From Paracoccus saliphilus (lineage in GTDB: Bacteria > Pseudomonadota > Alphaproteobacteria > Rhodobacterales > Rhodobacteraceae): DNA of 64,000 nucleotides. The notes under the pieces were generated by a model that searched no databases, was not told the DNA's origin, and saw only the letters and a list, made by a program, of their open reading frames with translations. How positions within the stretch are numbered: the stretch's first letter is position 1; the number at the start of each line of letters is the position of its first letter. Positions 1 to 64,000 of the stretch are shown in pieces. The DNA is taken from contig NZ_CP067140.1 of assembly GCF_028553805.1 (NCBI RefSeq), positions 4,222,001 through 4,286,000 of the forward strand. The letters run 5' to 3'. Made by a program: the position numbers and the translations under genes.

Positions 1-1137
1 GGCGCGCAGGGCACGGTGGAGACCATGGTCGAGAACGGCCGGGTGTTCGCCGAGACCGCTGCCGGCAAGGTGGAGGTGGTGATCGCCAATGCCGCCCAGG
101 CCGCCGAGATCGGGGGAGAGGCCGGCCTGTATGCCATCGGCACCGGCAACACGGGGGCCGCGCAAACCTTCATGACACTGGGGATCGTCTATTTCTGCGT
201 GATGATCCTGGCCTCCTTCATGTATCGCGTGCCTGCCAAGGACTGGAAGCCCGAGGGCTGGGTGCCCAAACCCGCCAAATCCGGGCTGGTCACGCAGAAC
301 AACGTGCATATCGACCAGGCGCTGAAGACGCCGCAATTCTGGCAGATGTGGCTGATGCTGTGCTTCAACGTCACCGCCGGGATCGGGGTGATCGGTGTCG
401 CCAAGACGATGATGTCCGAGATCTATGGCACCACCATGCCCGGCATCGTCACCGCGGCTTTCGCCTCGACCTATGTGCTGATGATCTCGGTGTTCAACAT
501 GTGCGGGCGGTTCTTCTGGGCCTCGACCTCGGATTACATCGGCCGCAAGATGACCTATCACTGCTTCTTCGTGCTGGGCACGCTGCTGTATCTGTCGATC
601 CCGTTCTTCGCCTCGGCAGGGGCCGAGAGCCCGAACGTGATCTACCTGGTCGGCTTCTATGTCGCCACGATGATCATCTTCTCGATGTATGGCGGCGGGT
701 TCGCGACCATCCCGGCCTATCTGGCCGACATGTTCGGCACCATGCATGTGGGCGGCATTCACGGCAGGCTCCTGACCGCATGGTCGGCGGCCGGGGTGCT
801 CGGGCCGTTGGCGATCACCTCGCTGCGGGATTTATCGGTGGGCAAGGCGGTCACCGACCTGACCAGCAGGATCGATCCGGCGGCATTCGCCGAGAAATTC
901 GGTGCGCCCATCGAGCAGCTCGACCAGCTTGTCGCCGCCAAGACCGTGACCATCGCCAAGCTGATGGAGATCGCTCCAGAAGGCACCATCGATCCGACCT
1001 CAAGCCTCTACAACACAACCATGTACGCCATGGCCGGACTGCTCGTCATCGCATTCTTCGCCAATCTGCTGATGCGTCCCGTTAAGGAACACCATCATCA
1101 CGACGAGCCGGAATTGCAGGCCATACCGGCTGAATAA
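1..1137 (+). CDS. OFA-family MFS transporter (oxalate/formate antiporter type), C-terminal part
   Basis: The frame is open from base 1, so the gene begins upstream of the window; the ATG at 16 is internal. The visible 379 residues hold roughly seven to eight membrane segments: one near the start, then the second MFS half. The stretch around residues 115-135 and the cytoplasmic loop GRFFWASTSDYIGRK (an MFS signature between helices) fit the oxalate:formate antiporter (OFA) family of inner-membrane carriers. There are two soluble insertions, one near the visible N-terminus and one of about 60 residues before the last helix, and a His-rich tail (EHHHHDEPE). The substrate cannot be read from sequence. 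In a locus that makes formate from methylated amines, a formate or other small-carboxylate exchanger is plausible (inference). The ATPase gene that follows is on the other strand. Confidence 0.75.
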   Translation, partial: GAQGTVETMVENGRVFAETAAGKVEVVIANAAQAAEIGGEAGLYAIGTGNTGAAQTFMTLGIVYFCVMILASFMYRVPAKDWKPEGWVPKPAKSGLVTQNNVHIDQALKTPQFWQMWLMLCFNVTAGIGVIGVAKTMMSEIYGTTMPGIVTAAFASTYVLMISVFNMCGRFFWASTSDYIGRKMTYHCFFVLGTLLYLSIPFFASAGAESPNVIYLVGFYVATMIIFSMYGGGFATIPAYLADMFGTMHVGGIHGRLLTAWSAAGVLGPLAITSLRDLSVGKAVTDLTSRIDPAAFAEKFGAPIEQLDQLVAAKTVTIAKLMEIAPEGTIDPTSSLYNTTMYAMAGLLVIAFFANLLMRPVKEHHHHDEPELQAIPAE

Positions 1138-1311
1138 GGGGCGCGCTCGGTTATCCGGAGGTTGGCTGATTCTTCCCTTTCGCAGGCCATTGGGGGCCAT
1201 GCGCTCCCCACCTCCTTTCCGGACAGGGCCCAGTACGGATATCGCATGAGATAGCCGATGCGTGCCGAAACCATCCGCAAGGAACTTGTCCTTGGTGGCA
1301 AGGCGTGCGCG

Positions 1312-2028
1312 TCACTCTACGATATCGCCCTTAAGGAATGCCCGCGCCTGAGAGGTAGAGGGCCCGTCGAAAAATTCCGGGGCGTCGCCCTGATCGTGAA
1401 CCTTGCCACGTAAGAGGAATACGACCTGATCGGCCAGACGCCGCGCCTGTCCCATATCGTGGGTCGACATGATCAAACGGGTTCCCCGCGCCTTGGCCGA
1501 TTGCAAAATATCCTCGATTTCCCGTGTCGCCCGCCCATCCAGAGACGAACAGGGCTCATCGAGGAACACAAGCCTTGGATCGGAGATCAGCGCCCGGGCC
1601 AGGGCCAGTTTCTGCTGTTCTCCACCCGACAGAATTGAGGCCTGTCGATCAAGCATCCTGTCCAGAGCGACCTTTTCGGCCCATTCCCGCGCCCGTGCCC
1701 TTGCGTCAAGACGAGATGTACCGTGAATCACAAGCGGATAGATCAGGTTCTGCTCAACCGTTCGACGTAGCATGACCGGGCGCTGAAAGACGAAAGCCTG
1801 CTGTCGGCGCGCCTCCTGCATCGGGCAGGCCCAAGTGATCGACCCTCCCGTCAGCCGGGCCGCGCCATGCAGCAGGCGCAGGAACGAGGTCTTGCCCGAG
1901 CCGTTTGGTCCGATAACGACGCAGGTTCCCCGCCCCTCCAGCGTCAGGTCGATCGGACCGACAAGCACGGTGCCGCGTCGCGATGTCCGGGCACCGGCCA
2001 TCGTTACCGGGAAAAGCTCGCTTACCAT
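1312..2028 (-). CDS. tupC: Tungstate/molybdate-type ABC transporter ATP-binding protein
   Basis: ABC ATPase of 238 aa with Walker A (GPNGSGKTS), Q-loop (FQRPVML), signature LSGGEQQKLALARAL, Walker B (LVFLDEP) and the switch His in STHDMGQARRLADQ. The short ATPase with no C-terminal Mop/TOBE domain resembles TupC-type proteins rather than ModC. I place the start at the ATG at 2028, which overlaps the permease stop by 7 bp (ATGGTAA), rather than at an in-frame start 30 bp further upstream inside the permease gene. It forms a two-gene unit with the permease. No substrate-binding gene (TupA) lies next to it, which is unusual. Assignment to tungstate rather than molybdate or another anion is by family resemblance only. 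Confidence 0.72.
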   Translation of the reverse strand: MVSELFPVTMAGARTSRRGTVLVGPIDLTLEGRGTCVVIGPNGSGKTSFLRLLHGAARLTGGSITWACPMQEARRQQAFVFQRPVMLRRTVEQNLIYPLVIHGTSRLDARARAREWAEKVALDRMLDRQASILSGGEQQKLALARALISDPRLVFLDEPCSSLDGRATREIEDILQSAKARGTRLIMSTHDMGQARRLADQVVFLLRGKVHDQGDAPEFFDGPSTSQARAFLKGDIVE

Positions 2029-2726
2029 CCCGCCTCCCGCTCGGTTCCGCTCACCCAATGGATCGCGATATTGACAGAGATAGCCAATGCGATCAGGACA
2101 AAGCCAAGCGCCAACGCCAGGGCGAATTCGCCTTTGCCGGTTTCCAGCGCGATGGCAGTGGTCAGGACTCGTGTAACGTTGTCGATATTGCCACCGACAA
2201 TCATGATGGCACCCACCTCACCGATCGCACGACCGAAACCGGCAAGAGCGGCAGTCAGAAGGCCCCTGCGCGAATCCCATAGTAAGGTCCGGATCTTCTG
2301 CACCTGCGTCACATTCATCGAGATCAGCAGGTCATGGTAGTCCTGCCAGAGTTCGCGAATGGATTGATGAGCGATGCTGGCAATCAGGGGCACGACAATA
2401 ACGACTTGCGCGATGATCATCGCCGTCGGCGTGAACAGGAGGCCAAACACTCCCAAAGGCCCGGAGCGTGACAGGAGCACATAGACGATCAGCCCCACCA
2501 CGACCGGGGGCAGGCCCATCAACGCATTCAGAAGAGCCACGACATTGCGTCGCCACCGAAAACGGTAAACGGCAAGATAGGCCGCCAACGGCATGGCCAC
2601 GAGCGCGGCAATGACCACCGCGCTGATCGTCACCTGCAAAGATCGCAACGAAATCTCGATCAACTCCGCATCTAGCGTCACCACCAGCCAGAATGCCTGC
2701 GCGAGACCGTCCCAAAGATCGACCAT
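2022..2726 (-). CDS. tupB: Tungstate-type ABC transporter permease
   Basis: A 234-aa BPD-type permease with about five to six membrane helices and the EAA-like cytoplasmic loop near ALAGFGRAIGEVGAIMIVGG, typical of TupB/WtpB/ModB-like permeases. The start at 2726 (MVDLWDGL) has a strong GGGAGGTGG ribosome site about 7 bp upstream; a longer reading frame to 2789 has no such support. It overlaps the ATPase gene by 7 bp, so the two are translationally coupled. The likely role is uptake of tungstate (or molybdate) for molybdopterin enzymes such as formate dehydrogenase, which would suit the C1 metabolism in this window (inference). The missing periplasmic binding protein must be encoded elsewhere or not at all. 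Confidence 0.75.
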   Translation of the reverse strand: MVDLWDGLAQAFWLVVTLDAELIEISLRSLQVTISAVVIAALVAMPLAAYLAVYRFRWRRNVVALLNALMGLPPVVVGLIVYVLLSRSGPLGVFGLLFTPTAMIIAQVVIVVPLIASIAHQSIRELWQDYHDLLISMNVTQVQKIRTLLWDSRRGLLTAALAGFGRAIGEVGAIMIVGGNIDNVTRVLTTAIALETGKGEFALALALGFVLIALAISVNIAIHWVSGTEREAGW

Positions 2727-2819
2727 GCGCCGACCACCTCCCGAATTTGCGCACAAGCTGCAGGATCGCAACGCGATTTCCAACCCCATTGCGACTGATC
2801 GCGCTTTGTTTTTCGTTGG

Positions 2820-3224
2820 TTAGTCCAGATTTCTGGCAGTTTCGGCAGCCGTGGTGAAGTTCCGCATCACCATTCGGGCAAGATCATCCCCGATTCCCAT
2901 CTTCTCGATGGCCTTTGCCATGCATCTCAACCAGAGATCGCGCATTTCCGGGCCGATAGGCACATGCTCGTGGATCTGTTTGAGCCGCGAATGCCTATGC
3001 TTCATCACATAGTATTGGGGGCCTCCAAAGAAGCCGCAAAGATAGTTGAACTGCTCCTCCCTGGACTGGGCTATTCCGGCCCCCTGAAGATGGAGCAGAT
3101 GCAATTCCCCGGCCTCCTCGTCCCGCTCGACGATATCGTAGAATTCTTTGACCAGAGCGCGAATCCCGTCATCTCCTCCCAACTTCTGGTAAAGCGATTG
3201 CTTCTCCTGTGCGGCAAAATACAA
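2820..3224 (-). CDS. Group II truncated hemoglobin
   Basis: A 134-aa globin of the group II truncated family (GlbO/YjbI-like). Features seen are the N-terminal LYQKLGGDDGIRALVKEFYD, the central FGGPQYYVMKH segment, and RLKQIHEHVPIG, where the family places the proximal heme histidine and its neighbours. The C-terminal helix carries RDLWLRCM with the G8 Trp usual in group II. Such proteins bind O2/NO or protect against nitrosative and oxidative stress. The start codon is TTG at 3224, preceded 6 bp upstream by a very strong AGGGAGGA site; no ATG in frame fits. It stands alone upstream of tupB with a 93-bp gap. The 5' region has three tandem 14-bp repeats (separate entry). Confidence 0.85.
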   Translation of the reverse strand: MYFAAQEKQSLYQKLGGDDGIRALVKEFYDIVERDEEAGELHLLHLQGAGIAQSREEQFNYLCGFFGGPQYYVMKHRHSRLKQIHEHVPIGPEMRDLWLRCMAKAIEKMGIGDDLARMVMRNFTTAAETARNLD

Positions 3225-3251
3225 GATATCCTCCCTGGAAATTTCATCCCG

Positions 3252-3287
3252 AAGGTATCACCGGGAAGGATATTCCCTCAAGGATAC
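3252..3287 (-). promoter_or_regulatory. Three tandem 14-bp-spaced AAGGRTAY repeats upstream of the globin gene
   Basis: AAGGTATC (3252), AAGGATAT (3266) and AAGGATAC (3280) start exactly 14 bp apart, just upstream of the globin ribosome site. The middle copy lies in a perfect inverted repeat, GGGAA-5-TTCCC (3263-3277). A perfect TATAAT lies further upstream on the same strand (complement of 3358-3363), in an AT-rich stretch, so the repeats would sit in the 5' leader. Binding of a redox or NO-responsive regulator is a guess; none of the FNR/NNR consensus sites I looked for is present. Confidence 0.35.
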
Positions 3288-3528
3288 TGTCATTCTTTTT
3301 AAGAAACTTCTTTCGGCAAAATCCATCTTCCGAAACATCGCCAGACACCTCAATATCATTATAATTCAATACACTGAATACCAACACGCTCCATTCCGTC
3401 AGCAGGATAAGGATACGCTTCCTCCAATCCTCTACTTACCGTCCCAATTTCCATAAAATTGATGCGTAGGAAGTAATTTTTCTCCCTTGTAAATTTTTTC
3501 TTGCCCCCCAAGGCATCGATGGTGTTTC
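3288..3528. other. AT-rich intergenic region with a candidate promoter, otherwise nothing recognised
   Basis: Intergenic space between the globin gene and the permease operon, clearly richer in A and T than its surroundings. It holds a perfect TATAAT on the minus strand (3358-3363) with a weak -35, and a small inverted repeat ATTCA-6-TGAAT (3364-3379) overlapping it. No convincing ORF, RNA fold or mobile element was seen. A promoter for the plus-strand operon is expected here but I cannot pin it down. Confidence 0.4.
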
Positions 3529-3639
3529 ATGACCACTACAGATTCCCTGCGCCGGGACAAAAATTCCGCGGAACGACAGGGGTCGCCTTTCTGGCGGTCT
3601 TCCGTGGAGCATCAACATAGGGAGGAGCGCTATGTCTGA
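3529..3639 (+). CDS. Possible 36-aa hydrophilic leader or small protein
   Basis: An ATG-started 36-codon frame beginning MTTTDSLRRDKNSAERQGSP and ending REERYV. Its stop overlaps the start of the next gene by 8 bp, an arrangement that would couple their translation. The next gene's own ribosome site (GGGAGGAGC) lies inside this frame. Its own ribosome site is weak. It could be a translated leader peptide, a genuine small protein or chance. It is reported only because of the overlap and the position at the head of an operon of other very small proteins. Confidence 0.25.
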   Translation: MTTTDSLRRDKNSAERQGSPFWRSSVEHQHREERYV

Positions 3640-3925
3640 TCTCACCCGACGGATCATGGCCATGCATCGACTCGACGTCATCGTGGCATGGGCCTTCGTC
3701 GCCGGACTATGGTTCGCCATTATCTTCGTCGCCATCGCAACCTGGTCACTCGCCCCAAGCAGCGCCGCACGTATTGTCCTGCTGATCGGAGGCGCTGTTG
3801 TATTGCTGTTCAACACAGCCGCGATCGTGGCAATGCTGCGCCATTACCGCGAGGATCGCGATTTCATGTATGGGCTGGATATCAAGTTTCTCGACGCCGC
3901 CCGCGCCAAGCGGAAGGGGATGTGA
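3632..3925 (+). CDS. Small two-helix membrane protein, first gene of APC permease operon
   Basis: A 97-aa protein with two hydrophobic segments (about residues 17-37 and 46-68) and a basic C-terminal tail (RAKRKGM). I do not recognise the family. The strong site GGGAGGAGC sits 5 bp before the ATG. It is followed after a single base by a second small membrane protein, then a third, then the APC permease, so it probably belongs to one transcript and perhaps one membrane complex. Small accessory subunits are known for some NSS (MetS) and SSS transporters; an APC permease with several would be less usual. Function is inferred only from context. Confidence 0.6.
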   Translation: MSDLTRRIMAMHRLDVIVAWAFVAGLWFAIIFVAIATWSLAPSSAARIVLLIGGAVVLLFNTAAIVAMLRHYREDRDFMYGLDIKFLDAARAKRKGM

Positions 3926-3926
3926 G

Positions 3927-4307
3927 ATGGCCCGATACACCCCTCCACCGCAAAGCAAGCTGGCACAAGTCTTTGACGTGCTCGTGCTGCTGATCCTGAC
4001 CATCGGCGCGCTTTACATCCCGCTCTGGCTGGGACTGGCTGGCAGCGATCAGGTGATCCAGGCGGTTGACAACCCCACATGGGAGAAGCTCGGGCAGAAC
4101 GCCGCGATGGTCGAGCAATGGGGCAAGCTGGGCTTCGCTGATGCCGAAGCGGCCGCGCCACTGATCACCGCCAGATTCGACTATTCCTTCAATATCTTGG
4201 CTCTGATTGTCGTGATCATTGCCGTGCTTGGCTATTACACAATCATGCTGAGATTGTCGGAGAAGGAATATCGCGAAGTCATCGCCGAAAAATTCGGAGA
4301 GGAATAG
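3927..4307 (+). CDS. Small two-helix membrane protein, second gene of APC permease operon
   Basis: A 126-aa protein. It has a hydrophobic segment near residues 14-36, then a loop of about 50 residues, probably extracytoplasmic, with charged and Trp-containing stretches. A second hydrophobic segment lies near residues 89-110, followed by an acidic/basic tail (SEKEYREVIAEKFGEE). No recognised domain. The ATG at 3927 comes one base after the previous stop, with the GGAAGGGGATG region of the upstream gene acting as ribosome site; a longer frame from 3798 overlaps the previous gene and is rejected. It is likely a partner of the neighbouring small proteins and the permease. Confidence 0.6.
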   Translation: MARYTPPPQSKLAQVFDVLVLLILTIGALYIPLWLGLAGSDQVIQAVDNPTWEKLGQNAAMVEQWGKLGFADAEAAAPLITARFDYSFNILALIVVIIAVLGYYTIMLRLSEKEYREVIAEKFGEE

Positions 4308-4316
4308 GGGACAGAC

Positions 4317-4484
4317 ATGCTTATCTGGAATCTCGCAGAATATGTCGCATGGGCACTCTCTGCCGTGCTCGGCGCCTATATCGTTATCGACTGGTTTCGG
4401 ACCGACAGCCGCTACAGTGAGGAACAGCTGACCTCCTCACATGAAGGGCAGATCGAAGCGATGACCGAACAGCACGAGCTTTAA
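4317..4484 (+). CDS. Small single-helix membrane protein, third gene of APC permease operon
   Basis: A 55-aa protein beginning MLIWNLAEYVAWALSAVL. It has one membrane helix (about residues 5-25) and an acidic hydrophilic tail ending MTEQHEL. It is too short for most automatic gene calls. An ATAGGGG(A) site precedes the ATG, and the stop lies 11 bp before the permease start, with AAGGA in between. Its place between two sure genes, all on one strand with gaps of about 10 bp, supports it being real. The topology, one helix plus an acidic tail, resembles that of small transporter subunits; the function is unknown. Confidence 0.6.
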   Translation: MLIWNLAEYVAWALSAVLGAYIVIDWFRTDSRYSEEQLTSSHEGQIEAMTEQHEL

Positions 4485-4495
4485 GGAATACGCAT

Positions 4496-5917
4496 ATGTC
4501 GGATACAGCCAGCAATACTCCCGGCATCGCCGGCGAGGCCGAAAGCGCAGCCGTGCAGAACGGGGGCCTTCTCAGGGTCCTGGGGCCGGCACATATCTGG
4601 GCGCTTGGCGTCGGGATCGTGCTTGTCGGCGAATATATGGGATGGAACTTTGCGGTCGGCAAAGGCGGGGCTTATGCGGCCTTGATCGCCTGCTGGTTCG
4701 CAGGCATCCTTTACAGTTGCGTCGCCATGCTCGACAGCGAGGTCACCTCGACCGTTGCCGCCGCAGGTGGGCAATATACGCAAGCCAAGCATATCATCGG
4801 GCCACTGATGGCCTTCAATGTCGGACTTTATCTCGTTTTCGCCTATACGATGCTGGAAGCCGCCAATGCGATCACCGTGGGCTTCCTGTTCGAAACCGTC
4901 GCGGGAATGAGCGGTCACGAGGGGCTTAATCCGCAACCCTTCATCGTTCTGGCCATCATGTTCCTGGCATGGCTCAATTATCGCGGTGTGCTTGCAACGC
5001 TGACATTCAACCTGGTGATCACCGCCATTGCCTTCACAGCAATCCTGATCCTGTTCCTGGCCACCTCGCCGGTCTTTGGCGAGAGCCCGCTGAAACATGC
5101 CGAGCTGATGACCGATCTTCCCTATGGCTGGCTCGGGGTTCTGGCAGCGATGCATTTCGGGCTGTGGTATTACCTTGGCATCGAAGGCACCTGTCAGGCC
5201 GCAGAAGAGGTTCGCTCTCCGGCCCGGTCTCTGCCGTTCGGGACCTTGGCAGGCGTGATGACGCTGGCCATCGCAGCGACCCTGACATGGTATGTCTGTG
5301 TCGGATTGATGCCCTGGGAATATCTCGGTCAGTCGGGCGTGCCGTTGTTCGACGCAGCACGACTGTCGGGCTCGACCGCATTGGCGGTGCTCCTGGGCGT
5401 TGGGACGTTGTTCGCCACGCTGGCCTCGGCCAATGGCTGCATCAACGACGCCTCCCGCGCATGGTTCGCGATGGGCCGCGACCACTATCTGCCCTCGTGG
5501 TTCGGCGCGGTGCATCCGGTTTACCGGACGCCCTACCGTTCGATCATCTTCCTCGTGCCCATCGCGCTGATCTTTGCGCTTGGCGCACCGCTGGATCAGG
5601 TGATCACCTTCTCGATCCTGTCAGGGCTGTTGGGATATACCTTCATGCCGTTGAACATGATGCTGTTCCGTCGCAAATGGCCGTTGGACTCGATCAAGCG
5701 CGGCTACGAACATCCGTTCCACCCGATTCCGGCCATCACGCTTTTGTGCCTGTGCGGGATTACCTTCTTCGCGGTCTTCCTGGGTTACGGGACACAGTTG
5801 GTGGCGATGATTGCCTTCTATATCATCGTCTCGCTGTGGTTCCATTTCTGGCGTTACCGTTTCGTATACCGGGCGGCCCAGTTCACCATGCCTTGGCCGA
5901 AGCCTAAAGGCTACTGA
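4496..5917 (+). CDS. APC-superfamily permease, ethanolamine/amino-acid permease-like
   Basis: A 473-aa inner-membrane transporter with about 12 hydrophobic helices. The first helix region (IWALGVGIVLVGEYMGWN) has the glycine-rich break typical of APC substrate-binding helix 1. The AAMHFGLWYYLGIEGTCQAAEEVRSPARSLP-type segment around residue 218-250 matches helix 6 and the following loop of the ethanolamine permease (Eat-like) branch, where the acidic TCQAAEE replaces the usual GFE..A.AEE motif. The substrate is likely a small amine or amino acid. It follows three small membrane proteins at 12 bp and precedes two unknown proteins and a nitronate monooxygenase-like enzyme. In a methylamine-using organism, uptake of an amine or an amino compound is a reasonable guess (inference). 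Confidence 0.8.
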   Translation: MSDTASNTPGIAGEAESAAVQNGGLLRVLGPAHIWALGVGIVLVGEYMGWNFAVGKGGAYAALIACWFAGILYSCVAMLDSEVTSTVAAAGGQYTQAKHIIGPLMAFNVGLYLVFAYTMLEAANAITVGFLFETVAGMSGHEGLNPQPFIVLAIMFLAWLNYRGVLATLTFNLVITAIAFTAILILFLATSPVFGESPLKHAELMTDLPYGWLGVLAAMHFGLWYYLGIEGTCQAAEEVRSPARSLPFGTLAGVMTLAIAATLTWYVCVGLMPWEYLGQSGVPLFDAARLSGSTALAVLLGVGTLFATLASANGCINDASRAWFAMGRDHYLPSWFGAVHPVYRTPYRSIIFLVPIALIFALGAPLDQVITFSILSGLLGYTFMPLNMMLFRRKWPLDSIKRGYEHPFHPIPAITLLCLCGITFFAVFLGYGTQLVAMIAFYIIVSLWFHFWRYRFVYRAAQFTMPWPKPKGY

Positions 5918-5974
5918 AACCCCATTAGTCGCTTGCCGCAAGGCAGGCGGCCAACTCATTCCAGAGGTTGCAAC

Positions 5975-6670
5975 ATGCCGGAAATCGGGTTGACTATATT
6001 GCTGGCTCTGGCCGGCGCGGGCCTTGCTTTGCTCGTTCATCGCACCTTCCGTGCGGCAAATGCGCGACGCCTGTCGCGCCTCGCTTATTTCAACCGCTGC
6101 AAATCATTACTGACCACGCCCCGGCTGGGCCAGAGCGTAACCGGCTTTCCGCGCCTGTCCGGTATCTACAAGGGCAGCGAATGCGATCTGCAAGTCGTTC
6201 CCGACACGCTGACCTTTCGCAAGCTGCCCGCCTTGTGGTTCCTGATATCCCTGCCTTGTCCCCTGCCGATCCGGGCAAGCCTTGACCTGATGATACGGCC
6301 GACCGGCGTCGAGTCTTTCTCGGGTTTTCACCGCCTGCCCGAACAGATCGCCATTCCCGACAACTATCCCGAGGATTGCGCAATCCGGACGGATCAGCCT
6401 CGGCATCTGCTGCCAGAGCATATCCTTCGCCCGCATCTTCCGCTATTCGACGACCCCCTGATCAAGGAGCTGGTGATCTCTCCCCAGGGTTTGCGGATCG
6501 TGTTCCTGGCCGAAGAGGCGAACCGCTCACGCTATCTGATATTCCGCGACGCCGAGATGGGCCGGACACCGATATCTCCGCACCGGATCGCGCCATTGCT
6601 GGACCGGTTGCTGGCGATCAAGGCCGATATAGAGCGCCACAGCCGCCACGCCACGCGAGATGCCGCATGA
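5975..6670 (+). CDS. Protein of unknown function with N-terminal membrane helix
   Basis: A 231-aa protein. The start at 5975 is preferred because AGAGG precedes it and a hydrophobic helix follows at once (residues 4-23), which suggests a membrane anchor. The rest is soluble, with a possible second hydrophobic patch near residues 85-105 and no motif I recognise. It overlaps the next gene by 4 bp (ATGA), so the two are coupled. It sits 57 bp after the APC permease in the same operon. The sequence resembles anchored domains of unknown function rather than an enzyme with visible catalytic residues. Confidence 0.6.
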   Translation: MPEIGLTILLALAGAGLALLVHRTFRAANARRLSRLAYFNRCKSLLTTPRLGQSVTGFPRLSGIYKGSECDLQVVPDTLTFRKLPALWFLISLPCPLPIRASLDLMIRPTGVESFSGFHRLPEQIAIPDNYPEDCAIRTDQPRHLLPEHILRPHLPLFDDPLIKELVISPQGLRIVFLAEEANRSRYLIFRDAEMGRTPISPHRIAPLLDRLLAIKADIERHSRHATRDAA

Positions 6671-6948
6671 AATTCGTTCCCGATCGCCCCCCGAACCCCT
6701 ATCTCGTTCTCGCCTCCGCGATTATCCTGCCCGGAACCGGACAGGTCCTGAACAGGCAGCCTTATCGCGGATTGCTGTTTCTTTTCTTCATGTTCCTGCT
6801 TGGGGGCTATACGCTCAAGACCGCCGCGCCGGATGTTTCGCTTCTGGGCAAATTCGCCGGGGGCGTCTTTGTCTACGCGATGGCGATATTCGACGCCTAT
6901 CGCCATGCTCGCATCAGATACGCGGTCTGGCAGCACAGGAATGGCTAA
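6667..6948 (+). CDS. Small membrane protein of unknown function
   Basis: A 93-aa protein with up to three hydrophobic stretches (around residues 12-27, 33-50 and 60-75) and a basic C-terminus. The N-terminal pattern PNPYLVLASAIILPGTGQVL with a following glycine-rich helix resembles small DUF-type proteins seen with a TM2-like or GxGQxxN motif (here GTGQVLNRQPYRG). The ATG overlaps the previous stop by 4 bp. It lies in the APC permease operon and is followed after 15 bp by the flavoenzyme gene. Confidence 0.6.
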   Translation: MKFVPDRPPNPYLVLASAIILPGTGQVLNRQPYRGLLFLFFMFLLGGYTLKTAAPDVSLLGKFAGGVFVYAMAIFDAYRHARIRYAVWQHRNG

Positions 6949-6963
6949 GCCAGAGGGTCAGGT

Positions 6964-7980
6964 ATGACGGATGATCCACTTCACACACCGCTTTGCGAAA
7001 CGCTCGGTTGCGACCTGCCGATTGTGCTGGCAGGCATGGGCGGGGTCGCGCGGTGGGAGCTGGCCGCCGCGGTCGCCGAAGCCGGGGGCTTTGCAACACT
7101 CGGGATGGTTCGCGAAGATCCGGCGCTGATCGCATCAGAAATCAACGCCCTGCGTGCCGCCACCAACCGCCCCTTTGCGGTCAACCTTATCCCCGCCGCC
7201 ACCGATCCGGCCTTGCTGGATGCCCAGATCCAATGCTGCCTCGATCTGGAAGTCCGCGCATTTTCCTTTTTCTGGGATATCATGCCAGATGTCATCGCTC
7301 GCGTGAAACAGGCTGGATGCCTCGTGCTGCACCAGGTCGGCACGGTGGAAGCCGCCTCAATGGCCGAGCAGGCCGGGGCAGATGTCCTTATCGCGCAGGG
7401 CGTTGAAGCCGGAGGCCATGTCCATGGACGGAGTGCCGGATTTGAACTGGCCGAATCCATCCGCGATACCAGCAGCCTGCCCGTCGCCATCGCTGGCGGC
7501 ATCTCGACAGGCGAGGATCTCGCCGCCGCAATTCGCGCCGGGTTGGACGGTGTGCAATGCGGCACCGCCTTTCTGGCCACCGAAGAATCCTTCGCCCATG
7601 ATTATCACAAGATCCGCGTGACGACCGCAACCGGCACCGACACGGTTCTGACCGACGCCTTCGTACTGAACTGGCCCAAAGGCGCCGCCGTGCGCGTAAT
7701 CGGCAACAGCGTGACCGAAGCGCTTCAGGGCCGTCATTTCGGTCATGATCCTGCCACATTGCCGCGTGAAACCATCGCTTGGGACGGCAACGAGCCCCGT
7801 CTGCGCTTCAGTACGGATTCCCCGTTGCGGACAACAAGCGGCGATCTCGAAGCCATGGCCCTCTTTGCCGGTCAGGGAGCGGGCAGGATCAACGAGATCG
7901 TGCCCGCAGGATCACGCCTTCGCGCTATGGCCACGACGGCGCGACAAATCCTGACACAGGAATCTCAGAGGCCCGGATAA
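6964..7980 (+). CDS. Nitronate monooxygenase / NAD(P)H-dependent flavin oxidoreductase
   Basis: A 338-aa TIM-barrel FMN enzyme of the 2-nitropropane dioxygenase family. Seen are the N-terminal [11 protein letters not shown] (family PIxxAPMxGxx), the mid-protein [11 protein letters not shown] (family QGxEAGGH with the FMN-binding region and likely catalytic His), and AIAGGIST followed by [13 protein letters not shown], the FMN phosphate site. The enzymes oxidise nitronates such as propionate-3-nitronate, but many members act on unknown substrates. It is the last gene of the permease operon and runs 16 bp into the 3' end of glyA on the opposite strand, so the two units converge with no spacer. 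Confidence 0.8.
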
Positions 7981-9260
7981 ACCGGAAAGCGCTCGCATAG
8001 TTCGGCGACCTTGGCCTTGACCTTTGCCTCAACCTCGCCATTGCCGTCTTCGCCATTGGCCACCAAGCCGTCGACCACTTCGATGATCCAATCAGCGATT
8101 TGCCGAAATTCGGTTTCGCCGAAGCCTCGGGTCGTGCCTGCCGGACTGCCGAGGCGGATGCCGCTGGTGATGGTGGGCTTTTCCGGATCGAAAGGCACGC
8201 CATTCTTGTTGCAGGTGATGTTGGCACGGCCCAATGCCGCCTCGGTCGCCTTGCCGGTCACGCCCTTGGGGCGCAGGTCCACAAGCACCACATGCGTGTC
8301 GGTGCCATGCGTCACCGTGTCCAGACCTCCCTTGATCAACTGGTCGCTCAGGGCTTGGGCATTGCTGATCACCTGGCGGATATAGGTTTTGAAACCGGGT
8401 TGCAGCGCCTCACCGAATGCCACCGCCTTGGCCGCAATCACATGCATCAAGGGACCGCCCTGAAGGCCGGGGAATATCGCCGAATTCACCTTCTTCGCGA
8501 TGCCTTCGTCATTGGTCAGGATCATTCCACCACGCGGGCCGCGCAGGGTCTTGTGCGTGGTGGTGGTGGCGACATGCGCATGCGGGAACGGGCTTGGATG
8601 TTCGCCCGCAGCGACGAGACCAGCAAAATGCGCCATATCCACGAGAAGATAGGCATCGACCATGTCGGCGATCTGCCGCATCCGCGCGAAATCGATCTGC
8701 CGCGGAATAGCGCTGCCGCCGGCGATGATCAGTCTCGGCTTATGCTCTTTCGCCAACGCCTCGACCTGATCGTAATCGATCATATTGTCCTGCTTGCGAA
8801 CACCATATTGCACTGCGTTGAACCATTTCCCCGACTGGTTCGGAGCGGCCCCATGGGTCAGATGGCCGCCAGCATCGAGGCTCATCCCCATGATCGTGTC
8901 GCCGGGTTTGCACAGCGCCAGAAAGACACCCTGATTGGCCTGACTGCCCGAATTCGGCTGAACATTGGCGAAATCGCACCCGAACAATTGCTTTGCACGA
9001 TCGATGGCTAAGTTTTCGGCAATATCAACGAATTGACAGCCGCCATAATAGCGCCGACCCGGATAACCTTCGGCATATTTGTTGGTCAGCACCGTGCCTT
9101 GCGCCTGCATCACCGCGCGGCTGACGATGTTTTCGGAGGCGATCAGCTCGATTTCATTGCGCTGACGGCCCAATTCCTTTCCGATTGCGTCGAAAATCTG
9201 CGGATCGCTCGCCGCGAGATCCTCGGTGAAAAAACCGGAAATCATTTTCTGTTCGTTCAT
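7965..9260 (-). CDS. glyA: Serine hydroxymethyltransferase
   Basis: A 431-aa fold-type I PLP enzyme that converts glycine and 5,10-methylene-THF to serine, the C1 entry step of the serine cycle. Seen are [11 protein letters not shown] and [13 protein letters not shown] near the N-terminus, and [14 protein letters not shown] with the PLP-binding Lys. The length is normal for the family. It is the last gene of the minus-strand serine-cycle operon, 20 bp after ppc, with the ribosome site AGGAGGAATGAC before the ATG. Its 3' end overlaps the nitronate monooxygenase gene by 16 bp. This may be a dedicated, C1-induced copy beside a housekeeping one elsewhere (inference). Confidence 0.95.
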
Positions 9261-9280
9261 GTCATTCCTCCTGTTGATAT

Positions 9281-11947
9281 CTACCCGGTCCAGCCAAGCG
9301 CCGCCGAGATGCTGTTCATCGATTGCATCAGCGGCACAGATAGGCCGCGTTCCGTGTTGCCGCGAATGCCGCGCAGCAATTTGATCTGAAGGGCGTGAAC
9401 ACGGTCGAGGTCATGGCGGACCCGACCGAAGCGGGCGGACATGTTCGGAAAACGCGCACCGATTTCCGCGCCGTCGTTCAGGAACGAAATCGCCGCACAG
9501 CTTTGCTCGTATTCCCGCTGAATACGCCCGAAGATCTCACTGCGGATCACGTGGTTGGACACCAGATCCGCGTATTTCCCGGCAATTCGCATATCCGCCT
9601 GGAACAGCGACTTCTCGACCTCGTCCACGATCAGGCGAAACAGCCGTGACTCGCTGAACATCCGGCGCAGCAATTCGTCGCCCTCGTCCTTCCGGAAGCG
9701 GCGGAACGAGCTCACGGCCGAGCCGAAACCATACCAACCGGTAATCAGATGACGATTCTGCGACCAGGCGAAAACCCAGGGGATTGCCCGCAAATCATCC
9801 AGGCTTTGCGCCCCGAACCGCCGGGCCGGGCGCGATCCCATCTTGAGCATTGCCAGCTCTTCGACCGGGCTGGCCTGTTGGAAATAATCGATGAAGCCGG
9901 GTTCGTGCAGCAAAGTGCTGTAAGCCGTCTGCGACATGCCCGATAGCGCTTCGAGCGTATCGTTGAATTCGGGACACGCAGGTTCCGGCTGCGAGTTCAG
10001 CGAATGCGCAAGCACCGACGAAGCCAGCAACTCCAGTTGGTGCTGTGCCGTGCCGCGATTGGCAAATTTCGAGGATACGACTTCGCCCTGTTCAGTCGTG
10101 CGAAGTTGGCCGTTTATCGTGCCCAGGGGCTGTGCGGCAATGGCACGCTCGGTCGGGGCGCCGCCACGGCTGACCGAACCACCGCGGCCATGAAAGAAGA
10201 CGGGGACAAGATCATGCGTCGCCAGTATGCGAGTAATGCTGCGCTGCGCCTTTTCCAATTCCCAGCTGGAGCAGAGGAAACCGCCATCCTTGTTGCTGTC
10301 GGAATAGCCCAGCATGATCTCGATCCGGCTGTTTCCGGCAGCCAGGCTGCGCCGCGCCAAAGGCACGCGCAACAATTCGTCCAGTATTTGGGGCGCTGCG
10401 CGCAGATCGTCGATGGTTTCAAACAGCGGCACCACCTGCAAATCTAGTCGTTCCGCACCGAAACCTGCATAGCGGGCCAGCAGGAAAATCCCCAGCAGAT
10501 CGTCGCAGGACCGGGTCATCGAAAGGATGAACGGCCCCATCGCCTGCGGGTCCGGGCCGAATCGCGTCTTGTGCATCAGTTCAAGCAGGCCAAGCAACTC
10601 CTGGGCCTGATCGCTCAAACGGTCCCGGTCGATCCAGGACAATCCTGCTCTCACCAACTCGGTGCGGAGACGCTTGGACCATTCTGCCGTACCATAATCG
10701 GGCGCCGCGTCGCTCAGGCTCCAGATTTCAGCAAGGACCTGTGTCGTGACTGACGAGTTCTGCCTCACATCAAGCGTGACGGTCCGAAATCCAAAGACTT
10801 CGGCCTGCCAGCGGAGTGGGCGGACAAAACGCTCTGCCAGACCGTCGGCATCAATCGCCGACAGGGCGCTCTCGACGATGCGGAGTTCCGCCGTGAATTC
10901 CTCCAGATGCGTATAGCCGGGTCCATGGCCCTCAAGCATGGCATTGATGCGTCTGTGCATCGCGCTCAAGGCCTGACGGAACAACTCGCCCGGATTAAGA
11001 TGTCGATCTGTCTCACCCGGCGGTGCATTGTTGATAACCTTCGTCAACTGTCCGTGGGCAGCATCGGGCAGATGGGAAATCGAACTGCTTATGCTTAGAT
11101 GCTGTGCAGCAAGAGCAAGCGCGGACAGGTATTTTTCGAGGATCGTCGCCCGATTCCGCGTCAGGGCGGCTTGGGTGGTCTCTATCGTCACATTGGGATT
11201 GCCGTCACGATCGCCACCGATCCATGAATGGAACTGCAGGCACGGCTTGGAATCCTCGGCATACCCGAAGTGATCCGCCACAGCGTCCTTGAACTGCCGA
11301 TAAAGATTGGGCACCGCGTCGAACAGGCCGTCGCGGAAGAATTGCAACCCCCAATCGATTTCATCCACCGGGGACGGCCGCTTCAGGCGCAATTCGCCGG
11401 TGAGCCACAACAGATCGATCTCGTTCTCGATATCGGACAAAAGCTCGGCCCGTTCCCGAGGCGTCCAGCGCTGTGTTTCCAGGGCCACCAATGTCCGGTA
11501 GATGCGTCGATGGATTTCCAGGACCGTGACCCGCTTGGCCTCGGTCGGATGTGCGGTCAGGGTGGGTCCGACCGACAGCTTGTCGGCCACCCGCCGGAAT
11601 GCGCTCAGCGAGATATCCGGGTTGCCTTGCAACACCTTGGCAAAGCTGCCCTCGATCGCCGCCGGTCCTTCATGCGTTTCAGTCATGCGCCGCGCGCGCA
11701 TTCCGGCATTTTCCTCGACGATCTTCATAAGCTGGAACCAGATGTTCAGTCCCTGAAGATAGGCCGTCAGATCAGAATCCTCGGGCAGATCTTCGCAATC
11801 GCCGGACAATAACGGCAGAATGGTGGGCGCGCGCCGGTCAATGACATTCAGCCAAAGCCGACGCAGTTCCATGCGCAGCCGACCGGCATAGGAACGGTCC
11901 GCCCCATCCGGTTGCCCGGTATCGATATGAGAGGCGTCCCCCTGCAT
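9281..11947 (-). CDS. ppc: Phosphoenolpyruvate carboxylase
   Basis: An 888-aa enzyme carboxylating PEP to oxaloacetate, the CO2-fixing step of the serine cycle. Both catalytic signatures are visible: [10 protein letters not shown] (His near residue 150) and [11 protein letters not shown] followed by [12 protein letters not shown]. The C-terminus ends in LGWTG, close to the usual NTG-type end. I start at the ATG at 11947, whose A is shared with the stop of hprA (TGATG); the longer open frame to 12154 lies inside hprA and is rejected. Acetyl-CoA-insensitive variants are known in serine-cycle methylotrophs, but sensitivity cannot be judged here. Confidence 0.93.
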
Positions 11948-12918
11948 CAGTTCACCCTGTCGCGCGGTTCGCGGCCATCGAAGAAGTCGCGCAGATTGTC
12001 GAGAACCCGAAAACCCATCGCCTCGCGCGCTTCGCGGGTGGCGCTGCCCAAGTGTGGGAGCATCACTAGGTTGTCGCAATTCTGCAGCACCGGGTTGATG
12101 TTCGGCTCTCCATCGAACACGTCGAGCGCGGCACCACCGATGGTTTCGAACCACAGCGCTTGTGACAGGGCCATCTCGTCAATGACCTCGCCGCGGGCGG
12201 TGTTAATCAGGAATGCATCGGATCGCATCAGGTTCAGGCGCCTGGCGTCGATCAGGTGCCGGTTTTCCGCCCCGCCCGGACAATGCAACGAGATGAAATC
12301 GCAAAGCGGCAACAATTCGTCGATGCTGTCCACCTGCGTGGCATCGCATTGTGCAAGGATATCGGGTGCGATCTTGCTGCGGTTATAGGCGATGATCTTC
12401 ATGCCAAAGCCGTGATGCGCCCGCTTGGCCATCTCCTGACCGATCCGGCCATAGCCGATGATGCCCAGGGTCTTGCCCGACACCTTGCTGCCAACCAGAT
12501 GCGTCGGCCGCCATCCCGTCCAGTCGCCGGCGCGTAATTCACGCTCGCCCTCTCCGGCGCGCCGCGCCGCCATAAGCATAAGCGTCATGGCCAGATCGGC
12601 AGTGCATTCGCTCAGGACATCCGGCGTGTTGGTCACCACCATGCCATGCTGCCCAACCCGGTCCAGATCGATATGACTATATCCGACCCCGTAATTCGCG
12701 AGAATCCGGGTTTGCGGCCTGGCCAGCTCCAGCGCCGAAGCACCGATCTTGTCCGTCACCGTGGGCAGCACCGCATCGTAGTTCTGCAGTGCCGATTTGA
12801 AGTCTTCCGGCGTCAGGGGCTTGTCCGACGTGTTGAGTTCCGTGTCGAACAATTCCGATAGCTGCGCTTCGACCGCTACTGGCCAGCGCCGGGTTACGAG
12901 AACCTTCGGTTTTGCCAT
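11947..12918 (-). CDS. hprA: Hydroxypyruvate reductase (D-2-hydroxyacid dehydrogenase)
   Basis: A 323-aa NAD(P)-dependent D-2-hydroxyacid dehydrogenase. It has the Rossmann motif GIIGYGRIGQEMA, the catalytic Arg region INTARGEVIDE, the Glu region DVFDGEPN and the catalytic His in MLPHLGSATREARE. In this operon it reduces hydroxypyruvate to D-glycerate, between Sga and GckA in the serine cycle. Sequence alone would also permit glyoxylate reductase activity; context decides the call. It shares one base with the ppc start and begins 9 bp after mtkB. Confidence 0.87.
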   Translation of the reverse strand: MAKPKVLVTRRWPVAVEAQLSELFDTELNTSDKPLTPEDFKSALQNYDAVLPTVTDKIGASALELARPQTRILANYGVGYSHIDLDRVGQHGMVVTNTPDVLSECTADLAMTLMLMAARRAGEGERELRAGDWTGWRPTHLVGSKVSGKTLGIIGYGRIGQEMAKRAHHGFGMKIIAYNRSKIAPDILAQCDATQVDSIDELLPLCDFISLHCPGGAENRHLIDARRLNLMRSDAFLINTARGEVIDEMALSQALWFETIGGAALDVFDGEPNINPVLQNCDNLVMLPHLGSATREAREAMGFRVLDNLRDFFDGREPRDRVN

Positions 12919-12927
12919 CCGCCCCTC

Positions 12928-13809
12928 CTATTGCATGACACTGGCGATGGTCTCGCCAATCACAGCCGGGTTTTCGGCTACAGTGACACCCGCAGCGGTG
13001 AGGATTTCGACTTTCTCGCTGGCACTTTCGCCGAATGCCGAAATGATCGCTCCCGCGTGACCCATCGTGCGGCCCTTGGGCGCGGTCAGACCCGCGACAT
13101 AAGCCACTACCGGCTTGCTGATGTGATCACGGATATATTCGGCAGCCTCGGCTTCTTGCGGGCCACCGATTTCGCCGATCATGCAGATCACATGCGTCTC
13201 GTCATCATTCTCGAAACGTTCCAGGATATCCTTGAAGGAAGACCCGTTGATCGGGTCGCCGCCGATACCGACACTGGTGGACACACCGATCCCGCGTTCT
13301 TTCAACTGCGCCGCCGCTTCGTAGCCCAAGGTTCCCGACCGGCCGATGATGCCGACATTGCCCTGCAGATAGATATGACCGGGCATGATCCCCAGAAGCG
13401 CCTTTCCGGGGCTGATCGTTCCGGCGCAGTTCGGGCCGGTCAAAACCATGCGCCGCTCCTTGGGATAGCGGTACATGTAGCGTTTGACCCGAATCATGTC
13501 CTGCGCGGGAATGCCGTCGGTGATGCAGACACAGTAACGGATGCCTGCATCGGCGGCCTCCATGATCCCGTCGGCGGCAGCGGGAGGCGGCACGAAGACC
13601 AGCGTGGCCTCGGCCCCAGTCTCGGTGACGGCTTCCTTGACCGTGTTGAACACCGGTACGCCCTCGACGGTTTCGCCGCCCTTGCCCGGCACGACGCCGC
13701 CCACGACATTCGAACCATATTCGATCATTTCGCGCGCATGGAACCGGGCCATCTTGCCGGTAATCCCCTGAACGATGATCTTTGTATCGCGATCCAGAAA
13801 AATGCTCAT
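12928..13809 (-). CDS. mtkB: Malate--CoA ligase (malate thiokinase) alpha subunit
   Basis: A 293-aa subunit of the succinyl-CoA synthetase family, with the N-terminal CoA-binding [15 protein letters not shown] and the active-site His segment [10 protein letters not shown]. The family phosphohistidine is the His in GHAGAI. I call malate thiokinase rather than succinyl-CoA ligase because the pair lies inside a serine-cycle operon and the sequence (for example [22 protein letters not shown]) differs from usual SucD. The reaction is malate + ATP + CoA to malyl-CoA, the substrate of Mcl. It overlaps mtkA by 4 bp. Confidence 0.87.
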
Positions 13810-15005
13810 TGGACAGCCCTCAGGTTGGGATTGTTCTTCACGTCGCTCTGCCAGGCTGCAACTGCCCGCTCGGCGGCTTCGTTAAGTGTCGTTGCGCGGA
13901 TCAGGGGCAACCCGCTTTGCGCGAGGATCTTCTGCCCCTCCTCGACATTGGTGCCTGCAAGGCGGACCACGACCGGCACGTCGACCGGGTTTTCGCGCAG
14001 CGCCTGAACGACGCCCTCGGCGACCCAGTCACAGCGATTGATCCCGGCAAAGATGTTGACGAGGATCGCCTGCACATTCTTGTCAGACATTACCAGCCGG
14101 AACGCCTTGGCGACCCGTTCGGGTGTGGCGCCACCGCCGATATCCAGGAAATTCGCCGGCTCGCCGCCAGCAAGCTTGATCGTGTCCATCGTCGCCATCG
14201 CCAGTCCGGCGCCGTTGACGATACAGCCGATATTTCCGTCCAGCCCGACATAGGACAGACCACGGTCGGCGGCACGGGATTCCCGCGGATCCTCTTGCGA
14301 CTTGTCACGCAATTCCGAGATCTGCGGGTGTCGGAACAGGGCATTGTCGTCAAAGGTCATCTTGGCGTCGAGGGCAAGGATGCGATCATCGCCTGTAATC
14401 ACCAGCGGATTAACCTCGACCATGGTGGCGTCGAGTTCGCGGAAGGCACGATAGCAGCCGCGCAGCGTGCGCACCATCTGCTGTGTCATGCGCGCTTCGA
14501 TGCCCAGTGCAAAGGCTATCTCGCGGCATTGGAACTCTTGCAGACCGACGGCGGGCTCCACCGTGGCACGAACGATGCTGTCGGGACGTTCGGCAGAGAT
14601 CTCCTCGATCTCCATCCCGCCTTCGCCACTGGCGACGATCATCACCCGCTGGCTTGCGCGGTCTAGGACAAAGCCCAGATAGATTTCGCGCTCGATCGGC
14701 ACGGCCGCCTCGACATAGACGCGGTAGATGCCCTTGCCTTCAGGCCCGGTCTGATGCGTGATCAGCTTTTGCCCGAACATGCCTTCGGTCGCGGCCTGGA
14801 TTTCGGCATCGCTGTCACAGACCTTGACCCCCCCGGCCTTGCCCCGGCCACCGGCATGAACCTGCGCCTTGACCACCCAGCGGTTGCCACCCATTTCGCG
14901 GGCACGGTAGGCGGCTTGCTCGGGACTGTAGGCCAATGCGCCCTGTGGGACTGTTACCCCGAAATTACTGAGAATTTCCTTGGCCTGGTATTCGTGGATA
15001 TCCAT
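13806..15005 (-). CDS. mtkA: Malate--CoA ligase (malate thiokinase) beta subunit
   Basis: A 399-aa ATP-grasp subunit that begins [16 protein letters not shown], as in MtkA/SucC. Seen are [14 protein letters not shown], the Mg/ATP residues around [16 protein letters not shown], and [18 protein letters not shown] with the CoA/phosphate-binding power-helix region. A perfect AAGGGAGGAG site precedes the ATG at 15005; the longer frame to 15350 runs into sga and is rejected. It partners MtkB, with a 4-bp overlap, and follows sga by 23 bp. It supplies malyl-CoA for cleavage to acetyl-CoA and glyoxylate. Confidence 0.87.
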
Positions 15006-15028
15006 CTTTGCTCCTCCCTTGAGCGCCG

Positions 15029-16276
15029 TTACTGAGCGGCCATTGCAGTCTCGAAATGGCGGTCCAGCCGAGCGCTGATCTCGTCCATGTCGATACCTGC
15101 ACCCATTTCGTTCATCGCTGCCCCGAACCGGGTAACGATGTCGGTGATCGCGGCTTGGGTCAGCAGGTTCAGAATGCCGATGCGGACCTGAACCGGCTCG
15201 GACAGTGTCGGCCAGATGCCGAAACCGGCGGCACGGCACGATTGCACCAATTCCATCTCGCGACCGGCCAGCTTGTCGGGCAGGTTGAGAACCACCAGCG
15301 AGGTCATGTTCGACGTCACCTTGCAGCCCATCGCCGTGACCGCATCGCACAGCGCCGCTTCGTGGAAAGAATAATCCTCGGCACGCCGGGCAACAGTATC
15401 CTGCAACAGGATGCGCAGCGCCTCGTGGAAAGCCGCGACTGCATAGGCGCTATGGGTGCGGTGATAGGTACCTTTCTCGACATCCTTGCCGTCGATGATG
15501 CCCCAATGCCGCGCCTCGAGGATCGGGTGATGCACAAAGGTGCGAGTGCCACTCGCCCTGAGCGTCTCGATGTAACGGTCGGTGAACGACACCGGTGCAT
15601 AGGTCAGCGGTAGGCAGCAGATGCCCTTCTGTGGACAGGAAGCCCAACCATGCACGCCCGGGAAGTCATCGATCCGGAAATCTTCCACCCCGAGCGACGA
15701 AACAGCATCGACCAGCCCCATTACTCCGTGCTTCTCACAAGCGTCAGAGAATCCGCGCAGGTCGTTGATCCGGCCCGACCCGGTTTCCCAATGCGCCATC
15801 GCGGCCCATTTCGGCTTGTGCTTGGCCAGTGCAGCCTCGACGGTCTCGCCGGTGACGGATTTGCCATGCGGCACATCGATGATGGTGACCGAAGCGGGCT
15901 TCGGGTCCAGCGGATTAGCGGCCAGTTCTTCGGCGGTGGCCGCTTTCATCCGGACAGTAAGGCCGTCGATGCTGGAGAAGGTTCCGTTGGTGAACATCAC
16001 CACCTTGTCGCCGGGCATCACGGCACTGAACATGACATCGAGACCGCTCCACCCCGTTCCGGCCACGCCGAAAGTATGGATATTGCGGGTGCCCATCACC
16101 TCTCGCAGCATCAACTTGGATTCGATCATGCCGCGAAGCACGTCCGCTTGCATGTGGTCGGCAATGCCGGCGCTCGCAAAACGCTGGAGGACCCGCGGGT
16201 CGGTATTGCCTGGACCAGGGCCCGCTGCGATCGTTTCGGGAATCTCTAGCTGAGGGAAGATCTTGATTTCGGCCAT
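15029..16276 (-). CDS. sgaA: Serine--glyoxylate aminotransferase
   Basis: A 415-aa class V (AGAT-like) PLP aminotransferase transferring the amino group of serine to glyoxylate, giving hydroxypyruvate and glycine. Seen are [14 protein letters not shown] near the N-terminus, [21 protein letters not shown], and the region [16 protein letters not shown] with the PLP Lys (PQKG). The start is placed at 16276, where GGAGG sits 9 bp upstream. It is the first gene of the minus-strand serine-cycle operon, and its promoter must lie in the 197-bp space shared with the divergent regulator. Confidence 0.93.
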
Positions 16277-16368
16277 CGGTCCATTTCCTCCAAGTGAATT
16301 TGATTTCACCTAGGGGATGCCATCTCGACAAGTTCCGCAACGTAAGTTACTCCTGCTTTCAGGTATCT

Positions 16369-16396
16369 ATATGGATGGGAAAATACCCACCCATAT
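16369..16396. promoter_or_regulatory. Long inverted repeat between sgaA and the LuxR-type regulator
   Basis: Two 11-bp arms, ATATGGATGGG (16369-16379) and CCCACCCATAT (16386-16396), pair with one mismatch around a 6-bp AT-rich centre (AAAATA). The repeat sits about 78 bp before the regulator start and 93 bp before sgaA. This is where an operator controlling both divergent units would be expected. The candidate binder is the neighbouring LuxR-type protein or a LysR-type regulator elsewhere; neither is shown by the sequence. Confidence 0.5.
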
Positions 16397-16473
16397 TGGT
16401 AAGAATGCGAAGGTATACTGCAAACTGCCCTGCCTGGACGGGTAGGTTTTTGCGAAAAACCAAGGAAATGCAA

Positions 16474-17124
16474 ATGACTGGCAGCTCTAATACCAAGGTT
16501 TCAGTCATGCTGGCGGACAGTAATCCACTGGTCCTGTCGGCCATGTCGGAAGTTTTCGAGCGCGACACCCGATTCTCTCTCGTGGCCACCTCTGCGACCG
16601 CCGAGGGTTTCCTGGGAACGGTTATGCGCATCCCCTGCCAAGTCGGAATCATCGATTGGGGTCTGCCAGTCCTTGGCGGAGCAAGGCTTCTCGAAGTTCT
16701 GCGCGAACAGGAAAGCGCGCCACGCATCGTGGTCTATGCCGATGAAGGGAGCGATGCCCACCGCGCGGCGATGAGCGCGGGCGCCGCCGGTTTCGTGGCT
16801 CGCAACGGCCCGGTCGAAACCTTGCTGGACACCTGTGTTGCCGTTGCCGCGGGAAAAATGGTTTTCCCCTATCTCGATGTCCGCGAGCTGCAGAAAGACC
16901 CCATCCACTCCCTGTCCCGCCGCGAGGCAGCCATGCTGGAAGCCCTGTCCAAGGGGCTGACCAATCGTGAACTTTCGCAGGAACTGGGTATCTCGACCAA
17001 CACTGTGAAATTCCACTTGTCAAATCTATATGACAAGCTTTCGGTCAAGAATCGGGCCCAAGCCATCGCCTTCTACTACTCAAGTCGAATACCCGGTGGG
17101 CGCAATTTCGAGGACAACGAGTAA
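16474..17124 (+). CDS. LuxR/NarL-type response regulator with degenerate receiver
   Basis: A 216-aa protein with an N-terminal receiver-like domain (residues 5-120) and a C-terminal LuxR HTH (LSRREAAMLEALSKGLTNRELSQELGISTNTVKFHL in outline, residues 147-182). The phospho-acceptor-like Asp is present (IIDWGLP). The usual acidic pair is reduced to one Asp (LADSNP), the conserved Thr/Ser strand reads VVYADEG, and the conserved Lys is Arg (FVARNG). Classical phosphorylation is therefore doubtful. The start at 16474 is preferred over 16468 by spacing to AAGGA. No histidine kinase is adjacent. Its place between the two serine-cycle units makes it the likely local regulator (inference). Confidence 0.82.
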   Translation: MTGSSNTKVSVMLADSNPLVLSAMSEVFERDTRFSLVATSATAEGFLGTVMRIPCQVGIIDWGLPVLGGARLLEVLREQESAPRIVVYADEGSDAHRAAMSAGAAGFVARNGPVETLLDTCVAVAAGKMVFPYLDVRELQKDPIHSLSRREAAMLEALSKGLTNRELSQELGISTNTVKFHLSNLYDKLSVKNRAQAIAFYYSSRIPGGRNFEDNE

Positions 17125-17155
17125 CCGTGAATCAACATCCGGCACGAAACTTTTG

Positions 17156-17199
17156 GGAAATATTATTTATTGACAGGAAATATTATTTCCCCTTTGTAT
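17156..17199 (+). promoter_or_regulatory. Candidate promoter with 20-bp-spaced direct repeat upstream of mcl
   Basis: TTGACA (17170-17175) and TTGTAT (17194-17199) are 18 bp apart and form a good sigma-70-type promoter for mcl. The 13-bp word GGAAATATTATTT occurs at 17156-17168 and again at 17176-17188, exactly 20 bp apart, flanking the -35 box. The second copy extends to GGAAATATTATTTCC, a perfect 6-3-6 palindrome. Two sites on one face of the helix at the -35 element suit a regulator acting on RNA polymerase, either as activator from the upstream site or repressor. Confidence 0.55.
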
Positions 17200-17240
17200 G
17201 AGCCGCATCGACCAAAACTTCACCGCAGGAGCACTCCGCC

Positions 17241-18215
17241 ATGAGTTTCTTTCCCATCGAACAAGCCCCCGCGCGTCTTAATCGGAGCGAACTCGCCGTT
17301 CCGGGCAGTCAGCCGCAAATGTTTCAAAAAGCAGCAGAATCCGACGTTGATGTGATCTTCCTCGACCTTGAGGATGCGGTCGCACCAGACGAGAAGGTGC
17401 AGGCTCGCAAGAACATCATCAAGGCCCTGAACGAGATCGATTGGGGCAAGAAATCCATGTCGATTCGAATCAACGGCCTGGACACGCACTACATGTATCG
17501 CGATGTCGTCGACGTGGTCGAGCAGGCCGGTGAACGCCTTGACCTGATCATGATTCCCAAGGTCGGCACCGCAGCCGACGTCTACGCCGTGGACATGATG
17601 GTGACCCAGATCGAGGATGCCAAGGGCTACGGGAAGCGGATCGGATTCGAGCATATCATCGAAACCGCACTCGGCATGCAGAATGTCAGCGAGATCGCCG
17701 CTGCGTCCAAGCGCAACGAAAGCCTGCATTTTGGCGTGGCCGATTACGCCGCCAGCACCCGCGCCCGCACCACGGTGATCGGGGGCGTGAACGAGAATTA
17801 CGCCGTACTGACCGACCCGGACCAGGACGGCAGCCGGCAGGTCCATTGGGGCGACATGTGGCATTACGCAATCTCGCGCATGGTGGTCGCCGCCCGCGCC
17901 AACGGGTTGCGCCCGATCGATGGCCCCTTCGGCGATTTCTCGGATCCCGACGGCTACAAGGCGGCCGCCTATCGCGCCGCCGTCCTCGGCTGTGAAGGCA
18001 AGTGGGCCATCCATCCCAGTCAGGTCGCGCTTGCCAATGAGGTGATGAGCCCCTCTGCAGAGGAAGTCGCCCGCGCGGAGAAAATCCTCGCCGCCATGGC
18101 CGAGGCCGAAGCAGCAGGCAAGGGCGCCGTGTCATTGGATGGCCGCTTGATCGACTATGCCTCGATCCGTCAAGCCGAGGTGCTTGTCGAGAAAGCCCGG
18201 CAGATCGCCGCATAA
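17241..18215 (+). CDS. mcl: L-malyl-CoA / beta-methylmalyl-CoA lyase
   Basis: A 324-aa CitE/HpcH-fold lyase cleaving malyl-CoA to acetyl-CoA and glyoxylate, closing the serine cycle. Seen are RSELAVPGSQPQMF (CoA contact region), VIFLDLEDAVAPDEK with the metal-binding acidic residues, and FGVADYAASTRARTTVIGG typical of the Mcl1 branch. The length is normal. GCAGGAG lies about 9 bp before the ATG. It is followed by gckA and preceded by a well-formed promoter with paired repeats. In relatives with the ethylmalonyl-CoA pathway, the same enzyme also acts on methylmalyl-CoA; that pathway is not in the window. Confidence 0.92.
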   Translation: MSFFPIEQAPARLNRSELAVPGSQPQMFQKAAESDVDVIFLDLEDAVAPDEKVQARKNIIKALNEIDWGKKSMSIRINGLDTHYMYRDVVDVVEQAGERLDLIMIPKVGTAADVYAVDMMVTQIEDAKGYGKRIGFEHIIETALGMQNVSEIAAASKRNESLHFGVADYAASTRARTTVIGGVNENYAVLTDPDQDGSRQVHWGDMWHYAISRMVVAARANGLRPIDGPFGDFSDPDGYKAAAYRAAVLGCEGKWAIHPSQVALANEVMSPSAEEVARAEKILAAMAEAEAAGKGAVSLDGRLIDYASIRQAEVLVEKARQIAA

Positions 18216-18233
18216 ATGAAGGAAGCAGCTGAT

Positions 18234-19475
18234 ATGCGTGCGTTGGCACGACAGCTTTATGACCGCGCGGTCGAAGCGGCTGATCCCGCTCGCGCCGTGC
18301 GGGAATACTTTGCTCAACATCGGCCCGCCCGCCTTCCGGCCGGCGGGCATAGCTATGTCATCGCCATTGGCAAGGCCGCCCCGGCGATGCTGGGCGAGGC
18401 ATTGCATCATATCCCCGCTCCAGTCACGGCACTGGGGGTCACCCATCACGAAAATGCCCAGGACATTCCCGGTGCCCGCATCCTCACGGCAGGCCATCCT
18501 GAACCAGATGAGGATGGGTTGCGGGCCGCTCGGGAAGTCGTCGCCCTACTGCAAAAGGCCGGTGATAACGATCATGTCGTTGCGCTTATCTCCGGTGGCG
18601 GCTCGGCCCTTGTGCCTGCTCCGAAACCGCCACTGACACTCGCGGACAAGCAGGCGGTCAACCGGCTCTTGCTGGAAAACGGGCTTGGCATCACCGAAAT
18701 GAACCTGATCCGTCAGCAGCTTTCCGAACTGAAAGGCGGAGGCTTATTGCGCTACGCCTCTCCTGCTTCGGTCACTGCGCTGATCCTGTCGGATGTGATC
18801 GGCAATGAACTGAGCGCCATTGCCAGCGGTCCGACGACCGCGCCTCTCGGCAGCCACGCCGAAGCATTGGCCCTGTTGCAAGACCGTGGGCTGCTGGAGG
18901 AACTGCCCTCCTCTGTCCGAACGCTTCTGGAAAGTCCTGAGCTGCCCGGATCGCGGTATGTTTCGGACAATAACCTGATCGGTAGCAACGAAAAATCGCT
19001 GGAGGCGATGCGCGCCGCCGTGACAAACGGATGGACTACCCGAATCGTGTCCGACAGGCTGATCGGAGATGTGGGAGACGCTGCCACAAGGATCGTCCAA
19101 GCCGCCGGCGACATCGATCGCAAGGGTCCGACCGCCCTGATTTTCGGTGGCGAAACGACCGTGCATCTTCAAGGTACCGGGCGTGGCGGCCGCAATCAGG
19201 AACTTGCCCTGCGGATCGCGATGCAGGGCGACCGCCTGCCCGAGGGTTGGGTCTTTCTCAGCGGCGGCACCGATGGCCGGGACGGTCCCACCGATGCGGC
19301 GGGCGGGATCGTCGATAGCGGCACCATCGCCCGCATCAGAACCAGCGGCAACGATCCCGAAGCCTTGCTCGCCAATAACGACAGCTTTGCCGCGTTGAAA
19401 GCGGCGGGAGACCTGCTGATTACTGGCGCGACAGGCACCAATGTCGCTGATGTTCAGGTGCTTTTGCTACCCTGA
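18234..19475 (+). CDS. gckA: Glycerate 2-kinase (MOFRL family)
   Basis: A 413-aa kinase of the GckA/TtuD type, with the N-terminal domain of the DUF4147 fold (AIGKAAPAMLGEA and ALISGGGSALVPAP) and the C-terminal MOFRL domain (GRGGRNQELALRIA and LSGGTDGRDGPTDAAGGIVD). It phosphorylates D-glycerate to 2-phosphoglycerate after HprA. The start is placed at 18234 because GAAGGAAG precedes it; an ATG at 18216 directly abuts the mcl stop and lacks a site. It ends 35 bp before a strong hairpin. Confidence 0.88.
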   Translation: MRALARQLYDRAVEAADPARAVREYFAQHRPARLPAGGHSYVIAIGKAAPAMLGEALHHIPAPVTALGVTHHENAQDIPGARILTAGHPEPDEDGLRAAREVVALLQKAGDNDHVVALISGGGSALVPAPKPPLTLADKQAVNRLLLENGLGITEMNLIRQQLSELKGGGLLRYASPASVTALILSDVIGNELSAIASGPTTAPLGSHAEALALLQDRGLLEELPSSVRTLLESPELPGSRYVSDNNLIGSNEKSLEAMRAAVTNGWTTRIVSDRLIGDVGDAATRIVQAAGDIDRKGPTALIFGGETTVHLQGTGRGGRNQELALRIAMQGDRLPEGWVFLSGGTDGRDGPTDAAGGIVDSGTIARIRTSGNDPEALLANNDSFAALKAAGDLLITGATGTNVADVQVLLLP

Positions 19476-19510
19476 AACATGATTGCAGCCCGTCGATGAA
19501 CTAGGCCCGC

Positions 19511-19541
19511 GGCGGCTGGATATCATGAAAATCCAGCCGCC
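19511..19541. terminator. Hairpin between convergent gckA and SelA-like gene
   Basis: A perfect 11-bp stem, GGCGGCTGGAT (19511-19521) with ATCCAGCCGCC (19531-19541), closes a 9-base loop. It sits just past gckA and within 20 bp of the end of the convergent gene. There is no clear T-run on either side, so it may work as a bidirectional, Rho-assisted or RNA-stabilising hairpin. Confidence 0.6.
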
Positions 19542-19555
19542 CGGCGCCATATGCG

Positions 19556-20755
19556 TCAACCCTGCCCCCAATCCAGATAGGCCCGGATAGAGCCGTTGCG
19601 CGGATCTGCCTCGGCATGATCCAACACATCACCCCCGGAACCAAGCACATGGCGAAGCGTATCGGCCACCAAAACTTGCTGACCCGGTAACAGATTACAG
19701 GGATCGAGTTGGAAATAGCCCAGTTCCACCTCGTGATCGCGCACAATGATCGCCGGATCCTGCCGCCCCAAGACAGCGGCAAAGATAGCCGCGTTTGCTC
19801 CGGCTTCTTGCGGATCGATTTCGATCTGCAAGCGGTCAAGCGGATTGTTCGTCGGATCGGGAACCACGCGCGCCGTAATGCCCGGCAGATCAGCCACTGC
19901 AGCCTGCCATTCTTCGAGCGCAGCACGCTCGGCGGCACGTATCGCGGCGGCATCGCGGGTCATCCAGTCTTCCATGGCGGCGATCAGCCCCATGATGCTT
20001 TCCTTGCCGACCTTCATGCCGCGTCCGATGCCGATATTCTGCAGATAGGCGGCTCGCACAAGGTCACGGCGCCCGGCAATGATGCCGCTGGTCGGTCCGG
20101 ACAGGAACTTGTGCCCCGAATAGATCGCCAGATCCGCACCCTGCTCGATGAAGCCGGTCAGATCATATTCCGATGCAGCATCCACGATCACCGGCACTCC
20201 GGCGCGATGGGCGATCTCGACAAAGCGGGCAAAGGGGATCTGGCCGTAATGCACCACGTGATGCGACACGACATAAAGCGCTGCCGCCACGTTTTCGTCC
20301 AGCGCGCCTTCAAGCTGATGATCTGCGCATTGCGTGGACTGGCCAATGACGCGCAATTTGCCCCCGGTCAGGCCAACGGCGGTCTCGACCGGCGCGCCGT
20401 AATGGCACAGGTGACCGGCCTGGGCCACAACCGTGTCGCGCGATCCTGGAACTGCCGGCAATGCCTCTGCCCGGCTCGGGTTCAGCCCGGTCATGCAGCC
20501 CGCGACGCAAAGCGAGATCCCCGCGCTTGCCGAGGCGGTCACGCAGCCTGCTTCGGCCCCCGTAAGGCGGGAAATCACCTGCCCGGCATGCTCCTGCAAC
20601 TCGTGCATCTTGACGAAATGGCCCATGGCCTCGGCCGTCGCCTTCCGCGCGGCCGAACCGGTGACCGAGGCCCCAAGCCCGGTCATGGTTCCACTAACAT
20701 TGATCACCCGGGTGAACCCGTTTGCATCATGCCAGTCCCACAAAGCTTCAGTCAT
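19556..20755 (-). CDS. SelA-like PLP-dependent enzyme (putative amino acid/amino sugar ammonia-lyase)
   Basis: A 399-aa fold-type I PLP protein of the SelA-like / D-glucosaminate-6-phosphate ammonia-lyase (DgaE) group. The PLP Lys is in IYSGHKFLSGPTSG; the Asp that contacts the pyridine N is in VIVDAASEYD. The early GCVTASASAGISLCVAG is the phosphate-binding stretch. The substrate is unknown. Members of this family form enamine or imine products, and the next gene is a RidA imine hydrolase, so the pair may act in sequence (inference). It lies at the end of an Opp-type transporter and amidohydrolase operon, 9 bp after ridA. Confidence 0.75.
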   Translation of the reverse strand: MTEALWDWHDANGFTRVINVSGTMTGLGASVTGSAARKATAEAMGHFVKMHELQEHAGQVISRLTGAEAGCVTASASAGISLCVAGCMTGLNPSRAEALPAVPGSRDTVVAQAGHLCHYGAPVETAVGLTGGKLRVIGQSTQCADHQLEGALDENVAAALYVVSHHVVHYGQIPFARFVEIAHRAGVPVIVDAASEYDLTGFIEQGADLAIYSGHKFLSGPTSGIIAGRRDLVRAAYLQNIGIGRGMKVGKESIMGLIAAMEDWMTRDAAAIRAAERAALEEWQAAVADLPGITARVVPDPTNNPLDRLQIEIDPQEAGANAAIFAAVLGRQDPAIIVRDHEVELGYFQLDPCNLLPGQQVLVADTLRHVLGSGGDVLDHAEADPRNGSIRAYLDWGQG

Positions 20756-20764
20756 CTCGATCTC

Positions 20765-21256
20765 CTATGCGTCAATTTCGAATATCGCCTCGATTTCGAC
20801 GGTGATGTTGTTGGGCAGTGATCCGACCCCAAAGGCGGAACGAGCGTGGACACCCCCTTCACCGAACACCTCTGCCAGCAAGGTCGAGGCGCCGTCGATC
20901 ACGAATGGATGGCGGTCGAATTCGGGCACGGCATTGACCAGCCCCAAAAGTTTGACCACGCCCCGCAACCGGTCGAATCCGCCAAAATGATCGCGCAATG
21001 CGCCCAGAATGTTGACCGCCACCAGCCGCGCATGTTCACGCGCGGCTTCGGCGGTCACATCTGCGCCCACCTTGCCACACAGCAATGTGCCATCGGCAAG
21101 CACAGGCCCCTGACCCGAGACATAAACCAGATTGCCGCTCTGCCGCACATTGCGAAACGCGCCGATCGGAGCTGGTGCCGCTTCGGGCAACTCAACGCCA
21201 AGACGAACCAGCCGGGTGGCGACCGGGACGGACCCCAGAATCTCAGGTTGTGACAT
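20765..21256 (-). CDS. RidA/YjgF-family protein
   Basis: A 163-aa member of the RidA family with the longer N-terminus seen in the YjgH/Rid4-7-like branch. Seen are GNLVYVSGQGP and a C-terminal region RSAFGVGSLPNNITVEIEAI in place of the archetypal RxxxxVxxLP. The catalytic Arg equivalent is probably the Arg in ARSAFGVGSLP. RidA proteins hydrolyse reactive enamines and imines released by PLP enzymes. It overlaps the upstream ATPase gene by 14 bp and the SelA-like gene follows at 9 bp, so the three are one operon. Confidence 0.8.
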   Translation of the reverse strand: MSQPEILGSVPVATRLVRLGVELPEAAPAPIGAFRNVRQSGNLVYVSGQGPVLADGTLLCGKVGADVTAEAAREHARLVAVNILGALRDHFGGFDRLRGVVKLLGLVNAVPEFDRHPFVIDGASTLLAEVFGEGGVHARSAFGVGSLPNNITVEIEAIFEIDA

Positions 21257-22208
21257 GATGTCCTTCTAATCGTTTGCAGTAACTTTGATGGGATTGACCC
21301 ACGGTGACAGGTTCAGGCGTTCCATTGGCGCAGATTTCCGCAGCCTTGGGGCAACGCGTCCGGAAAACGCAGCCCGAGGGCGGCTGCAACGGGCTGGGGA
21401 TGTCGCCCTTCAGTAGGGTTCTGCTGCGTGTCAGCCCCGGATCGGGCATCGGGATCGCCGACAGCAACGCCTGAGTGTAAGGATGCGACGGATTGCGATA
21501 GAGCGGCCGCGACGGCCCCTTTTCAACGATCCGGCCCAGATACATTACCACGATCTGGTCACAGAGATATTCCACCACCGACAAATCATGCGCAATAAAC
21601 AGCATGGTCAAGTTGCGCTTTTCCCGAAGCTCCAGCAGCAGATTAAGCACCTGCGCCTGGATCGACACATCCAGGGCCGAAACGCTTTCATCCGCGACTA
21701 TGAATTCGGGTTCGAGCGCCAGGGCGCGCGCGATACCGATACGCTGGCGCTGCCCCCCGGAAAACTCATGCGGGAAACGGTTCATGTGATCGGCGCTCAG
21801 GCCGACCTCTTCCAGCAGTTCAGCGACCTTGTCGCGGCGGGAACGGGTATTGCCGATGCCATGGGCGCGCAGACCTTCGGCGATCACGTCGCGCACACGA
21901 AGGCGGGGGTTAAGGGACGAAACCGGGTCCTGAAAGATGATCTGCATGCGTCGGCGCGCAGCCCGTAGCCCGGATTTGTCCAGCCTGTTCAAATCCGTGC
22001 CGTCAAAGATCGTCTGCCCCTCGCTCGGTTCGATCAAGCGCAACAGGGAACGTCCCAATGTAGTCTTGCCCGAGCCGGACTCGCCGACCAAGCCGGTGAT
22101 CGAGCCGCGGCGAATGTCGAAACTGACATCGTTCACGGCATGCACCGTTCCGCGCGGCGTCTCGAACCGCTTGGAAAGGTTGTGAATTTGAAGCAGCGGC
22201 TCAGACAT
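21243..22208 (-). CDS. Oligopeptide/dipeptide-type ABC transporter ATP-binding protein (OppF/DppF type)
   Basis: A 321-aa ABC ATPase with Walker A GESGSGKTT, signature FSGGQRQRIGIARAL, Walker B EFIVADESVSALD and the switch His in FIAHDLS. The C-terminal oligopeptide-transporter extension contains the CVFRTRCPKAAEIC cysteines that bind the Fe-S cluster in this family. It overlaps the preceding ATPase gene by 8 bp and ridA by 14 bp. It powers import of the substrate bound by the protein at 26187-27716. Confidence 0.9.
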   Translation of the reverse strand: MSEPLLQIHNLSKRFETPRGTVHAVNDVSFDIRRGSITGLVGESGSGKTTLGRSLLRLIEPSEGQTIFDGTDLNRLDKSGLRAARRRMQIIFQDPVSSLNPRLRVRDVIAEGLRAHGIGNTRSRRDKVAELLEEVGLSADHMNRFPHEFSGGQRQRIGIARALALEPEFIVADESVSALDVSIQAQVLNLLLELREKRNLTMLFIAHDLSVVEYLCDQIVVMYLGRIVEKGPSRPLYRNPSHPYTQALLSAIPMPDPGLTRSRTLLKGDIPSPLQPPSGCVFRTRCPKAAEICANGTPEPVTVGQSHQSYCKRLEGHHVTT

Positions 22209-23202
22209 GCTCCACCTCCTGCGAGACCGGATGGAAACAGGCGATCCGGTGATCCTGCCCCAGTTCCGACAATGTCACCGGATGCTCGCATGCATGATCG
22301 GCCCGCTCGCAACGCGGCGCAAAGGCGCAACCGGGCGGCATGGCATGCAAGGGGGGCACCGCACCGGAAATCGGCACCAGCCGCTCGCCCTCGGGACGTC
22401 CGGGCATCGGGATCGAATTGAGAAGCCCGCGCGTATAGGGATGCGAAGGCCGGGCAAACAATGTGCCCACCGAGGCCTGCTCGACAATGGCGCCGGCATA
22501 CATCACCGCCACATCATCGGCCACTTCCGCCACCACGCCCATGTCATGGGTGATGAACAGAATGGACATTCCCATCTCTTTCTGAAGCCGCCGCATCAGG
22601 TCGAGGATCTGCGCCTGAATGGTCACGTCCAGCGCCGTGGTCGGCTCATCCGCGATCAGCAGGGCCGGGTTGCATACCAGCGCAAGCGCGATCATGACCC
22701 GCTGCCGCATCCCGCCGGAAAGCTCGTGCGGATAGTTGTCCAGGCGCGAGGCGGCGCCGGGGATCTCCACCAGTTCCAACATCTCAAGCACCCGCTTGCG
22801 TCGCGCCTGCGCGTCGAGCGGACTGTGCAGCAGCAGCATTTCACCGATCTGGTCCCCGATGGTGAACAGCGGATTGAGCGATGACATCGGTTCTTGAAAG
22901 ATCATCGCGATACTCGGTCCGCGCAGCTTGCGCATTTCTCGCTCGCGCATGGTTGTCAGATCGCTGACTGCACCATCGGGGCGACGGTAACGGATTTCGC
23001 CTCCGGCCACCGCACCGTTCTTGGGCAATAACCCCATGATCGCCAGTGACGACACCGATTTTCCCGATCCGGATTCACCGACCAGGGCAAGCGTCTTGCC
23101 GGGGTGGAGTGTAAAGCTGACATCGCGCAGCGCCGTCACGCTACGCCCGCGCGCGCGGAACGACACCTGCAGATTGCTGACATCCAGAACCGGGTCGGTC
23201 AT
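22201..23202 (-). CDS. Oligopeptide/dipeptide-type ABC transporter ATP-binding protein (OppD/DppD type)
   Basis: A 333-aa ABC ATPase with Walker [11 protein letters not shown]-loop [10 protein letters not shown], signature [15 protein letters not shown], Walker [13 protein letters not shown] and the switch His (FITHDMG). The C-terminal extension carries [16 protein letters not shown], the Fe-S cysteine motif of Opp/Dpp ATPases. It overlaps the amidohydrolase gene by 4 bp upstream and its partner ATPase by 8 bp downstream. It is one half of the ATPase heterodimer of a family-5 peptide-type importer. Confidence 0.9.
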
Positions 23203-24314
23203 CCGCCCCTCCGCTGCGCCTTCTGGACGCTTGCACCAAGCACCGTCAGACGCGGCTCGAAAAGCTGATCCAGTGACAATCGGGCACCTTGGGAGTCAAT
23301 GGTTTCGGCCTGACTGTCTTTCAAGTCGAACAGGGTGAAATCCGCCTTCTGCCCCGGCGCGGCCCCGTTCCGCGCACCAAGGCCCAGCACGCTGCGCGGG
23401 CGTTCCGTCACTGCCGCAATCACCTCGTCGAAATCCATGCCAACCGCCAGCAGCTTGGACATCGTCGTGGCCAGATCGTAAACCGGGCCGCCGATATTGC
23501 GCAGATGCAGGTCGGTCGAAATGGAAAATGGCTTCAGCCCATCCGCCAGGGCGTCCCGCGCGGTATCGAAGCTGAACGAGGCCACACCATGGCCGATATC
23601 CATCCGCACCCCGTTTTCGGACAGTTGCTTGGCCTGTTTGAACAGCGCCGCCGTGTCACGGATCGAGCCGGCCCGTTTGCCATTGAAACAATGGGTGACG
23701 ATATCGCCTTCGCTCAGGATATCGAAAACCTCGTCGATCAGTGGGGGCGGCTCACCGATATGCACCATCAGCGGCAGGTTCAGGATTTCCGCCACCCGCT
23801 TGGCGATCTTGGCCGGGGTAATCCCCCAGGCTCCGGAAATGACTCCGCTGGCTCGCACCTTGATACCGCAGATCACGTCGCGATTGGCCTCGGCCACCTC
23901 AAGCGTCCGGTCTACATCGACCGAACGTAGATCGATCAGCTCCGGCACCCGGTTGCAGGCGACCAGCCCGATGGAACCGATATTCAGGAATGCCCGCACG
24001 GTTTCCTGCTGCGCCTCGATGACATATTCGCGCAACCCGTGGAACGCCGCCTCGCCCGCCGAGCCAGCATCTGCCATCGCCGTCACGCCCGTGGCCCGCC
24101 CGGCCTCGGAGGCACGGATCGAGATATCGGTACCGCCATGCCAGACATGGACATGCAGATCGCACCAGCCGGGCGACAGGTAGGAGCCGCCGCAATCGAC
24201 GGTTTCGGCCCCTGGGACCGGACCGGGTGAGATCAGCCCGTCATCACCGACGAAAATTTCGTCGGGAGCATTGTCCAGCCCGAGGGGGTGGTAATTGATG
24301 AGATGCAGAGCCAT
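23199..24314 (-). CDS. Amidohydrolase/deacetylase-family metallohydrolase
   Basis: A 371-aa amidohydrolase-superfamily enzyme. It has the first metal motif LHVHVWHG (HxH), a central Lys (CGIKVRASG) that may be the carboxylated metal bridge, the His in LMVHIGEP, a further His in THCFNGK, and the last metal Asp in FSISTDLHL. It resembles the branch containing deacetylases found beside DgaE/SelA-like enzymes. The substrate is unknown, perhaps an N-acylated or cyclic amide whose product passes to the SelA-like enzyme (inference). The start at 24314 (MALHLINYH) is chosen because the longer frame overlaps the permease gene. Confidence 0.78.
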   Translation of the reverse strand: MALHLINYHPLGLDNAPDEIFVGDDGLISPGPVPGAETVDCGGSYLSPGWCDLHVHVWHGGTDISIRASEAGRATGVTAMADAGSAGEAAFHGLREYVIEAQQETVRAFLNIGSIGLVACNRVPELIDLRSVDVDRTLEVAEANRDVICGIKVRASGVISGAWGITPAKIAKRVAEILNLPLMVHIGEPPPLIDEVFDILSEGDIVTHCFNGKRAGSIRDTAALFKQAKQLSENGVRMDIGHGVASFSFDTARDALADGLKPFSISTDLHLRNIGGPVYDLATTMSKLLAVGMDFDEVIAAVTERPRSVLGLGARNGAAPGQKADFTLFDLKDSQAETIDSQGARLSLDQLFEPRLTVLGASVQKAQRRGG

Positions 24315-24315
24315 G

Positions 24316-25173
24316 TCACATATCCTTCGCCAGCCGCGGATCGAGCGCATCGCGCAACCCGTCGCCAATCAGTTGCAGGGACAGGACCGAGATCGAGATC
24401 GCTAGCCCCGGAAAGAGGATCAGGTAAGCCGCCTGATCGATATATTGCCGTCCTTCATTGATCATCGTGCCCCAGCTTGGGGTCGTGGGGTCTAGCCCGA
24501 CGCCAAGAAAGGACAGCCCCGCCTCGGCCAGCATCGCATAGGCGAAGATGAAGGTGGCCTGCACGATGATCGGCGACAGGATGTTGCGCAGCACATGCGT
24601 CACCATGATGGTCAGCGTCGATGAGCCAAGCGCCACGGCGGCCTCGACATAGGGCAATTCGCGGATCACCAGCGTCGAGGCCCGCACGATCCGGGCGATA
24701 CGTGGCGCATAGACGATGGACAGTGCGACGACCACGTTGATGATCGACCCCCCGAGGATCGAGACCAGCGCGATCGCCAGCAGGATATCGGGAAAGGCCA
24801 TCATCGCATCGATCAGCCGCGACATCGGCGCATCGAGCTTGCGGAAGAACCCTGCCATGAGCCCGATAATCACGCCGATCACCGATGACAGCGCGGCCAC
24901 CCCCAGCCCGATGCTCAGCGACACCTGTCCGGCGAAGAGAAGCCGCGACAGGACATCGCGCCCGAAGGCGTCGGCGCCCAGCAGGAAATCTCCACCCGGC
25001 GGCGTCAGGCGCGCGCGCACCGACATCTTGGCCGGATCCGCCGGGGCCACGAGCGAAGCCAACAGGCACAATCCGGCAATTGCTACAAAGACGATCAGTG
25101 CGATCAACACAGCCCGACGCGAAAACAGCAGGGCAAGGAATTTCGGTTCATTCGTAACGCTTGCGGCAGTCAC
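24316..25173 (-). CDS. ABC transporter permease (OppC/DppC type)
   Basis: A 285-aa inner-membrane permease with an N-terminal helix, a soluble stretch (LLGADAFGRDVLSRLLFAGQ, typical of DppC), and five further helices. The EAA loop is near ELPYVEAAVALGSSTLTI. The C-terminus FLGVGLDPTTPSWGTMI with a short tail is the family signature. It pairs with the DppB-type permease 12 bp upstream. The transported molecule is likely a peptide, N-acyl amino acid or similar. Confidence 0.9.
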   Translation of the reverse strand: MTAASVTNEPKFLALLFSRRAVLIALIVFVAIAGLCLLASLVAPADPAKMSVRARLTPPGGDFLLGADAFGRDVLSRLLFAGQVSLSIGLGVAALSSVIGVIIGLMAGFFRKLDAPMSRLIDAMMAFPDILLAIALVSILGGSIINVVVALSIVYAPRIARIVRASTLVIRELPYVEAAVALGSSTLTIMVTHVLRNILSPIIVQATFIFAYAMLAEAGLSFLGVGLDPTTPSWGTMINEGRQYIDQAAYLILFPGLAISISVLSLQLIGDGLRDALDPRLAKDM

Positions 25174-25185
25174 GGCATTCCTCCC

Positions 25186-26127
25186 TCAGTATTTCACGCG
25201 TTTGTCGACGACCAGGTAAAGCAGGTCTGTCAACAGGTTGATGAGCACGTAAAGCGATGCGACGACGATCAGCGCTCCCTGGATCACCGGATAGTCTCGG
25301 CGCAGCACGGCACTCACGACTAGGTTTCCCATGCCGGGAATGTTGAACACCCGTTCGGTCACCACCGCTCCCGACACCAGCAGGGCAAAGGTCAGACCCA
25401 CGACAGTTATGATCGGAATGGCGGCATTCTTCAGCGCGTGGCGCAGCACCACCCGTCTTTCTCCCATCCCCTTGGAGCGGGCAGTACGGATATAATCCTC
25501 TCCCAGAATATCCAGCATCGAGGCGCGGGTGAAACGCAGGATCAGCGCGGAATTGACGATGCCCAGCACGATGGAGGGCAGTAGCAGGTAGCGCATCCTC
25601 TCCAGAAAACCTGTATCAGGGCCACCATAGCCGGACACCGGGAACCAGCCCAGATCGGTGGCGAGATAGCGTTGCAGCATCAACCCGGTCCAGAAACTGG
25701 GGATCGATGCTGCCAGCATCGCCGTGGTGATTGCCGCCTGATCCAGAAATGATCCCCGCCGGTAAGCTGCATAGATCCCGATGGGCGTGGCGATCACCAG
25801 CGCGATCAGCAATGAAAACAGCGACAGGAATATCGTCGGTTCGGACCTGGCGGCCAACACTTGGGTCACTGGCTGGTTGAAGAACAGCGACTCGCCCAGA
25901 TCGCCTTGCACCGCATTTCCAACGAATGACAGATATTGCACCAGGATCGGCCGGTCCAGCCCGAGGCGTTGTCGCAATGCCGCGGCATCCTCGGCCGTCG
26001 CATCGGGGCCAAGCATCAGGGTCGCCGGGTCTCCGGGCGCCAGGCGCACGATGATAAAGGCGATGGTCAGCACGATGAAGATCACGATCATCATGCCGAT
26101 CAGGCGTTTGAAGATATAGCGGGCCAT
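25186..26127 (-). CDS. ABC transporter permease (OppB/DppB type)
   Basis: A 313-aa permease beginning MARYIFKRLIGMMIVIFIV with six membrane helices. The periplasmic loop has the PGDPATLMLGPDA motif of the DppB branch. The EAA region is DYIRTARSKGMGERRVVLRHALKNA. A Rho-independent terminator lies between the binding-protein gene and this gene, so transporter components are likely made at lower levels than the binding protein. Confidence 0.9.
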   Translation of the reverse strand: MARYIFKRLIGMMIVIFIVLTIAFIIVRLAPGDPATLMLGPDATAEDAAALRQRLGLDRPILVQYLSFVGNAVQGDLGESLFFNQPVTQVLAARSEPTIFLSLFSLLIALVIATPIGIYAAYRRGSFLDQAAITTAMLAASIPSFWTGLMLQRYLATDLGWFPVSGYGGPDTGFLERMRYLLLPSIVLGIVNSALILRFTRASMLDILGEDYIRTARSKGMGERRVVLRHALKNAAIPIITVVGLTFALLVSGAVVTERVFNIPGMGNLVVSAVLRRDYPVIQGALIVVASLYVLINLLTDLLYLVVDKRVKY

Positions 26128-26151
26128 CCGAGAACTCCGGTCGCTGGCTTG

Positions 26152-26179
26152 AAAAAAGGGGCGGGCAGCAACCCGCCCC
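26152..26179 (-). terminator. Intrinsic terminator/attenuator after the binding-protein gene
   Basis: On the minus strand an 8-bp perfect stem, GGGGCGGG with CCCGCCCC (26158-26165 and 26172-26179), closes a 6-base loop and is followed at once by six T residues (complement of 26152-26157). It lies between the substrate-binding gene and the first permease gene. Partial read-through would give more binding protein than permease, which is common in ABC importers. Confidence 0.8.
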
Positions 26180-26186
26180 GATCACA

Positions 26187-27716
26187 TCACTCGGCGGACT
26201 CAGCATTCCAGAAGAACGGCCACGGAGTCTCGGTCACACCCGTCAACCCTTCGGCCATGCCCGACAGCGCGTTGAACGCGCCGATCTTGATGAAACCGAC
26301 ATCCTCGAAGACCTGGCCCTGCAATTGGGCATAAAGCTCCTTGCGTTTCTCGGGGTCGGTCTCGCTGGTGAATTCGGCGAGGATTTCGTCCTTTTCCGGA
26401 TTCGACCAGCCAAGGCGCGAGGTCTTGGAATACATGTCGGTCAGGGAGGGCTCGGGCAGGAAAGGCGAATGGGAGATATAGATGTCCCACAGCGCCGGAT
26501 CGTTGCGCCGCTCGCCCAAGGTCGCCCAATCGACCACATCCATCTGCACGGTGAACCCGGCCGCCTCAAGCGCCATCCGCGCCACCTCGGCCATCTTGAA
26601 ATGGAACTCGTACTGCCGCGAGGTTAGGATTCGCAAGGGTGTGCCGTCATAACCGGCCTCTTGCAGCAATTCGGCTGCTCGTGCCTGATCGTTCTGGTTG
26701 AACAGCTCGGCGCCGGCATCGTTACGCCAGGCCCAACCTTCGGGATAAAGCGGCCCGTCGGTCAGGAAGAACTTGTCGTCGCCGAAGGCTGCAAACAGCA
26801 TGTCATCCATCGGAAGCGCAGCCTGTAAAGCCTGGCGGGTGGTCTTGTCGGTCAACAACCCTTCCTTGTGGTTGATCGCAAAGACCGGCCAACCGAAAGG
26901 CTGCAGCAACATCGGATCGGCAACATCCGAGGAATCCAGCCGGTCATAGCTTTCGGCTGGCAACCCGTCGGCGAAATCGAATTGCCCCGAAAGCAACCCC
27001 TCGACACGGGTATTGGGATCGGGCACCGGAACAAAGCGGATCTCGTCAACGATCTGATTGCGTGCACCTGCCGCGCCGTCAGGTTCCTCGGAGCGCGAGC
27101 TATAGTCATCGTAACGTACCAGTTGCAGATACTGGTCGGGCACATGCTCGGCAATCTTGTAGGGTCCGGTGCCGATGACGGGATCGATTGTCTCGGCAAT
27201 GGTCTCTTCAGGATAGATCGCAGCAGCAGAATTGGAAAAGGCCAACAGTGAGAGGAGCGGCGAATATGCTTCCGTCAGGGTGATCGTGACCTCGTAATCG
27301 CCGGTTGCCTCGATCGAGGCGACCTTGTCCGCCACCAATTTCCCGCGTGAAGCGACTTCGAGCCAGCGTTCCAGCGACGCCACGACATCCTTGGCATCCA
27401 TGGATGATCCGTCATGGAAGGTCACACCCTCACGGATTCCAATCGTATAGGTCAACCCGTCATCGCTGATCTGCGGCATTTCCGTGGCCAGCAGTGGCGC
27501 GACATTCCAACCCGAGTCGAAAGTATAGAGCGTTTCGACGAAATGCTGGGTCACGATGGAAACGACATCTTTGGTCGACATCATCGGATCGAATGTATCC
27601 GCCTCACCAATGATAGCCACGTCGAGCGTGGTTTGCGCGGCAAGCGGGGCGGCCATGGCAGGACCAGCCATAAAGGCAGCCAACAGCGAAGCGCGCGTGA
27701 GCAACCGGGATTCCAT
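26187..27716 (-). CDS. ABC transporter substrate-binding protein, family 5 (peptide/nickel type)
   Basis: A 509-aa periplasmic binding protein with an N-terminal signal peptide (positively charged start, hydrophobic core LLAAFMAGPAMA, probable cleavage after AMAAPLAA or AQT). It shows the family-5 pattern: ADTFDPMMSTKDVVSIVTQH near the N-terminus and later GTGPYKIAEHVPDQYL. The start at 27716 is chosen because GGAGGT lies just upstream; the ATG at 27728 would overlap that site. It is the first gene of the amidohydrolase/SelA-like/RidA operon and diverges from the IclR regulator. The ligand is not predictable. Confidence 0.88.
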   Translation of the reverse strand: MESRLLTRASLLAAFMAGPAMAAPLAAQTTLDVAIIGEADTFDPMMSTKDVVSIVTQHFVETLYTFDSGWNVAPLLATEMPQISDDGLTYTIGIREGVTFHDGSSMDAKDVVASLERWLEVASRGKLVADKVASIEATGDYEVTITLTEAYSPLLSLLAFSNSAAAIYPEETIAETIDPVIGTGPYKIAEHVPDQYLQLVRYDDYSSRSEEPDGAAGARNQIVDEIRFVPVPDPNTRVEGLLSGQFDFADGLPAESYDRLDSSDVADPMLLQPFGWPVFAINHKEGLLTDKTTRQALQAALPMDDMLFAAFGDDKFFLTDGPLYPEGWAWRNDAGAELFNQNDQARAAELLQEAGYDGTPLRILTSRQYEFHFKMAEVARMALEAAGFTVQMDVVDWATLGERRNDPALWDIYISHSPFLPEPSLTDMYSKTSRLGWSNPEKDEILAEFTSETDPEKRKELYAQLQGQVFEDVGFIKIGAFNALSGMAEGLTGVTETPWPFFWNAESAE

Positions 27717-27845
27717 CCATACCTCCATTATTATGTAATATATTCCTTTACTTTGATAGTCCTAGAGCAGAAACATGTCAAGATAATGTCGTATACGTCG
27801 CAAACGACGACAGATCATTTCTGACTTGCCCTCCTAGTTAATGGA

Positions 27846-27876
27846 TTATAAGCATTTCCATAACTGTAGAAGTTAT
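27846..27876 (+). promoter_or_regulatory. Candidate promoter and operator upstream of the IclR gene
   Basis: A TTATAA hexamer (27846-27851), possibly a -10, is followed by an inverted repeat ATAACT-5-AGTTAT (27860-27876) that ends 16 bp before the iclR-type start codon. TTCCAT occurs on both sides of the repeat. The position fits autoregulation by the IclR protein. A separate site for the divergent transporter operon would be expected between 27717 and 27845 but I do not see a clear one. Confidence 0.4.
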
Positions 27877-27892
27877 TCCATAGGATGTTGAT

Positions 27893-28660
27893 ATGACCGA
27901 CAAAACCAGAACACGAGTCGGCGCGATCGATCGCAGCCTGCAAATTCTCGATCTTTTGACAGAGCGTCACCAACCGATGACAACCTATGATCTGGCGCGC
28001 AGCACAGGCGCACCGGTCTCGACGATTTACAAGCTCGTGGAAGAGCTTCTTGACCGCTCCATGCTGTCGCGAATCGGTGAAAACGGCATCTGGCTGGGCC
28101 CAAGGTTGATGCGCTACGGTCTTACCTATCGCGCCCGCATGGATGTCTTTGCCGAGGCACGGCGCGAAATGACCAGATTATCGGAAAATCTTGGCGAGAC
28201 GGTACAGATCTGTGCCCGAGACGAGGGCATGATGACGGTGATCGGCATGGCTCGCGCCGCCGGACATTTCAACGTCGCCTCTGATGTCGGCACACGGGTC
28301 CCGCTCAACTGGACAGCGTCGGGCAGGCTTTTGCTTGGGCATCTCGATGACGAGGAGCGGCTGCGCATCTTCACCCAGAGTGCGCTGCCGTCAGAGACCG
28401 GACAGGCCGAAACAGACCCGGCGGTATTGTCACGGCAGGCACGCAAAGAGTTCGAGGCGCGGCTTGCGGTGCAGATGAGTGCGTCTGAATTCGCGGTTGC
28501 GTGTATCGCGGCTCCGATCTGTGATGAAAATGGCAGTTGTCTCGCCACCATCTCCATCGTGCTCCCCGAAACCCGCGCTCGCACCGCTTACGATGAACTC
28601 ACTCGCGAGGTGCAGAATTCTGCGAGAACCATCGAAACGGCATTGGGCAGGCGGGGTTGA
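27893..28660 (+). CDS. IclR-family transcriptional regulator
   Basis: A 255-aa regulator with an N-terminal winged HTH (residues 10-70, with the recognition stretch TTYDLARSTGAPVSTIYKLVEEL) and a C-terminal IclR effector domain, including SGRLLLGHLDDEERLRI and SEFAVACIAAPICDENG. It is transcribed divergently from the transporter/amidohydrolase operon and is presumably its ligand-responsive regulator (inference from position). Its stop is inside a strong hairpin (28645-28672). Confidence 0.9.
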   Translation: MTDKTRTRVGAIDRSLQILDLLTERHQPMTTYDLARSTGAPVSTIYKLVEELLDRSMLSRIGENGIWLGPRLMRYGLTYRARMDVFAEARREMTRLSENLGETVQICARDEGMMTVIGMARAAGHFNVASDVGTRVPLNWTASGRLLLGHLDDEERLRIFTQSALPSETGQAETDPAVLSRQARKEFEARLAVQMSASEFAVACIAAPICDENGSCLATISIVLPETRARTAYDELTREVQNSARTIETALGRRG

Positions 28661-28672
28661 ACCCGCCTGCCC
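28645..28672. terminator. Hairpin between convergent IclR and Amt-like genes
   Basis: An 11-bp perfect stem, GGGCAGGCGGG (28645-28655) and CCCGCCTGCCC (28662-28672), with a 6-base loop. It overlaps the stop codon of the IclR gene. The Amt-like gene ends 51 bp further on from the other side. It is a likely terminator, although the following T-run is weak. Confidence 0.6.
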
Positions 28673-28723
28673 TCGTTGCCCTGAAATCACCCTGAAGGCG
28701 CAAGCACCCCTGGGAGAGATGCC

Positions 28724-30121
28724 TTATTTGAGTGATCCCGCCAAATCCGAAGGGATTTCGGTCGCCGGTTGTCCGACTTTCTTCTCATCGGATTGCAGGC
28801 CCCAGTAAAGCTCGTCCAGCCCGGAAGCTTGATCCTCGACCGGTACGCGCAGTCCCACCGTCCGCTCAAGCACAAAGGCAAGAATGACCGCGGTCAGGGC
28901 GCCAGCTCCGATGCAAACGGCAATGCCTGCAAGCTGCATGACAATGCCGATCTGACCATGCTGGAAAGCAAACGCACCCTCTTCGATGCCGAAGTATCCG
29001 CCACGAGGCGTCCCCGCCTTGATCAAGCCGACCATGATCAAGCCATATATGCCCGCGCCGATAAACAGCGGGAACAGCTTGTGTTCGTCGATGCCACGCT
29101 TCAGCGTGAACTCGTACACGGCCCATGAGGTGATGGGGGCGAACAATGCCACAAGGAATGCCTGCCACGGCAGATAGACGTCAAAGCCGGATGCAATGGC
29201 GACATAGCCCGCCAGCGGCCCAAGCAACAGATAGGCGTAGTTCTTCGTCCTGTAGGATATGATGGCGCCGGTGACCGCTCCCCCAGCCCAAGCAAGACCG
29301 TAATTGTTGAAGGCAATGCCAACGCTGGTATCGGCCATCGTCACGCTGACAGCCAAAGCTTCGGGATCGAAGAAGAACAGGCAGGACAGGATCACCATCG
29401 GCAAGCCGGCAAAGATCGTGATCAGCCCGGTCGCGGCAAGGCCAATGCTGGGCGCGTTATAGGACGGCACCTTTGGATGAGGCTCGAACATGCCTGGCCG
29501 CTGCCCCAGTTTCGGCACCAGGACCAATGCCATCCCTGCCGGGAACAAGTAGACGAACCCGACCCCGAAGAAGTCATGGAACCCGGCATTCGTCAGCGGA
29601 CCGACGGAACCCCAGGTCATCCAGCTTAACGCCGAAGACACGACAGTAGCCACGACCGCGGTGATGTAGTAGGCGGACGCCTTCATTCGCTCGGATACCG
29701 AGAAATGGAGCAGCACGTTGATGATCCCCGCAAAGCAAGCGAGGAAAAACACGAATATCTGAAAGTTGTTCAGCCCCGGAAAAACCGCCGGATCGGTATG
29801 CTGCGCCAGACTGTTGGCAAGCGCACCGCCCAGCCACCAGTCACTGATGGCATTGCCAAGCGTCGCACCTTCCATGATGTAGTATTGCGCCGCCCAGAAG
29901 CCGAAACCGATGACGAAATAGGTGGTAAAGCCAAGGAAAAACCCCACCAGCTTTTCAATGGTGGAATTATAGAGATTCTCGCTGCGGGTCGTGCCAGCGT
30001 CGATCATCAGAAGCCCGACGACGACAAGGATGGCACCGACCGTGCCCGAACCATACACGAGGTTCTGCACAAGCGAATTCAGCGTCACTTGCTCTGGATA
30101 GAGCATGGCTGCGTGTTCCAT
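28724..30121 (-). CDS. Divergent Amt/Rh-family transporter lacking the twin histidines
   Basis: A 465-aa protein with about 11 membrane helices. Amt membership is clear from the C-terminal ERTVGLRVPVEDQASGLDE, which matches the conserved cytoplasmic end of AmtB, and from HDFFGVGFVYLFPAGMALV, which aligns with AmtB helix 5. At the position of AmtB His168 the residue is Tyr (GFVY). In my alignment through GIYGLIMVG the His318 position is Phe. The Asp equivalent to D160 is kept (HDF). Losing both pore histidines suggests that ammonium is not handled in the classical way. It is the last gene of the methylated-amine block, 148 bp after the SSS small subunit, so transport or sensing of a methylated amine is possible (inference). 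Confidence 0.8.
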   Translation of the reverse strand: MEHAAMLYPEQVTLNSLVQNLVYGSGTVGAILVVVGLLMIDAGTTRSENLYNSTIEKLVGFFLGFTTYFVIGFGFWAAQYYIMEGATLGNAISDWWLGGALANSLAQHTDPAVFPGLNNFQIFVFFLACFAGIINVLLHFSVSERMKASAYYITAVVATVVSSALSWMTWGSVGPLTNAGFHDFFGVGFVYLFPAGMALVLVPKLGQRPGMFEPHPKVPSYNAPSIGLAATGLITIFAGLPMVILSCLFFFDPEALAVSVTMADTSVGIAFNNYGLAWAGGAVTGAIISYRTKNYAYLLLGPLAGYVAIASGFDVYLPWQAFLVALFAPITSWAVYEFTLKRGIDEHKLFPLFIGAGIYGLIMVGLIKAGTPRGGYFGIEEGAFAFQHGQIGIVMQLAGIAVCIGAGALTAVILAFVLERTVGLRVPVEDQASGLDELYWGLQSDEKKVGQPATEIPSDLAGSLK

Positions 30122-30269
30122 TTCTTACTCCCTGTTATTAAGTTTCGTTGCTTGTTGAGGTCTTTCTTTTGCATGAAACAGATGAGAACTCGTCTCGCTA
30201 CGTAGCCCTCAATCGACCGGCTTCGCTTACCGGTCCCGGGGTTCAAGGGGTGCTATTCGCTTCGCCGGA

Positions 30270-30410
30270 TCAGATGATCGGCGTTCCGTTCCTTCGCGCC
30301 TCCCGTATTTCTCGCAGGAATGCGCGAACGAGAACGAAAAACACACAGGCAACGATGAGTGGCCAGACAAGAACATATGCGCTCAGAAGGATTTCGGTCA
30401 TGGTCGTCAT
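30270..30410 (-). CDS. 46-aa single-helix putative transporter small subunit
   Basis: A 46-codon frame beginning MTTMTEILLSAYVLVWPLIV with one strong membrane helix and a basic C-terminal tail (REIREARRNGTPII). The start lies 9 bp after the SSS symporter stop, with GGGAAAGGA just upstream of the ATG. Very small single-helix proteins directly downstream of SSS/NSS symporters are a known arrangement (putative transporter small subunits). It is too short for routine gene calling. The exact role is unknown; stabilisation or correct folding of the symporter is the usual guess. Confidence 0.7.
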   Translation of the reverse strand: MTTMTEILLSAYVLVWPLIVACVFFVLVRAFLREIREARRNGTPII

Positions 30411-30419
30411 TCCTTTCCC

Positions 30420-32054
30420 TCAGGTGTTTCGCGTGTCGAATTGGCCGGCATGACGCGCGATCTGATCAAAATCGAACTCAACCTTGTTGAACCAGGAGAG
30501 CGCGACGCAAAGTATCGTGGAAACCGCATAGGCCAGAAGCGATGCGGTCAGGACCGGGTACAGATGCAGAAAACCGATCGCGAAGGGCAGCGTGATCAGC
30601 ATTACCGCCAGCGCCACCGCCACTCCGGCTCTCACCCCGAAAAACCCAAAGATCATCAAGCCGGCGATGACACCGATGCCGACAACGGATAGAAAGTCGC
30701 TGACAACGGCAACGATACCCTCCAGTGGCAACCAGCCGGTGCGAACCAAGGTGAATGCCACCAATGCCGCGACGACCGAGACGGTAAACCCGGTATTGTT
30801 GACCTTGCTCCAGTAGAAACTGGCGATGACAGGAAAGACCAATGCGCCCCAGATCGCGCCAACCAGCACCAGAAGATCAAGAATATCAAAGCGGCTGCTG
30901 GCGAAATACATCGCCATTCCGGTTGCGGCGATCATCGTGACGCGACCGATAAGCAGCATGAGCTGCGGCTTCGCGCCCGCTGCTCCCGCGATATTGCGGC
31001 CATAGATATCGGTCATCACGATGGAGGACATGGCCGACAGATCAGAATCCGCTGTCGAGGCGAGCGAACCGATGATCATGATGAAGAACACGCATAGGAG
31101 GCCCAAGGGCAGATAGCCTGCCGCAAGCTGCGGGATCAGGTTGTTCACATCCCCATCTGCCGGTTCGATCCCGAGATAGAGGGCAAGAACGCCCAATACC
31201 CCAATTCCGATTACCGTCGCGCCGTAACCCACTGTCGCGGTAATGAAGGTTTTCTTGATCATGTCCTCGCGCACGGCGAAAAGACGCTGCGCAATTGTCT
31301 GATTGCCGATTGCATAGGCCAGCACAGCGGCGATGAAGGGCGCTCCCTGATTGAAGAAGGCTTCGGACGAGAAAAAGCTCTGTTGCTGGGCGGTCAGGTT
31401 TTGTGCGCCATCGGCAAAGATCGAGCTTCCCCCCGCTGCGAAGAAGATCATCGGCACAACGATGATGACCGCGCCCAGCATGGCGCAAACCTGGATGAAA
31501 TCCGTCAACAACGAGGCCCGAATGCCCGACCAGAGCGTATAGATCAGGACACCCCCCGCGATCAGTAGGATGCCGGTCGAGAAGGATAGAGGCGACATCA
31601 TCGAGATCAACGCGCCTCCGGCGATGAAATTCGATGTCAGGCTGAGAAGACTCCCGAGCAGGTTCGATCCGGCGAGAAGCAGCTGACTCGACTGACCATG
31701 CCGGGCATGCAGGATCTCTGCCAGCGTATGAGCGTTAGGCGCCAGTGATCTTATACGCTTGCCAAAGGGGTAGATGAACAGGATCATCAGTGCTCCCCAA
31801 AGCCCATAATGGATCGGCCCGGACAGTCCATAGGTATAACCCGAGGTTGCCGAGGCATAGAGCGACGCCGCCCAGATCCATGTGGCCGTCATTGACGCGG
31901 CCGAGATCCCGAAACCGACATTGTTGCCGGCATTCATGTAACTGTCGGCATTTTCATGCTTCTTGCTAATGGATAACGATATCAGGAACGTCACCCCGAA
32001 AAAGGCGAGCAAGAGCACGAGCGTCAGGGTAGTTCCAAGCTCCAGTAGCTGCAT
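30420..32054 (-). CDS. Sodium:solute symporter (SSS family)
   Basis: A 544-aa inner-membrane symporter with about 13-14 helices. The Na+-binding helix motif is IGSLASTADSDLSAMSSIVMTD in outline, including the Ser/Thr residues that bind Na+ in SSS carriers. The early LSISKKHENADSYMNAGNNVG loop and the NFIAGGALIS segment also fit the family. The substrate is not assigned. Its place between dmmA and the Amt-like gene on the same strand points to uptake of a methylated amine or precursor (inference), unlike the ABC TMAO importer or BCCT carriers seen near tmm in other bacteria. A small subunit gene follows at once. Confidence 0.85.
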   Translation of the reverse strand: MQLLELGTTLTLVLLLAFFGVTFLISLSISKKHENADSYMNAGNNVGFGISAASMTATWIWAASLYASATSGYTYGLSGPIHYGLWGALMILFIYPFGKRIRSLAPNAHTLAEILHARHGQSSQLLLAGSNLLGSLLSLTSNFIAGGALISMMSPLSFSTGILLIAGGVLIYTLWSGIRASLLTDFIQVCAMLGAVIIVVPMIFFAAGGSSIFADGAQNLTAQQQSFFSSEAFFNQGAPFIAAVLAYAIGNQTIAQRLFAVREDMIKKTFITATVGYGATVIGIGVLGVLALYLGIEPADGDVNNLIPQLAAGYLPLGLLCVFFIMIIGSLASTADSDLSAMSSIVMTDIYGRNIAGAAGAKPQLMLLIGRVTMIAATGMAMYFASSRFDILDLLVLVGAIWGALVFPVIASFYWSKVNNTGFTVSVVAALVAFTLVRTGWLPLEGIVAVVSDFLSVVGIGVIAGLMIFGFFGVRAGVAVALAVMLITLPFAIGFLHLYPVLTASLLAYAVSTILCVALSWFNKVEFDFDQIARHAGQFDTRNT

Positions 32055-32133
32055 TCGTCAAATCCTATGATCAGGTTACGGGACACGGACAGTTAGTTAC
32101 GAAGAACGCCTCATTTGGTTTGCGGATACTTAC

Positions 32134-33177
32134 CTATTCGTCGGGGAATATCCCCGGTGAGGTCGGCTTCCCATCATCGAACTGCGCGAGGTAGTCGATG
32201 ATAAGCTGACGATTGACGGCGAAGCCCTTGTAGTCGGCCAGTTCGTCGGGCAGATCACGGATCACGCGGTGCAGGCGGCGGCCCCATTTCGGCACCGTTA
32301 CCAGATCCTGCAGCGAGATCAGGTAGCAGCGGATCGGGAAGGCCAGCCCATTCGAGCGCGGCAGCCGGAAAAAGGTCTGTAGTTCGACGCGCAGATATTG
32401 CTTCTCGCCGACATTCTCGGGGGTCAGGGTGCGCTTTTCCGGACCCCATTTGTGGTAATTCTCGGGGCTTGTATCCAGACGCGGATTGACCGTCATCGTC
32501 CAGTTCAACCGCCGCGACGGGGAATCCTGCTGTATCGCCAGCAGGAATTTCAGCGCCCGCTGGAAAATCCCCATCTCGTGCGCCTTGGGCACTGGCGCAT
32601 GCCATTCGAAGAAATTCATCCCGATGTCGAAATCCAGGCTCCAGTCTGCCTGACTGGTCACCATCCCGGCCTCCATCCACAGATTGCCCTCGCGCTGATC
32701 GAGCACCGCGAAATCGCCCTGTGCCTGGCGGGTGATGTATTCCATCGGTCCGTAGGGCAGCGTGGTCGGGTCGAGGAAGGTGAACTTGTGGTCGATCCCC
32801 AGTGGACGGTTGATCCAATGCCAGCGATCGCCGTCGCGGTGCAGGCTGAACAGCTCGGGATAGTCCTCGGATTTCGAGACCATGATCAGTTCCAGCAAGT
32901 CCCAACCCGCCAGCTCCATATGCGGCAGAGACTGACAGCGCAGCGGATCCTCGTTCAGGGTGATCTCGCGGTCCCGCATCTCGGCGACGTAGTGTTCATC
33001 GACATCGAAGCGGTTCTCGAAGGGGCTGCCCTCGCGGCCCCCGGCATGCGGCTCCATATTGACCGCATACATGTAGTCGTCCTTGTCAAAGGGAAACGGA
33101 AAACGCCGGATCGCCTCGGCCGAGTTGTGATAGCTGTAGTCGTCGCGGAAGGTCTCGTCGTTGAACTGGATGGTCAT
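32134..33177 (-). CDS. dmmA: Dimethylamine monooxygenase catalytic subunit (heme-dependent oxidative N-demethylase, DUF3445)
   Basis: A 347-aa soluble protein of the heme-dependent oxidative N-demethylase family (DUF3445). Characteristic stretches are RFPFPFDKDDYMYAVNM near the N-terminus, the central GPMEYITRQAQGDFAVLDQ and SQADWSLDFDIG, and RVELQTFFRLPRSNGLAFPI. It oxidises dimethylamine to methylamine and formaldehyde with electrons from DmmB/DmmC. A perfect CAGGAGGTTGCC site precedes the ATG. It is the most downstream of the three monooxygenase genes here, separated from dmmB by 105 bp with a hairpin. Confidence 0.88.
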   Translation of the reverse strand: MTIQFNDETFRDDYSYHNSAEAIRRFPFPFDKDDYMYAVNMEPHAGGREGSPFENRFDVDEHYVAEMRDREITLNEDPLRCQSLPHMELAGWDLLELIMVSKSEDYPELFSLHRDGDRWHWINRPLGIDHKFTFLDPTTLPYGPMEYITRQAQGDFAVLDQREGNLWMEAGMVTSQADWSLDFDIGMNFFEWHAPVPKAHEMGIFQRALKFLLAIQQDSPSRRLNWTMTVNPRLDTSPENYHKWGPEKRTLTPENVGEKQYLRVELQTFFRLPRSNGLAFPIRCYLISLQDLVTVPKWGRRLHRVIRDLPDELADYKGFAVNRQLIIDYLAQFDDGKPTSPGIFPDE

Positions 33178-33212
33178 GGCAACCTCCTGGATCGGAATAG
33201 GTGAGGTGAGAG

Positions 33213-33260
33213 CCGGGGTTCCACCCCGGACCCCGGGATATTTGCATGAAGAAGAAGGGG
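33213..33260. repeat. Hairpin with GATATTTGCATGAAGAAGAAG-like tail between dmmB and dmmA
   Basis: A stem CCGGGG (33213-33218) with CCCCGG (33224-33229) and a TTCCA loop is followed by CCCCGGGATATTTGCATGAA and an A/G-rich run. This composite (GC-rich hairpin, GATATTT, then GAAGAAG) looks like the intergenic elements I associate with Rhodobacterales genomes, but only one copy is seen in this window, so dispersed-repeat status cannot be shown here. It may act as an RNA-processing or partial-termination element between the reductase and catalytic-subunit genes. Confidence 0.4.
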
Positions 33261-33282
33261 CAGGTGATTGCGGGACATGGGA

Positions 33283-34230
33283 TTACCTGTTGAGTATCAG
33301 TTCCTTGCCCCGGAATCGGGAGACGCAGGGCATGATCTTCGTCTGTGAGCTGCGTTCGTCTTCTGAGAGCCAATGGTCATTGTGCTCGATCCGGCCATGG
33401 CAGGAGACCACCTCGGTCTCGCAGCGCCCACAGGCGCCGCCCCGGCAGCTCCAGTCCATATCGACCTGCGCCTCCTCGAGAGCTTCGAGCAGGCTCTGAT
33501 GCGGGCTGACCGAGACGCGCTGCCCCGTTTTCGCCAGTGTCACCTCGAAGGCACGGCCGGGCGGCGGAGCCAGGAACACCTCGGAATGCAACGAGCCGCA
33601 CGGCCATCCCAAGCGCTCGGCGCATTGCGCCACCGCGGTGATCAGGCCTTCCGGGCCGCAGGTATAGACATGGGTGCCGATCGGCTGGCGGTCGAGGATA
33701 GCCCCCAAATCCATCCGCTTGCCCTCATCCGATATATGGGCATGGATATGCGGAAGGCTGGGCAATAGCCGCAGCCCGGCCGCCTCGCGGCGCGAACGGG
33801 CGGCGTAGTGTATCTCGAACCGGCCTTGCATCCGCAGAAGCTGCTGCATCTGGGCGATGATCGGGGTGATGCCGATTCCCCCCGCGATTAGCACATGCTT
33901 GCGCGCCCGCATGTCCAGCGAGAACAGGTTCAAGGGCGTCGAGATGCGCAGCATGTCGCCCTGCCTGACGCAGGCATGCATGAAGCGCGAGCCGCCCCGT
34001 CCGCCATCCTCGCGGCGCACCGCGATCTCATAGCCCGAGCCGTCCTGCGGATCGGAGATCAGCGAATAGGCGTTGCGGCGCAGCGCATCGCCATCAGACA
34101 TCTCGACCACGACATGCGCTCCGCCCGAGAATAACGGCAACTTCTCGCCCCTGGGGTGTTCGAAGCGGAAGCGCTTGACCAGCGGCGACAGCGCCTCGAT
34201 CTCGGTGACTCGCAGCATCTGGGCGCTCAT
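33283..34230 (-). CDS. dmmB: Dimethylamine monooxygenase reductase subunit (ferredoxin reductase type)
   Basis: A 315-aa phthalate-dioxygenase-reductase/VanB-like flavoprotein. An N-terminal FMN/FAD-binding domain (RRNAYSLISDP) is followed by an NAD-binding domain (HVLIAGGIGITPIIA and VYTCGPEGLI). A C-terminal plant-type [2Fe-2S] domain has cysteines in SCRGGACGRCETEV and a later Cys in MPCVSRF. It passes electrons from NAD(P)H to DmmA. Its start overlaps dmmC by 4 bp. Confidence 0.87.
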   Translation of the reverse strand: MSAQMLRVTEIEALSPLVKRFRFEHPRGEKLPLFSGGAHVVVEMSDGDALRRNAYSLISDPQDGSGYEIAVRREDGGRGGSRFMHACVRQGDMLRISTPLNLFSLDMRARKHVLIAGGIGITPIIAQMQQLLRMQGRFEIHYAARSRREAAGLRLLPSLPHIHAHISDEGKRMDLGAILDRQPIGTHVYTCGPEGLITAVAQCAERLGWPCGSLHSEVFLAPPPGRAFEVTLAKTGQRVSVSPHQSLLEALEEAQVDMDWSCRGGACGRCETEVVSCHGRIEHNDHWLSEDERSSQTKIMPCVSRFRGKELILNR

Positions 34231-34829
34231 GCCTTGATCTCCTGCCTTGGGGGGATTTCGCCGGGAGCTTCGGCATCCACGCAGACGCCCTGGAACGCGG
34301 CATGGCGGTGCGAATAATGGTCACGCACGAACAGCGACAGCCCGCAATGCAAGCAGGTGAACGGGTCGGTGATGACGTTCTCGGTAATGCCCTTGCAGTG
34401 GACGCATTGCATCCGCCGCGCGAGGCTGCCGCGATGCTCGGCATCGATCGCCTCGGGCAGCATTCCCGCCGCCAGCGCCTCGGAGGTCGCCTGACCGATC
34501 AGCCCTTCGGTTCCGGCAAGGTAAAGCCGGGTGTTCATCCCGGCATCGGCCAGCAGCTTGCGAAAACGCGGCAGGATCGAGGGATAGCTGGCACCCTCGA
34601 AATAACCGGCGAATCCCTTGGTTTCGAGCGTTTTTCCCAAGCCGCAGCCCTCTGGGATATAGATCACATGGGCCTGGCCCGGTATCGTCGGATCGGCCTT
34701 GATCAGTTCCAGCAGCGCTTCGCCGCCCGGACCATTGGCCAGCATCAACGAGGGCACGGCACCATGCGGCTTCAGCCCGCCATAAACGGGGCGGCTGATA
34801 ATTGAAGGGGTAAATTTCGTGGCAGACAT
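34227..34829 (-). CDS. dmmC: Dimethylamine monooxygenase subunit DmmC
   Basis: A 200-aa protein. The first two thirds resemble a nucleotide-binding fold of reductase type (GQAHVIYIPEGCGLGK and RLYLAGTEGLIG). The C-terminal third has paired cysteines (MQCVHCKG and FTCLHCGL), probably a zinc ribbon or rubredoxin-like metal site. The combination matches the third component of DmmABC. It overlaps dmmB by 4 bp and lies 66 bp after the GcvT-like gene. Confidence 0.8.
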   Translation of the reverse strand: MSATKFTPSIISRPVYGGLKPHGAVPSLMLANGPGGEALLELIKADPTIPGQAHVIYIPEGCGLGKTLETKGFAGYFEGASYPSILPRFRKLLADAGMNTRLYLAGTEGLIGQATSEALAAGMLPEAIDAEHRGSLARRMQCVHCKGITENVITDPFTCLHCGLSLFVRDHYSHRHAAFQGVCVDAEAPGEIPPRQEIKA

Positions 34830-34895
34830 CGGCTACATCTTCCCTGTCGGTCGGGGGGCGGGGCGATCTGACGCCGCCTCTCGCCCGGATATGGT

Positions 34896-36029
34896 TCAGC
34901 CCTTCGCGGTGCGGCGCTTCTTGTCCTGGTCATAGAAGGGCATCGGATGGGCGACGGCGCGGATCTCGCCGCCCGAGTTGCGGATTGTCAGCTTCGTGCC
35001 CTCCACCGCGCAATCGACCGGCATCCGGGCGATGCCGACATTGTGCTCGTTCAGCGGGCTGTAGAAGCCGATGGTGACGACGCCGACCTCCTTGCCGTCC
35101 TTGAGGATCGCCGCGCCTTCCTCGGCGGCTTCGGTGCCCTCGAGCTTGACGCCATAGATCTTGAAGCGCTCCTTGCCCTGCAGGCGGTAATGCTCCTCGG
35201 CGCCACGGAAACCGGTCTTGCCCTTTGAGACAGTGAAATCGAGACCCAGTTCCCACAGCGTGTCACCACAGGACTCGTTCTCGAACGGATACATCTCGGA
35301 ATTGTCATAGGGGAAGAACAGCAAGTAGCTTTCCGACCGGAGCAGGTCCAGCGTGGTGAAACGGGTCGGGATGATGCCCATCTCCCGGCCCTCGGCCACG
35401 ATGGTGTCCCAGATCTCGGGTGCGTCCTGGCGGCGGCAGAAGATCTCGTAGCCGCGCTCGCCGGTATATCCGGTACGCGAGATGGTCACCGGCTTGCCAA
35501 ACAGCGTGGTGTGAATATGGCTGAAATAGACCACATCGCGGATGCCCGGCACGTGCTTTTCCAGGTAATCCACCGCGAGCGGTCCTTGCAGCGAGATGTC
35601 GTGCAGGTCGTCATCGAACAGCACGTTCACGTTGCGCCCGGTCGCCGCCATGGTCAGCTGCTCATGGCCCTGGCCCGCGCCATGCACGACCATGAAGCTA
35701 TGCGGTCCCATCCGGTAGACCACACAATCATCCACGAACTTGCCCGCATCGTTCAGCATGCAGCAATAGGTCGAGCGGCCCGGTTTCAGCTTTTCGATAT
35801 CGCGGGTCACCGCCCGGTCGATCACATGGCTTGCATGAGGGCCGATCACGTGAACCTTCTTCAGGCCAGACACGTCCATGACACCCGCCTTGGTGCGGAT
35901 CGCCATGTATTCCTCGAGCTGATCCTTGTCATAACTCCACGCGGTGCCCATGCCACTCCAATCCTCGAGCTCCGAGCCCATCGCACGGTGCCGGTCGGCC
36001 AGCGCCGAAAATCTCCATGATGCGGTCAT
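34896..36029 (-). CDS. dmmD: GcvT-like tetrahydrofolate aminomethyltransferase of the dmm cluster
   Basis: A 377-aa GcvT-family protein with the folate-binding domain signature SRTGYTGERGYEIFC and the C-terminal barrel (GIARMPVDC and RAVAHPMPFYDQDKKR). The YDQDKKR ending is close to that of Tdm (YDPEKKR), which suggests related THF domains. It probably moves the methyl/formaldehyde carbon released by demethylation to tetrahydrofolate, making 5,10-methylene-THF. The start at 36029 follows GGAGGACAGACATC. It sits 37 bp after tdm and 66 bp before dmmC. Confidence 0.78.
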   Translation of the reverse strand: MTASWRFSALADRHRAMGSELEDWSGMGTAWSYDKDQLEEYMAIRTKAGVMDVSGLKKVHVIGPHASHVIDRAVTRDIEKLKPGRSTYCCMLNDAGKFVDDCVVYRMGPHSFMVVHGAGQGHEQLTMAATGRNVNVLFDDDLHDISLQGPLAVDYLEKHVPGIRDVVYFSHIHTTLFGKPVTISRTGYTGERGYEIFCRRQDAPEIWDTIVAEGREMGIIPTRFTTLDLLRSESYLLFFPYDNSEMYPFENESCGDTLWELGLDFTVSKGKTGFRGAEEHYRLQGKERFKIYGVKLEGTEAAEEGAAILKDGKEVGVVTIGFYSPLNEHNVGIARMPVDCAVEGTKLTIRNSGGEIRAVAHPMPFYDQDKKRRTAKG

Positions 36030-36066
36030 GATGTCTGTCCTCCTGTCCTGTTGATTCCTGATCCCG

Positions 36067-38433
36067 TCACGACCGGGGCCGCTTCTTCTCGGGATCGTAA
36101 TGCGGGAAGGTGGATACCCTCGCCGCGATGCGTTTCTGATGCCCGTCCAGCCGGCCCACCTCGACGGCGGTGCCCGGTTCGGAATGGGCGACATCCACGC
36201 GTGCCAATGCGATCATCTGCCCCGTCCGAGGCACCCGCATGGCCGAGCAGATCTCGCCCACCTGCGCACGGCCGATACGGATGCAGTCGCCATGCGCCAC
36301 CGGCTCCTGGCCGTCGATCTCGAGCCCCACGAATTTGCGTGAAGGATGTTCCTTGCGCCGGATCAGCGCATCGCGCCCGACGAAATCTGCGGTCTTGGAT
36401 TTCAGCGGCACGGTAAAGCCGACCCCCGCTTCGAACGGATCGGTCTGGTCGTCGAAATCATAACCCGCAAAGATCAGCCCGGATTCGATCCGCACCAGGT
36501 CCAACCCGGCCAGACCCATTGGCCTTATCCCCAGGGGCTGCCCGGCCTGCCAGACAGCGTCGAACACAGCCTCGCCGTCTTTCGGATGGCAGAACACTTC
36601 GTAACCCAACTCTCCCGTATAGCCGGTGCGAGAGACGACAACCGGCACGCCTTGTTCTCCGCCGATCCGGCCGACGGCAAAACGGAACCAGCCAAGCTCG
36701 GGCAAGGCGGGCTGATGCGGGGGAGTCCAGATGATATCCGACAGCAATTCGCGCGATTTCGGCCCCTGCACCGCCAGATTATGCATCTGGTCGGTGGACG
36801 AGCGGATCATCACGTTCAGCCCAAGCCGTGCGGCCTCTTCGCGCATCCAGACGCCGCCCTCATCCGAGCCCCCGATCCAGCGGAAATTCTGTTCGCCCAC
36901 GCGGAACAGCGTGCCGTCATCGATCATGCCACCATGGGGATAGCACATCGCGGTATAGACGACCTGCCCATGACCCAGCTTGCTGACATTGCGGGTCAAA
37001 ACCCAGTTCAGCAGGGCTTCGGCATCCGGCCCCGTAACCTCGAATTTGCGCAGCGCCGACAAGTCCACCGCCACGACGCCGTCGCGGCAGGCCCAGTAAC
37101 TCTCTACCGGATCGCATTCGGGAAAGGAGTTCGGCAGCCAGAAGCCACGATACTCGACGAAATCGCGGGTCATTCCGGCGAATTTCTGATGAAAGGCGGT
37201 TTCGCGCGTCATGATCGGCTCCGAATCTGGTGTGGCTCGCCATGCGACGGCGCGCTGAAGGCGCTCGGTCGCGGCATAGCTGCGCATGTGAATATCGGTC
37301 AGCATCCAGCCATTGGCCGGTGACGTATCATCGGGACAGGCCGACGATACGCATACGATGTCGGTCAGCGCCCTGAGCAGCACGTAGTCGCCGGGCCGTG
37401 ACCATGGCTCGTCCACAAACAAGACGCCATGCGCGTCTATCTCGGTGTTGAAGAAGAAATTCGCCGCCATCCAACCCGGCCGTCCCGGCACGCCATAGGG
37501 CGCCAGCGCCGCGTTGAAATTGTCGGTGCAATTCACATGGCCGGGATAGCCGATATCGTCGTAATACTTGGCCGAGCAGGCCATGGCGAAGGCATCGTGG
37601 CGCCCGCAGGTATCCTGGATCACCTCGACCAGCGGTGTCAGGTCCTGGTCGAAATATTTCGCATGCAGCCCCGGCATGGGATAGGCGTGGTGCTGATAGG
37701 TCCGGGTCGTCGTCACATCCAGCGGATGGGCAATGCCGCGATCCAGCTTGCGCGCGTCGAAACACTGGAAATCGGTGCATTGGCGGCCATCGACATCGAT
37801 GATCTGGATGAATTCGCCCTTGCGAACCAGATAGGCTTCGGCGGTTGACGATTTTACTCGCAGATCGAGGATCGGATCGGCCAGCGGATCGGGCAGGTCG
37901 AATCCGGCACTCCGGCGCGGCGTGGCACGGGTGATGCAAAGAGTCAGCGGCGTGGTGGTATTCTGTCGCTCGAAATCCATGGGCAATCCGGGTGCCGCGA
38001 CCACCAGCCAACCCTCGGTGGTGGCGGTGAAATCGGCCTCGTCGCCCGGAGCAGAATCCGCACCAAACAAACCGATCGAGCGTTCAACCGTGATCCCGCG
38101 CGCGGCCAGCCCCTTGCGCAAGCCTGCCAGTCCGGCGTTGTCCGAGGAGAGCAATGCCTGCAATCCCATTGCTGGTTGATCCGTCTTGACCCCCAGGATC
38201 TGGCTATCCACTCGGCCATCGCGATGCGCTGCCAGTAGTTCGGCATGCTGCCCGCCCTCGTCATTCACGATCTTGATCTGATCTCCGGCGGCAATCTGGA
38301 CCAGAACGCCGCCGCTGCCGGGGATCGCATATCGCTCGGTCGCGGACGAAAGGTTGTAGCCCATCGCCCGGCGCGGTCGCGTGGCAGTCGGCGGTCCAGG
38401 CCGAAGCAGATTTTCTGGAGGTAGTGACAACAT
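36067..38433 (-). CDS. tdm: Trimethylamine N-oxide demethylase (DUF1989-GcvT fusion)
   Basis: A 788-aa two-part enzyme. The N-terminal part (to about residue 375) is a DUF1989 domain with VDVDGRQCTDFQCF and a Zn-binding Cys/His set (for example ACPDDTSPANGW and the Cys in HVNCTDNF). The C-terminal part is a GcvT/THF-binding domain with SRTGYTGELGYEVFC. This architecture is that of Tdm, which cleaves TMAO to dimethylamine and formaldehyde and can pass the C1 unit to THF. The start at 38433 has AGGTGAGG upstream; the longer frame to 38544 runs into tmm. A hairpin with a T-run lies in the 62-bp gap to tmm. Confidence 0.92.
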   Translation of the reverse strand: MLSLPPENLLRPGPPTATRPRRAMGYNLSSATERYAIPGSGGVLVQIAAGDQIKIVNDEGGQHAELLAAHRDGRVDSQILGVKTDQPAMGLQALLSSDNAGLAGLRKGLAARGITVERSIGLFGADSAPGDEADFTATTEGWLVVAAPGLPMDFERQNTTTPLTLCITRATPRRSAGFDLPDPLADPILDLRVKSSTAEAYLVRKGEFIQIIDVDGRQCTDFQCFDARKLDRGIAHPLDVTTTRTYQHHAYPMPGLHAKYFDQDLTPLVEVIQDTCGRHDAFAMACSAKYYDDIGYPGHVNCTDNFNAALAPYGVPGRPGWMAANFFFNTEIDAHGVLFVDEPWSRPGDYVLLRALTDIVCVSSACPDDTSPANGWMLTDIHMRSYAATERLQRAVAWRATPDSEPIMTRETAFHQKFAGMTRDFVEYRGFWLPNSFPECDPVESYWACRDGVVAVDLSALRKFEVTGPDAEALLNWVLTRNVSKLGHGQVVYTAMCYPHGGMIDDGTLFRVGEQNFRWIGGSDEGGVWMREEAARLGLNVMIRSSTDQMHNLAVQGPKSRELLSDIIWTPPHQPALPELGWFRFAVGRIGGEQGVPVVVSRTGYTGELGYEVFCHPKDGEAVFDAVWQAGQPLGIRPMGLAGLDLVRIESGLIFAGYDFDDQTDPFEAGVGFTVPLKSKTADFVGRDALIRRKEHPSRKFVGLEIDGQEPVAHGDCIRIGRAQVGEICSAMRVPRTGQMIALARVDVAHSEPGTAVEVGRLDGHQKRIAARVSTFPHYDPEKKRPRS

Positions 38434-38451
38434 GTTTCGCCTCACCTTGAG

Positions 38452-38482
38452 AAAAAGGTTCCGAGGCGCCGGCTGGCGCCTC
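38452..38482 (-). terminator. Hairpin with T-run between tmm and tdm (possible attenuator)
   Basis: On the minus strand GAGGCGCC and GGCGCCTC (38463-38470 and 38475-38482) form an 8-bp stem with a 4-base loop. Six bases later comes a run of five T (complement of 38452-38456). It would partly terminate transcripts leaving tmm before tdm. The spacing from stem to T-run is longer than ideal, so it may be only a stabiliser. Confidence 0.5.
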
Positions 38483-38495
38483 CGGCTGTTCATCG

Positions 38496-39839
38496 TCAGT
38501 TCTGCAGGTAGACTTCCTTGCTGTCGTCCAGCGCATCCTTCCACGGCGTATGGTGAACGGGTGCCATCGTACCCGTGATGACCGAACGATAGCTGTTGTC
38601 ACGGAAAGTCATGATGTTCTCGGCCTTGTGCTTCTTCCATTCAAAGAAGGCCGCGCAGGCGCCATCGACATCAAAGCTGGGATAATCCGTCTCGGCGATC
38701 AGCTCCTTGATGTAGTCGCCCTGGTACTGGATCGCGTATTTCGCATCATCTGACGCTTCTTCACGTGTAACACGCTCGTCCACATCGGCGACCATCTCCT
38801 GCTTGTCCGTGGGCAGGTCAATCCGGCCAAGGATTGCATCGCGCACCCACCATGCCTGCGCATCGAACATGTTGAAGGTGAACCACTGATCCTGCATGCC
38901 CAGATAGAACATCTTCGGATTGTGAACATAGACGACGCCCTTATACAGATCGGCTGTCGCCAGCCGGTTGGCTGTTTTCAGGCGCAGATCATCGGGCAGG
39001 AACGGGAAATAATGCCGATAGCCGGTGCAAAGAATGATCGCATCAACCTCTTTGCTGGTGCCGTCGATGAAATAGGCAGTCCGGCCCTCGACACTTTCCA
39101 GGGCGGGTAGTTCCTCCCAGTTGTCCGGCCATTTGAACCCCATCGGTGCGGTTCGATAGGATGTCGTCACCGACTTCGCGCCGTATTTCCAGCATTGCGA
39201 GCCAATATCTTCGGCCGAGTATGACGACCCCATGAGCAGCACATCCTTGCCGGCAAACTCGCGGGCATCTCGGAAATCATGGGCATGAACGATCCGGCCA
39301 TTGAACTGCGTGAAACCGGGATATTCCGGCACGTTCGGGCTCGAGAAATGGCCCGAGGCACAGATCACGTAGTCGAACTGCTCCTTGTAGACATGGTCCT
39401 TCGCCATGTCATGGACCGTGACGGTAAACTGCTCGGTCCCGGGATCGTAGTCGATCCAGCGGATGACGCTTCTGAAACGAATCCAGTCGCGCACACCGGC
39501 CTTGAGCACCCGGCCCTCGATATAGTCGAACAGCACGGCCCGCGGCGGATACGATGCGATCTGTTTGCCGAAATGCTCCTCAAAGGAATAGTCGGCGAAT
39601 TCCAATCCCTCTTTCGGACCATTGCTCCACAGATAGCGATACATCGATCCGTGAACCGGATCGCCATTCTCATCGACGCCGGTGCGCCAAGTGTAGTTCC
39701 AGAGCCCGCCCCAATTGGACTGCTTCTCGAAACAGACGATCTCGGGGATCTCGGCGCCCTCCTTGGCGGCCGACTGGAATGCCCGCAGTTGCGCCAACCC
39801 CGAGGGCCCCGCACCGATAATGGCAACACGCTTGGTCAT
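38496..39839 (-). CDS. tmm: Trimethylamine monooxygenase (bacterial flavin-containing monooxygenase)
   Basis: A 447-aa class B flavin monooxygenase. It has the FAD motif [13 protein letters not shown] at the N-terminus, the Tmm-type [16 protein letters not shown], the FMO-identifying stretch [13 protein letters not shown], and the NADPH motif [15 protein letters not shown]. The sequence is typical of Tmm rather than of Baeyer-Villiger enzymes. It oxidises trimethylamine to TMAO with NADPH and O2. It leads the long minus-strand block and diverges from the binding-protein-fold gene at 40011. Two overlapping inverted repeats sit at its candidate promoter. Confidence 0.94.
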
Positions 39840-39868
39840 GATCCTTGCTTCTCCCTATTTGCGGTCAG

Positions 39869-39934
39869 ACCAGTATTGGAAACTGGTTCATTCGGTTTGA
39901 ACCTATACAAACATGGGATCACTCGTTTAAGCAA
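39869..39934 (-). promoter_or_regulatory. tmm promoter with two overlapping operator-like inverted repeats
   Basis: On the minus strand TTGCTT (39929-39934) and TTGTAT (39905-39910) are 18 bp apart and form a plausible -35/-10. Just downstream, around the expected start, lie two inverted repeats that share bases: ACCAGT-7-ACTGGT (39869-39887) and GGTTCA-7-TGAACC (39885-39903). Sites here suit a repressor, for example the GntR protein encoded at 41272-41997 (inference). Confidence 0.45.
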
Positions 39935-40010
39935 CATTTTTTCTTCACAAGAATTTAATTTTGCATTTTCTTGCGTATTTCCATGGGAGAATCAGGCTAT
40001 AAGCGGTTTC

Positions 40011-41324
40011 ATGAACAGATCGACCTTTGCCCAAAGACTAGCCGTCAGCGGTTCCTTACCCCGCCTTGGCGCCACGAATCGCTCTCCCGTCCGGATCGGA
40101 GCCCTGACCCCTCTTTCCGGAGCCGAACAATATTGGGGGCGCCCCGGTCTGGACGGCTGCCGGATATGGGAGGATTGGATCAATGACCGTGGCGGCATGA
40201 TGGTGTCGGGCAAACGTCACCGCGTCGAGATCGTCGAATTCGACAGCGCCCAAGGGGCCGAACAAACGCTGGAAGCCGCCCGCGACATGATCGAGCGGCT
40301 TCATGTGAGGCTGATCCTGACCCTCGGCGGCGACAGTTTTGCCCCCGCCCTGCGCTATCTGATGGAACGACGTGCGCTGGTTGCCACGCTGTTACCCTCG
40401 GATCTGACCCCCGACACACCATTCCTGATCGCGCCAGCCGAGGTACACCCCCTGTTCAACGTCACCGGCGTTGAATACCTGGCCCGCCAATTGCCACCCT
40501 CCCGCCGCGTCGCCTTGTGCAGTCAGCGCGACAGCCTGGGGTTGCCCTCTCTCGCGGTATACCGCGCGGCTTTCGATGTCGTGGGCTGGTCCCGCATCAA
40601 GGAACTACGCTACGACCCGGACGAGACCGATGCCGAAGCCATCGTCACCGCGATGATGGCCGACAAGCCCGATGTTCTTTGCTGGTGCTCTTCCACACCG
40701 CCAATGATGCTTGCCTTGACGGAAGCTGCATACCGATTGGGTTTTGATGGTCATATACTCGCCTGCACGGCCGATGATTATCCACAGATGATCGATCGCA
40801 CCTCGCCGGGCTTCATGGAGCGCTACATCTTCCAGTTTCCGGATTTCGACGATCCGAAACTGGCCGATACCGCCTTTTTCTTTCGCCAGCCACGCGCCTT
40901 CTTCGACGCCTACAACACGCGCTTTCCAGGGGAATGGAGCGCCGTCAGCTGGGAATACGCCTCGATCCTAGATCTGTGGCACAACGCGGTCGAAATCGCA
41001 GATACGGTCGAACCGGTTTCGGTTCTTGCATCCATGAAACACGCCCAGCAAATGCCCCATGCCTTCGGCCCCGCGATCTGGAGCGGGCGTGATCTTTTCG
41101 GAATCGACAACGCGTTGGTCGGTGATTGGCCAGTGGTAGCGATCCGCGAAGGTCGCGCCCGGATCCAGGAATTCGGTTCGGTTCCAGACTGGCTCGAAAA
41201 GCATGGTGACAAGCTGGTTCGGCAGTTGGAGGATCTGGGCCAGCTCTGGCACCAACGGCTTGGCGAGCCGCTTAACCATCCTGCAGCAACAGCTTCTGAT
41301 CTTCGATCAGGGACAGCTTCATGA
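40011..41324 (+). CDS. Cytoplasmic periplasmic-binding-protein-fold ligand sensor (AmiC/UrtA-like)
   Basis: A 437-aa protein of the branched-chain amino acid/amide-binding type I fold, with PVRIGALTPLSGAEQYWG near residue 25 and the RLILTLGGDSFAPALRYLMERR segment. It has no hydrophobic signal peptide: the first 25 residues are MNRSTFAQRLAVSGSLPRLG and similar, so it is probably cytoplasmic. It diverges from tmm and no permease or ATPase lies beside it. A cytoplasmic member of this fold that senses ligands (AmiC) is known to control amidase genes, so a TMA/TMAO-sensing role is plausible (inference). It overlaps the GntR gene by 53 bp at the 3' ends. The longer open frame from 39279 lies over tmm and is rejected. 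Confidence 0.7.
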   Translation: MNRSTFAQRLAVSGSLPRLGATNRSPVRIGALTPLSGAEQYWGRPGLDGCRIWEDWINDRGGMMVSGKRHRVEIVEFDSAQGAEQTLEAARDMIERLHVRLILTLGGDSFAPALRYLMERRALVATLLPSDLTPDTPFLIAPAEVHPLFNVTGVEYLARQLPPSRRVALCSQRDSLGLPSLAVYRAAFDVVGWSRIKELRYDPDETDAEAIVTAMMADKPDVLCWCSSTPPMMLALTEAAYRLGFDGHILACTADDYPQMIDRTSPGFMERYIFQFPDFDDPKLADTAFFFRQPRAFFDAYNTRFPGEWSAVSWEYASILDLWHNAVEIADTVEPVSVLASMKHAQQMPHAFGPAIWSGRDLFGIDNALVGDWPVVAIREGRARIQEFGSVPDWLEKHGDKLVRQLEDLGQLWHQRLGEPLNHPAATASDLRSGTAS

Positions 41325-41997
41325 ACTCACAGGCCTCGTCGATATCGCGCGCGGCAATCGCGTTGAACAGAGAATTGTAGCCACGCTGATAGGTGGCGAT
41401 GCGACTCGGCGTCAGATGACGGCGATACATCGGCGCACGAAATGCCTGGCGGCGAGCGTCGATCACCAGATTATAACAAGCGATCAGCAACGGATTTCCC
41501 GTGCCCGTTGCGATCTGGCGGTGGAATTCCTCCTCCAGCCGGACAAAAGCCATCGCATCGATCTGCACCGCCTCCATCTGCGATAGGATCTTGCCGAGAG
41601 CCTCGATCTGACGCGGCGACATGTTGACGATGGCCAGCCGGACCATCTCCGGCTCGATGATGCCGCGCATCACCTGAAGTTGCAGCGGACCCGTTTCAGC
41701 CGCGACCGGCGCCAGCGATTCACTTGCACCGTCCGGATCATAAATGACGAAGGAACCGGCCCCGGCGCGGCGACGGATCATGCCGCGCGCCTCGATCATG
41801 TCCAAGGCCTCGCGCACGGTATTACGAGCGACCCCCAAATCCTGCGCCAGTTGCCGCTCGGATGGCAGGCGCTCGTCCAGCCCGTATTCCTGCGACACGA
41901 TCCGCATCGTCAGCGTGTCGATGACATATTGAACGGTCGCGCCAAGGACGGGCTCGGCCCGTCCCGGATTCGTAGTGATATGGCTGGCAGGCGGCAC
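41272..41997 (-). CDS. GntR-family transcriptional regulator (FadR subfamily)
   Basis: A 241-aa regulator with an N-terminal GntR winged HTH (RLPSERQLAQDLGVARNTVREALDMIEARG in outline) and a C-terminal FCD helical domain with metal-binding residues (EEEFHRQIA and later His/Asp positions). The start is GTG at 41997 with GAGGAG 8 bp upstream. It converges with the ligand-sensor gene, sharing 53 bp. Its likely targets are the methylated-amine genes or the purU/folD unit (inference). Confidence 0.85.
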   Translation of the reverse strand: MPPASHITTNPGRAEPVLGATVQYVIDTLTMRIVSQEYGLDERLPSERQLAQDLGVARNTVREALDMIEARGMIRRRAGAGSFVIYDPDGASESLAPVAAETGPLQLQVMRGIIEPEMVRLAIVNMSPRQIEALGKILSQMEAVQIDAMAFVRLEEEFHRQIATGTGNPLLIACYNLVIDARRQAFRAPMYRRHLTPSRIATYQRGYNSLFNAIAARDIDEACEFMKLSLIEDQKLLLQDG

Positions 41998-42083
41998 CTT
42001 GTACTCCTCCGATACGCCCGTTCATGCGGGCAAAGGAAGAATAGCTTACCCGCCGCCGGAGAATCCAGCCGTCAATCCGCGTC

Positions 42084-42968
42084 CTATCCCATGCGCTCGC
42101 TTGAATACGATCCCGGCGAAGCGGGGAAGACCACCGTCTTGTTGTTGTTCAGGAACACGCGATGGTTGGCATGGGCATGGATCGCACGCGCCAGAACCTG
42201 GCTCTCCACGTCACGCCCGAGGCTGACATAGTCTTCGGGCGACTGTCCATGCGTCACGCGGATAATGTCCTGCTCGATGATCGGACCTTCATCCAGGTCG
42301 GCAGTGACGTAATGCGAAGTTGCCCCGATCAGCTTCACGCCGCGCTCATAGGCCTGCTTGTAGGGGTTGGCGCCCTTGAAGCTGGGCAGGAATGAATGGT
42401 GGATATTGATGATCCGCCCCGACATCTTCTGGCACATCTCGTCCGACAACACCTGCATGTAGCGCGCCAGCACGACCAGTTCTGCCCCGGTCTCCTCGAC
42501 GATCCGCATCTGCGCGGCCTCGGCTTCGGGCTTGTTCTCTTTCGTGACCTTGATGTGGTGGAAGGGAATATCGTGATTCACCACCACTTTCTGATAGGTC
42601 AGGTGGTTCGAGATCACACCAACGATGTCGATCGGCAACGCGCCGATACGCCAGCGATACAGCAAGTCGTTCAGGCAATGTCCAAAGCCCGAAACCATTA
42701 CGATGACCTTCATCTTCCGCGCTTCATCGTGGAATTGATATGTCATCCCGCATGTCTTCGCGGTCTCGGCAAAGCCCTTGTTCAGCTTGTCCAGCGTCGC
42801 GCCCTTTTCCGAGGCAAAGCTGACGCGCATGAAGAACTTGCCCGTCTCCGGGTCATCGAATTGTGAACTGGCGGTGATGTTGCAGCCCTGATCGGCGAGA
42901 TAGCCGGAAATCGCGGCAACGATACCCCGCGTGGAATCGCAGGCAACTGTTAGGCAGAATTTGGTCAT
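42084..42968 (-). CDS. purU: Formyltetrahydrofolate deformylase
   Basis: A 294-aa enzyme with an N-terminal ACT domain (CDSTRGIVAAISGYLADQGCNI) and a C-terminal formyltransferase-like hydrolase domain. The catalytic Asn-His-Asp set is visible in VVVNHDIPFHH, NIHHSFLPSFKGANPYKQAYERG and TADLDEGPIIEQD. It releases formate and THF from 10-formyl-THF. Together with FolD it oxidises the C1 units that leave TMA/DMA as methylene-THF. The start at 42968 is set by AGGAG six bases upstream. folD lies 78 bp upstream on the same strand. Confidence 0.93.
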   Translation of the reverse strand: MTKFCLTVACDSTRGIVAAISGYLADQGCNITASSQFDDPETGKFFMRVSFASEKGATLDKLNKGFAETAKTCGMTYQFHDEARKMKVIVMVSGFGHCLNDLLYRWRIGALPIDIVGVISNHLTYQKVVVNHDIPFHHIKVTKENKPEAEAAQMRIVEETGAELVVLARYMQVLSDEMCQKMSGRIINIHHSFLPSFKGANPYKQAYERGVKLIGATSHYVTADLDEGPIIEQDIIRVTHGQSPEDYVSLGRDVESQVLARAIHAHANHRVFLNNNKTVVFPASPGSYSSERMG

Positions 42969-43046
42969 TTGCATCTCCTGTCGTGAGCGGGATGGAGGTT
43001 CTCGCAAGCCCGCCATTTTCTCTATGTTATTGTCCGAAATTCGGTC

Positions 43047-43952
43047 TCAGGCAGTCAGCCCTTCGGGTTCCGGCAAACCCGCCGCGCGGCAGCAAGCGGT
43101 CAGCGTATTGGCCAACAAGCAGGCGATGGTCATTGGACCCACGCCGCCGGGCACCGGAGTGATCGCACCGGCAACGGCACGGGCGCTGTTGAAATCGACA
43201 TCACCGACAAGGCGAGTCTTGCCGCCCTCTTCGATCCGGTTGATGCCCACATCGATCACCGTGGCACCGGGCTTGATCCAGTCACCGGGGATCATCCGTG
43301 GCCGTCCCACCGCGGCGATAAGGATATCCGCGCGGCGGCAGACCTCGCCCAAGTCTTTGGTCTTGCTGTGAGCAACGGTCACGGTGCAGCTATCGCGCAA
43401 CAACAGCTGCGCCATCGGTTTGCCGACGATATTGCTGCGCCCCACGATTACCGCGTTCAGCCCTGTCAGGTCGCCCAAACGATCACGCAGCATCATAAGG
43501 CAACCGAGCGGCGTGCAAGCCACCATGGCTTTCTGCCCCGTCGCCAAAAGCCCGACATTAAGAATATGGAAACCATCGACATCCTTGGCCGGCTCGATCG
43601 CATTAAGCACCGCCTCGGCATCCAGATGGCCAGGGAGCGGCAGTTGCACCAATATCCCATGTACCGCCTCATCGGCATTGAGTTGAGCGACCAGCGCCAT
43701 CAACGCTTCTTGCGTGGTATCGGCGGGCAACTTATGTTCGTACGAATTCATTCCCGCCTCGCGGGTCTGAATGCCCTTGTTGCGAACATAAACCTCGCTG
43801 GCCGGATCCTCGCCCACCAATACCACCGCCAGACCCGGGGTAATCCCGTGTTCTTTCAGCTTGGCGACCTGTGCAGCAACTCGTTGCCGAACATCCGCGG
43901 AAAACGCCTTTCCGTCGATCAAGGCTTCACGGTCGGTGATTGAGTCACTCAT
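43047..43952 (-). CDS. folD: Bifunctional methylene-THF dehydrogenase / methenyl-THF cyclohydrolase
   Basis: A 301-aa enzyme with [17 protein letters not shown] (catalytic Tyr and Lys region), [18 protein letters not shown] and the NADP site [15 protein letters not shown]. The [16 protein letters not shown] end is the family signature. It converts 5,10-methylene-THF to 10-formyl-THF, ahead of PurU. The longer frame to 43991 is not supported; GGGAGAG precedes the ATG at 43952. The 223-bp space to the AraC-type gene shows a short perfect repeat, GTCAT-2-ATGAC (44132-44143). Confidence 0.93.
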
Positions 43953-44175
43953 TCCAACTCTCCCTTCAGGCGTTTTGCGGAAATCTTCCACGCGCTCCAG
44001 AATTCATCGCGATGTTGCCCATGGTGCGGAACCGGAGGAAAACATCGCACGGTATTCCTTGTTCAATGCTCAATCTGGCACAGCACCGGACGAATAATGT
44101 GCCTGTATGCGACATTCCATTGCTCAAACAGGTCATTCATGACAGGCTCGACATGCACAGAAAGAGGATGTCACC

Positions 44176-45165
44176 TTGCCCGCTTCCGATCCGCAGCGCC
44201 CAGCGCGTTATGGATTTCTGCTATTGCCGGATTACGCGCTCATGTCCACTGCCTCGGCCATCGAACCGTTGCGGGCCGCGAATCTGCTCAGCGGAAGAGT
44301 GCTGTATGATCTTCGGTTCCTCTCTGTCCACGGCGGCTGGATGCAAAGCTCCGGCGCGGGGGCATTCCATACCGTTCCTGTTGCCGATGCCACCGAGGAA
44401 TTCGATATTCTTTTCGTCGTCGCCGGGGGAGATCCGCTAGCGCAACGGGACGAGCGTGTGTTCGCCATCCTGCGAAGATTGGCCCGGCATGGCGTGTCCC
44501 TTGGCGGAATCTCGGGCGGGGCGGCGATCCTAGCGGCGGCGGGCGTGATGACCGCACGCCGCTTTACCATTCACTGGCAGCATATCGACGCGATGCGCGA
44601 AACCTATCCCGACGCACTGATCGAACGGCGGCTTTTCGTCATCGATCGCGACCGCTTCACCTGCGCGGGCGGCATGGCGCCTCTGGACATGATGCATGCG
44701 CTGATCGCAGCGGATCACGGATCCGCCTTGGCGCGATCGGTCAGTGACTGGTTCATCCATACCGGCATTCGCGAAGCAGAGGCCCCGCAGCAACTCGACC
44801 CGGCACGGAAATATGACCTGCATCATCCGGCACTCGTGGCAATGATCGATCTGATGACCAGCCACCTGGCCGATCCCCTGCGGCTCGATGATCTGGGTCA
44901 TCTTTGCGGTATCGGCCCCCGGCAACTGGAAAGGCTGACGCAGGCGCGGCTGGGTCACAGCGTCATGCAGCTTTATCGCCGCCTGCGGCTGGAAAAAGCC
45001 GATGAGTTGCTCACCCAGTCCAGCCTGCCGCTGACCGAAATCGCACTGGCAACGGGCTTTACTTCCCGCAGCCATTTCTCCCGCACCTTCCGAGAGCAAT
45101 TCGGACAGACGCCATCGGCTCGGCGAACCCAACCCCGCCCAGAGAGAAATCAAATCGCATCATGA
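44176..45165 (+). CDS. GlxA-family AraC-type transcriptional regulator
   Basis: A 329-aa regulator with an N-terminal DJ-1/PfpI-like domain (RYGFLLLPDYALMSTASAIEPLRAAN in outline, with GGISGGAAILAAAGV) and a C-terminal AraC HTH pair (LRLEKADELLTQSSLPLTEIALATGF followed by SHFSRTFREQFGQTPSARR). The start is TTG at 44176 with AGAGGA upstream; no in-frame ATG is available. In related bacteria GlxA-type proteins lie beside glxBCD and glnT genes, and here it converges on that cluster. The ligand is probably a nitrogen compound (inference). Confidence 0.87.
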   Translation: MPASDPQRPARYGFLLLPDYALMSTASAIEPLRAANLLSGRVLYDLRFLSVHGGWMQSSGAGAFHTVPVADATEEFDILFVVAGGDPLAQRDERVFAILRRLARHGVSLGGISGGAAILAAAGVMTARRFTIHWQHIDAMRETYPDALIERRLFVIDRDRFTCAGGMAPLDMMHALIAADHGSALARSVSDWFIHTGIREAEAPQQLDPARKYDLHHPALVAMIDLMTSHLADPLRLDDLGHLCGIGPRQLERLTQARLGHSVMQLYRRLRLEKADELLTQSSLPLTEIALATGFTSRSHFSRTFREQFGQTPSARRTQPRPERNQIAS

Positions 45166-45170
45166 ATGCC

Positions 45171-45210
45171 CAAATCCGCCGACAGGAAGAAAAGAGGGTC
45201 GGCGGATTTG
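45171..45210. terminator. Strong hairpin between convergent GlxA-type regulator and glnT-like gene
   Basis: A 13-bp perfect stem, CAAATCCGCCGAC (45171-45183) with GTCGGCGGATTTG (45198-45210), closes a 14-base loop. It lies 5 bp past the regulator stop and ends 49 bp from the glnT-like stop. The ends of the stem are A/T-rich, so it can work in both directions. Confidence 0.75.
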
Positions 45211-45213
45211 AGA

Positions 45214-45257
45214 GACGATCAAAGCTTTGGGGGAGAGAGGAGAATTGCTTGATCGTC
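45214..45257. terminator. Second hairpin at the 3' end of the glnT-like gene
   Basis: A 9-bp perfect stem, GACGATCAA (45214-45222) with TTGATCGTC (45249-45257), has a purine-rich 26-base loop. It sits directly at the 3' end of the glnT-like gene and beside the larger hairpin. The long loop makes it weaker than its neighbour. Confidence 0.45.
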
Positions 45258-45259
45258 GT

Positions 45260-46564
45260 TCAGATGTCGAGAGTGTTGGCCCGTTCCCATTCGGAAAGAT
45301 GCGAACAGTAGTTGTTCCACTCCTGAGTCTTCAGCTTGACATAGGCCGATGAAAAATCCTCTCCCATCGCGACCTTCAGCTCTTCATCGGCATCATAGGT
45401 CCGAATTGCGTCGAGCAGGTTCAGAGGCAGTTTCGGCGCATCCTTGACCTTGTAACCCTCGGCATACATGTCGATGTCGTGGCGCGGGCCGGGATCGGCT
45501 TCTGATTTCAGTCCCGACAGACCAGCCGCGATGATGACAGCTTGCAGCAGGTAGGGGTTTGCCGCCCCGTCCGGCAGGCGCAGCTCGAACCGGCCCGGTC
45601 CGGGGACGCGGACCATATGGGTGCGGTTGTTGCCGGTCCATGTGACACTGTTCGGTGCCCAGGTCGCCCCCGAGGTCGTCCGCGGCGCGTTGATCCGCTT
45701 GTAGCTGTTTACCGTAGGGTTGGTGATCAGCGCCAGCGCTTCGGCGTGCTTCATGATTCCACCCAGGAAATGCCGCCCACGATCCGACAGGCCCAGCTCT
45801 TTGCTGTCATCGGCAAAGGCGTTCTCACCGGTCTTGCTGTCCCAAACCGAAATATGGGCATGGCAGCCATTGCCGGTCAGCCCCATGATGGGTTTGGGCA
45901 TGAAGGTTGCGCGCAGCCCATGCTTTTCCGCGATCGCACGGACCATGAACTTGAAGAAGCTGTGCTTGTCAGCCGTGGCCATCGCTTCGTCATATTTCCA
46001 GTTCATCTCGAACTGGCCGTTCGCGTCCTCGTGGTCGTTCTGATAAGGTTCCCAGCCCAGTTCCAGCATGTAATCGCAGATTTCGGCGATCATGTCATAA
46101 CGGCGCAGAATGGCGAGCTGGTCGTAACAGGGCTTGACGGCCGTATCCGCTGGATCGGCCACCTCGGTCCCCTCGGCATTCAGAAGATGAAACTCTGCCT
46201 CGATGCCGGTTTTGACGGTCAATCCCATCTGCGCAGCCTCGTCAACCAACCGCGCCAGCACGTTACGCGGAGCCTGGGCAAGCCCCTTGTTCTCCATTAC
46301 GCAATTCGAGGGAACCCAGGCCACTTCCTTCTTCCATGGCAACTGGATCACCGAGGAAGCATCCGGCATGGCCAGCATGTCGGGATGCGCGGGCGTCAGA
46401 TCCATCCAGGTCGCGAAACCCGCGAAACCGGCGCCATCTTCCTGCATGTCCGAAATCGCAGCTGCCGGCACCAGCTTGGTCCGTTGGCTACCGAACAGAT
46501 CGGTGTAGGAAATCATGAAATACTTGATCCCGTTTTCACGGGCAAAGGCGGCAAGATTTGTCAT
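45260..46564 (-). CDS. glnT: Type III glutamine synthetase-like ligase (GlnT or gamma-glutamylmethylamide synthetase GmaS)
   Basis: A 434-aa glutamine synthetase-fold enzyme. Seen are TGIEAEFHLL (metal-binding Glu), NGQFEMNW, TGNGCHAHISVWD (metal His), and NRTHMVRVPGPGRFELRLPDG (ATP/Glu-binding Arg). The family contains both GlnT (glutamate + NH3) and GmaS (glutamate + methylamine to gamma-glutamylmethylamide). In a window that degrades trimethylamine to methylamine, GmaS is attractive, but the residues that separate the two cannot be judged by eye. The start at 46564 has GGGGAG 7 bp upstream. glxD lies 70 bp upstream on the same strand. Confidence 0.82.
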   Translation of the reverse strand: MTNLAAFARENGIKYFMISYTDLFGSQRTKLVPAAAISDMQEDGAGFAGFATWMDLTPAHPDMLAMPDASSVIQLPWKKEVAWVPSNCVMENKGLAQAPRNVLARLVDEAAQMGLTVKTGIEAEFHLLNAEGTEVADPADTAVKPCYDQLAILRRYDMIAEICDYMLELGWEPYQNDHEDANGQFEMNWKYDEAMATADKHSFFKFMVRAIAEKHGLRATFMPKPIMGLTGNGCHAHISVWDSKTGENAFADDSKELGLSDRGRHFLGGIMKHAEALALITNPTVNSYKRINAPRTTSGATWAPNSVTWTGNNRTHMVRVPGPGRFELRLPDGAANPYLLQAVIIAAGLSGLKSEADPGPRHDIDMYAEGYKVKDAPKLPLNLLDAIRTYDADEELKVAMGEDFSSAYVKLKTQEWNNYCSHLSEWERANTLDI

Positions 46565-46599
46565 CAGCGGCTCCCCTGTTGCGTATATGTGAATCCCCG

Positions 46600-46621
46600 G
46601 GGCGGGGTCGGTGCCCCGCCC
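46600..46621. other. GC-rich hairpin between glxD and glnT-like gene
   Basis: GGGCGGGG (46600-46607) pairs with CCCCGCCC (46614-46621) over a 6-base loop. It lies in the 70-bp gap downstream of glxD. There is no T-run on the minus strand, so it may stabilise the glxBCD message or mark a processing point rather than end it. Confidence 0.45.
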
Positions 46622-46634
46622 TTCTGGGTGACGA

Positions 46635-47960
46635 TCAGAACCCGGATTGCCCGGGGATCCAGTTGCTTCCTGCCAGCGGTACACCAGCCATTGCCGCCGC
46701 CTCGATGGTGAGCGCGCAAAGATCCTCAGGCTCGAGGTTGTGGACATGGCTCTTGCCACAGGCACGAGCGAGCGTCTGACATTCCAATGTCATGACGGCA
46801 AGATAATTGCGGAGACGGCGTCCGGCCGCAATGGGATCAAGCCGTTTCATCAGCTCCGGGTCCTGCGTGGTGATCCCGGCAGGATCCCGCCCTTCGTGCC
46901 AGTCGTCATAGGCGCCGGTGGTGGAGCCCAGTTTCTGGTATTCCTCTTCCCAACGCGGATCGTTGTCGCCAAGTGCGATCAAGGCCGCGGTCCCGATGGC
47001 CACCGCATCGGCACCAAGCGCGAGCGCCTTGGCGACATCGGCACCGCCACGGATCCCGCCCGAGACGACCAGTTGTACCTTGCGATGCATGCCCAGATCC
47101 TGCAGCGCCTTCACTGCCGGACGGATGCAAGCCAGCGTCGGTTGGCCGACATGTTCGATGAACACGTCCTGCGTTGCCGCCGTGCCACCCTGCATCCCGT
47201 CCAGAACAACCACATCGGCCCCAGCCTTCACCGCCAAAGCAGTGTCGTAATAGGGGCGCGCACCGCCGATCTTGATATAGATCGGCTTTTCCCAATTGGT
47301 GATCTCGCGTATTTCGAGAAGCTTGATTTCCAGATCGTCAGGTCCGGTCCAATCCGGGTGACGGCAGGCCGAACGCTGATCTATCCCTACCGGCAGGTTG
47401 CGCATACCGGCAACCCGTTCCGTGATCTTCTGCCCAAGCAGCATCCCGCCGCCGCCGGGTTTGGCACCCTGTCCGACCACCACCTCGATGGCATCCGCAC
47501 GGCGCAGATCGTCGGGGTTCATGCCATAGCGCGACGGCAGATACTGATAGACCAGTTTCTCGGAATGGCCACGCTCTTCATCGGTCATGCCGCCATCGCC
47601 GGTCGTGGTCGAGGTTCCCGACAATGTCGCCCCGCGCCCCAACGCTTCCTTGGCATTGGCCGAAAGAGCGCCAAAGGACATCCCGGCAATGGTGATGGGA
47701 ATCTTCAACTCGATCGGCTTCTTGGCAAAGCGGGTGCCAAGCACGACCGAAGTGTCGCATTTCTCGCGATAGCCTTCCAGCGGATAGCGGCTGATCGAGG
47801 CGCCAAGAAACAGCAGATCGTCGAAATGCGGCACCCGGCGTTTTGCCCCACCGCCGCGAATATCGTAGATACCGGTCGCGGCAGCACGGCGAATCTCGGA
47901 ATTGATCTCGTTCGAGAAGGTCCAGTTCTGCCGAGGCAGGGTTTGCGGTGTCTTGTCCAT
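46635..47960 (-). CDS. glxD: FMN-binding glutamate synthase-like protein (GlxD / MgsC type)
   Basis: A 441-aa GltB central/FMN-domain homologue. Seen are PITIAGMSFGALSANAKEALGRGA (substrate and FMN region), GQGAKPGGGGMLLGQKIT, KIGGARPYYDTALAVKAGADVVVLDGMQGGTA and VSGGIRGGADVAKALALGADAVAIGTAAL (FMN phosphate). It would act with GlxB and GlxC as a glutamate-synthase-like or N-methylglutamate synthase complex, with ammonia or methylamine transfer chosen by the missing dehydrogenase partner. It follows glxC by 12 bp. Confidence 0.85.
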   Translation of the reverse strand: MDKTPQTLPRQNWTFSNEINSEIRRAAATGIYDIRGGGAKRRVPHFDDLLFLGASISRYPLEGYREKCDTSVVLGTRFAKKPIELKIPITIAGMSFGALSANAKEALGRGATLSGTSTTTGDGGMTDEERGHSEKLVYQYLPSRYGMNPDDLRRADAIEVVVGQGAKPGGGGMLLGQKITERVAGMRNLPVGIDQRSACRHPDWTGPDDLEIKLLEIREITNWEKPIYIKIGGARPYYDTALAVKAGADVVVLDGMQGGTAATQDVFIEHVGQPTLACIRPAVKALQDLGMHRKVQLVVSGGIRGGADVAKALALGADAVAIGTAALIALGDNDPRWEEEYQKLGSTTGAYDDWHEGRDPAGITTQDPELMKRLDPIAAGRRLRNYLAVMTLECQTLARACGKSHVHNLEPEDLCALTIEAAAMAGVPLAGSNWIPGQSGF

Positions 47961-47972
47961 CGCCTTCTCTCC

Positions 47973-48656
47973 TCAGTATTCGTCTGCGTGATCGACGTTG
48001 AAATGGTAAAGCTTGCGGGCCGAGCCATAGCGGCGGAATTCCTGCGGGCTGGCATCCGCTCCGGCGCGCTCAAGCAGATCGGCCAACAGCTCCAGATGTT
48101 CGGGACGCATCTCTTTCTCGATGCAATCAGCGCCCAGGGATTTGACACTTCCGCGCACGAAAAGCCGTGCCTCGTAAAGGCTGTCGCCCAGGGCGTCCCC
48201 GGCATCTCCCAGGATGACTAGGTTGCCCGACTGCGCCATGAAGGCCGACATGTGACCGACATTGCCATGCACCACGATGTCAACCCCCTTCATGGAGATC
48301 CCGCAGCGTGAACTGGCATTGCCCTTGATGACCAGAAGCCCGCCATGCCCGGTCGCCCCGGCATATTGGCTGGCATCACCTTCGACGATCACCGAGCCCG
48401 AAATCATATTCTCGGCCACACCCGGCCCGACCGAGCCGGTCACATGTACGGTGGCCTCCTTGTTCATGCCTGCGCAGTAATAGCCGGCCGAACCCTTTAC
48501 GGTCACCTTGATCGGAGCGTTCAGCCCCACAGCCAGCGCATGCGAGCCGCGTGTATTCTCGATCACCCACTCGGCGTCACCGCCATTTCCTTCCTGCGAT
48601 TGAAGCATGCTGTTCAGCTCGCGCAGTTCGGTCGAAGCCATATCTATGGTCTGCAT
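47973..48656 (-). CDS. glxC: GXGXG-domain protein of glutamate synthase-like complex (GlxC / MgsB type)
   Basis: A 227-aa protein made of the right-handed beta-helix GXGXG repeats found at the C-terminus of GltB. Repeats such as VTGSVGPGVAENMISGSVIVEGDASQYAG and VVHGNVGHMSAFMAQSGNLVILGDAGDALGDS show the glycine-spaced pattern in outline. It serves a structural role linking amidotransferase and FMN domains. It overlaps or abuts glxB (1 bp gap) and precedes glxD by 12 bp. Confidence 0.85.
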   Translation of the reverse strand: MQTIDMASTELRELNSMLQSQEGNGGDAEWVIENTRGSHALAVGLNAPIKVTVKGSAGYYCAGMNKEATVHVTGSVGPGVAENMISGSVIVEGDASQYAGATGHGGLLVIKGNASSRCGISMKGVDIVVHGNVGHMSAFMAQSGNLVILGDAGDALGDSLYEARLFVRGSVKSLGADCIEKEMRPEHLELLADLLERAGADASPQEFRRYGSARKLYHFNVDHADEY

Positions 48657-48657
48657 A

Positions 48658-49545
48658 TCAGCGCTCCCAGAAATAGACGGTTGCAGGCTCAGGCTCCCAG
48701 ACCCGGGCGTTGTCTATGCCAGGCAGGTTGGCAAACGCACGGTATTCCGAGCCGAATGCGACATAATCGTCTGTCTCGGCCATGACCGCTGGCTTACAGG
48801 CGATCGGGTCCCGCACCACGCCGAAACCGTTCTTTGTGCCGACGACGAAGGTAAAGAAACCGTCCAAATCCTGTAGCGTGCCGTCTAGAGCCTCGCCCAG
48901 ATTGGCGCCTTCGGCCAGACGGGACGAGATGTAGCAGGCCGCAACCTCGGTATCGTTCTGCGTCTGCGGCGCAAAGCCCTTGCGCGCGAGTTCCCGGCGC
49001 ATCCGGTTGTGGTTCGACAGCGAACCATTATGGACAAGGCACTGGTCGCCATCGGTCGAGAAAGGATGGGCGCCAAGAGTGGTTACCGCGCTCTCCGTCG
49101 CCATGCGGGTATGGCCGATGCCATGACTGCCGGCCATCTGACGGATGCCGAAGCGGGAGGCCACGTCCTTGGGCAGGCCAACCTCCTTGAAGATCTCCAT
49201 CGAATTGCCGACGCCCATCACCCGGATGCCCTTTTCGGCCATGAAGGCCCGCACCTCGGCTTCGCTACCCTCGGGCAGGGTCAGGACAGCATGAGTGTCG
49301 ATCACCCGCATCCGGACGGGACCGCGCAAAAGCGCCGTCAGGTTTTCTTCCAGCCCATCGAAATCCTCATCCGGCGTCGCGGATTGAATGGTCATCTTCA
49401 GACCATCGGCATCATCACCGTAGATCGCGATTCCGGCACTGTCCGGACCACGATCAGTCATAGTGATCAGCATATCCGTCAGAAGATCCCCAAGACGCGG
49501 ACGTAAATCGTCCTTCTTCAGGAACAGGCCAACAATGCCACACAT
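48658..49545 (-). CDS. glxB: Class II glutamine amidotransferase domain protein (GlxB / MgsA type)
   Basis: A 295-aa Ntn-type amidotransferase. It begins MCGIVGLFLKKDD, so Cys2 becomes the N-terminal nucleophile after Met removal; the upstream GTG at 49551 would bury it and is rejected. GGAGGT lies 5 bp before this ATG. The GHTRMATESAV and VHNGSLSNHNRMR stretches are the family glutamine-binding loops. It supplies ammonia (or accepts an amide/methylamide) in the GlxBCD complex. It leads the glxBCD-glnT unit, with its promoter in the 155 bp before the XRE-cupin gene. Confidence 0.87.
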   Translation of the reverse strand: MCGIVGLFLKKDDLRPRLGDLLTDMLITMTDRGPDSAGIAIYGDDADGLKMTIQSATPDEDFDGLEENLTALLRGPVRMRVIDTHAVLTLPEGSEAEVRAFMAEKGIRVMGVGNSMEIFKEVGLPKDVASRFGIRQMAGSHGIGHTRMATESAVTTLGAHPFSTDGDQCLVHNGSLSNHNRMRRELARKGFAPQTQNDTEVAACYISSRLAEGANLGEALDGTLQDLDGFFTFVVGTKNGFGVVRDPIACKPAVMAETDDYVAFGSEYRAFANLPGIDNARVWEPEPATVYFWER

Positions 49546-49700
49546 AGTCACCTCCGTTCAGCTTGGCTCAAAGCCTTCACGGATTAACTAATAGGAAAAT
49601 TTATTGCCTGACAAGATATTTTTTGAATTTTGTCTTTTCCGCCCGTTTTTCCTGCTTATCGGCTTTCAAGCAGAGCCTGCCGAGCGATGTCTTGCCATCC

Positions 49701-50345
49701 CTACTTTGCTTGAGGATAGGTGATGATCGACAGGTACCGAATCGGCAGTTGGCGCATCTGTTCAGGGCCGTGCGGAGCATCAGCGTCGAAAAGCAGGCTA
49801 TCGCCGGGTTCCAGATCGTAAAGCCGGTCGCCATGCCGATAGCCCAGATGCCCCTCCAGCATGTAGATCAGTTCGATCCCCTCATGCTGGAATGTCGGAA
49901 ACCGGTCACTTTCCGTACTTAGAACAATCAGATAGGGTTCGACCACCACGCCGGAATTATTCGATCCGATATGCCCCAGCAGGTGGTACTGGTGCCCCGA
50001 CCGGGTCCCTGCCCGCTCCACCTCGACGGCAGTGCCGGATTTTACATGCATCGCCCCACGCGGCTCTTCATATCCTGAAAAAAGCTGCACCAGTGGCACC
50101 CGCAAGGCATTGGCAAGCGTCTGCAATGTCGTCAGCGATGGCGAAATCACCCCATTCTCGATCTTTGACAACATGCCGACCGACAGCCCGGCCTGATTGG
50201 CCAGTTCTGATCCCGTCATGCGCTGGCGCTTGCGCAACTCGCGCACCTGCCGGCCGATAGCGACCTCGAGATTCTTTTCGCGGCTTTCGCGCAGGGCATG
50301 GGGATCCTGGGTCAGCTTGATCTCGGGATTCACGATCTTGGTCAT
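49701..50345 (-). CDS. XRE-cupin transcriptional regulator
   Basis: A 214-aa regulator with an N-terminal helix-turn-helix (IGRQVRELRKRQRMTGSELANQAGLSVGMLSKIENG in outline, about residues 30-85) and a C-terminal cupin barrel (HEGIELIYMLEGHLGYRHGDRLYDLEPGDSLLF in outline) with His residues that may bind a metal. This fold controls amine and amino acid catabolism in many proteobacteria. It lies just upstream of glxB on the same strand, so it may control that unit. The start at 50345 (MTKIVNPE) is chosen over the longer frame to 50432. Confidence 0.85.
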   Translation of the reverse strand: MTKIVNPEIKLTQDPHALRESREKNLEVAIGRQVRELRKRQRMTGSELANQAGLSVGMLSKIENGVISPSLTTLQTLANALRVPLVQLFSGYEEPRGAMHVKSGTAVEVERAGTRSGHQYHLLGHIGSNNSGVVVEPYLIVLSTESDRFPTFQHEGIELIYMLEGHLGYRHGDRLYDLEPGDSLLFDADAPHGPEQMRQLPIRYLSIITYPQAK

Positions 50346-50705
50346 ATTGTTATTCCCTGCGCGCTCTCTGGTCACAAAATGGCGGTTCGGCAAAAAACAG
50401 CCGAATCCAGGTTCAATATAGGGGGGTTTCACCGCGCTTAGAAACCACCGATATTACATGACCTAACGACGCACAGGCGACGTCATGTCTTTCGAACCCT
50501 ATAGACGTGGGTCGATTCGTAAAAGCGAAGGCCATACTCCCGGGGTTACGAAAACCGTAACCTGCTATGCGCGGCAATCGTTCAACCTTGCGGTCTTTCA
50601 GTTCTTGCCTGTCGGGGCCGGGCTGATTATCCACATCCAAATTTGGTAACAACGGTATTCCCGGCACAATCCTGATGGCAATGGACCCAGACCTCTTGGC
50701 AACCC
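50346..50705. other. 360-bp divergent intergenic region with two inverted repeats
   Basis: Between the XRE-cupin gene (minus) and the epimerase gene (plus). It contains TTCGGC-8-GCCGAA (50386-50405) close to the XRE-cupin start, and a clean GGTTACG-5-CGTAACC (50544-50562) in the middle, which looks like an operator. No ORF of note, RNA gene or mobile element was seen. Promoters for both flanking genes must lie here, but I could not fix their elements. Confidence 0.4.
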
Positions 50706-51557
50706 GTGCTTGATCGCTGGCTTCTGATCGGTTCGACAGGGCGTGTCGGCCGGATGCTGGCGCGCCACTGGGACGAATGCCCGCCCGAGCAGGCAGAACT
50801 CGTTCGGCAGAGTCGGGGAGATCCGGCGGAAGTGAGGTGGGATCCCTTGCTGTCTTCCTTTCCGCAAGAACATGGCGCGTTTTCATGCTTCATCGTTCTT
50901 GCGGGCATAGTGCCCGGCACGGGATCGGATTTGCGCCTTAACCGCGATCTGGCCGAAGCCATTCTGCGCGCCGCCCATGACACGGGCGTATCGCGTGTGC
51001 TCCTGTCATCATCCTCGGCCGTCTATGGCGCACCCCCTGGCCGCCATGCCTTTCGCGAAACGGATCCGCTCGAACCTCGTAACGCCTATGGGGAGGCTAA
51101 ATGCGATATGGAAACCGTTTGTGCCCCCTGGCGCGCAAGGGGTCTGGAGATCTGCTGCCTCAGAATCGGAAATGTGTGCGGGGCGGATATGCTATTAACC
51201 AACAGCAGCCGGATGGAGACAGGAGAATCGCTGCATATCGACCGGTTCGATGATGGCGCGGGCCCGGAACGGTCCTATATCGGGCCAGCAACACTTGCCC
51301 GGGTGCTCGAGACGCTCGCCCACCATCCCGCCCCCCTGCCCGAAACCCTGAACGTAGCAGCGCCCGATCCCGTCACGATGGCGGCTCTTGCCAGCCTTGC
51401 CGATATTCCATGGGCATGGAAGCCAGCGCCGATCGGCGCTTACCAGAATATCACCCTCGATTGCGAACGCCTCGCGGAGTTTTATCCCTTTTCGGTTTCG
51501 GATAGCGACCCGGCGGAAATGATCCGGCAATGGCTCCGGTTGAGGGATACGAAATGA
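50706..51557 (+). CDS. NAD-dependent epimerase/dehydratase-family protein
   Basis: A 283-aa extended-SDR protein with the nucleotide motif LLIGSTGRVGRMLARH, a Ser-rich catalytic strand (VLLSSSSAVYGAPPG) and the YGEAKCDME region with the catalytic Tyr-x3-Lys (AYGEAK). It probably acts on a nucleotide sugar in surface-glycan synthesis. The start is GTG at 50706 without a strong ribosome site, so a slightly different start is possible. It overlaps the sugar transferase by 4 bp. Confidence 0.8.
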   Translation: MLDRWLLIGSTGRVGRMLARHWDECPPEQAELVRQSRGDPAEVRWDPLLSSFPQEHGAFSCFIVLAGIVPGTGSDLRLNRDLAEAILRAAHDTGVSRVLLSSSSAVYGAPPGRHAFRETDPLEPRNAYGEAKCDMETVCAPWRARGLEICCLRIGNVCGADMLLTNSSRMETGESLHIDRFDDGAGPERSYIGPATLARVLETLAHHPAPLPETLNVAAPDPVTMAALASLADIPWAWKPAPIGAYQNITLDCERLAEFYPFSVSDSDPAEMIRQWLRLRDTK

Positions 51558-52159
51558 CCTTGACCAAGCGACTTCTCGATATCCTGCTTGCCTTGGTACT
51601 CGGGATAATCCTGCTGCCGGTGGCAGCCGCCATCGCGGCGATCCTGCTTCTGCGTGACGGACGTCCCATCTTCTATATATCAGAGCGCATGAAGACCTTT
51701 GAGGAGGGCTTCAACCTCGTCAAATTCCGCACGATGACCGGGGTGGCCAAGGATAGCGGTGTGTCGGGCGGAGACAAGGCAGCGCGGATCACCCCTACCG
51801 GTCATTTCCTGCGCCGGACCAGATTGGACGAAATTCCCCAGATCTGGAATGTCCTGAAAGGCGATATCAGCTTTGTCGGACCTCGACCGCCACTGCGGCA
51901 ATATGTCGAACGTTTTCCACAAATCTACCGCGAGGTATTGAGATCCCGACCGGGAATCACCGGGCTGGCCAGTATCTATTTTCATGCGCATGAGGAACGA
52001 TTGCTGGCGAGATCGTCTTCGACCGAAGAGACGGATGAAATCTATTGCCAAGTCTGCGTGCCACGCAAGGCACGGCTGGACTTGATCTATCAGAAGCGGC
52101 GAAATCTCTGCTTCGACATGGTGCTAATGCTGAAGACCGTGTTCAAGGGCCTGCGTTGA
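51554..52159 (+). CDS. Sugar transferase (monotopic phosphoglycosyl transferase)
   Basis: A 201-aa small PGT of the PglC/WcaJ type. It has an N-terminal reentrant or membrane segment (KRLLDILLALVLGIILLP), the KFRTM signature, the catalytic pair region RRTRLDEIPQIWNVLKGDISFVGPRPPL in outline (LDE-P and GPRPP), and the RPGITG motif. It transfers a sugar-1-phosphate to undecaprenyl phosphate, starting a glycan. The ATGA overlap couples it to the epimerase gene; it converges with the CapD-like gene 12 bp away. Confidence 0.9.
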   Translation: MTLTKRLLDILLALVLGIILLPVAAAIAAILLLRDGRPIFYISERMKTFEEGFNLVKFRTMTGVAKDSGVSGGDKAARITPTGHFLRRTRLDEIPQIWNVLKGDISFVGPRPPLRQYVERFPQIYREVLRSRPGITGLASIYFHAHEERLLARSSSTEETDEIYCQVCVPRKARLDLIYQKRRNLCFDMVLMLKTVFKGLR

Positions 52160-52171
52160 TACCGGATCTGT

Positions 52172-54151
52172 TCATGCGGACCCTTGCTTGATCGGCAGAG
52201 CGCCAGCATGGACCCTCTGGGCGGCGATAGGTTTCGCCACCGTATATGTATCCTCGGTAACCTCCCTGGGGCGTATATCCATCGGAAGGTTGTCAGCCAA
52301 CAAAGAACGAATTGCGGGGACATCATGGCTTTTGCAAAGCCGTTTCAGCCGTTCGAGAAGGCCCGCGAGATTCTCCGGAGGTTGCGAAATATCGGTCTCG
52401 GTCATGATCCGCGGATGCTCTGTCTGCGTCGGTTGATCACCAATCAAAAGCTCTTCATACAGCTTCTCACCGGGACGCAGGCCAGTAAAACAAATCTCGA
52501 TATCACTCTGATCCAGACTTGGGGACGGCTTGGTTCCCGGCGGGATCACAACGGGTGAAAGGCCGGAAAGCTGCGCCATTCGTATCGCCAGATCCACGAT
52601 CCGAACAGGAGCCCCCATATCCAGCACAAAGACATCTCCTCCCTTCGCCATGGCGCCGGCCTGAATAACCAGCTGAGAAGCTTCCGAAATGGTCATGAAA
52701 TAGCGCGTGATCTCGGGGTGGGTCACCGTGATCGGGCCACCGGCCGCAATCTGCTGACGGAAGAGTGGGATCACTGATCCCGAGGAATCCAGCACATTCC
52801 CGAAACGTACGATAGAGAAAAGAGTGGTATCCTGACGCGCAGCGATGGCCTGACACACCAATTCGGCCAGACGCTTCGAGGCGCCCATGATATTTGCCGG
52901 TCGAACCGCCTTGTCTGTGGAAACCAGGATAAAGGCGCGAACCCCGGCCTCCACGGCAGCCTCGGCGAGAACCTCTGTCCCGAATATGTTGTTGTGAATG
53001 CCCTCAACGACATTGCTTTCGACAAGGGGGACATGCTTGTAGGCAGCCGCATGATAGATGGACTCGACACCGTGGTTTCGCAGAACGGCAGAGACACGGC
53101 CGGGATTCTGCACCGAACCAATGACGGGGATGATCTCGACCGAAGGGTACTTGGCGCGCGTCAGTGCCTGCAATTCCCGGTCGATGGCATAGAGATTGAA
53201 TTCCGAAAGTTCGAACAACACGATCCGTTTGGGACCGTATTCGAGGATCTGGCGGCACAGCTCTGAACCGATGGTTCCTCCAGCCCCGGTCACCATGACT
53301 ACCTTGCCACGCACGTTGCGGTTCATCAGGCCACGACGAGGCGGAACAGGGTCTCTGCCGAGCAAGTCATCTACGGAAACTTCCGTGATGTCGCTGATTT
53401 TCGTTCGCCCCGAGACGATATCGGTCATACCGGGGATCGTTTGGACATGGATCGGCAGCTTGTCGAGCCGGCGCAAGACCTTCGCCCGTGCCGTTCGGCT
53501 GATGCTCGGCATGGCCAGAAGCAGGCTCTTGGCACCGTAATTATCGATAAGCTTGGGCAGGTTCTGGGGCGCATGAACCGGACAGCCGCTAATCGTCCGC
53601 CCCTGCAGGCTCTTGTCGTCATCAACGAAGGCAACCGGCAAATAATCGGGCCCGGTCTGCAGCGATAATTGCAATTGTCGTCCCGCTGTTCCCGCACCAT
53701 AGATGATGACTCGGGTTTTAGGGCGCTGCTGAACGCCGACCAACATGCGGCGCATGAAGATTCGCAGCCCTCCGATCGAGACGAGAGCCAAAAGCGCGTA
53801 GATGACGAGGACGGACGGAGAGATGCGCGTTTCGGAAATGCTGCTGACCAAGCCAAGCACGAGGGTGGAGAACACAACGCCTGATATGATCGTCTTGTAG
53901 GCTCGCGAGGTGATGTAGCGCACAACGGCACGGTAAAAGCCAAGCTTGATAAAGCTTGCGAGGCTAACTGGAATGACAATCCCCAGCATCCACCAGAACG
54001 GCCATTCAACAAGAAAGCCCAAGCGTTCGTGATAGAGCAGCATCGCAACAATGAGGCTGAGAGCGATAAGAACCGCATCCGTACAAAGCTGGATCAGGCG
54101 TTTTTGGCCAAGGCTTAAGCCAACAAGCCAGTTGGCCAACTGATGCGGCAT
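52172..54151 (-). CDS. Polysaccharide biosynthesis nucleoside-diphosphate sugar 4,6-dehydratase (CapD/FlaA1/PglF type)
   Basis: A 659-aa protein with an N-terminal four-helix membrane region (about residues 15-125), a nucleotide-binding domain, and an extended-SDR domain. The last begins at VVMVTGAGGTIGSELCRQIL, with the catalytic STDKAVRPANIMGASKR (Thr-Asp-Lys in place of the usual Tyr set, typical of PglF-like dehydratases). It makes UDP-4-keto-6-deoxy sugars for surface glycans. It stands alone on the minus strand between two plus-strand glycan genes. Confidence 0.88.
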   Translation of the reverse strand: MPHQLANWLVGLSLGQKRLIQLCTDAVLIALSLIVAMLLYHERLGFLVEWPFWWMLGIVIPVSLASFIKLGFYRAVVRYITSRAYKTIISGVVFSTLVLGLVSSISETRISPSVLVIYALLALVSIGGLRIFMRRMLVGVQQRPKTRVIIYGAGTAGRQLQLSLQTGPDYLPVAFVDDDKSLQGRTISGCPVHAPQNLPKLIDNYGAKSLLLAMPSISRTARAKVLRRLDKLPIHVQTIPGMTDIVSGRTKISDITEVSVDDLLGRDPVPPRRGLMNRNVRGKVVMVTGAGGTIGSELCRQILEYGPKRIVLFELSEFNLYAIDRELQALTRAKYPSVEIIPVIGSVQNPGRVSAVLRNHGVESIYHAAAYKHVPLVESNVVEGIHNNIFGTEVLAEAAVEAGVRAFILVSTDKAVRPANIMGASKRLAELVCQAIAARQDTTLFSIVRFGNVLDSSGSVIPLFRQQIAAGGPITVTHPEITRYFMTISEASQLVIQAGAMAKGGDVFVLDMGAPVRIVDLAIRMAQLSGLSPVVIPPGTKPSPSLDQSDIEICFTGLRPGEKLYEELLIGDQPTQTEHPRIMTETDISQPPENLAGLLERLKRLCKSHDVPAIRSLLADNLPMDIRPREVTEDTYTVAKPIAAQRVHAGALPIKQGSA

Positions 54152-54482
54152 GTGCTAAAGCCTCACTGACAGTGGGCGAAGTGAACAAGACACTTCTCCG
54201 TCTGGAACTGCGGTGACAAAACAACGGTACAATGATACAAAAGCAAGCTCATTTATTCCTTCTGTAAAGAATATACAACAAAAGAGCAGCAAATTCAGTC
54301 CGACATGATGCCTTCGTGCAACTTGAGCATGCAAGTTTCGCAGGCCCTAGGGAAAGCCGCAAGTGGCGGGGAGCCAGTGCGGGCAGTTCATTGCCTAGCC
54401 CGCTTGTATCCACCAAACCAGCGAAAGTATGGTCGGGACGAAAGGCATAGCCCGGTAGCGGGGCTGGGAGAGATCGGGACAA
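54152..54482. other. 331-bp intergenic region, mostly featureless
   Basis: Between the CapD-like gene (minus) and the carbamoyltransferase gene (plus). AT-rich near 54230-54300, GC-rich after that. One short inverted repeat, AACTTG-6-CAAGTT (54320-54337), could be a regulatory site. The ribosome site GGGAGAG lies about 10 bp before the next start. I see no ORF, RNA gene or repeat family that I would support. Confidence 0.4.
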
Positions 54483-56219
54483 ATGTCGTATACTCTGGGG
54501 CTCGCCACGATGGACAACAGTGCTGCCGCACTGTTTCAGGGCAACCGGCTGGTTGCCGCCATTGAAGAAGAGCGGCTGAGTCGCATCAAGAACGATGGCA
54601 GTTTTCCGCATCTCGCCATTTCCGAAGTTCTTGATATCGCGGGTATTCGGCTTTCGAATGTTGATACGATCGCGGTTTATTGGAAGCCGTGGCAACTTGA
54701 CACCCGGGTTTCAGGAACATTGCGCAAGCTGGCCACAGCACCACTGGCGCGTGCGGCAATCCTGGCGCGGCTGCAAGACATGGCGGGAACCGGACCTGCC
54801 CGGAACGATCCACCTCCCGGTTCCTGGCGGGACTTGTTCCGGCTGCGCAAGATACTGACCAAACATCATGGCCCAACCTCCGCCCACCTTCACTTCATCG
54901 ATCATCACCACAGTCACCAGCTTTACGGCGAGGCGATGCGCGATTGGAATGGTTGCCTATCGCTTTCCTACGATGGGGGCGGCGAGCGGAATTCCACCGT
55001 TCTGACTGCGGTCCGGGACGGACGGCGGCAGGTCGTCACCTGTCACCGCTGGCCAAACTCACTTGGCCATTATTACGCGACCTTCACCGGCTATCTCGGG
55101 TTCAAGATGCTCGAGGGCGAATACAAGTTGATGGGGCTTGCCCCCTATGGCAAGCCGCGCTGGCGCGACACGATCCTTACCGAGGTACTGCAACTCGAAC
55201 CGGAAGGACGCTACCGGCTGAATACCACGATTTGCGACTATCACGCCGCCTTGCAAGGCCGTTTCCACCCACGCCTGAAGGAGCTTTTCGGTCCGCCGCG
55301 TGCACCCGACGCCCCCTTGACGGAAGAGCATATTGATCTGGCCACCAGCCTGCAGGCGGCATTCGAGGCGGTCCAGACCCATGTACTGTCCTATGGGAAA
55401 AAGCGGCATCCCGATCTCAGGCGGCTGGTGATTTCGGGGGGATCGGCGCTGAATGTCACTGCCAATGGCCGATTGTTGCAAGCTGGTATGTTCGACGAAA
55501 TCATCATTCCACCTGCCCCCCACGATGCGGGTTGCGCGGTCGGCGCAGCGCTGGCGGTGCTGCCGGATGCCGAAAAGCCATCTGTACGCAGCCCCTATCA
55601 GGGCCGGGACTACTCTGCCGCCGAGATTGCCACAGCCATTGCCGCACATTGCAGAACCCCGCCGCCACCCCTGCCCGAGCATCAGCTGATAGAAACCACC
55701 GCGCAGATGCTGACCGAGGGCAGGCTCATCGCCTGGTTCCAGGGCCGCGCCGAATTCGGCCCTCGGGCCCTTGGCGCGCGCTCGTTTCTGGCCGATCCAC
55801 GCCGCGACGAGATCCGCGAGAAGTTGAATGACAAGATCAAGAAGCGCGAGCTCTTTCGCCCCTTCGCGCCTTCGGTGACCGAAGATGGCGCCCCTTCCCT
55901 TTTTGCGCTGGACCAGCCCAGCCCCTATATGAACATCGTCGCGGACGTGATCGGTACGTCCATCCCCGCAGTCACCCATGTTGACGGCACGGCGCGTGTA
56001 CATACCGTCAGCCGCGATGCGCATGCACGTTATCACGCGCTCATCGCCCGTTTCGGCGAATTGACAGGCGTGCCAGCCCTTCTGAATACGTCCTTCAATA
56101 TCCAGGAACCGATCGTATATTCCCCCGAGCATGCACTGCGGACCTTTGCCGCATCGGGTGTTGATGCCCTTGTCATTGGCGATCACGTGCTAACGCGCGA
56201 GGATCTGGTGTGTCCCTGA
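54483..56219 (+). CDS. Carbamoyltransferase (NodU/CmcH/TobZ family)
   Basis: A 578-aa enzyme beginning MSYTLGLATMDNSAAALFQG. It shows the nodulation-protein-U type metal-binding region FIDHHHSHQLYGEAM in its first third, LSYDGGGERNSTVL, and a C-terminal PFAPSVTEDGAP-type region with EFGPRALGARSFLADPRRDEIREKLN in outline. The two parts match the Kae1-like and YrdC-like domains of carbamoyltransferases, which make O-carbamoylated sugars. It overlaps the deacetylase gene by 10 bp and is probably part of the glycan-decoration operon. Confidence 0.87.
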   Translation: MSYTLGLATMDNSAAALFQGNRLVAAIEEERLSRIKNDGSFPHLAISEVLDIAGIRLSNVDTIAVYWKPWQLDTRVSGTLRKLATAPLARAAILARLQDMAGTGPARNDPPPGSWRDLFRLRKILTKHHGPTSAHLHFIDHHHSHQLYGEAMRDWNGCLSLSYDGGGERNSTVLTAVRDGRRQVVTCHRWPNSLGHYYATFTGYLGFKMLEGEYKLMGLAPYGKPRWRDTILTEVLQLEPEGRYRLNTTICDYHAALQGRFHPRLKELFGPPRAPDAPLTEEHIDLATSLQAAFEAVQTHVLSYGKKRHPDLRRLVISGGSALNVTANGRLLQAGMFDEIIIPPAPHDAGCAVGAALAVLPDAEKPSVRSPYQGRDYSAAEIATAIAAHCRTPPPPLPEHQLIETTAQMLTEGRLIAWFQGRAEFGPRALGARSFLADPRRDEIREKLNDKIKKRELFRPFAPSVTEDGAPSLFALDQPSPYMNIVADVIGTSIPAVTHVDGTARVHTVSRDAHARYHALIARFGELTGVPALLNTSFNIQEPIVYSPEHALRTFAASGVDALVIGDHVLTREDLVCP

Positions 56220-57073
56220 TCCTCAGCATCGATTTCGAGGACATGGCCCATGACATGAAGCGCGATCTGGGCCTGTGGGAAACCGGTCCGATCCGTGCCG
56301 ATGCGCTTTGGCAAAGCTATCACGACATCGACGCTTTCCTCCGGGCGCATGGCGGGGCAACGGGTCAAAAGGCTACCTTTTTCTGCACCGGAGTAATTGC
56401 CGAGCAGGAACCAGACCTGATCGCCCGGATCGCCGCCGACGGACATGAGATCGCCTGTCACTACCATTTCCATGATCGCATGGACGGGCAGGATATTACC
56501 ATCGTCGATCGCATGCTCGGGCGGGCGAAGGCAGCGCTGGAGGACGCCTCCGGTGTAACGGTGCGCGGTTTTCGGGCCCCCCAGTTCCGGATCGATCGAA
56601 CCGAGCCATCACAATATCGCACCGTCATACGGTATTTCGATTACGATAGTTCCTTTCCAGCCGCAGATCGCGAAGAGGTCGCCGCTTTCCGTGCCGCCAT
56701 GGACCTGGGTGATTTCCCGATCCTGCCGATCTATCGCGGGCAGATCATGGGACAGAATTTCAGGCTTGGAGGCAGTTATCTGAAACTGTTTCCCGGCGCG
56801 ATGGCGCGCCGGTCAATCGCCGCCGCCGAAGCGGCCGGGTTCGCTCCGCATATCTATCTACATCCCTACGAATTTACCGCGAACGGCAGCTATCGGCTCT
56901 CGTCCCGCGAACGCCGCCCGCTTGGCATGCCCCGGGCACTTTACTGGGGTGTCCGACAGGAACAATGGCACCGGGCGGGGAATCGAAGCCTGCCCACGAA
57001 ATTGGCGTACCTGATCGGTCGTGACGGACTTGCCGGTCGCCTCGACGATCTTGTCCCCACCATCAAAGCCTAG
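56210..57073 (+). CDS. Polysaccharide deacetylase (NodB-like)
   Basis: A 287-aa CE4-fold protein starting with a GTG. SLILSIDFEDMAHDM gives the catalytic Asp pair region and TFFCTGVIAEQEPDLIARIAADGHEIACHYHFHDRM in outline contains the metal His residues (HEIACHYH). The later FRAPQFRIDRTEP is a motif 3-like region. It would remove acetyl groups from a glycan or lipid-linked sugar. Coupled to the carbamoyltransferase gene by a 10-bp overlap; it ends 16 bp from the convergent glycosyltransferase gene. Confidence 0.85.
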   Translation: MSLILSIDFEDMAHDMKRDLGLWETGPIRADALWQSYHDIDAFLRAHGGATGQKATFFCTGVIAEQEPDLIARIAADGHEIACHYHFHDRMDGQDITIVDRMLGRAKAALEDASGVTVRGFRAPQFRIDRTEPSQYRTVIRYFDYDSSFPAADREEVAAFRAAMDLGDFPILPIYRGQIMGQNFRLGGSYLKLFPGAMARRSIAAAEAAGFAPHIYLHPYEFTANGSYRLSSRERRPLGMPRALYWGVRQEQWHRAGNRSLPTKLAYLIGRDGLAGRLDDLVPTIKA

Positions 57074-57089
57074 GCATTTCCGAATTGCG

Positions 57090-58112
57090 CTAGGGTTTGC
57101 GGCCCATTTCAGCCTGCGCCGCAGCCATGCGATGCACCTCGTCGACCCGCCCGCGACGCCGCAAAAGCCCATCACGAATCCCGATCCACATCAGGCGTCG
57201 ATAGGCGGGGCGCTCTGCCGGGGCGGCATGGCGTGCGCGCCGCGCCCATATGACGACATACCAGGCAAGCGCCAGTGGAAAGATCAGCGGCCCGGCCGAA
57301 GCGCGCGCGATATCGACGCCATTGCGGCAGTGGTAGTAGATCTTCCACAACGGGTGATAGACGAAATTCTGATCCATCGAGCCGCAATCATGCACGAAGC
57401 GGGTAGCCGGATCGAAGAACATCCTCAGCCCCGATCGGCGTAGTCGCAGGCTGTAAAGGATGTCGTCGCCGTAAATGAACAACCCACCCTCAGGCAAACC
57501 GGCCTTTCGCCACCCTGCGCGAGAAACGAAAAAGCCGACGAACGAAGCCGTATCGATTTCGATGAGCCGGTTCTCGGCGGGGCCGGAGGCGGGAATATAG
57601 GCCTTGTCGGGTTGTTTGAAACCGGCTCGATTGCCCCGTGTCAATGTCGCCCAGAGCATCCTTGGGTGCCAGAACGGATTATAGCCGGGCCGGTTCATCT
57701 CGGCCAGGCTCCCATCGGGGGAATAGACGGCCGCCGCCACCGCACCGGTATCGGGCGGCAGGGCTGCAACCGTCTCTGCAAATATGGTCAGCGCCTCTTT
57801 CTCGGGCCAGGCATCATCGTCCAGAAGCAGGACCCAATCGGGCTCTTCCTCGGCGATCAGCCAATCCATCCCTGCCTCGAAACCACCTGCCCCGCCGCAA
57901 TTCTCGGGCATTGTCAGAGTTTTCACACGAGGATCGGTCTGCGCTGCCAGGAATTCGGCAGTGCCATCGGTCGCCGCATTGTCGACCACCACGACCCGCG
58001 CAGGGCCACTGTCCAGCAGTCGAGGCAAAGTCTCGCGTAGTCGGTCCAACCGATTGTAGGTGACAAGAACCGCTGCAATACGGGACTTTTCTGGCGGAAT
58101 GTCCTGAGTCAC
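57090..58112 (-). CDS. Glycosyltransferase family 2 (GlfT/rhamnosyltransferase-like)
   Basis: A 340-aa GT-A enzyme with VLVTYNRLDRLRETLP, VVVVDNAATDGTAEF (nucleotide sugar contacts), the acidic LLLDDDAWPE (DxD-type) and a later GGLFIYGDDILYSLRL (ED-type catalytic region). The hydrophobic segment near residues 285-305 may be membrane associated. The start is GTG at 58112 with AAGGAAA upstream; the open frame runs further to 58286 without support. It points into the same gene block as the deacetylase. Confidence 0.82.
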   Translation of the reverse strand: MTQDIPPEKSRIAAVLVTYNRLDRLRETLPRLLDSGPARVVVVDNAATDGTAEFLAAQTDPRVKTLTMPENCGGAGGFEAGMDWLIAEEEPDWVLLLDDDAWPEKEALTIFAETVAALPPDTGAVAAAVYSPDGSLAEMNRPGYNPFWHPRMLWATLTRGNRAGFKQPDKAYIPASGPAENRLIEIDTASFVGFFVSRAGWRKAGLPEGGLFIYGDDILYSLRLRRSGLRMFFDPATRFVHDCGSMDQNFVYHPLWKIYYHCRNGVDIARASAGPLIFPLALAWYVVIWARRARHAAPAERPAYRRLMWIGIRDGLLRRRGRVDEVHRMAAAQAEMGRKP

Positions 58113-58282
58113 AACGATTTCCTTGTAAAGCGCATCGCAGGGCGGTTGTTGGCGAGTGTAAAGACCGAATTTCCCGCGGGAGATAGCACCGCGCAATCTT
58201 GGTGGCCAGCATCGACACGGAAATTCTTGTTCAAAAGACCGTCCCTTGGCGCCCAAGCGATTGCCGAAGGCACATGACGACA

Positions 58283-59338
58283 TCACCTGTCATTTTTCAG
58301 CCAGCCGCGGAAGCGGCGCATGCGCAGCTCATGCGTATGCGCATACCATTCGGAATCGCGAACCAGCATGCGTGAACCATGTTCGGGGGAATTGGGCAAA
58401 TGGGGCCGCATCGGGGTCGCATCCAGCGGGTTCAGGCCGATGCGTTCGAAGGCATCGGGACGAGACGGGCCGTAGGGGATACGAGATGCCAGCGCTGCCA
58501 TCGGCTCCGGCCGCGCAGCGAAGGCGATAAAGGATTTGGCCGCCTCTTGCCTGCGCGAACTGGCCGGAATCGCCCATGCATCGTTCGAGATGATACGGCC
58601 GTCCCACAGGATCGCGATATTCGCCTTTTCCTCGTGTTTCAGCGCGAAAAAGCGGCCATTATATCCTGACGCCATGACAGCTCGGCCATCTGCGAGCATT
58701 TCGGCGGCCTCAGCCGGATTCTGCCACCAGATGATATCATCGCGAATCCGGTCGAGCGCGCGGAAGGCCAGATCGAGCCCTCTTTCAGTGGATAACAGAT
58801 CATAAACCTGTATCGCAGGTACGCCTTCGGCCAACAGTGCCCATTCAAGGATGACATCGGGGCGTTTCTCCAGCCCACGCGCACCTGGAAAGCGCTCCGT
58901 ATCGAAGAAATCCTCGATCGAGTTCGGCTTCACTCCCGGGAAACGGCGGTCGTCATAGGCCATCACCGTCGCAAAGATTGTATGAGGCACAGAGCAACGC
59001 CGGATCGGAGCAGGAGAGAAGTCGTCCGGATCAAGACCCAGTTCGTCTGGATCGAGGGGAAGGATATCTCCTCTTTCACATGCCGCGATCGCCTGATCCT
59101 CGACCATGTCGACAACATCCCAGTTTTCCGACGCGGCGCGGGTGGTCAGCCCATCCGGCTCTCCGGCATATTGATGGATCTCCAGCTCCTCTCCGGTTTG
59201 CTCGCTGTAAGGTTCAAAGATCGCCTCTTTCTGCGCCGCCTCATATGCGCCGCCCCAACTGACCACATTCAGCGGCTCTGCCGAGACCGGCATCGACAGC
59301 AACAGGGCAAGGATTGGGGTCGAACTAAAGCGCGGCAT
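58283..59338 (-). CDS. Orphan PotD-like ABC substrate-binding protein
   Basis: A 351-aa periplasmic binding protein with a signal peptide (MPRFSSTPILALLLSMPVSA and cleavage near SAEP). It shows the spermidine/putrescine-binding (SBP_bac_8-like) pattern NVVSWGGAYEAAQKEAIFEPY followed by NWDVVDMVEDQ. No permease or ATPase lies nearby, so it depends on a remote system or has another role. It overlaps the ClC gene by 14 bp (its start lies inside the 3' end of that gene), so it is likely co-transcribed. Confidence 0.8.
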   Translation of the reverse strand: MPRFSSTPILALLLSMPVSAEPLNVVSWGGAYEAAQKEAIFEPYSEQTGEELEIHQYAGEPDGLTTRAASENWDVVDMVEDQAIAACERGDILPLDPDELGLDPDDFSPAPIRRCSVPHTIFATVMAYDDRRFPGVKPNSIEDFFDTERFPGARGLEKRPDVILEWALLAEGVPAIQVYDLLSTERGLDLAFRALDRIRDDIIWWQNPAEAAEMLADGRAVMASGYNGRFFALKHEEKANIAILWDGRIISNDAWAIPASSRRQEAAKSFIAFAARPEPMAALASRIPYGPSRPDAFERIGLNPLDATPMRPHLPNSPEHGSRMLVRDSEWYAHTHELRMRRFRGWLKNDR

Positions 59339-61049
59339 TCTCTTCCTCGCGCAAGCGCCCGGATAAATCGAGATAGGCCCGGATCAATGCCGCCTCGGGA
59401 ACTGCGCCCAGATAACGCCCCGACTCGTCGATGACGGCCACGGCATCGCCGACGAAATCACCAAGCCGCGCCATGGCGGCGAAAATGCTGGTTGCCTTGT
59501 CGAAGACCAGTGACGCGGGGCGCATCACCTCAGCCACGGAAGCGGTGTCCACCGCATCCCGCAGATCGGCCAGCGAGACGGTGCCGGCCAACCGACCCGC
59601 CTGATCCAACACAAATGCCGTATTGCGGCCCTGCAACATTGCCCATATCTGCGTCGCGCCGTCGGTCATTCGGCAGGTCGGGAAATCATTGCGCAGCAAT
59701 CCTATGACAGTTTGCGCCTCCATGCGGGCGCGATCCCGTCCTTGTTGCAGGATGATGTTGCGGCCAGCGAGCTGCCGGTCGAAAAGCGAGCGGCCAAAGG
59801 CGCGATGGCCGATCATGTTCGAGATTACGACCGACACCATCGCGGCAATGGTGATGTCGTAATTATGGGTCAATTCGAACAGGATCAGGATGCAGGTCAG
59901 CGGCGCTCCGATAATCGGCGAGGCCAAGGCCATCATCCCGGCCAGCGCATAAGGCGCAACCCCGGATTGCGGCATGAATGGCGCCCAGATGGCCCAGAAG
60001 AACGCACCCAATAGGATCCCGATCAGGAGCGCCGGGCTGAACACTCCACCGGCGAAACCAAAGCCGATGCAAAGCGCGCTGAGGGTAATCTTGGCCGCGA
60101 TGATCATCGCCAGCTCGGATGTGCCGAAAGCGCCCGGAATGGTGGCGAAGCGCAATGTCTCGTTGCCGATGCCCAGAATATCCGGCAACCACAGTCCAGT
60201 CAGCCCAACCCCCAATCCTGCGACCGCCGGGCGCAACCAGCCGGGCAAGGAAGACGCGGCAGCCAATCTGGCCATCCGCAAGATCAAATGCATGAAGCAT
60301 ATCGCGGTCACTGCCCCGACGACACCAAGCAGGGCAAAGAGAAGAAACTCGTGCCAATACCGCACGCCTTCGAAGGCAACGAGGAACAGCGGCTCGCGTT
60401 CGAAGATCAGTGAGGCGGTCACGAAACCGGTCGTTGCCGCAATGGTCACTGGTGCAAAGGCGCGGGTAGAGTAGTGGCGCAATACGACCTCATGCGCAAA
60501 GACCATTCCGGCGATGGGCGCGTTGAACGCCGTCGCGATAGCCGCAGCCACGCCGCATGCGATGCCTATTTCGGGAAGATCGGGGATTGCCAGCCGAAAT
60601 CGTCGGATCAGTCCACCGATCAGCGCACCAAGATAGACCATTGGTCCATATTGACCGACCGATGCCCCGCTTCCCAACGAAATGACGGCGGCCAATGTCG
60701 AGCCGAACCCGTGGCGTGGCGCTGGCAAGGGATTTGCAAGCTGAACGGCGGCGATGACATCCGGCGGCCCCAATGGCCGCCCGCCAGATTGCCTGACAAG
60801 CAATCCGACCACGGCACCGCCGATTGTGGGTACAAGCACGGTGGCGGCGGCAAGAAATACCGTGTTTCCGTCCCATTGCACCCGGCTGCGGGGAGAAATC
60901 AGCAGCGCATCATTCATCCAGCCGACTGCTTCGACGAAGAGCAGCGCCCCCAGGGAGGCGATGCTTCCAATCACGATTGCAACGGCACAAAGTATCGGCA
61001 CACGCCGGAAAACTTCGGCAAGACCCTGCGACTTGGAACCTCGATCCAT
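59325..61049 (-). CDS. ClC-family chloride channel/transporter with CBS domains, non-standard filter
   Basis: A 574-aa protein. The membrane domain spans about residues 1-430 (18-helix ClC fold) and two CBS domains follow (about 440-560). The family GREGP filter is GQYGP here (GASVGQYGPMVYL), so the gating glutamate is Tyr. In FNAPIAGMVFAHEVVL, the first of the two glutamates in the E. coli FIIEE segment is kept but the second, Glu203, becomes Val. The GSGIP filter segment reads GPPDVIAA. The FAGGVFSPAL segment matches the expected GGIFAP. Loss of both glutamates suggests a channel-like chloride or other anion pathway rather than H+/Cl- exchange (inference). Confidence 0.82.
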   Translation of the reverse strand: MDRGSKSQGLAEVFRRVPILCAVAIVIGSIASLGALLFVEAVGWMNDALLISPRSRVQWDGNTVFLAAATVLVPTIGGAVVGLLVRQSGGRPLGPPDVIAAVQLANPLPAPRHGFGSTLAAVISLGSGASVGQYGPMVYLGALIGGLIRRFRLAIPDLPEIGIACGVAAAIATAFNAPIAGMVFAHEVVLRHYSTRAFAPVTIAATTGFVTASLIFEREPLFLVAFEGVRYWHEFLLFALLGVVGAVTAICFMHLILRMARLAAASSLPGWLRPAVAGLGVGLTGLWLPDILGIGNETLRFATIPGAFGTSELAMIIAAKITLSALCIGFGFAGGVFSPALLIGILLGAFFWAIWAPFMPQSGVAPYALAGMMALASPIIGAPLTCILILFELTHNYDITIAAMVSVVISNMIGHRAFGRSLFDRQLAGRNIILQQGRDRARMEAQTVIGLLRNDFPTCRMTDGATQIWAMLQGRNTAFVLDQAGRLAGTVSLADLRDAVDTASVAEVMRPASLVFDKATSIFAAMARLGDFVGDAVAVIDESGRYLGAVPEAALIRAYLDLSGRLREEENAAL

Positions 61050-61149
61050 GCAGGCATCGTGTCCCGATTGTATTCAGCGGTCAATCATTCGTGAATGGCT
61101 TCGATGATATCGCCTGGCGGTGAAGCGGTGTTCCGAGCGTCCGTTCCGG

Positions 61150-61995
61150 CTACCTGTCCGCGACGCAGTTTTGTCTCTGACTGCCCAGCCCCTCGACGCC
61201 AAGTTCCACGACATCGCCGGCTTTCAGATAGCGCGGCGGCTTCATTCCCATGCCAACTCCGGGCGGAGTGCCGGTGGAAATGATGTCTCCGGGTTGTAGC
61301 GACATGAAGCGCGACAGGTAAGAGACCAGATGCGCCACACCGTAAACCATGGTCCTGGTAGAGCCATCCTGCATGGTCTGACCGTTGACCTTCAGCCACA
61401 ATGGCAGGTTCTGCGGATCGGCGATCTCGTCTTTCGTCACCAGCCATGGACCGATCGGCCCGAAGCTGTCAGCGGATTTACCCTTGGTCCATTGACCCTG
61501 ATGCTCGTTCTGAAATGCGCGCTCGGACACATCGTGGCAAACGCAATAGCCAGCCACATGGTCCAGCGCGTCCGCTTCGCTCACATATTTCGCCGTCTTG
61601 CCGATGACGATGCCAAGTTCGACCTCCCAGTCGGTTTTCTCCGAACCGCGCGGGATGATCAGATCGTCATCGGGCCCGCAAATTGCCGATGTTGCCTTCA
61701 TGAATATGACAGGCTCGGACGGTACATCCATCCCGGCTTCCACGGCATGATCGGCATAGTTGAGGCCGATGCAGATGAATTTTCCGACGCCGGCGATACA
61801 AGGGCCGATGCGCGGGTTACCCTCGACAAGCGGCAATGTCTGCGCATCGGTCGATGCGAGCACCGCGAGATTACCGGGGGACAGCGCGTCCCCGCCGATA
61901 TCGGCAACCCTTGCGGAAAGGTCACGCAGCTTGCCATCCGAATCGATCAGTCCGGGTTTCTCGGCACCCGGTGCGCCATAGCGGATCAGTTTCAT
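61150..61995 (-). CDS. Fumarylacetoacetate hydrolase-family protein
   Basis: A 281-aa FAH-fold enzyme with the metal-binding residues of KTDWEVELGIVIGK and GFGPI-type DSFGPIGPWLVT. The central CIGLNYADHAVEAGMD is the usual family start of the catalytic domain, and SLQPGDIISTGTPPGVGMGMKPP is the substrate-entry signature. Members cleave acylpyruvates or ketoacid intermediates in aromatic and other catabolism. There is no pathway neighbour here, so the substrate is unknown. It diverges from the NfeD gene. Confidence 0.87.
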   Translation of the reverse strand: MKLIRYGAPGAEKPGLIDSDGKLRDLSARVADIGGDALSPGNLAVLASTDAQTLPLVEGNPRIGPCIAGVGKFICIGLNYADHAVEAGMDVPSEPVIFMKATSAICGPDDDLIIPRGSEKTDWEVELGIVIGKTAKYVSEADALDHVAGYCVCHDVSERAFQNEHQGQWTKGKSADSFGPIGPWLVTKDEIADPQNLPLWLKVNGQTMQDGSTRTMVYGVAHLVSYLSRFMSLQPGDIISTGTPPGVGMGMKPPRYLKAGDVVELGVEGLGSQRQNCVADR

Positions 61996-62159
61996 ATGTT
62001 CACCCTTCCCGTTCTTGGCGGGATAGTCCAGCCGCCATCGATTATCGGCACAAGGCCCATGCCACCCCCCACATGCTGTCTCCGCGGTGGCCGTATTGAT
62101 TGGTCCAGGGCATTGTTGAGCGCCCGAGCGCCGCCTATATTGTTATCAGGGAGGCGAAA

Positions 62160-63617
62160 GTGCCACATTTCAAGCGGCTGCGTCGCCTCGTTGCGGCCAT
62201 TGCCGTCTTGATGATGGCTGCATTCCCCGTGGCGGCGCAAGAGACTGACGAAACCGACGCCCGTTCCATAGTGCTCATGTCTGCGATCGAGGGTCCCATC
62301 GGACCGGCGACGGTCAAGCATATCAACCGTGTCATCGGCCTCGCCGAGGAACGGGCGGCGGCGGCTGTGGTCTTGCGGCTGAATACGCCCGGTGGCCTGG
62401 CGGATGCGATGCGCGAGATCATTTCAGAGATTCTCGCTTCGGATGTTCCCGTGATCGGCTATGTCGCGCCTTCCGGCGCGCATGCCGCCAGCGCGGGAAC
62501 CTATATTCTCTATGCGACACATGTGGCCGCAATGGCCCCAGGAACCAATTTGGGGGCTGCCACCCCCGTGCAGATTGGTGGGATGCCGGAAGGTTTTCCC
62601 GGCTCTTCTCCTGAGGAAGAAACCGACCCGGACGACGGGCAGAAAGGTGACGGCACATCCGAAGAAAAGACTTCAGAACAAGAGAGCGACGGCCTGAAAC
62701 CGCAGGACGCCATGACCGCCAAGGCCACGAATGACGCTGTGGCCCTGATCCGCAGCCTGGCCGAGATGCATGATCGCAACGCCGATTGGGCCGAACGCGC
62801 CGTGCGGGAAGCCGCCAGCCTTTCGGCAAACGCAGCGCTTGAAATGGATGTGATCGATCTCGTGGCAAGAGATGTGGAAGAGCTTCTTGCCGCAGCGGAT
62901 GGGCGAAGGGTCGAGGTCGCCGGCGCAGCGCAGGTTCTGAATATTGCGGATTTGCCCGTGGAAACCATCGAGATGGATAGCATCACCCGCATCCTGAGCA
63001 TCCTGTCCAATCCAAACGTGGCGCTGATCCTGATGATGATCGGGATCTATGGGCTGATCTTCGAATTCTGGAATCCCGGTGCCGTGGTTCCTGGCGTCGT
63101 CGGGGCAATCAGCCTGACGCTCGGGCTCTATGCGCTCAATCAACTGCCGCTCGATTATGCCGGGCTGGCGCTTATCGGGCTAGGCATTGCCTTCATGGTG
63201 GTGGAGGCGCTGACGCCGACCTTCGGCATCCTCGGTTTTGGCGGGCTGGCCGCCTTCGTTCTGGGGGCGTCCATGCTGATCGACACGGATGAGCCCGCCT
63301 ATCAGATCTCATGGTGGATGATCGGCACCATGGCCGCGGTCAGCGGCGCTGTTCTCGTACTGCTTCTGGGCTTCACCCTGCGCTCTTATAGAGGCGTGCC
63401 GGTGGTCAGCGGCCGGATGCGGATGCTCAACAGTCCGGCCAGTGTCCAGGAATGGTCCGGCGGGGAAGGTTTCGTCTGGGCCGATGGTGAACGCTGGCAT
63501 GCGGAGGGTGCCACGGGTCTGACACCCGGTCAGACGGTTCGCGTGCGTAAGGTCACGGGCCTTACGCTCATCGTCGAAGCCGACCCGGGCGCAGGAGCGC
63601 CGGAAAGGAAAGGTTAA
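62160..63617 (+). CDS. NfeD-family membrane serine protease
   Basis: A 485-aa protein with a signal peptide ([18 protein letters not shown]). A ClpP-like protease domain has catalytic Ser in [14 protein letters not shown] and probable Lys in [15 protein letters not shown], interrupted by an acidic linker ([13 protein letters not shown]). Four to five membrane helices follow, and a C-terminal OB-fold NfeD domain (SSRTV-type end [19 protein letters not shown]). The start is GTG at 62160, with GGGAGG 5 bp upstream. It is coupled to a slipin gene two bases later, the standard NfeD/stomatin pairing in membrane quality control. Confidence 0.92.
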
Positions 63618-63619
63618 TC

Positions 63620-64000
63620 ATGCAAATCGATATATTTGACTGGATATTCCAGTTCGTCGCCATCGTGCTGGTGGCCCTTGTCCTCTACCACGCCATATAT
63701 ATCTTTCGCGAATACGAGCGCGGCGTGATCTTTACATTGGGGCGTTTCACACGGATCGGCGGGCCGGGCCTCGTGTTCCTGATCCCCTTCGTTCAGCAGG
63801 TCGTGCGAACCGATCTGCGAATGTTTGTCGAGGATGTGCCAAGCCAGGACGTGATCAGCCGCGACAATGTCTCGGTCAAGGTCAACGCGGTGATCTATTT
63901 CCGGATCGTCGATCCGCAACGCGCCATCATCAATGTCGCCGATTTCGCGGCCGCGATCAGCCAGTTGGCGCAAACCACACTGCGTTCGGTCCTGGGTAAA
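63620..64000 (+). CDS. Slipin/stomatin-family (SPFH) protein, partial
   Basis: The first 127 residues of a protein cut by the window end. It has an N-terminal hydrophobic anchor (about residues 8-28) and the start of the SPFH/band-7 domain ([28 protein letters not shown] and [31 protein letters not shown] in outline). It begins 2 bp after the NfeD gene; AAAGGAAAGG provides the ribosome site. Slipins form membrane oligomers and partner NfeD proteases. Confidence 0.92.

Follow-up and report, generated by a model that had tools for sequence, protein, structure and literature searches.

Which molecule, if any, passes through an Amt-family protein that lacks both pore histidines and is encoded among genes for methylated-amine degradation? 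The question is raised by a 465-residue protein (28724..30121, minus strand; PF00909) of Paracoccus saliphilus, encoded in a stretch of 64,000 nucleotides, hereafter the window, where its gene forms one end of a gene run encoding the route from trimethylamine (TMA) to glutamate.

The locus and the pore of the His-less Amt

Immediately upstream of the Amt gene, and likewise on the minus strand, lies the gene for a 544-residue sodium:solute symporter family protein (30420..32054; PF00474, 103 bits), which scored under the cut-offs of those NCBI families that match it. Next on this strand are genes for a DmmC-like dimethylamine monooxygenase subunit of the HODM_asu-like type (32134..33177; PF11927), a DmmB-like reductase subunit of the FAD/NAD/2Fe-2S type (33283..34230; PF22290, PF00111, PF00970), DmmA (34227..34829; PF22290/PF22289; NF041259, 108.4 bits against a cut-off of 60) and a DmmD-like aminomethyltransferase of the GcvT family (34896..36194; PF01571/PF08669), where the DmmC-, DmmB- and DmmD-like proteins were named from family and position. 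Two NCBI equivalogs identified the TMAO demethylase Tdm (36067..38544; DUF1989 and GcvT; NF053776, 1174.7 bits against 1100) and the trimethylamine monooxygenase Tmm (38496..39839; NF058570, 839.8 bits against 675). The same strand further encodes a GntR-type regulator, TmoR-like by position, for which all listed GntR-type families were below cut-off (41272..41997), a purU-like formyl transferase gene with folD (42084..43991; PF00551; PF00763/PF02882), the gamma-glutamylmethylamide synthetase GmaS (45260..46765; TIGR03105, 652 bits against 469.6; 75% identity to the GmaS query; labelled type III glutamate-ammonia ligase in NCBIfam) and the N-methylglutamate synthase genes mgsCBA (46635..49551; PF13522 for MgsA), named from family and order. 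On the plus strand, an IclR regulator gene adjoins the Amt gene (27893..28660; PF01614, PF09339), an AraC/DJ-1 regulator of the GlxA type lies at 44176..45165 (PF12833, PF01965), and a gene for a Peripla_BP_6 protein (39279..41324; PF13458 at residues 270-617) separates tmm from the GntR gene. The real start of the Peripla_BP_6 gene is probably downstream, since the ORF opens antisense to tmm.

Relatives of the His-less Amt were sampled as the best 80 of 100 loci matching the patterns GFHDFFG[VI] and WGSVGPLTN, near relatives included. A Peripla_BP_6 homologue was present at 32 of these best 80 of 100 loci, and tmoR is reported to lie near tmm, the pair usually being parted by a gene of unknown function (PMC13390433); the Peripla_BP_6 protein may be an AmiC-like ligand sensor partnered with the GntR regulator. 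At 3 of the best 80 of 100 loci, all from Paracoccus, a symporter gene precedes the Amt gene on the same strand within 500 bp.

The window protein matched the Amt/Mep/Rh superfamily (PF00909) with 120.1 bits against a gathering threshold of 23.2, and both its AlphaFold model and the structure matches of that model had the Amt fold. It scored 126.8 bits against TIGR00836, the NCBI Amt family, whose cut-off is 343.3 bits; the Amt paralogue of the same genome scored 356.4 bits. The twin-His pore motif was absent. As the earlier note had read from its own alignment, Tyr191 stands at the site of AmtB His168 and Phe353 at that of His318, and phmmer, MAFFT and profile alignments were concordant in this. 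A misalignment of the second site was considered and ruled out, since all three alignments gave the same Phe353.

Tyr and Phe occupied the two sites in 80/80 genomic relatives (best 80 of 100) and in 121/121 proteins, whereas His/His was read in 30/30 high-scoring control Amts, for which the ORF-picking pattern could be satisfied with or without His and yielded an Amt-length ORF from all 30 loci. Among 76 Paracoccus genomes, an intact low-scoring Amt (104-119 bits) was encoded in five, each time alongside a second, high-scoring Amt; one further genome had such a gene in broken frames and another had it as a fragment. All five intact copies, the window's included, read Tyr/Phe. Note that the best 80 of 100 already include two of the four other Paracoccus copies (L156, L157), and that L158 and L159 match plasmids H2 and H1, respectively. 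The Tyr/Phe pair is thus a family-wide trait and not an oddity of one protein.

Other features of the pore were partly conserved. The outer-site residues Trp170, Phe130 and Asp183 were retained, and AmtB Thr273 was replaced by Ala310. Identity to the control Amts was 22-26%, and the His-less Amt had extra residues relative to them ahead of TM3 and in the TM6-TM7 region. Residue 252 was acidic where the controls have Asn, which serves only as a lead, given that the alignment near 248-252 (AmtB W212-N216) shifted between runs. Just ahead of the TM10 helix, E346-H347-K348 was invariant in 80/80 relatives (best 80 of 100), where the controls mostly have Ser-Leu-Asp. The fixation of Tyr and Phe, together with dozens of further invariant positions among the His-less relatives, argues for strong selection on the protein. 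A search for intermediates in 385 genomes of the class at E 1e-30 returned none but the protein's own copy.

Association with trimethylamine oxidation

We next considered the gene neighbourhoods. Among the best 80 of 100 loci, the fetched flank (up to 10 kb) held any pathway gene at 55 and any TMA, TMAO or dimethylamine (DMA) gene at 53; both counts include the two trimethylamine dehydrogenase loci described below, and loose DmmB-only matches (34-38%; L023, L032, L047 and L053) had been dropped as pathway genes beforehand. Tmm was encoded near the Amt gene at 39/80 loci (best 80 of 100). For 29 of the 41 loci without a local Tmm, the enzyme was encoded elsewhere in the genome (20/27 and 9/14; two of the 20 were fragments), and 11 of the 12 remaining genomes (6/7 and 5/5) encoded trimethylamine dehydrogenase with at least 74% identity. 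Taken together, one of these TMA-oxidising enzymes was found in 79/80 carrier genomes (best 80 of 100), the sole exception being an Alteromonadaceae MAG (L082); in the genome under study, Tmm lies within the window. Downstream of the Amt gene, on the same strand and within 500 bp, a TmoR-type GntR gene was found at 25 and DmmD at 7 of the best 80 of 100 loci.

The two Methylophilaceae loci, L037 and L040, carry a trimethylamine dehydrogenase homologue (96% identity between the two loci) and a TMAO permease gene near the Amt gene; the L037 homologue matched the solved structure 1DJN with 1426 bits. The tie of the His-less Amt to TMA oxidation holds via two different enzyme routes. In L037:1-17824, the Amt gene is flanked by two genes of the trimethylamine dehydrogenase type, one perhaps for dimethylamine, with the TMAO permease gene nearby.

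The fetched flank of 25/80 loci (best 80 of 100), several of them with short flanks, held no pathway gene, but in 24 of these 25 genomes one of the two TMA-oxidising enzymes, Tmm or the dehydrogenase, is encoded at another site. The earlier note had named, as a case that would refute its reading, proven ammonium transport by close relatives in loci unrelated to methylated amines; no such case was found here. As a control, the surroundings of 15 other Amt genes, all His/His, were searched over up to 20 kb each for methylated-amine pathway genes, and none was found (0/15; 13 stretches whole, two cut by contig ends; the 30 controls already include genes from 8 of the 14 stretches L123-L136). In the same test, pathway genes were present in 5/5 carrier stretches, at least four of which also belong to the 80 loci.

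Weak plasmid matches, with about 25% identity to the His-less Amt, led to a second set of Amt proteins, hereafter group II, in similar clusters. Both histidines were kept in 16/16 of these proteins (12/12 loci and 4/4 plasmid copies); note that two rows of one alignment of 16 group II sequences were without readable columns, and that a separate reading covered all 12 loci. In Thioclava sp. GXIMD4215 p2, where Tmm and DmmA exceeded the NCBI cut-offs, the gene order was tmm, tdm, an FCD regulator gene, amt, a small ORF, dmmD, dmmA, dmmB and dmmC; in Falsirhodobacter algicola it was tmm, tdm and amt. In Ponticoccus p-SCP3, the group II gene lies near annotated glutamate-ammonia ligase and glutamate synthase genes of the gmaS-mgs type. 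Examples from TMA/DMA or gmaS-mgs type clusters are at L141:7887-9266, L143:4887-6266 and L138:5887-7266. A further group II gene, at L140:7887-9266 on Thioclava sp. GXIMD4215 p3, had no annotated methylated-amine gene within 8 kb.

Group II shares several features with the His-less Amt. Its TIGR00836 score of about 215 bits was likewise below the cut-off, and it had Ala310 (12/12 loci and 4/4 plasmid copies). In a tree, the two groups, each a clade, lay on the same side of a branch supported at 100/99, with long branches for which the tool warns of false joins. His182 and Asp314 were common to both groups and differed from the 30 controls. A twin-His Amt at L139:8046-9758, on a plasmid labelled Monoglobus pectinilyticus and adjoining a glutamine synthetase III gene, also has His182 and Asp314, so that only Ala310 stands out.

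To assess how these genes are distributed, 248 Rhodobacteraceae genomes (247 genera) were surveyed. The His-less Amt was found in 6 genomes and Tmm in 56; all six carriers have Tmm against a base rate of 56/248 (p = 1e-4, relatedness ignored), within about 10 kb of the Amt gene in five of the six, and gmaS was present in 6/6. Group II was found in 35 genomes, 34 of them with Tmm, and lay within 12 kb of tmm in 20/35, of gmaS in 17/35 and of either in 27/35, so position alone cannot tell TMA from monomethylamine. Either group was present in 39/56 genomes with Tmm versus 1/192 without (Fisher 7e-31, a value that, like the other presence counts, takes related genomes as independent). By enzyme, either group was present in 35/48 genomes with Tmm and gmaS, 4/8 with Tmm alone, 0/33 with gmaS alone and 1/159 with neither. 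We read these counts as showing that, across genomes, the Amt gene tracks TMA oxidation, and not the use of monomethylamine or the release of ammonium in itself. Neither Amt group was present in 17/56 Tmm genomes; they are therefore not essential for TMA use. The two groups occurred together in one of the six His-less carriers (G686) and in Ponticoccus alexandrii, on two plasmids. The idea that they are mutually exclusive was thereby weakened, one of six carriers having both where 3.6 would be expected among Tmm genomes (p = 0.03).

The methylated-amine link proposed in the earlier note thus proved strong and could be narrowed to TMA-oxidising genomes. Its reasoning from missing histidines to methylated amines did not hold: group II occupies the same kind of slot with both histidines, so histidine loss neither explains the methylated-amine locus nor is needed for, or diagnostic of, the link to TMA.

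Candidate functions

Tri- and dimethylamine are mostly protonated at neutral pH, and the enzymes that oxidise TMA act inside the cell. Because these enzymes are internal, no such importer is named for these bacteria in the literature covered and the centre of the pore is aromatic, entry of TMA or DMA fits the data best. We tentatively favour the reading, with a confidence just under even, that the His-less protein is an Amt-fold membrane permease that would admit tri- and/or dimethylamine into TMA-oxidising cells. The amine would bind first at a periplasmic site made of Trp170, Phe130 and Asp183, and would then cross the middle of the pore, where Tyr191 and Phe353 form the lining and Ala310 stands in place of AmtB Thr273; inside the cell it would be consumed by Tmm or trimethylamine dehydrogenase. 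The two-lane relay of NH3 and H+ described for AmtB (PMC7447429) cannot run in that form without the twin His, which excludes AmtB-type cotransport of the same form; the substrate would therefore most likely cross whole, as amine or ammonium ion, driven by the membrane potential and metabolic trapping. We also count in favour of an amine role that a further, high-scoring Amt is encoded by the window genome and by each of the four other Paracoccus carriers. For TmaT, which transports TMA and whose structure is solved, TMA binding via aromatic residues is reported (PMC11708041). Against the permease reading stands the report that AmtB no longer takes up methylamine when either His is changed to Ala, and takes up neither substrate when both are changed (PMC3647058).

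Since group II retains the twin His, a role common to both groups needs no histidine loss, and two Amt proteins that occupy one type of slot despite deep divergence would most likely share one job. More speculatively, though still as a serious possibility, the twin-His and Tyr/Phe groups may form one TMA-linked Amt branch, both being tri- and dimethylamine permeases that serve Rhodobacteraceae and Methylophaga-type methylotrophs, with the His-less pore rebuilt for a larger amine without a proton relay.

The strongest alternative is that the His-less Amt handles ammonium, exporting or recapturing what is freed when methylated amines serve as carbon and energy sources, which we consider rather unlikely. 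The Amt fold with its outer-site residues is kept, and group II, within 12 kb of gmaS in about half of its genomes, has an ordinary twin-His pore; if group II proteins are ordinary ammonium transporters, the His-less Amt might be one too. Methylated-amine-degrading Rhodobacteraceae are reported to supply ammonium to diatoms, with amt marked in their clusters (PMC7574528), and AmtB without both His conducted ammonium as a channel in vitro, but its double His-to-Ala variant gave no yeast growth on low ammonium (both PMC7447429). Furthermore, Paracoccus aminophilus without pAMI6 is reported to fail on ammonium chloride (PMC3925955, PMC4543880). That plasmid carries the only amtB reported for the species, pAMI6p067, two locus tags from tdm and near dmm; many other genes are lost with pAMI6. 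The distribution argues against a role in ammonium handling, either group being absent from all gmaS-only genomes yet present in half of the tmm-only genomes, as does the high-scoring Amt that Paracoccus carriers already have.

It is improbable, in our view, that the protein is a sensor or transceptor that binds methylated amines or ammonium without conducting them. The receptor-labelled Sd-Amt1 and the sensor Amt 6eu6 are among its best structural matches, and both the TmoR-type gene downstream at 25 of the best 80 of 100 loci and the invariant E346-H347-K348, unlike the controls, would suit such a function. However, the Pfam scan found PF00909 as the sole domain and no fused signalling domain, the C-terminus ending 26 residues past the match, and the pathway already has named regulators, TmaR and TmoR, of which TmaR is described as having no known effector (PMC13390433).

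Equally little probability falls to a carrier of another compound from the same clusters, such as TMAO. Of the best 80 of 100 copies, 18 have Tdm encoded nearby and 6 a homologue of a TMAO permease. Against TMAO, 11 carrier genomes encode trimethylamine dehydrogenase, with no Tmm found, and this enzyme leads to DMA without passing through TMAO; in addition, named TMAO transporters exist, tmoXWV and tmoP (PMC5520151). Finally, it is very improbable that loss of the twin His left a decayed protein or a cation channel of poor selectivity: the AmtB H168A and H318A variants carry K+ (PMC7447429) and yeast Mep2 double variants form a K+/ammonium channel (PMC9040831), but for the double Ala variant of AmtB the table with the single ones lists no K+ current, and the fixed Tyr and Phe with dozens of other invariant positions argue against decay.

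Relation to known systems

Vertebrate RhD and RhCE (Rh30) depart naturally from the twin-His motif. Fungal Mep proteins do so too, but with Glu at the first site only, which a 2020 eLife paper gave as the only natural variation (PMC7447429); the bacterial Tyr/Phe family breaks this stated rule at both sites. The open-licence PubMed Central literature searched yielded no paper on bacterial Amts without the twin His, nor one on transport by the Amt of methylated-amine clusters, in which the amt or amtB gene goes under the label of ammonium or ammonia transporter (PMC7574528, PMC5520151). A 2024 paper implicates two proteins in microbial TMA transport, MttP and TmaT, neither of them an Amt (PMC11708041), and in a transporter study of R. 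pomeroyi the four substrates verified beforehand by knockout include TMAO and not TMA (PMC10130141). If TMA does enter through these Amts, its permease is listed in databases under the wrong name, that of an ammonium transporter, and TMA and DMA uptake would become traceable by gene. The paired groups with and without His are, in addition, a natural test of the purpose of the twin-His motif.

TmaT resembles the window protein in its proposed substrate and in the aromatic residues along the substrate path, but it is a Na+/TMA symporter of the unrelated BCCT family (PMC11708041), and the Pfam scan found no BCCT domain in the window protein. MttP of methanogens is likewise a putative TMA permease assigned by neighbourhood, but belongs to the drug/metabolite transporter superfamily (PMC11708041). 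Ks-Amt5 and Sd-Amt1 share the Amt fold with the window protein, and the pore of Ks-Amt5 also has bulky aromatic side chains; Ks-Amt5 retains the twin His (PMC10433425), however, whereas the window protein lacks both these residues and an output domain. From AmtB and Amt-1 it differs in its low identity to the control Amts, the replacement of both pore histidines and of Thr273, and its setting in a TMA cluster. A further parallel is group II of Thioclava p2 and Falsirhodobacter algicola, which is unlike the window protein in overall sequence and in keeping both histidines, but shares with it the slot among tmm, tdm and dmm genes, Ala310, a TIGR00836 score below cut-off and the same side of the branch.
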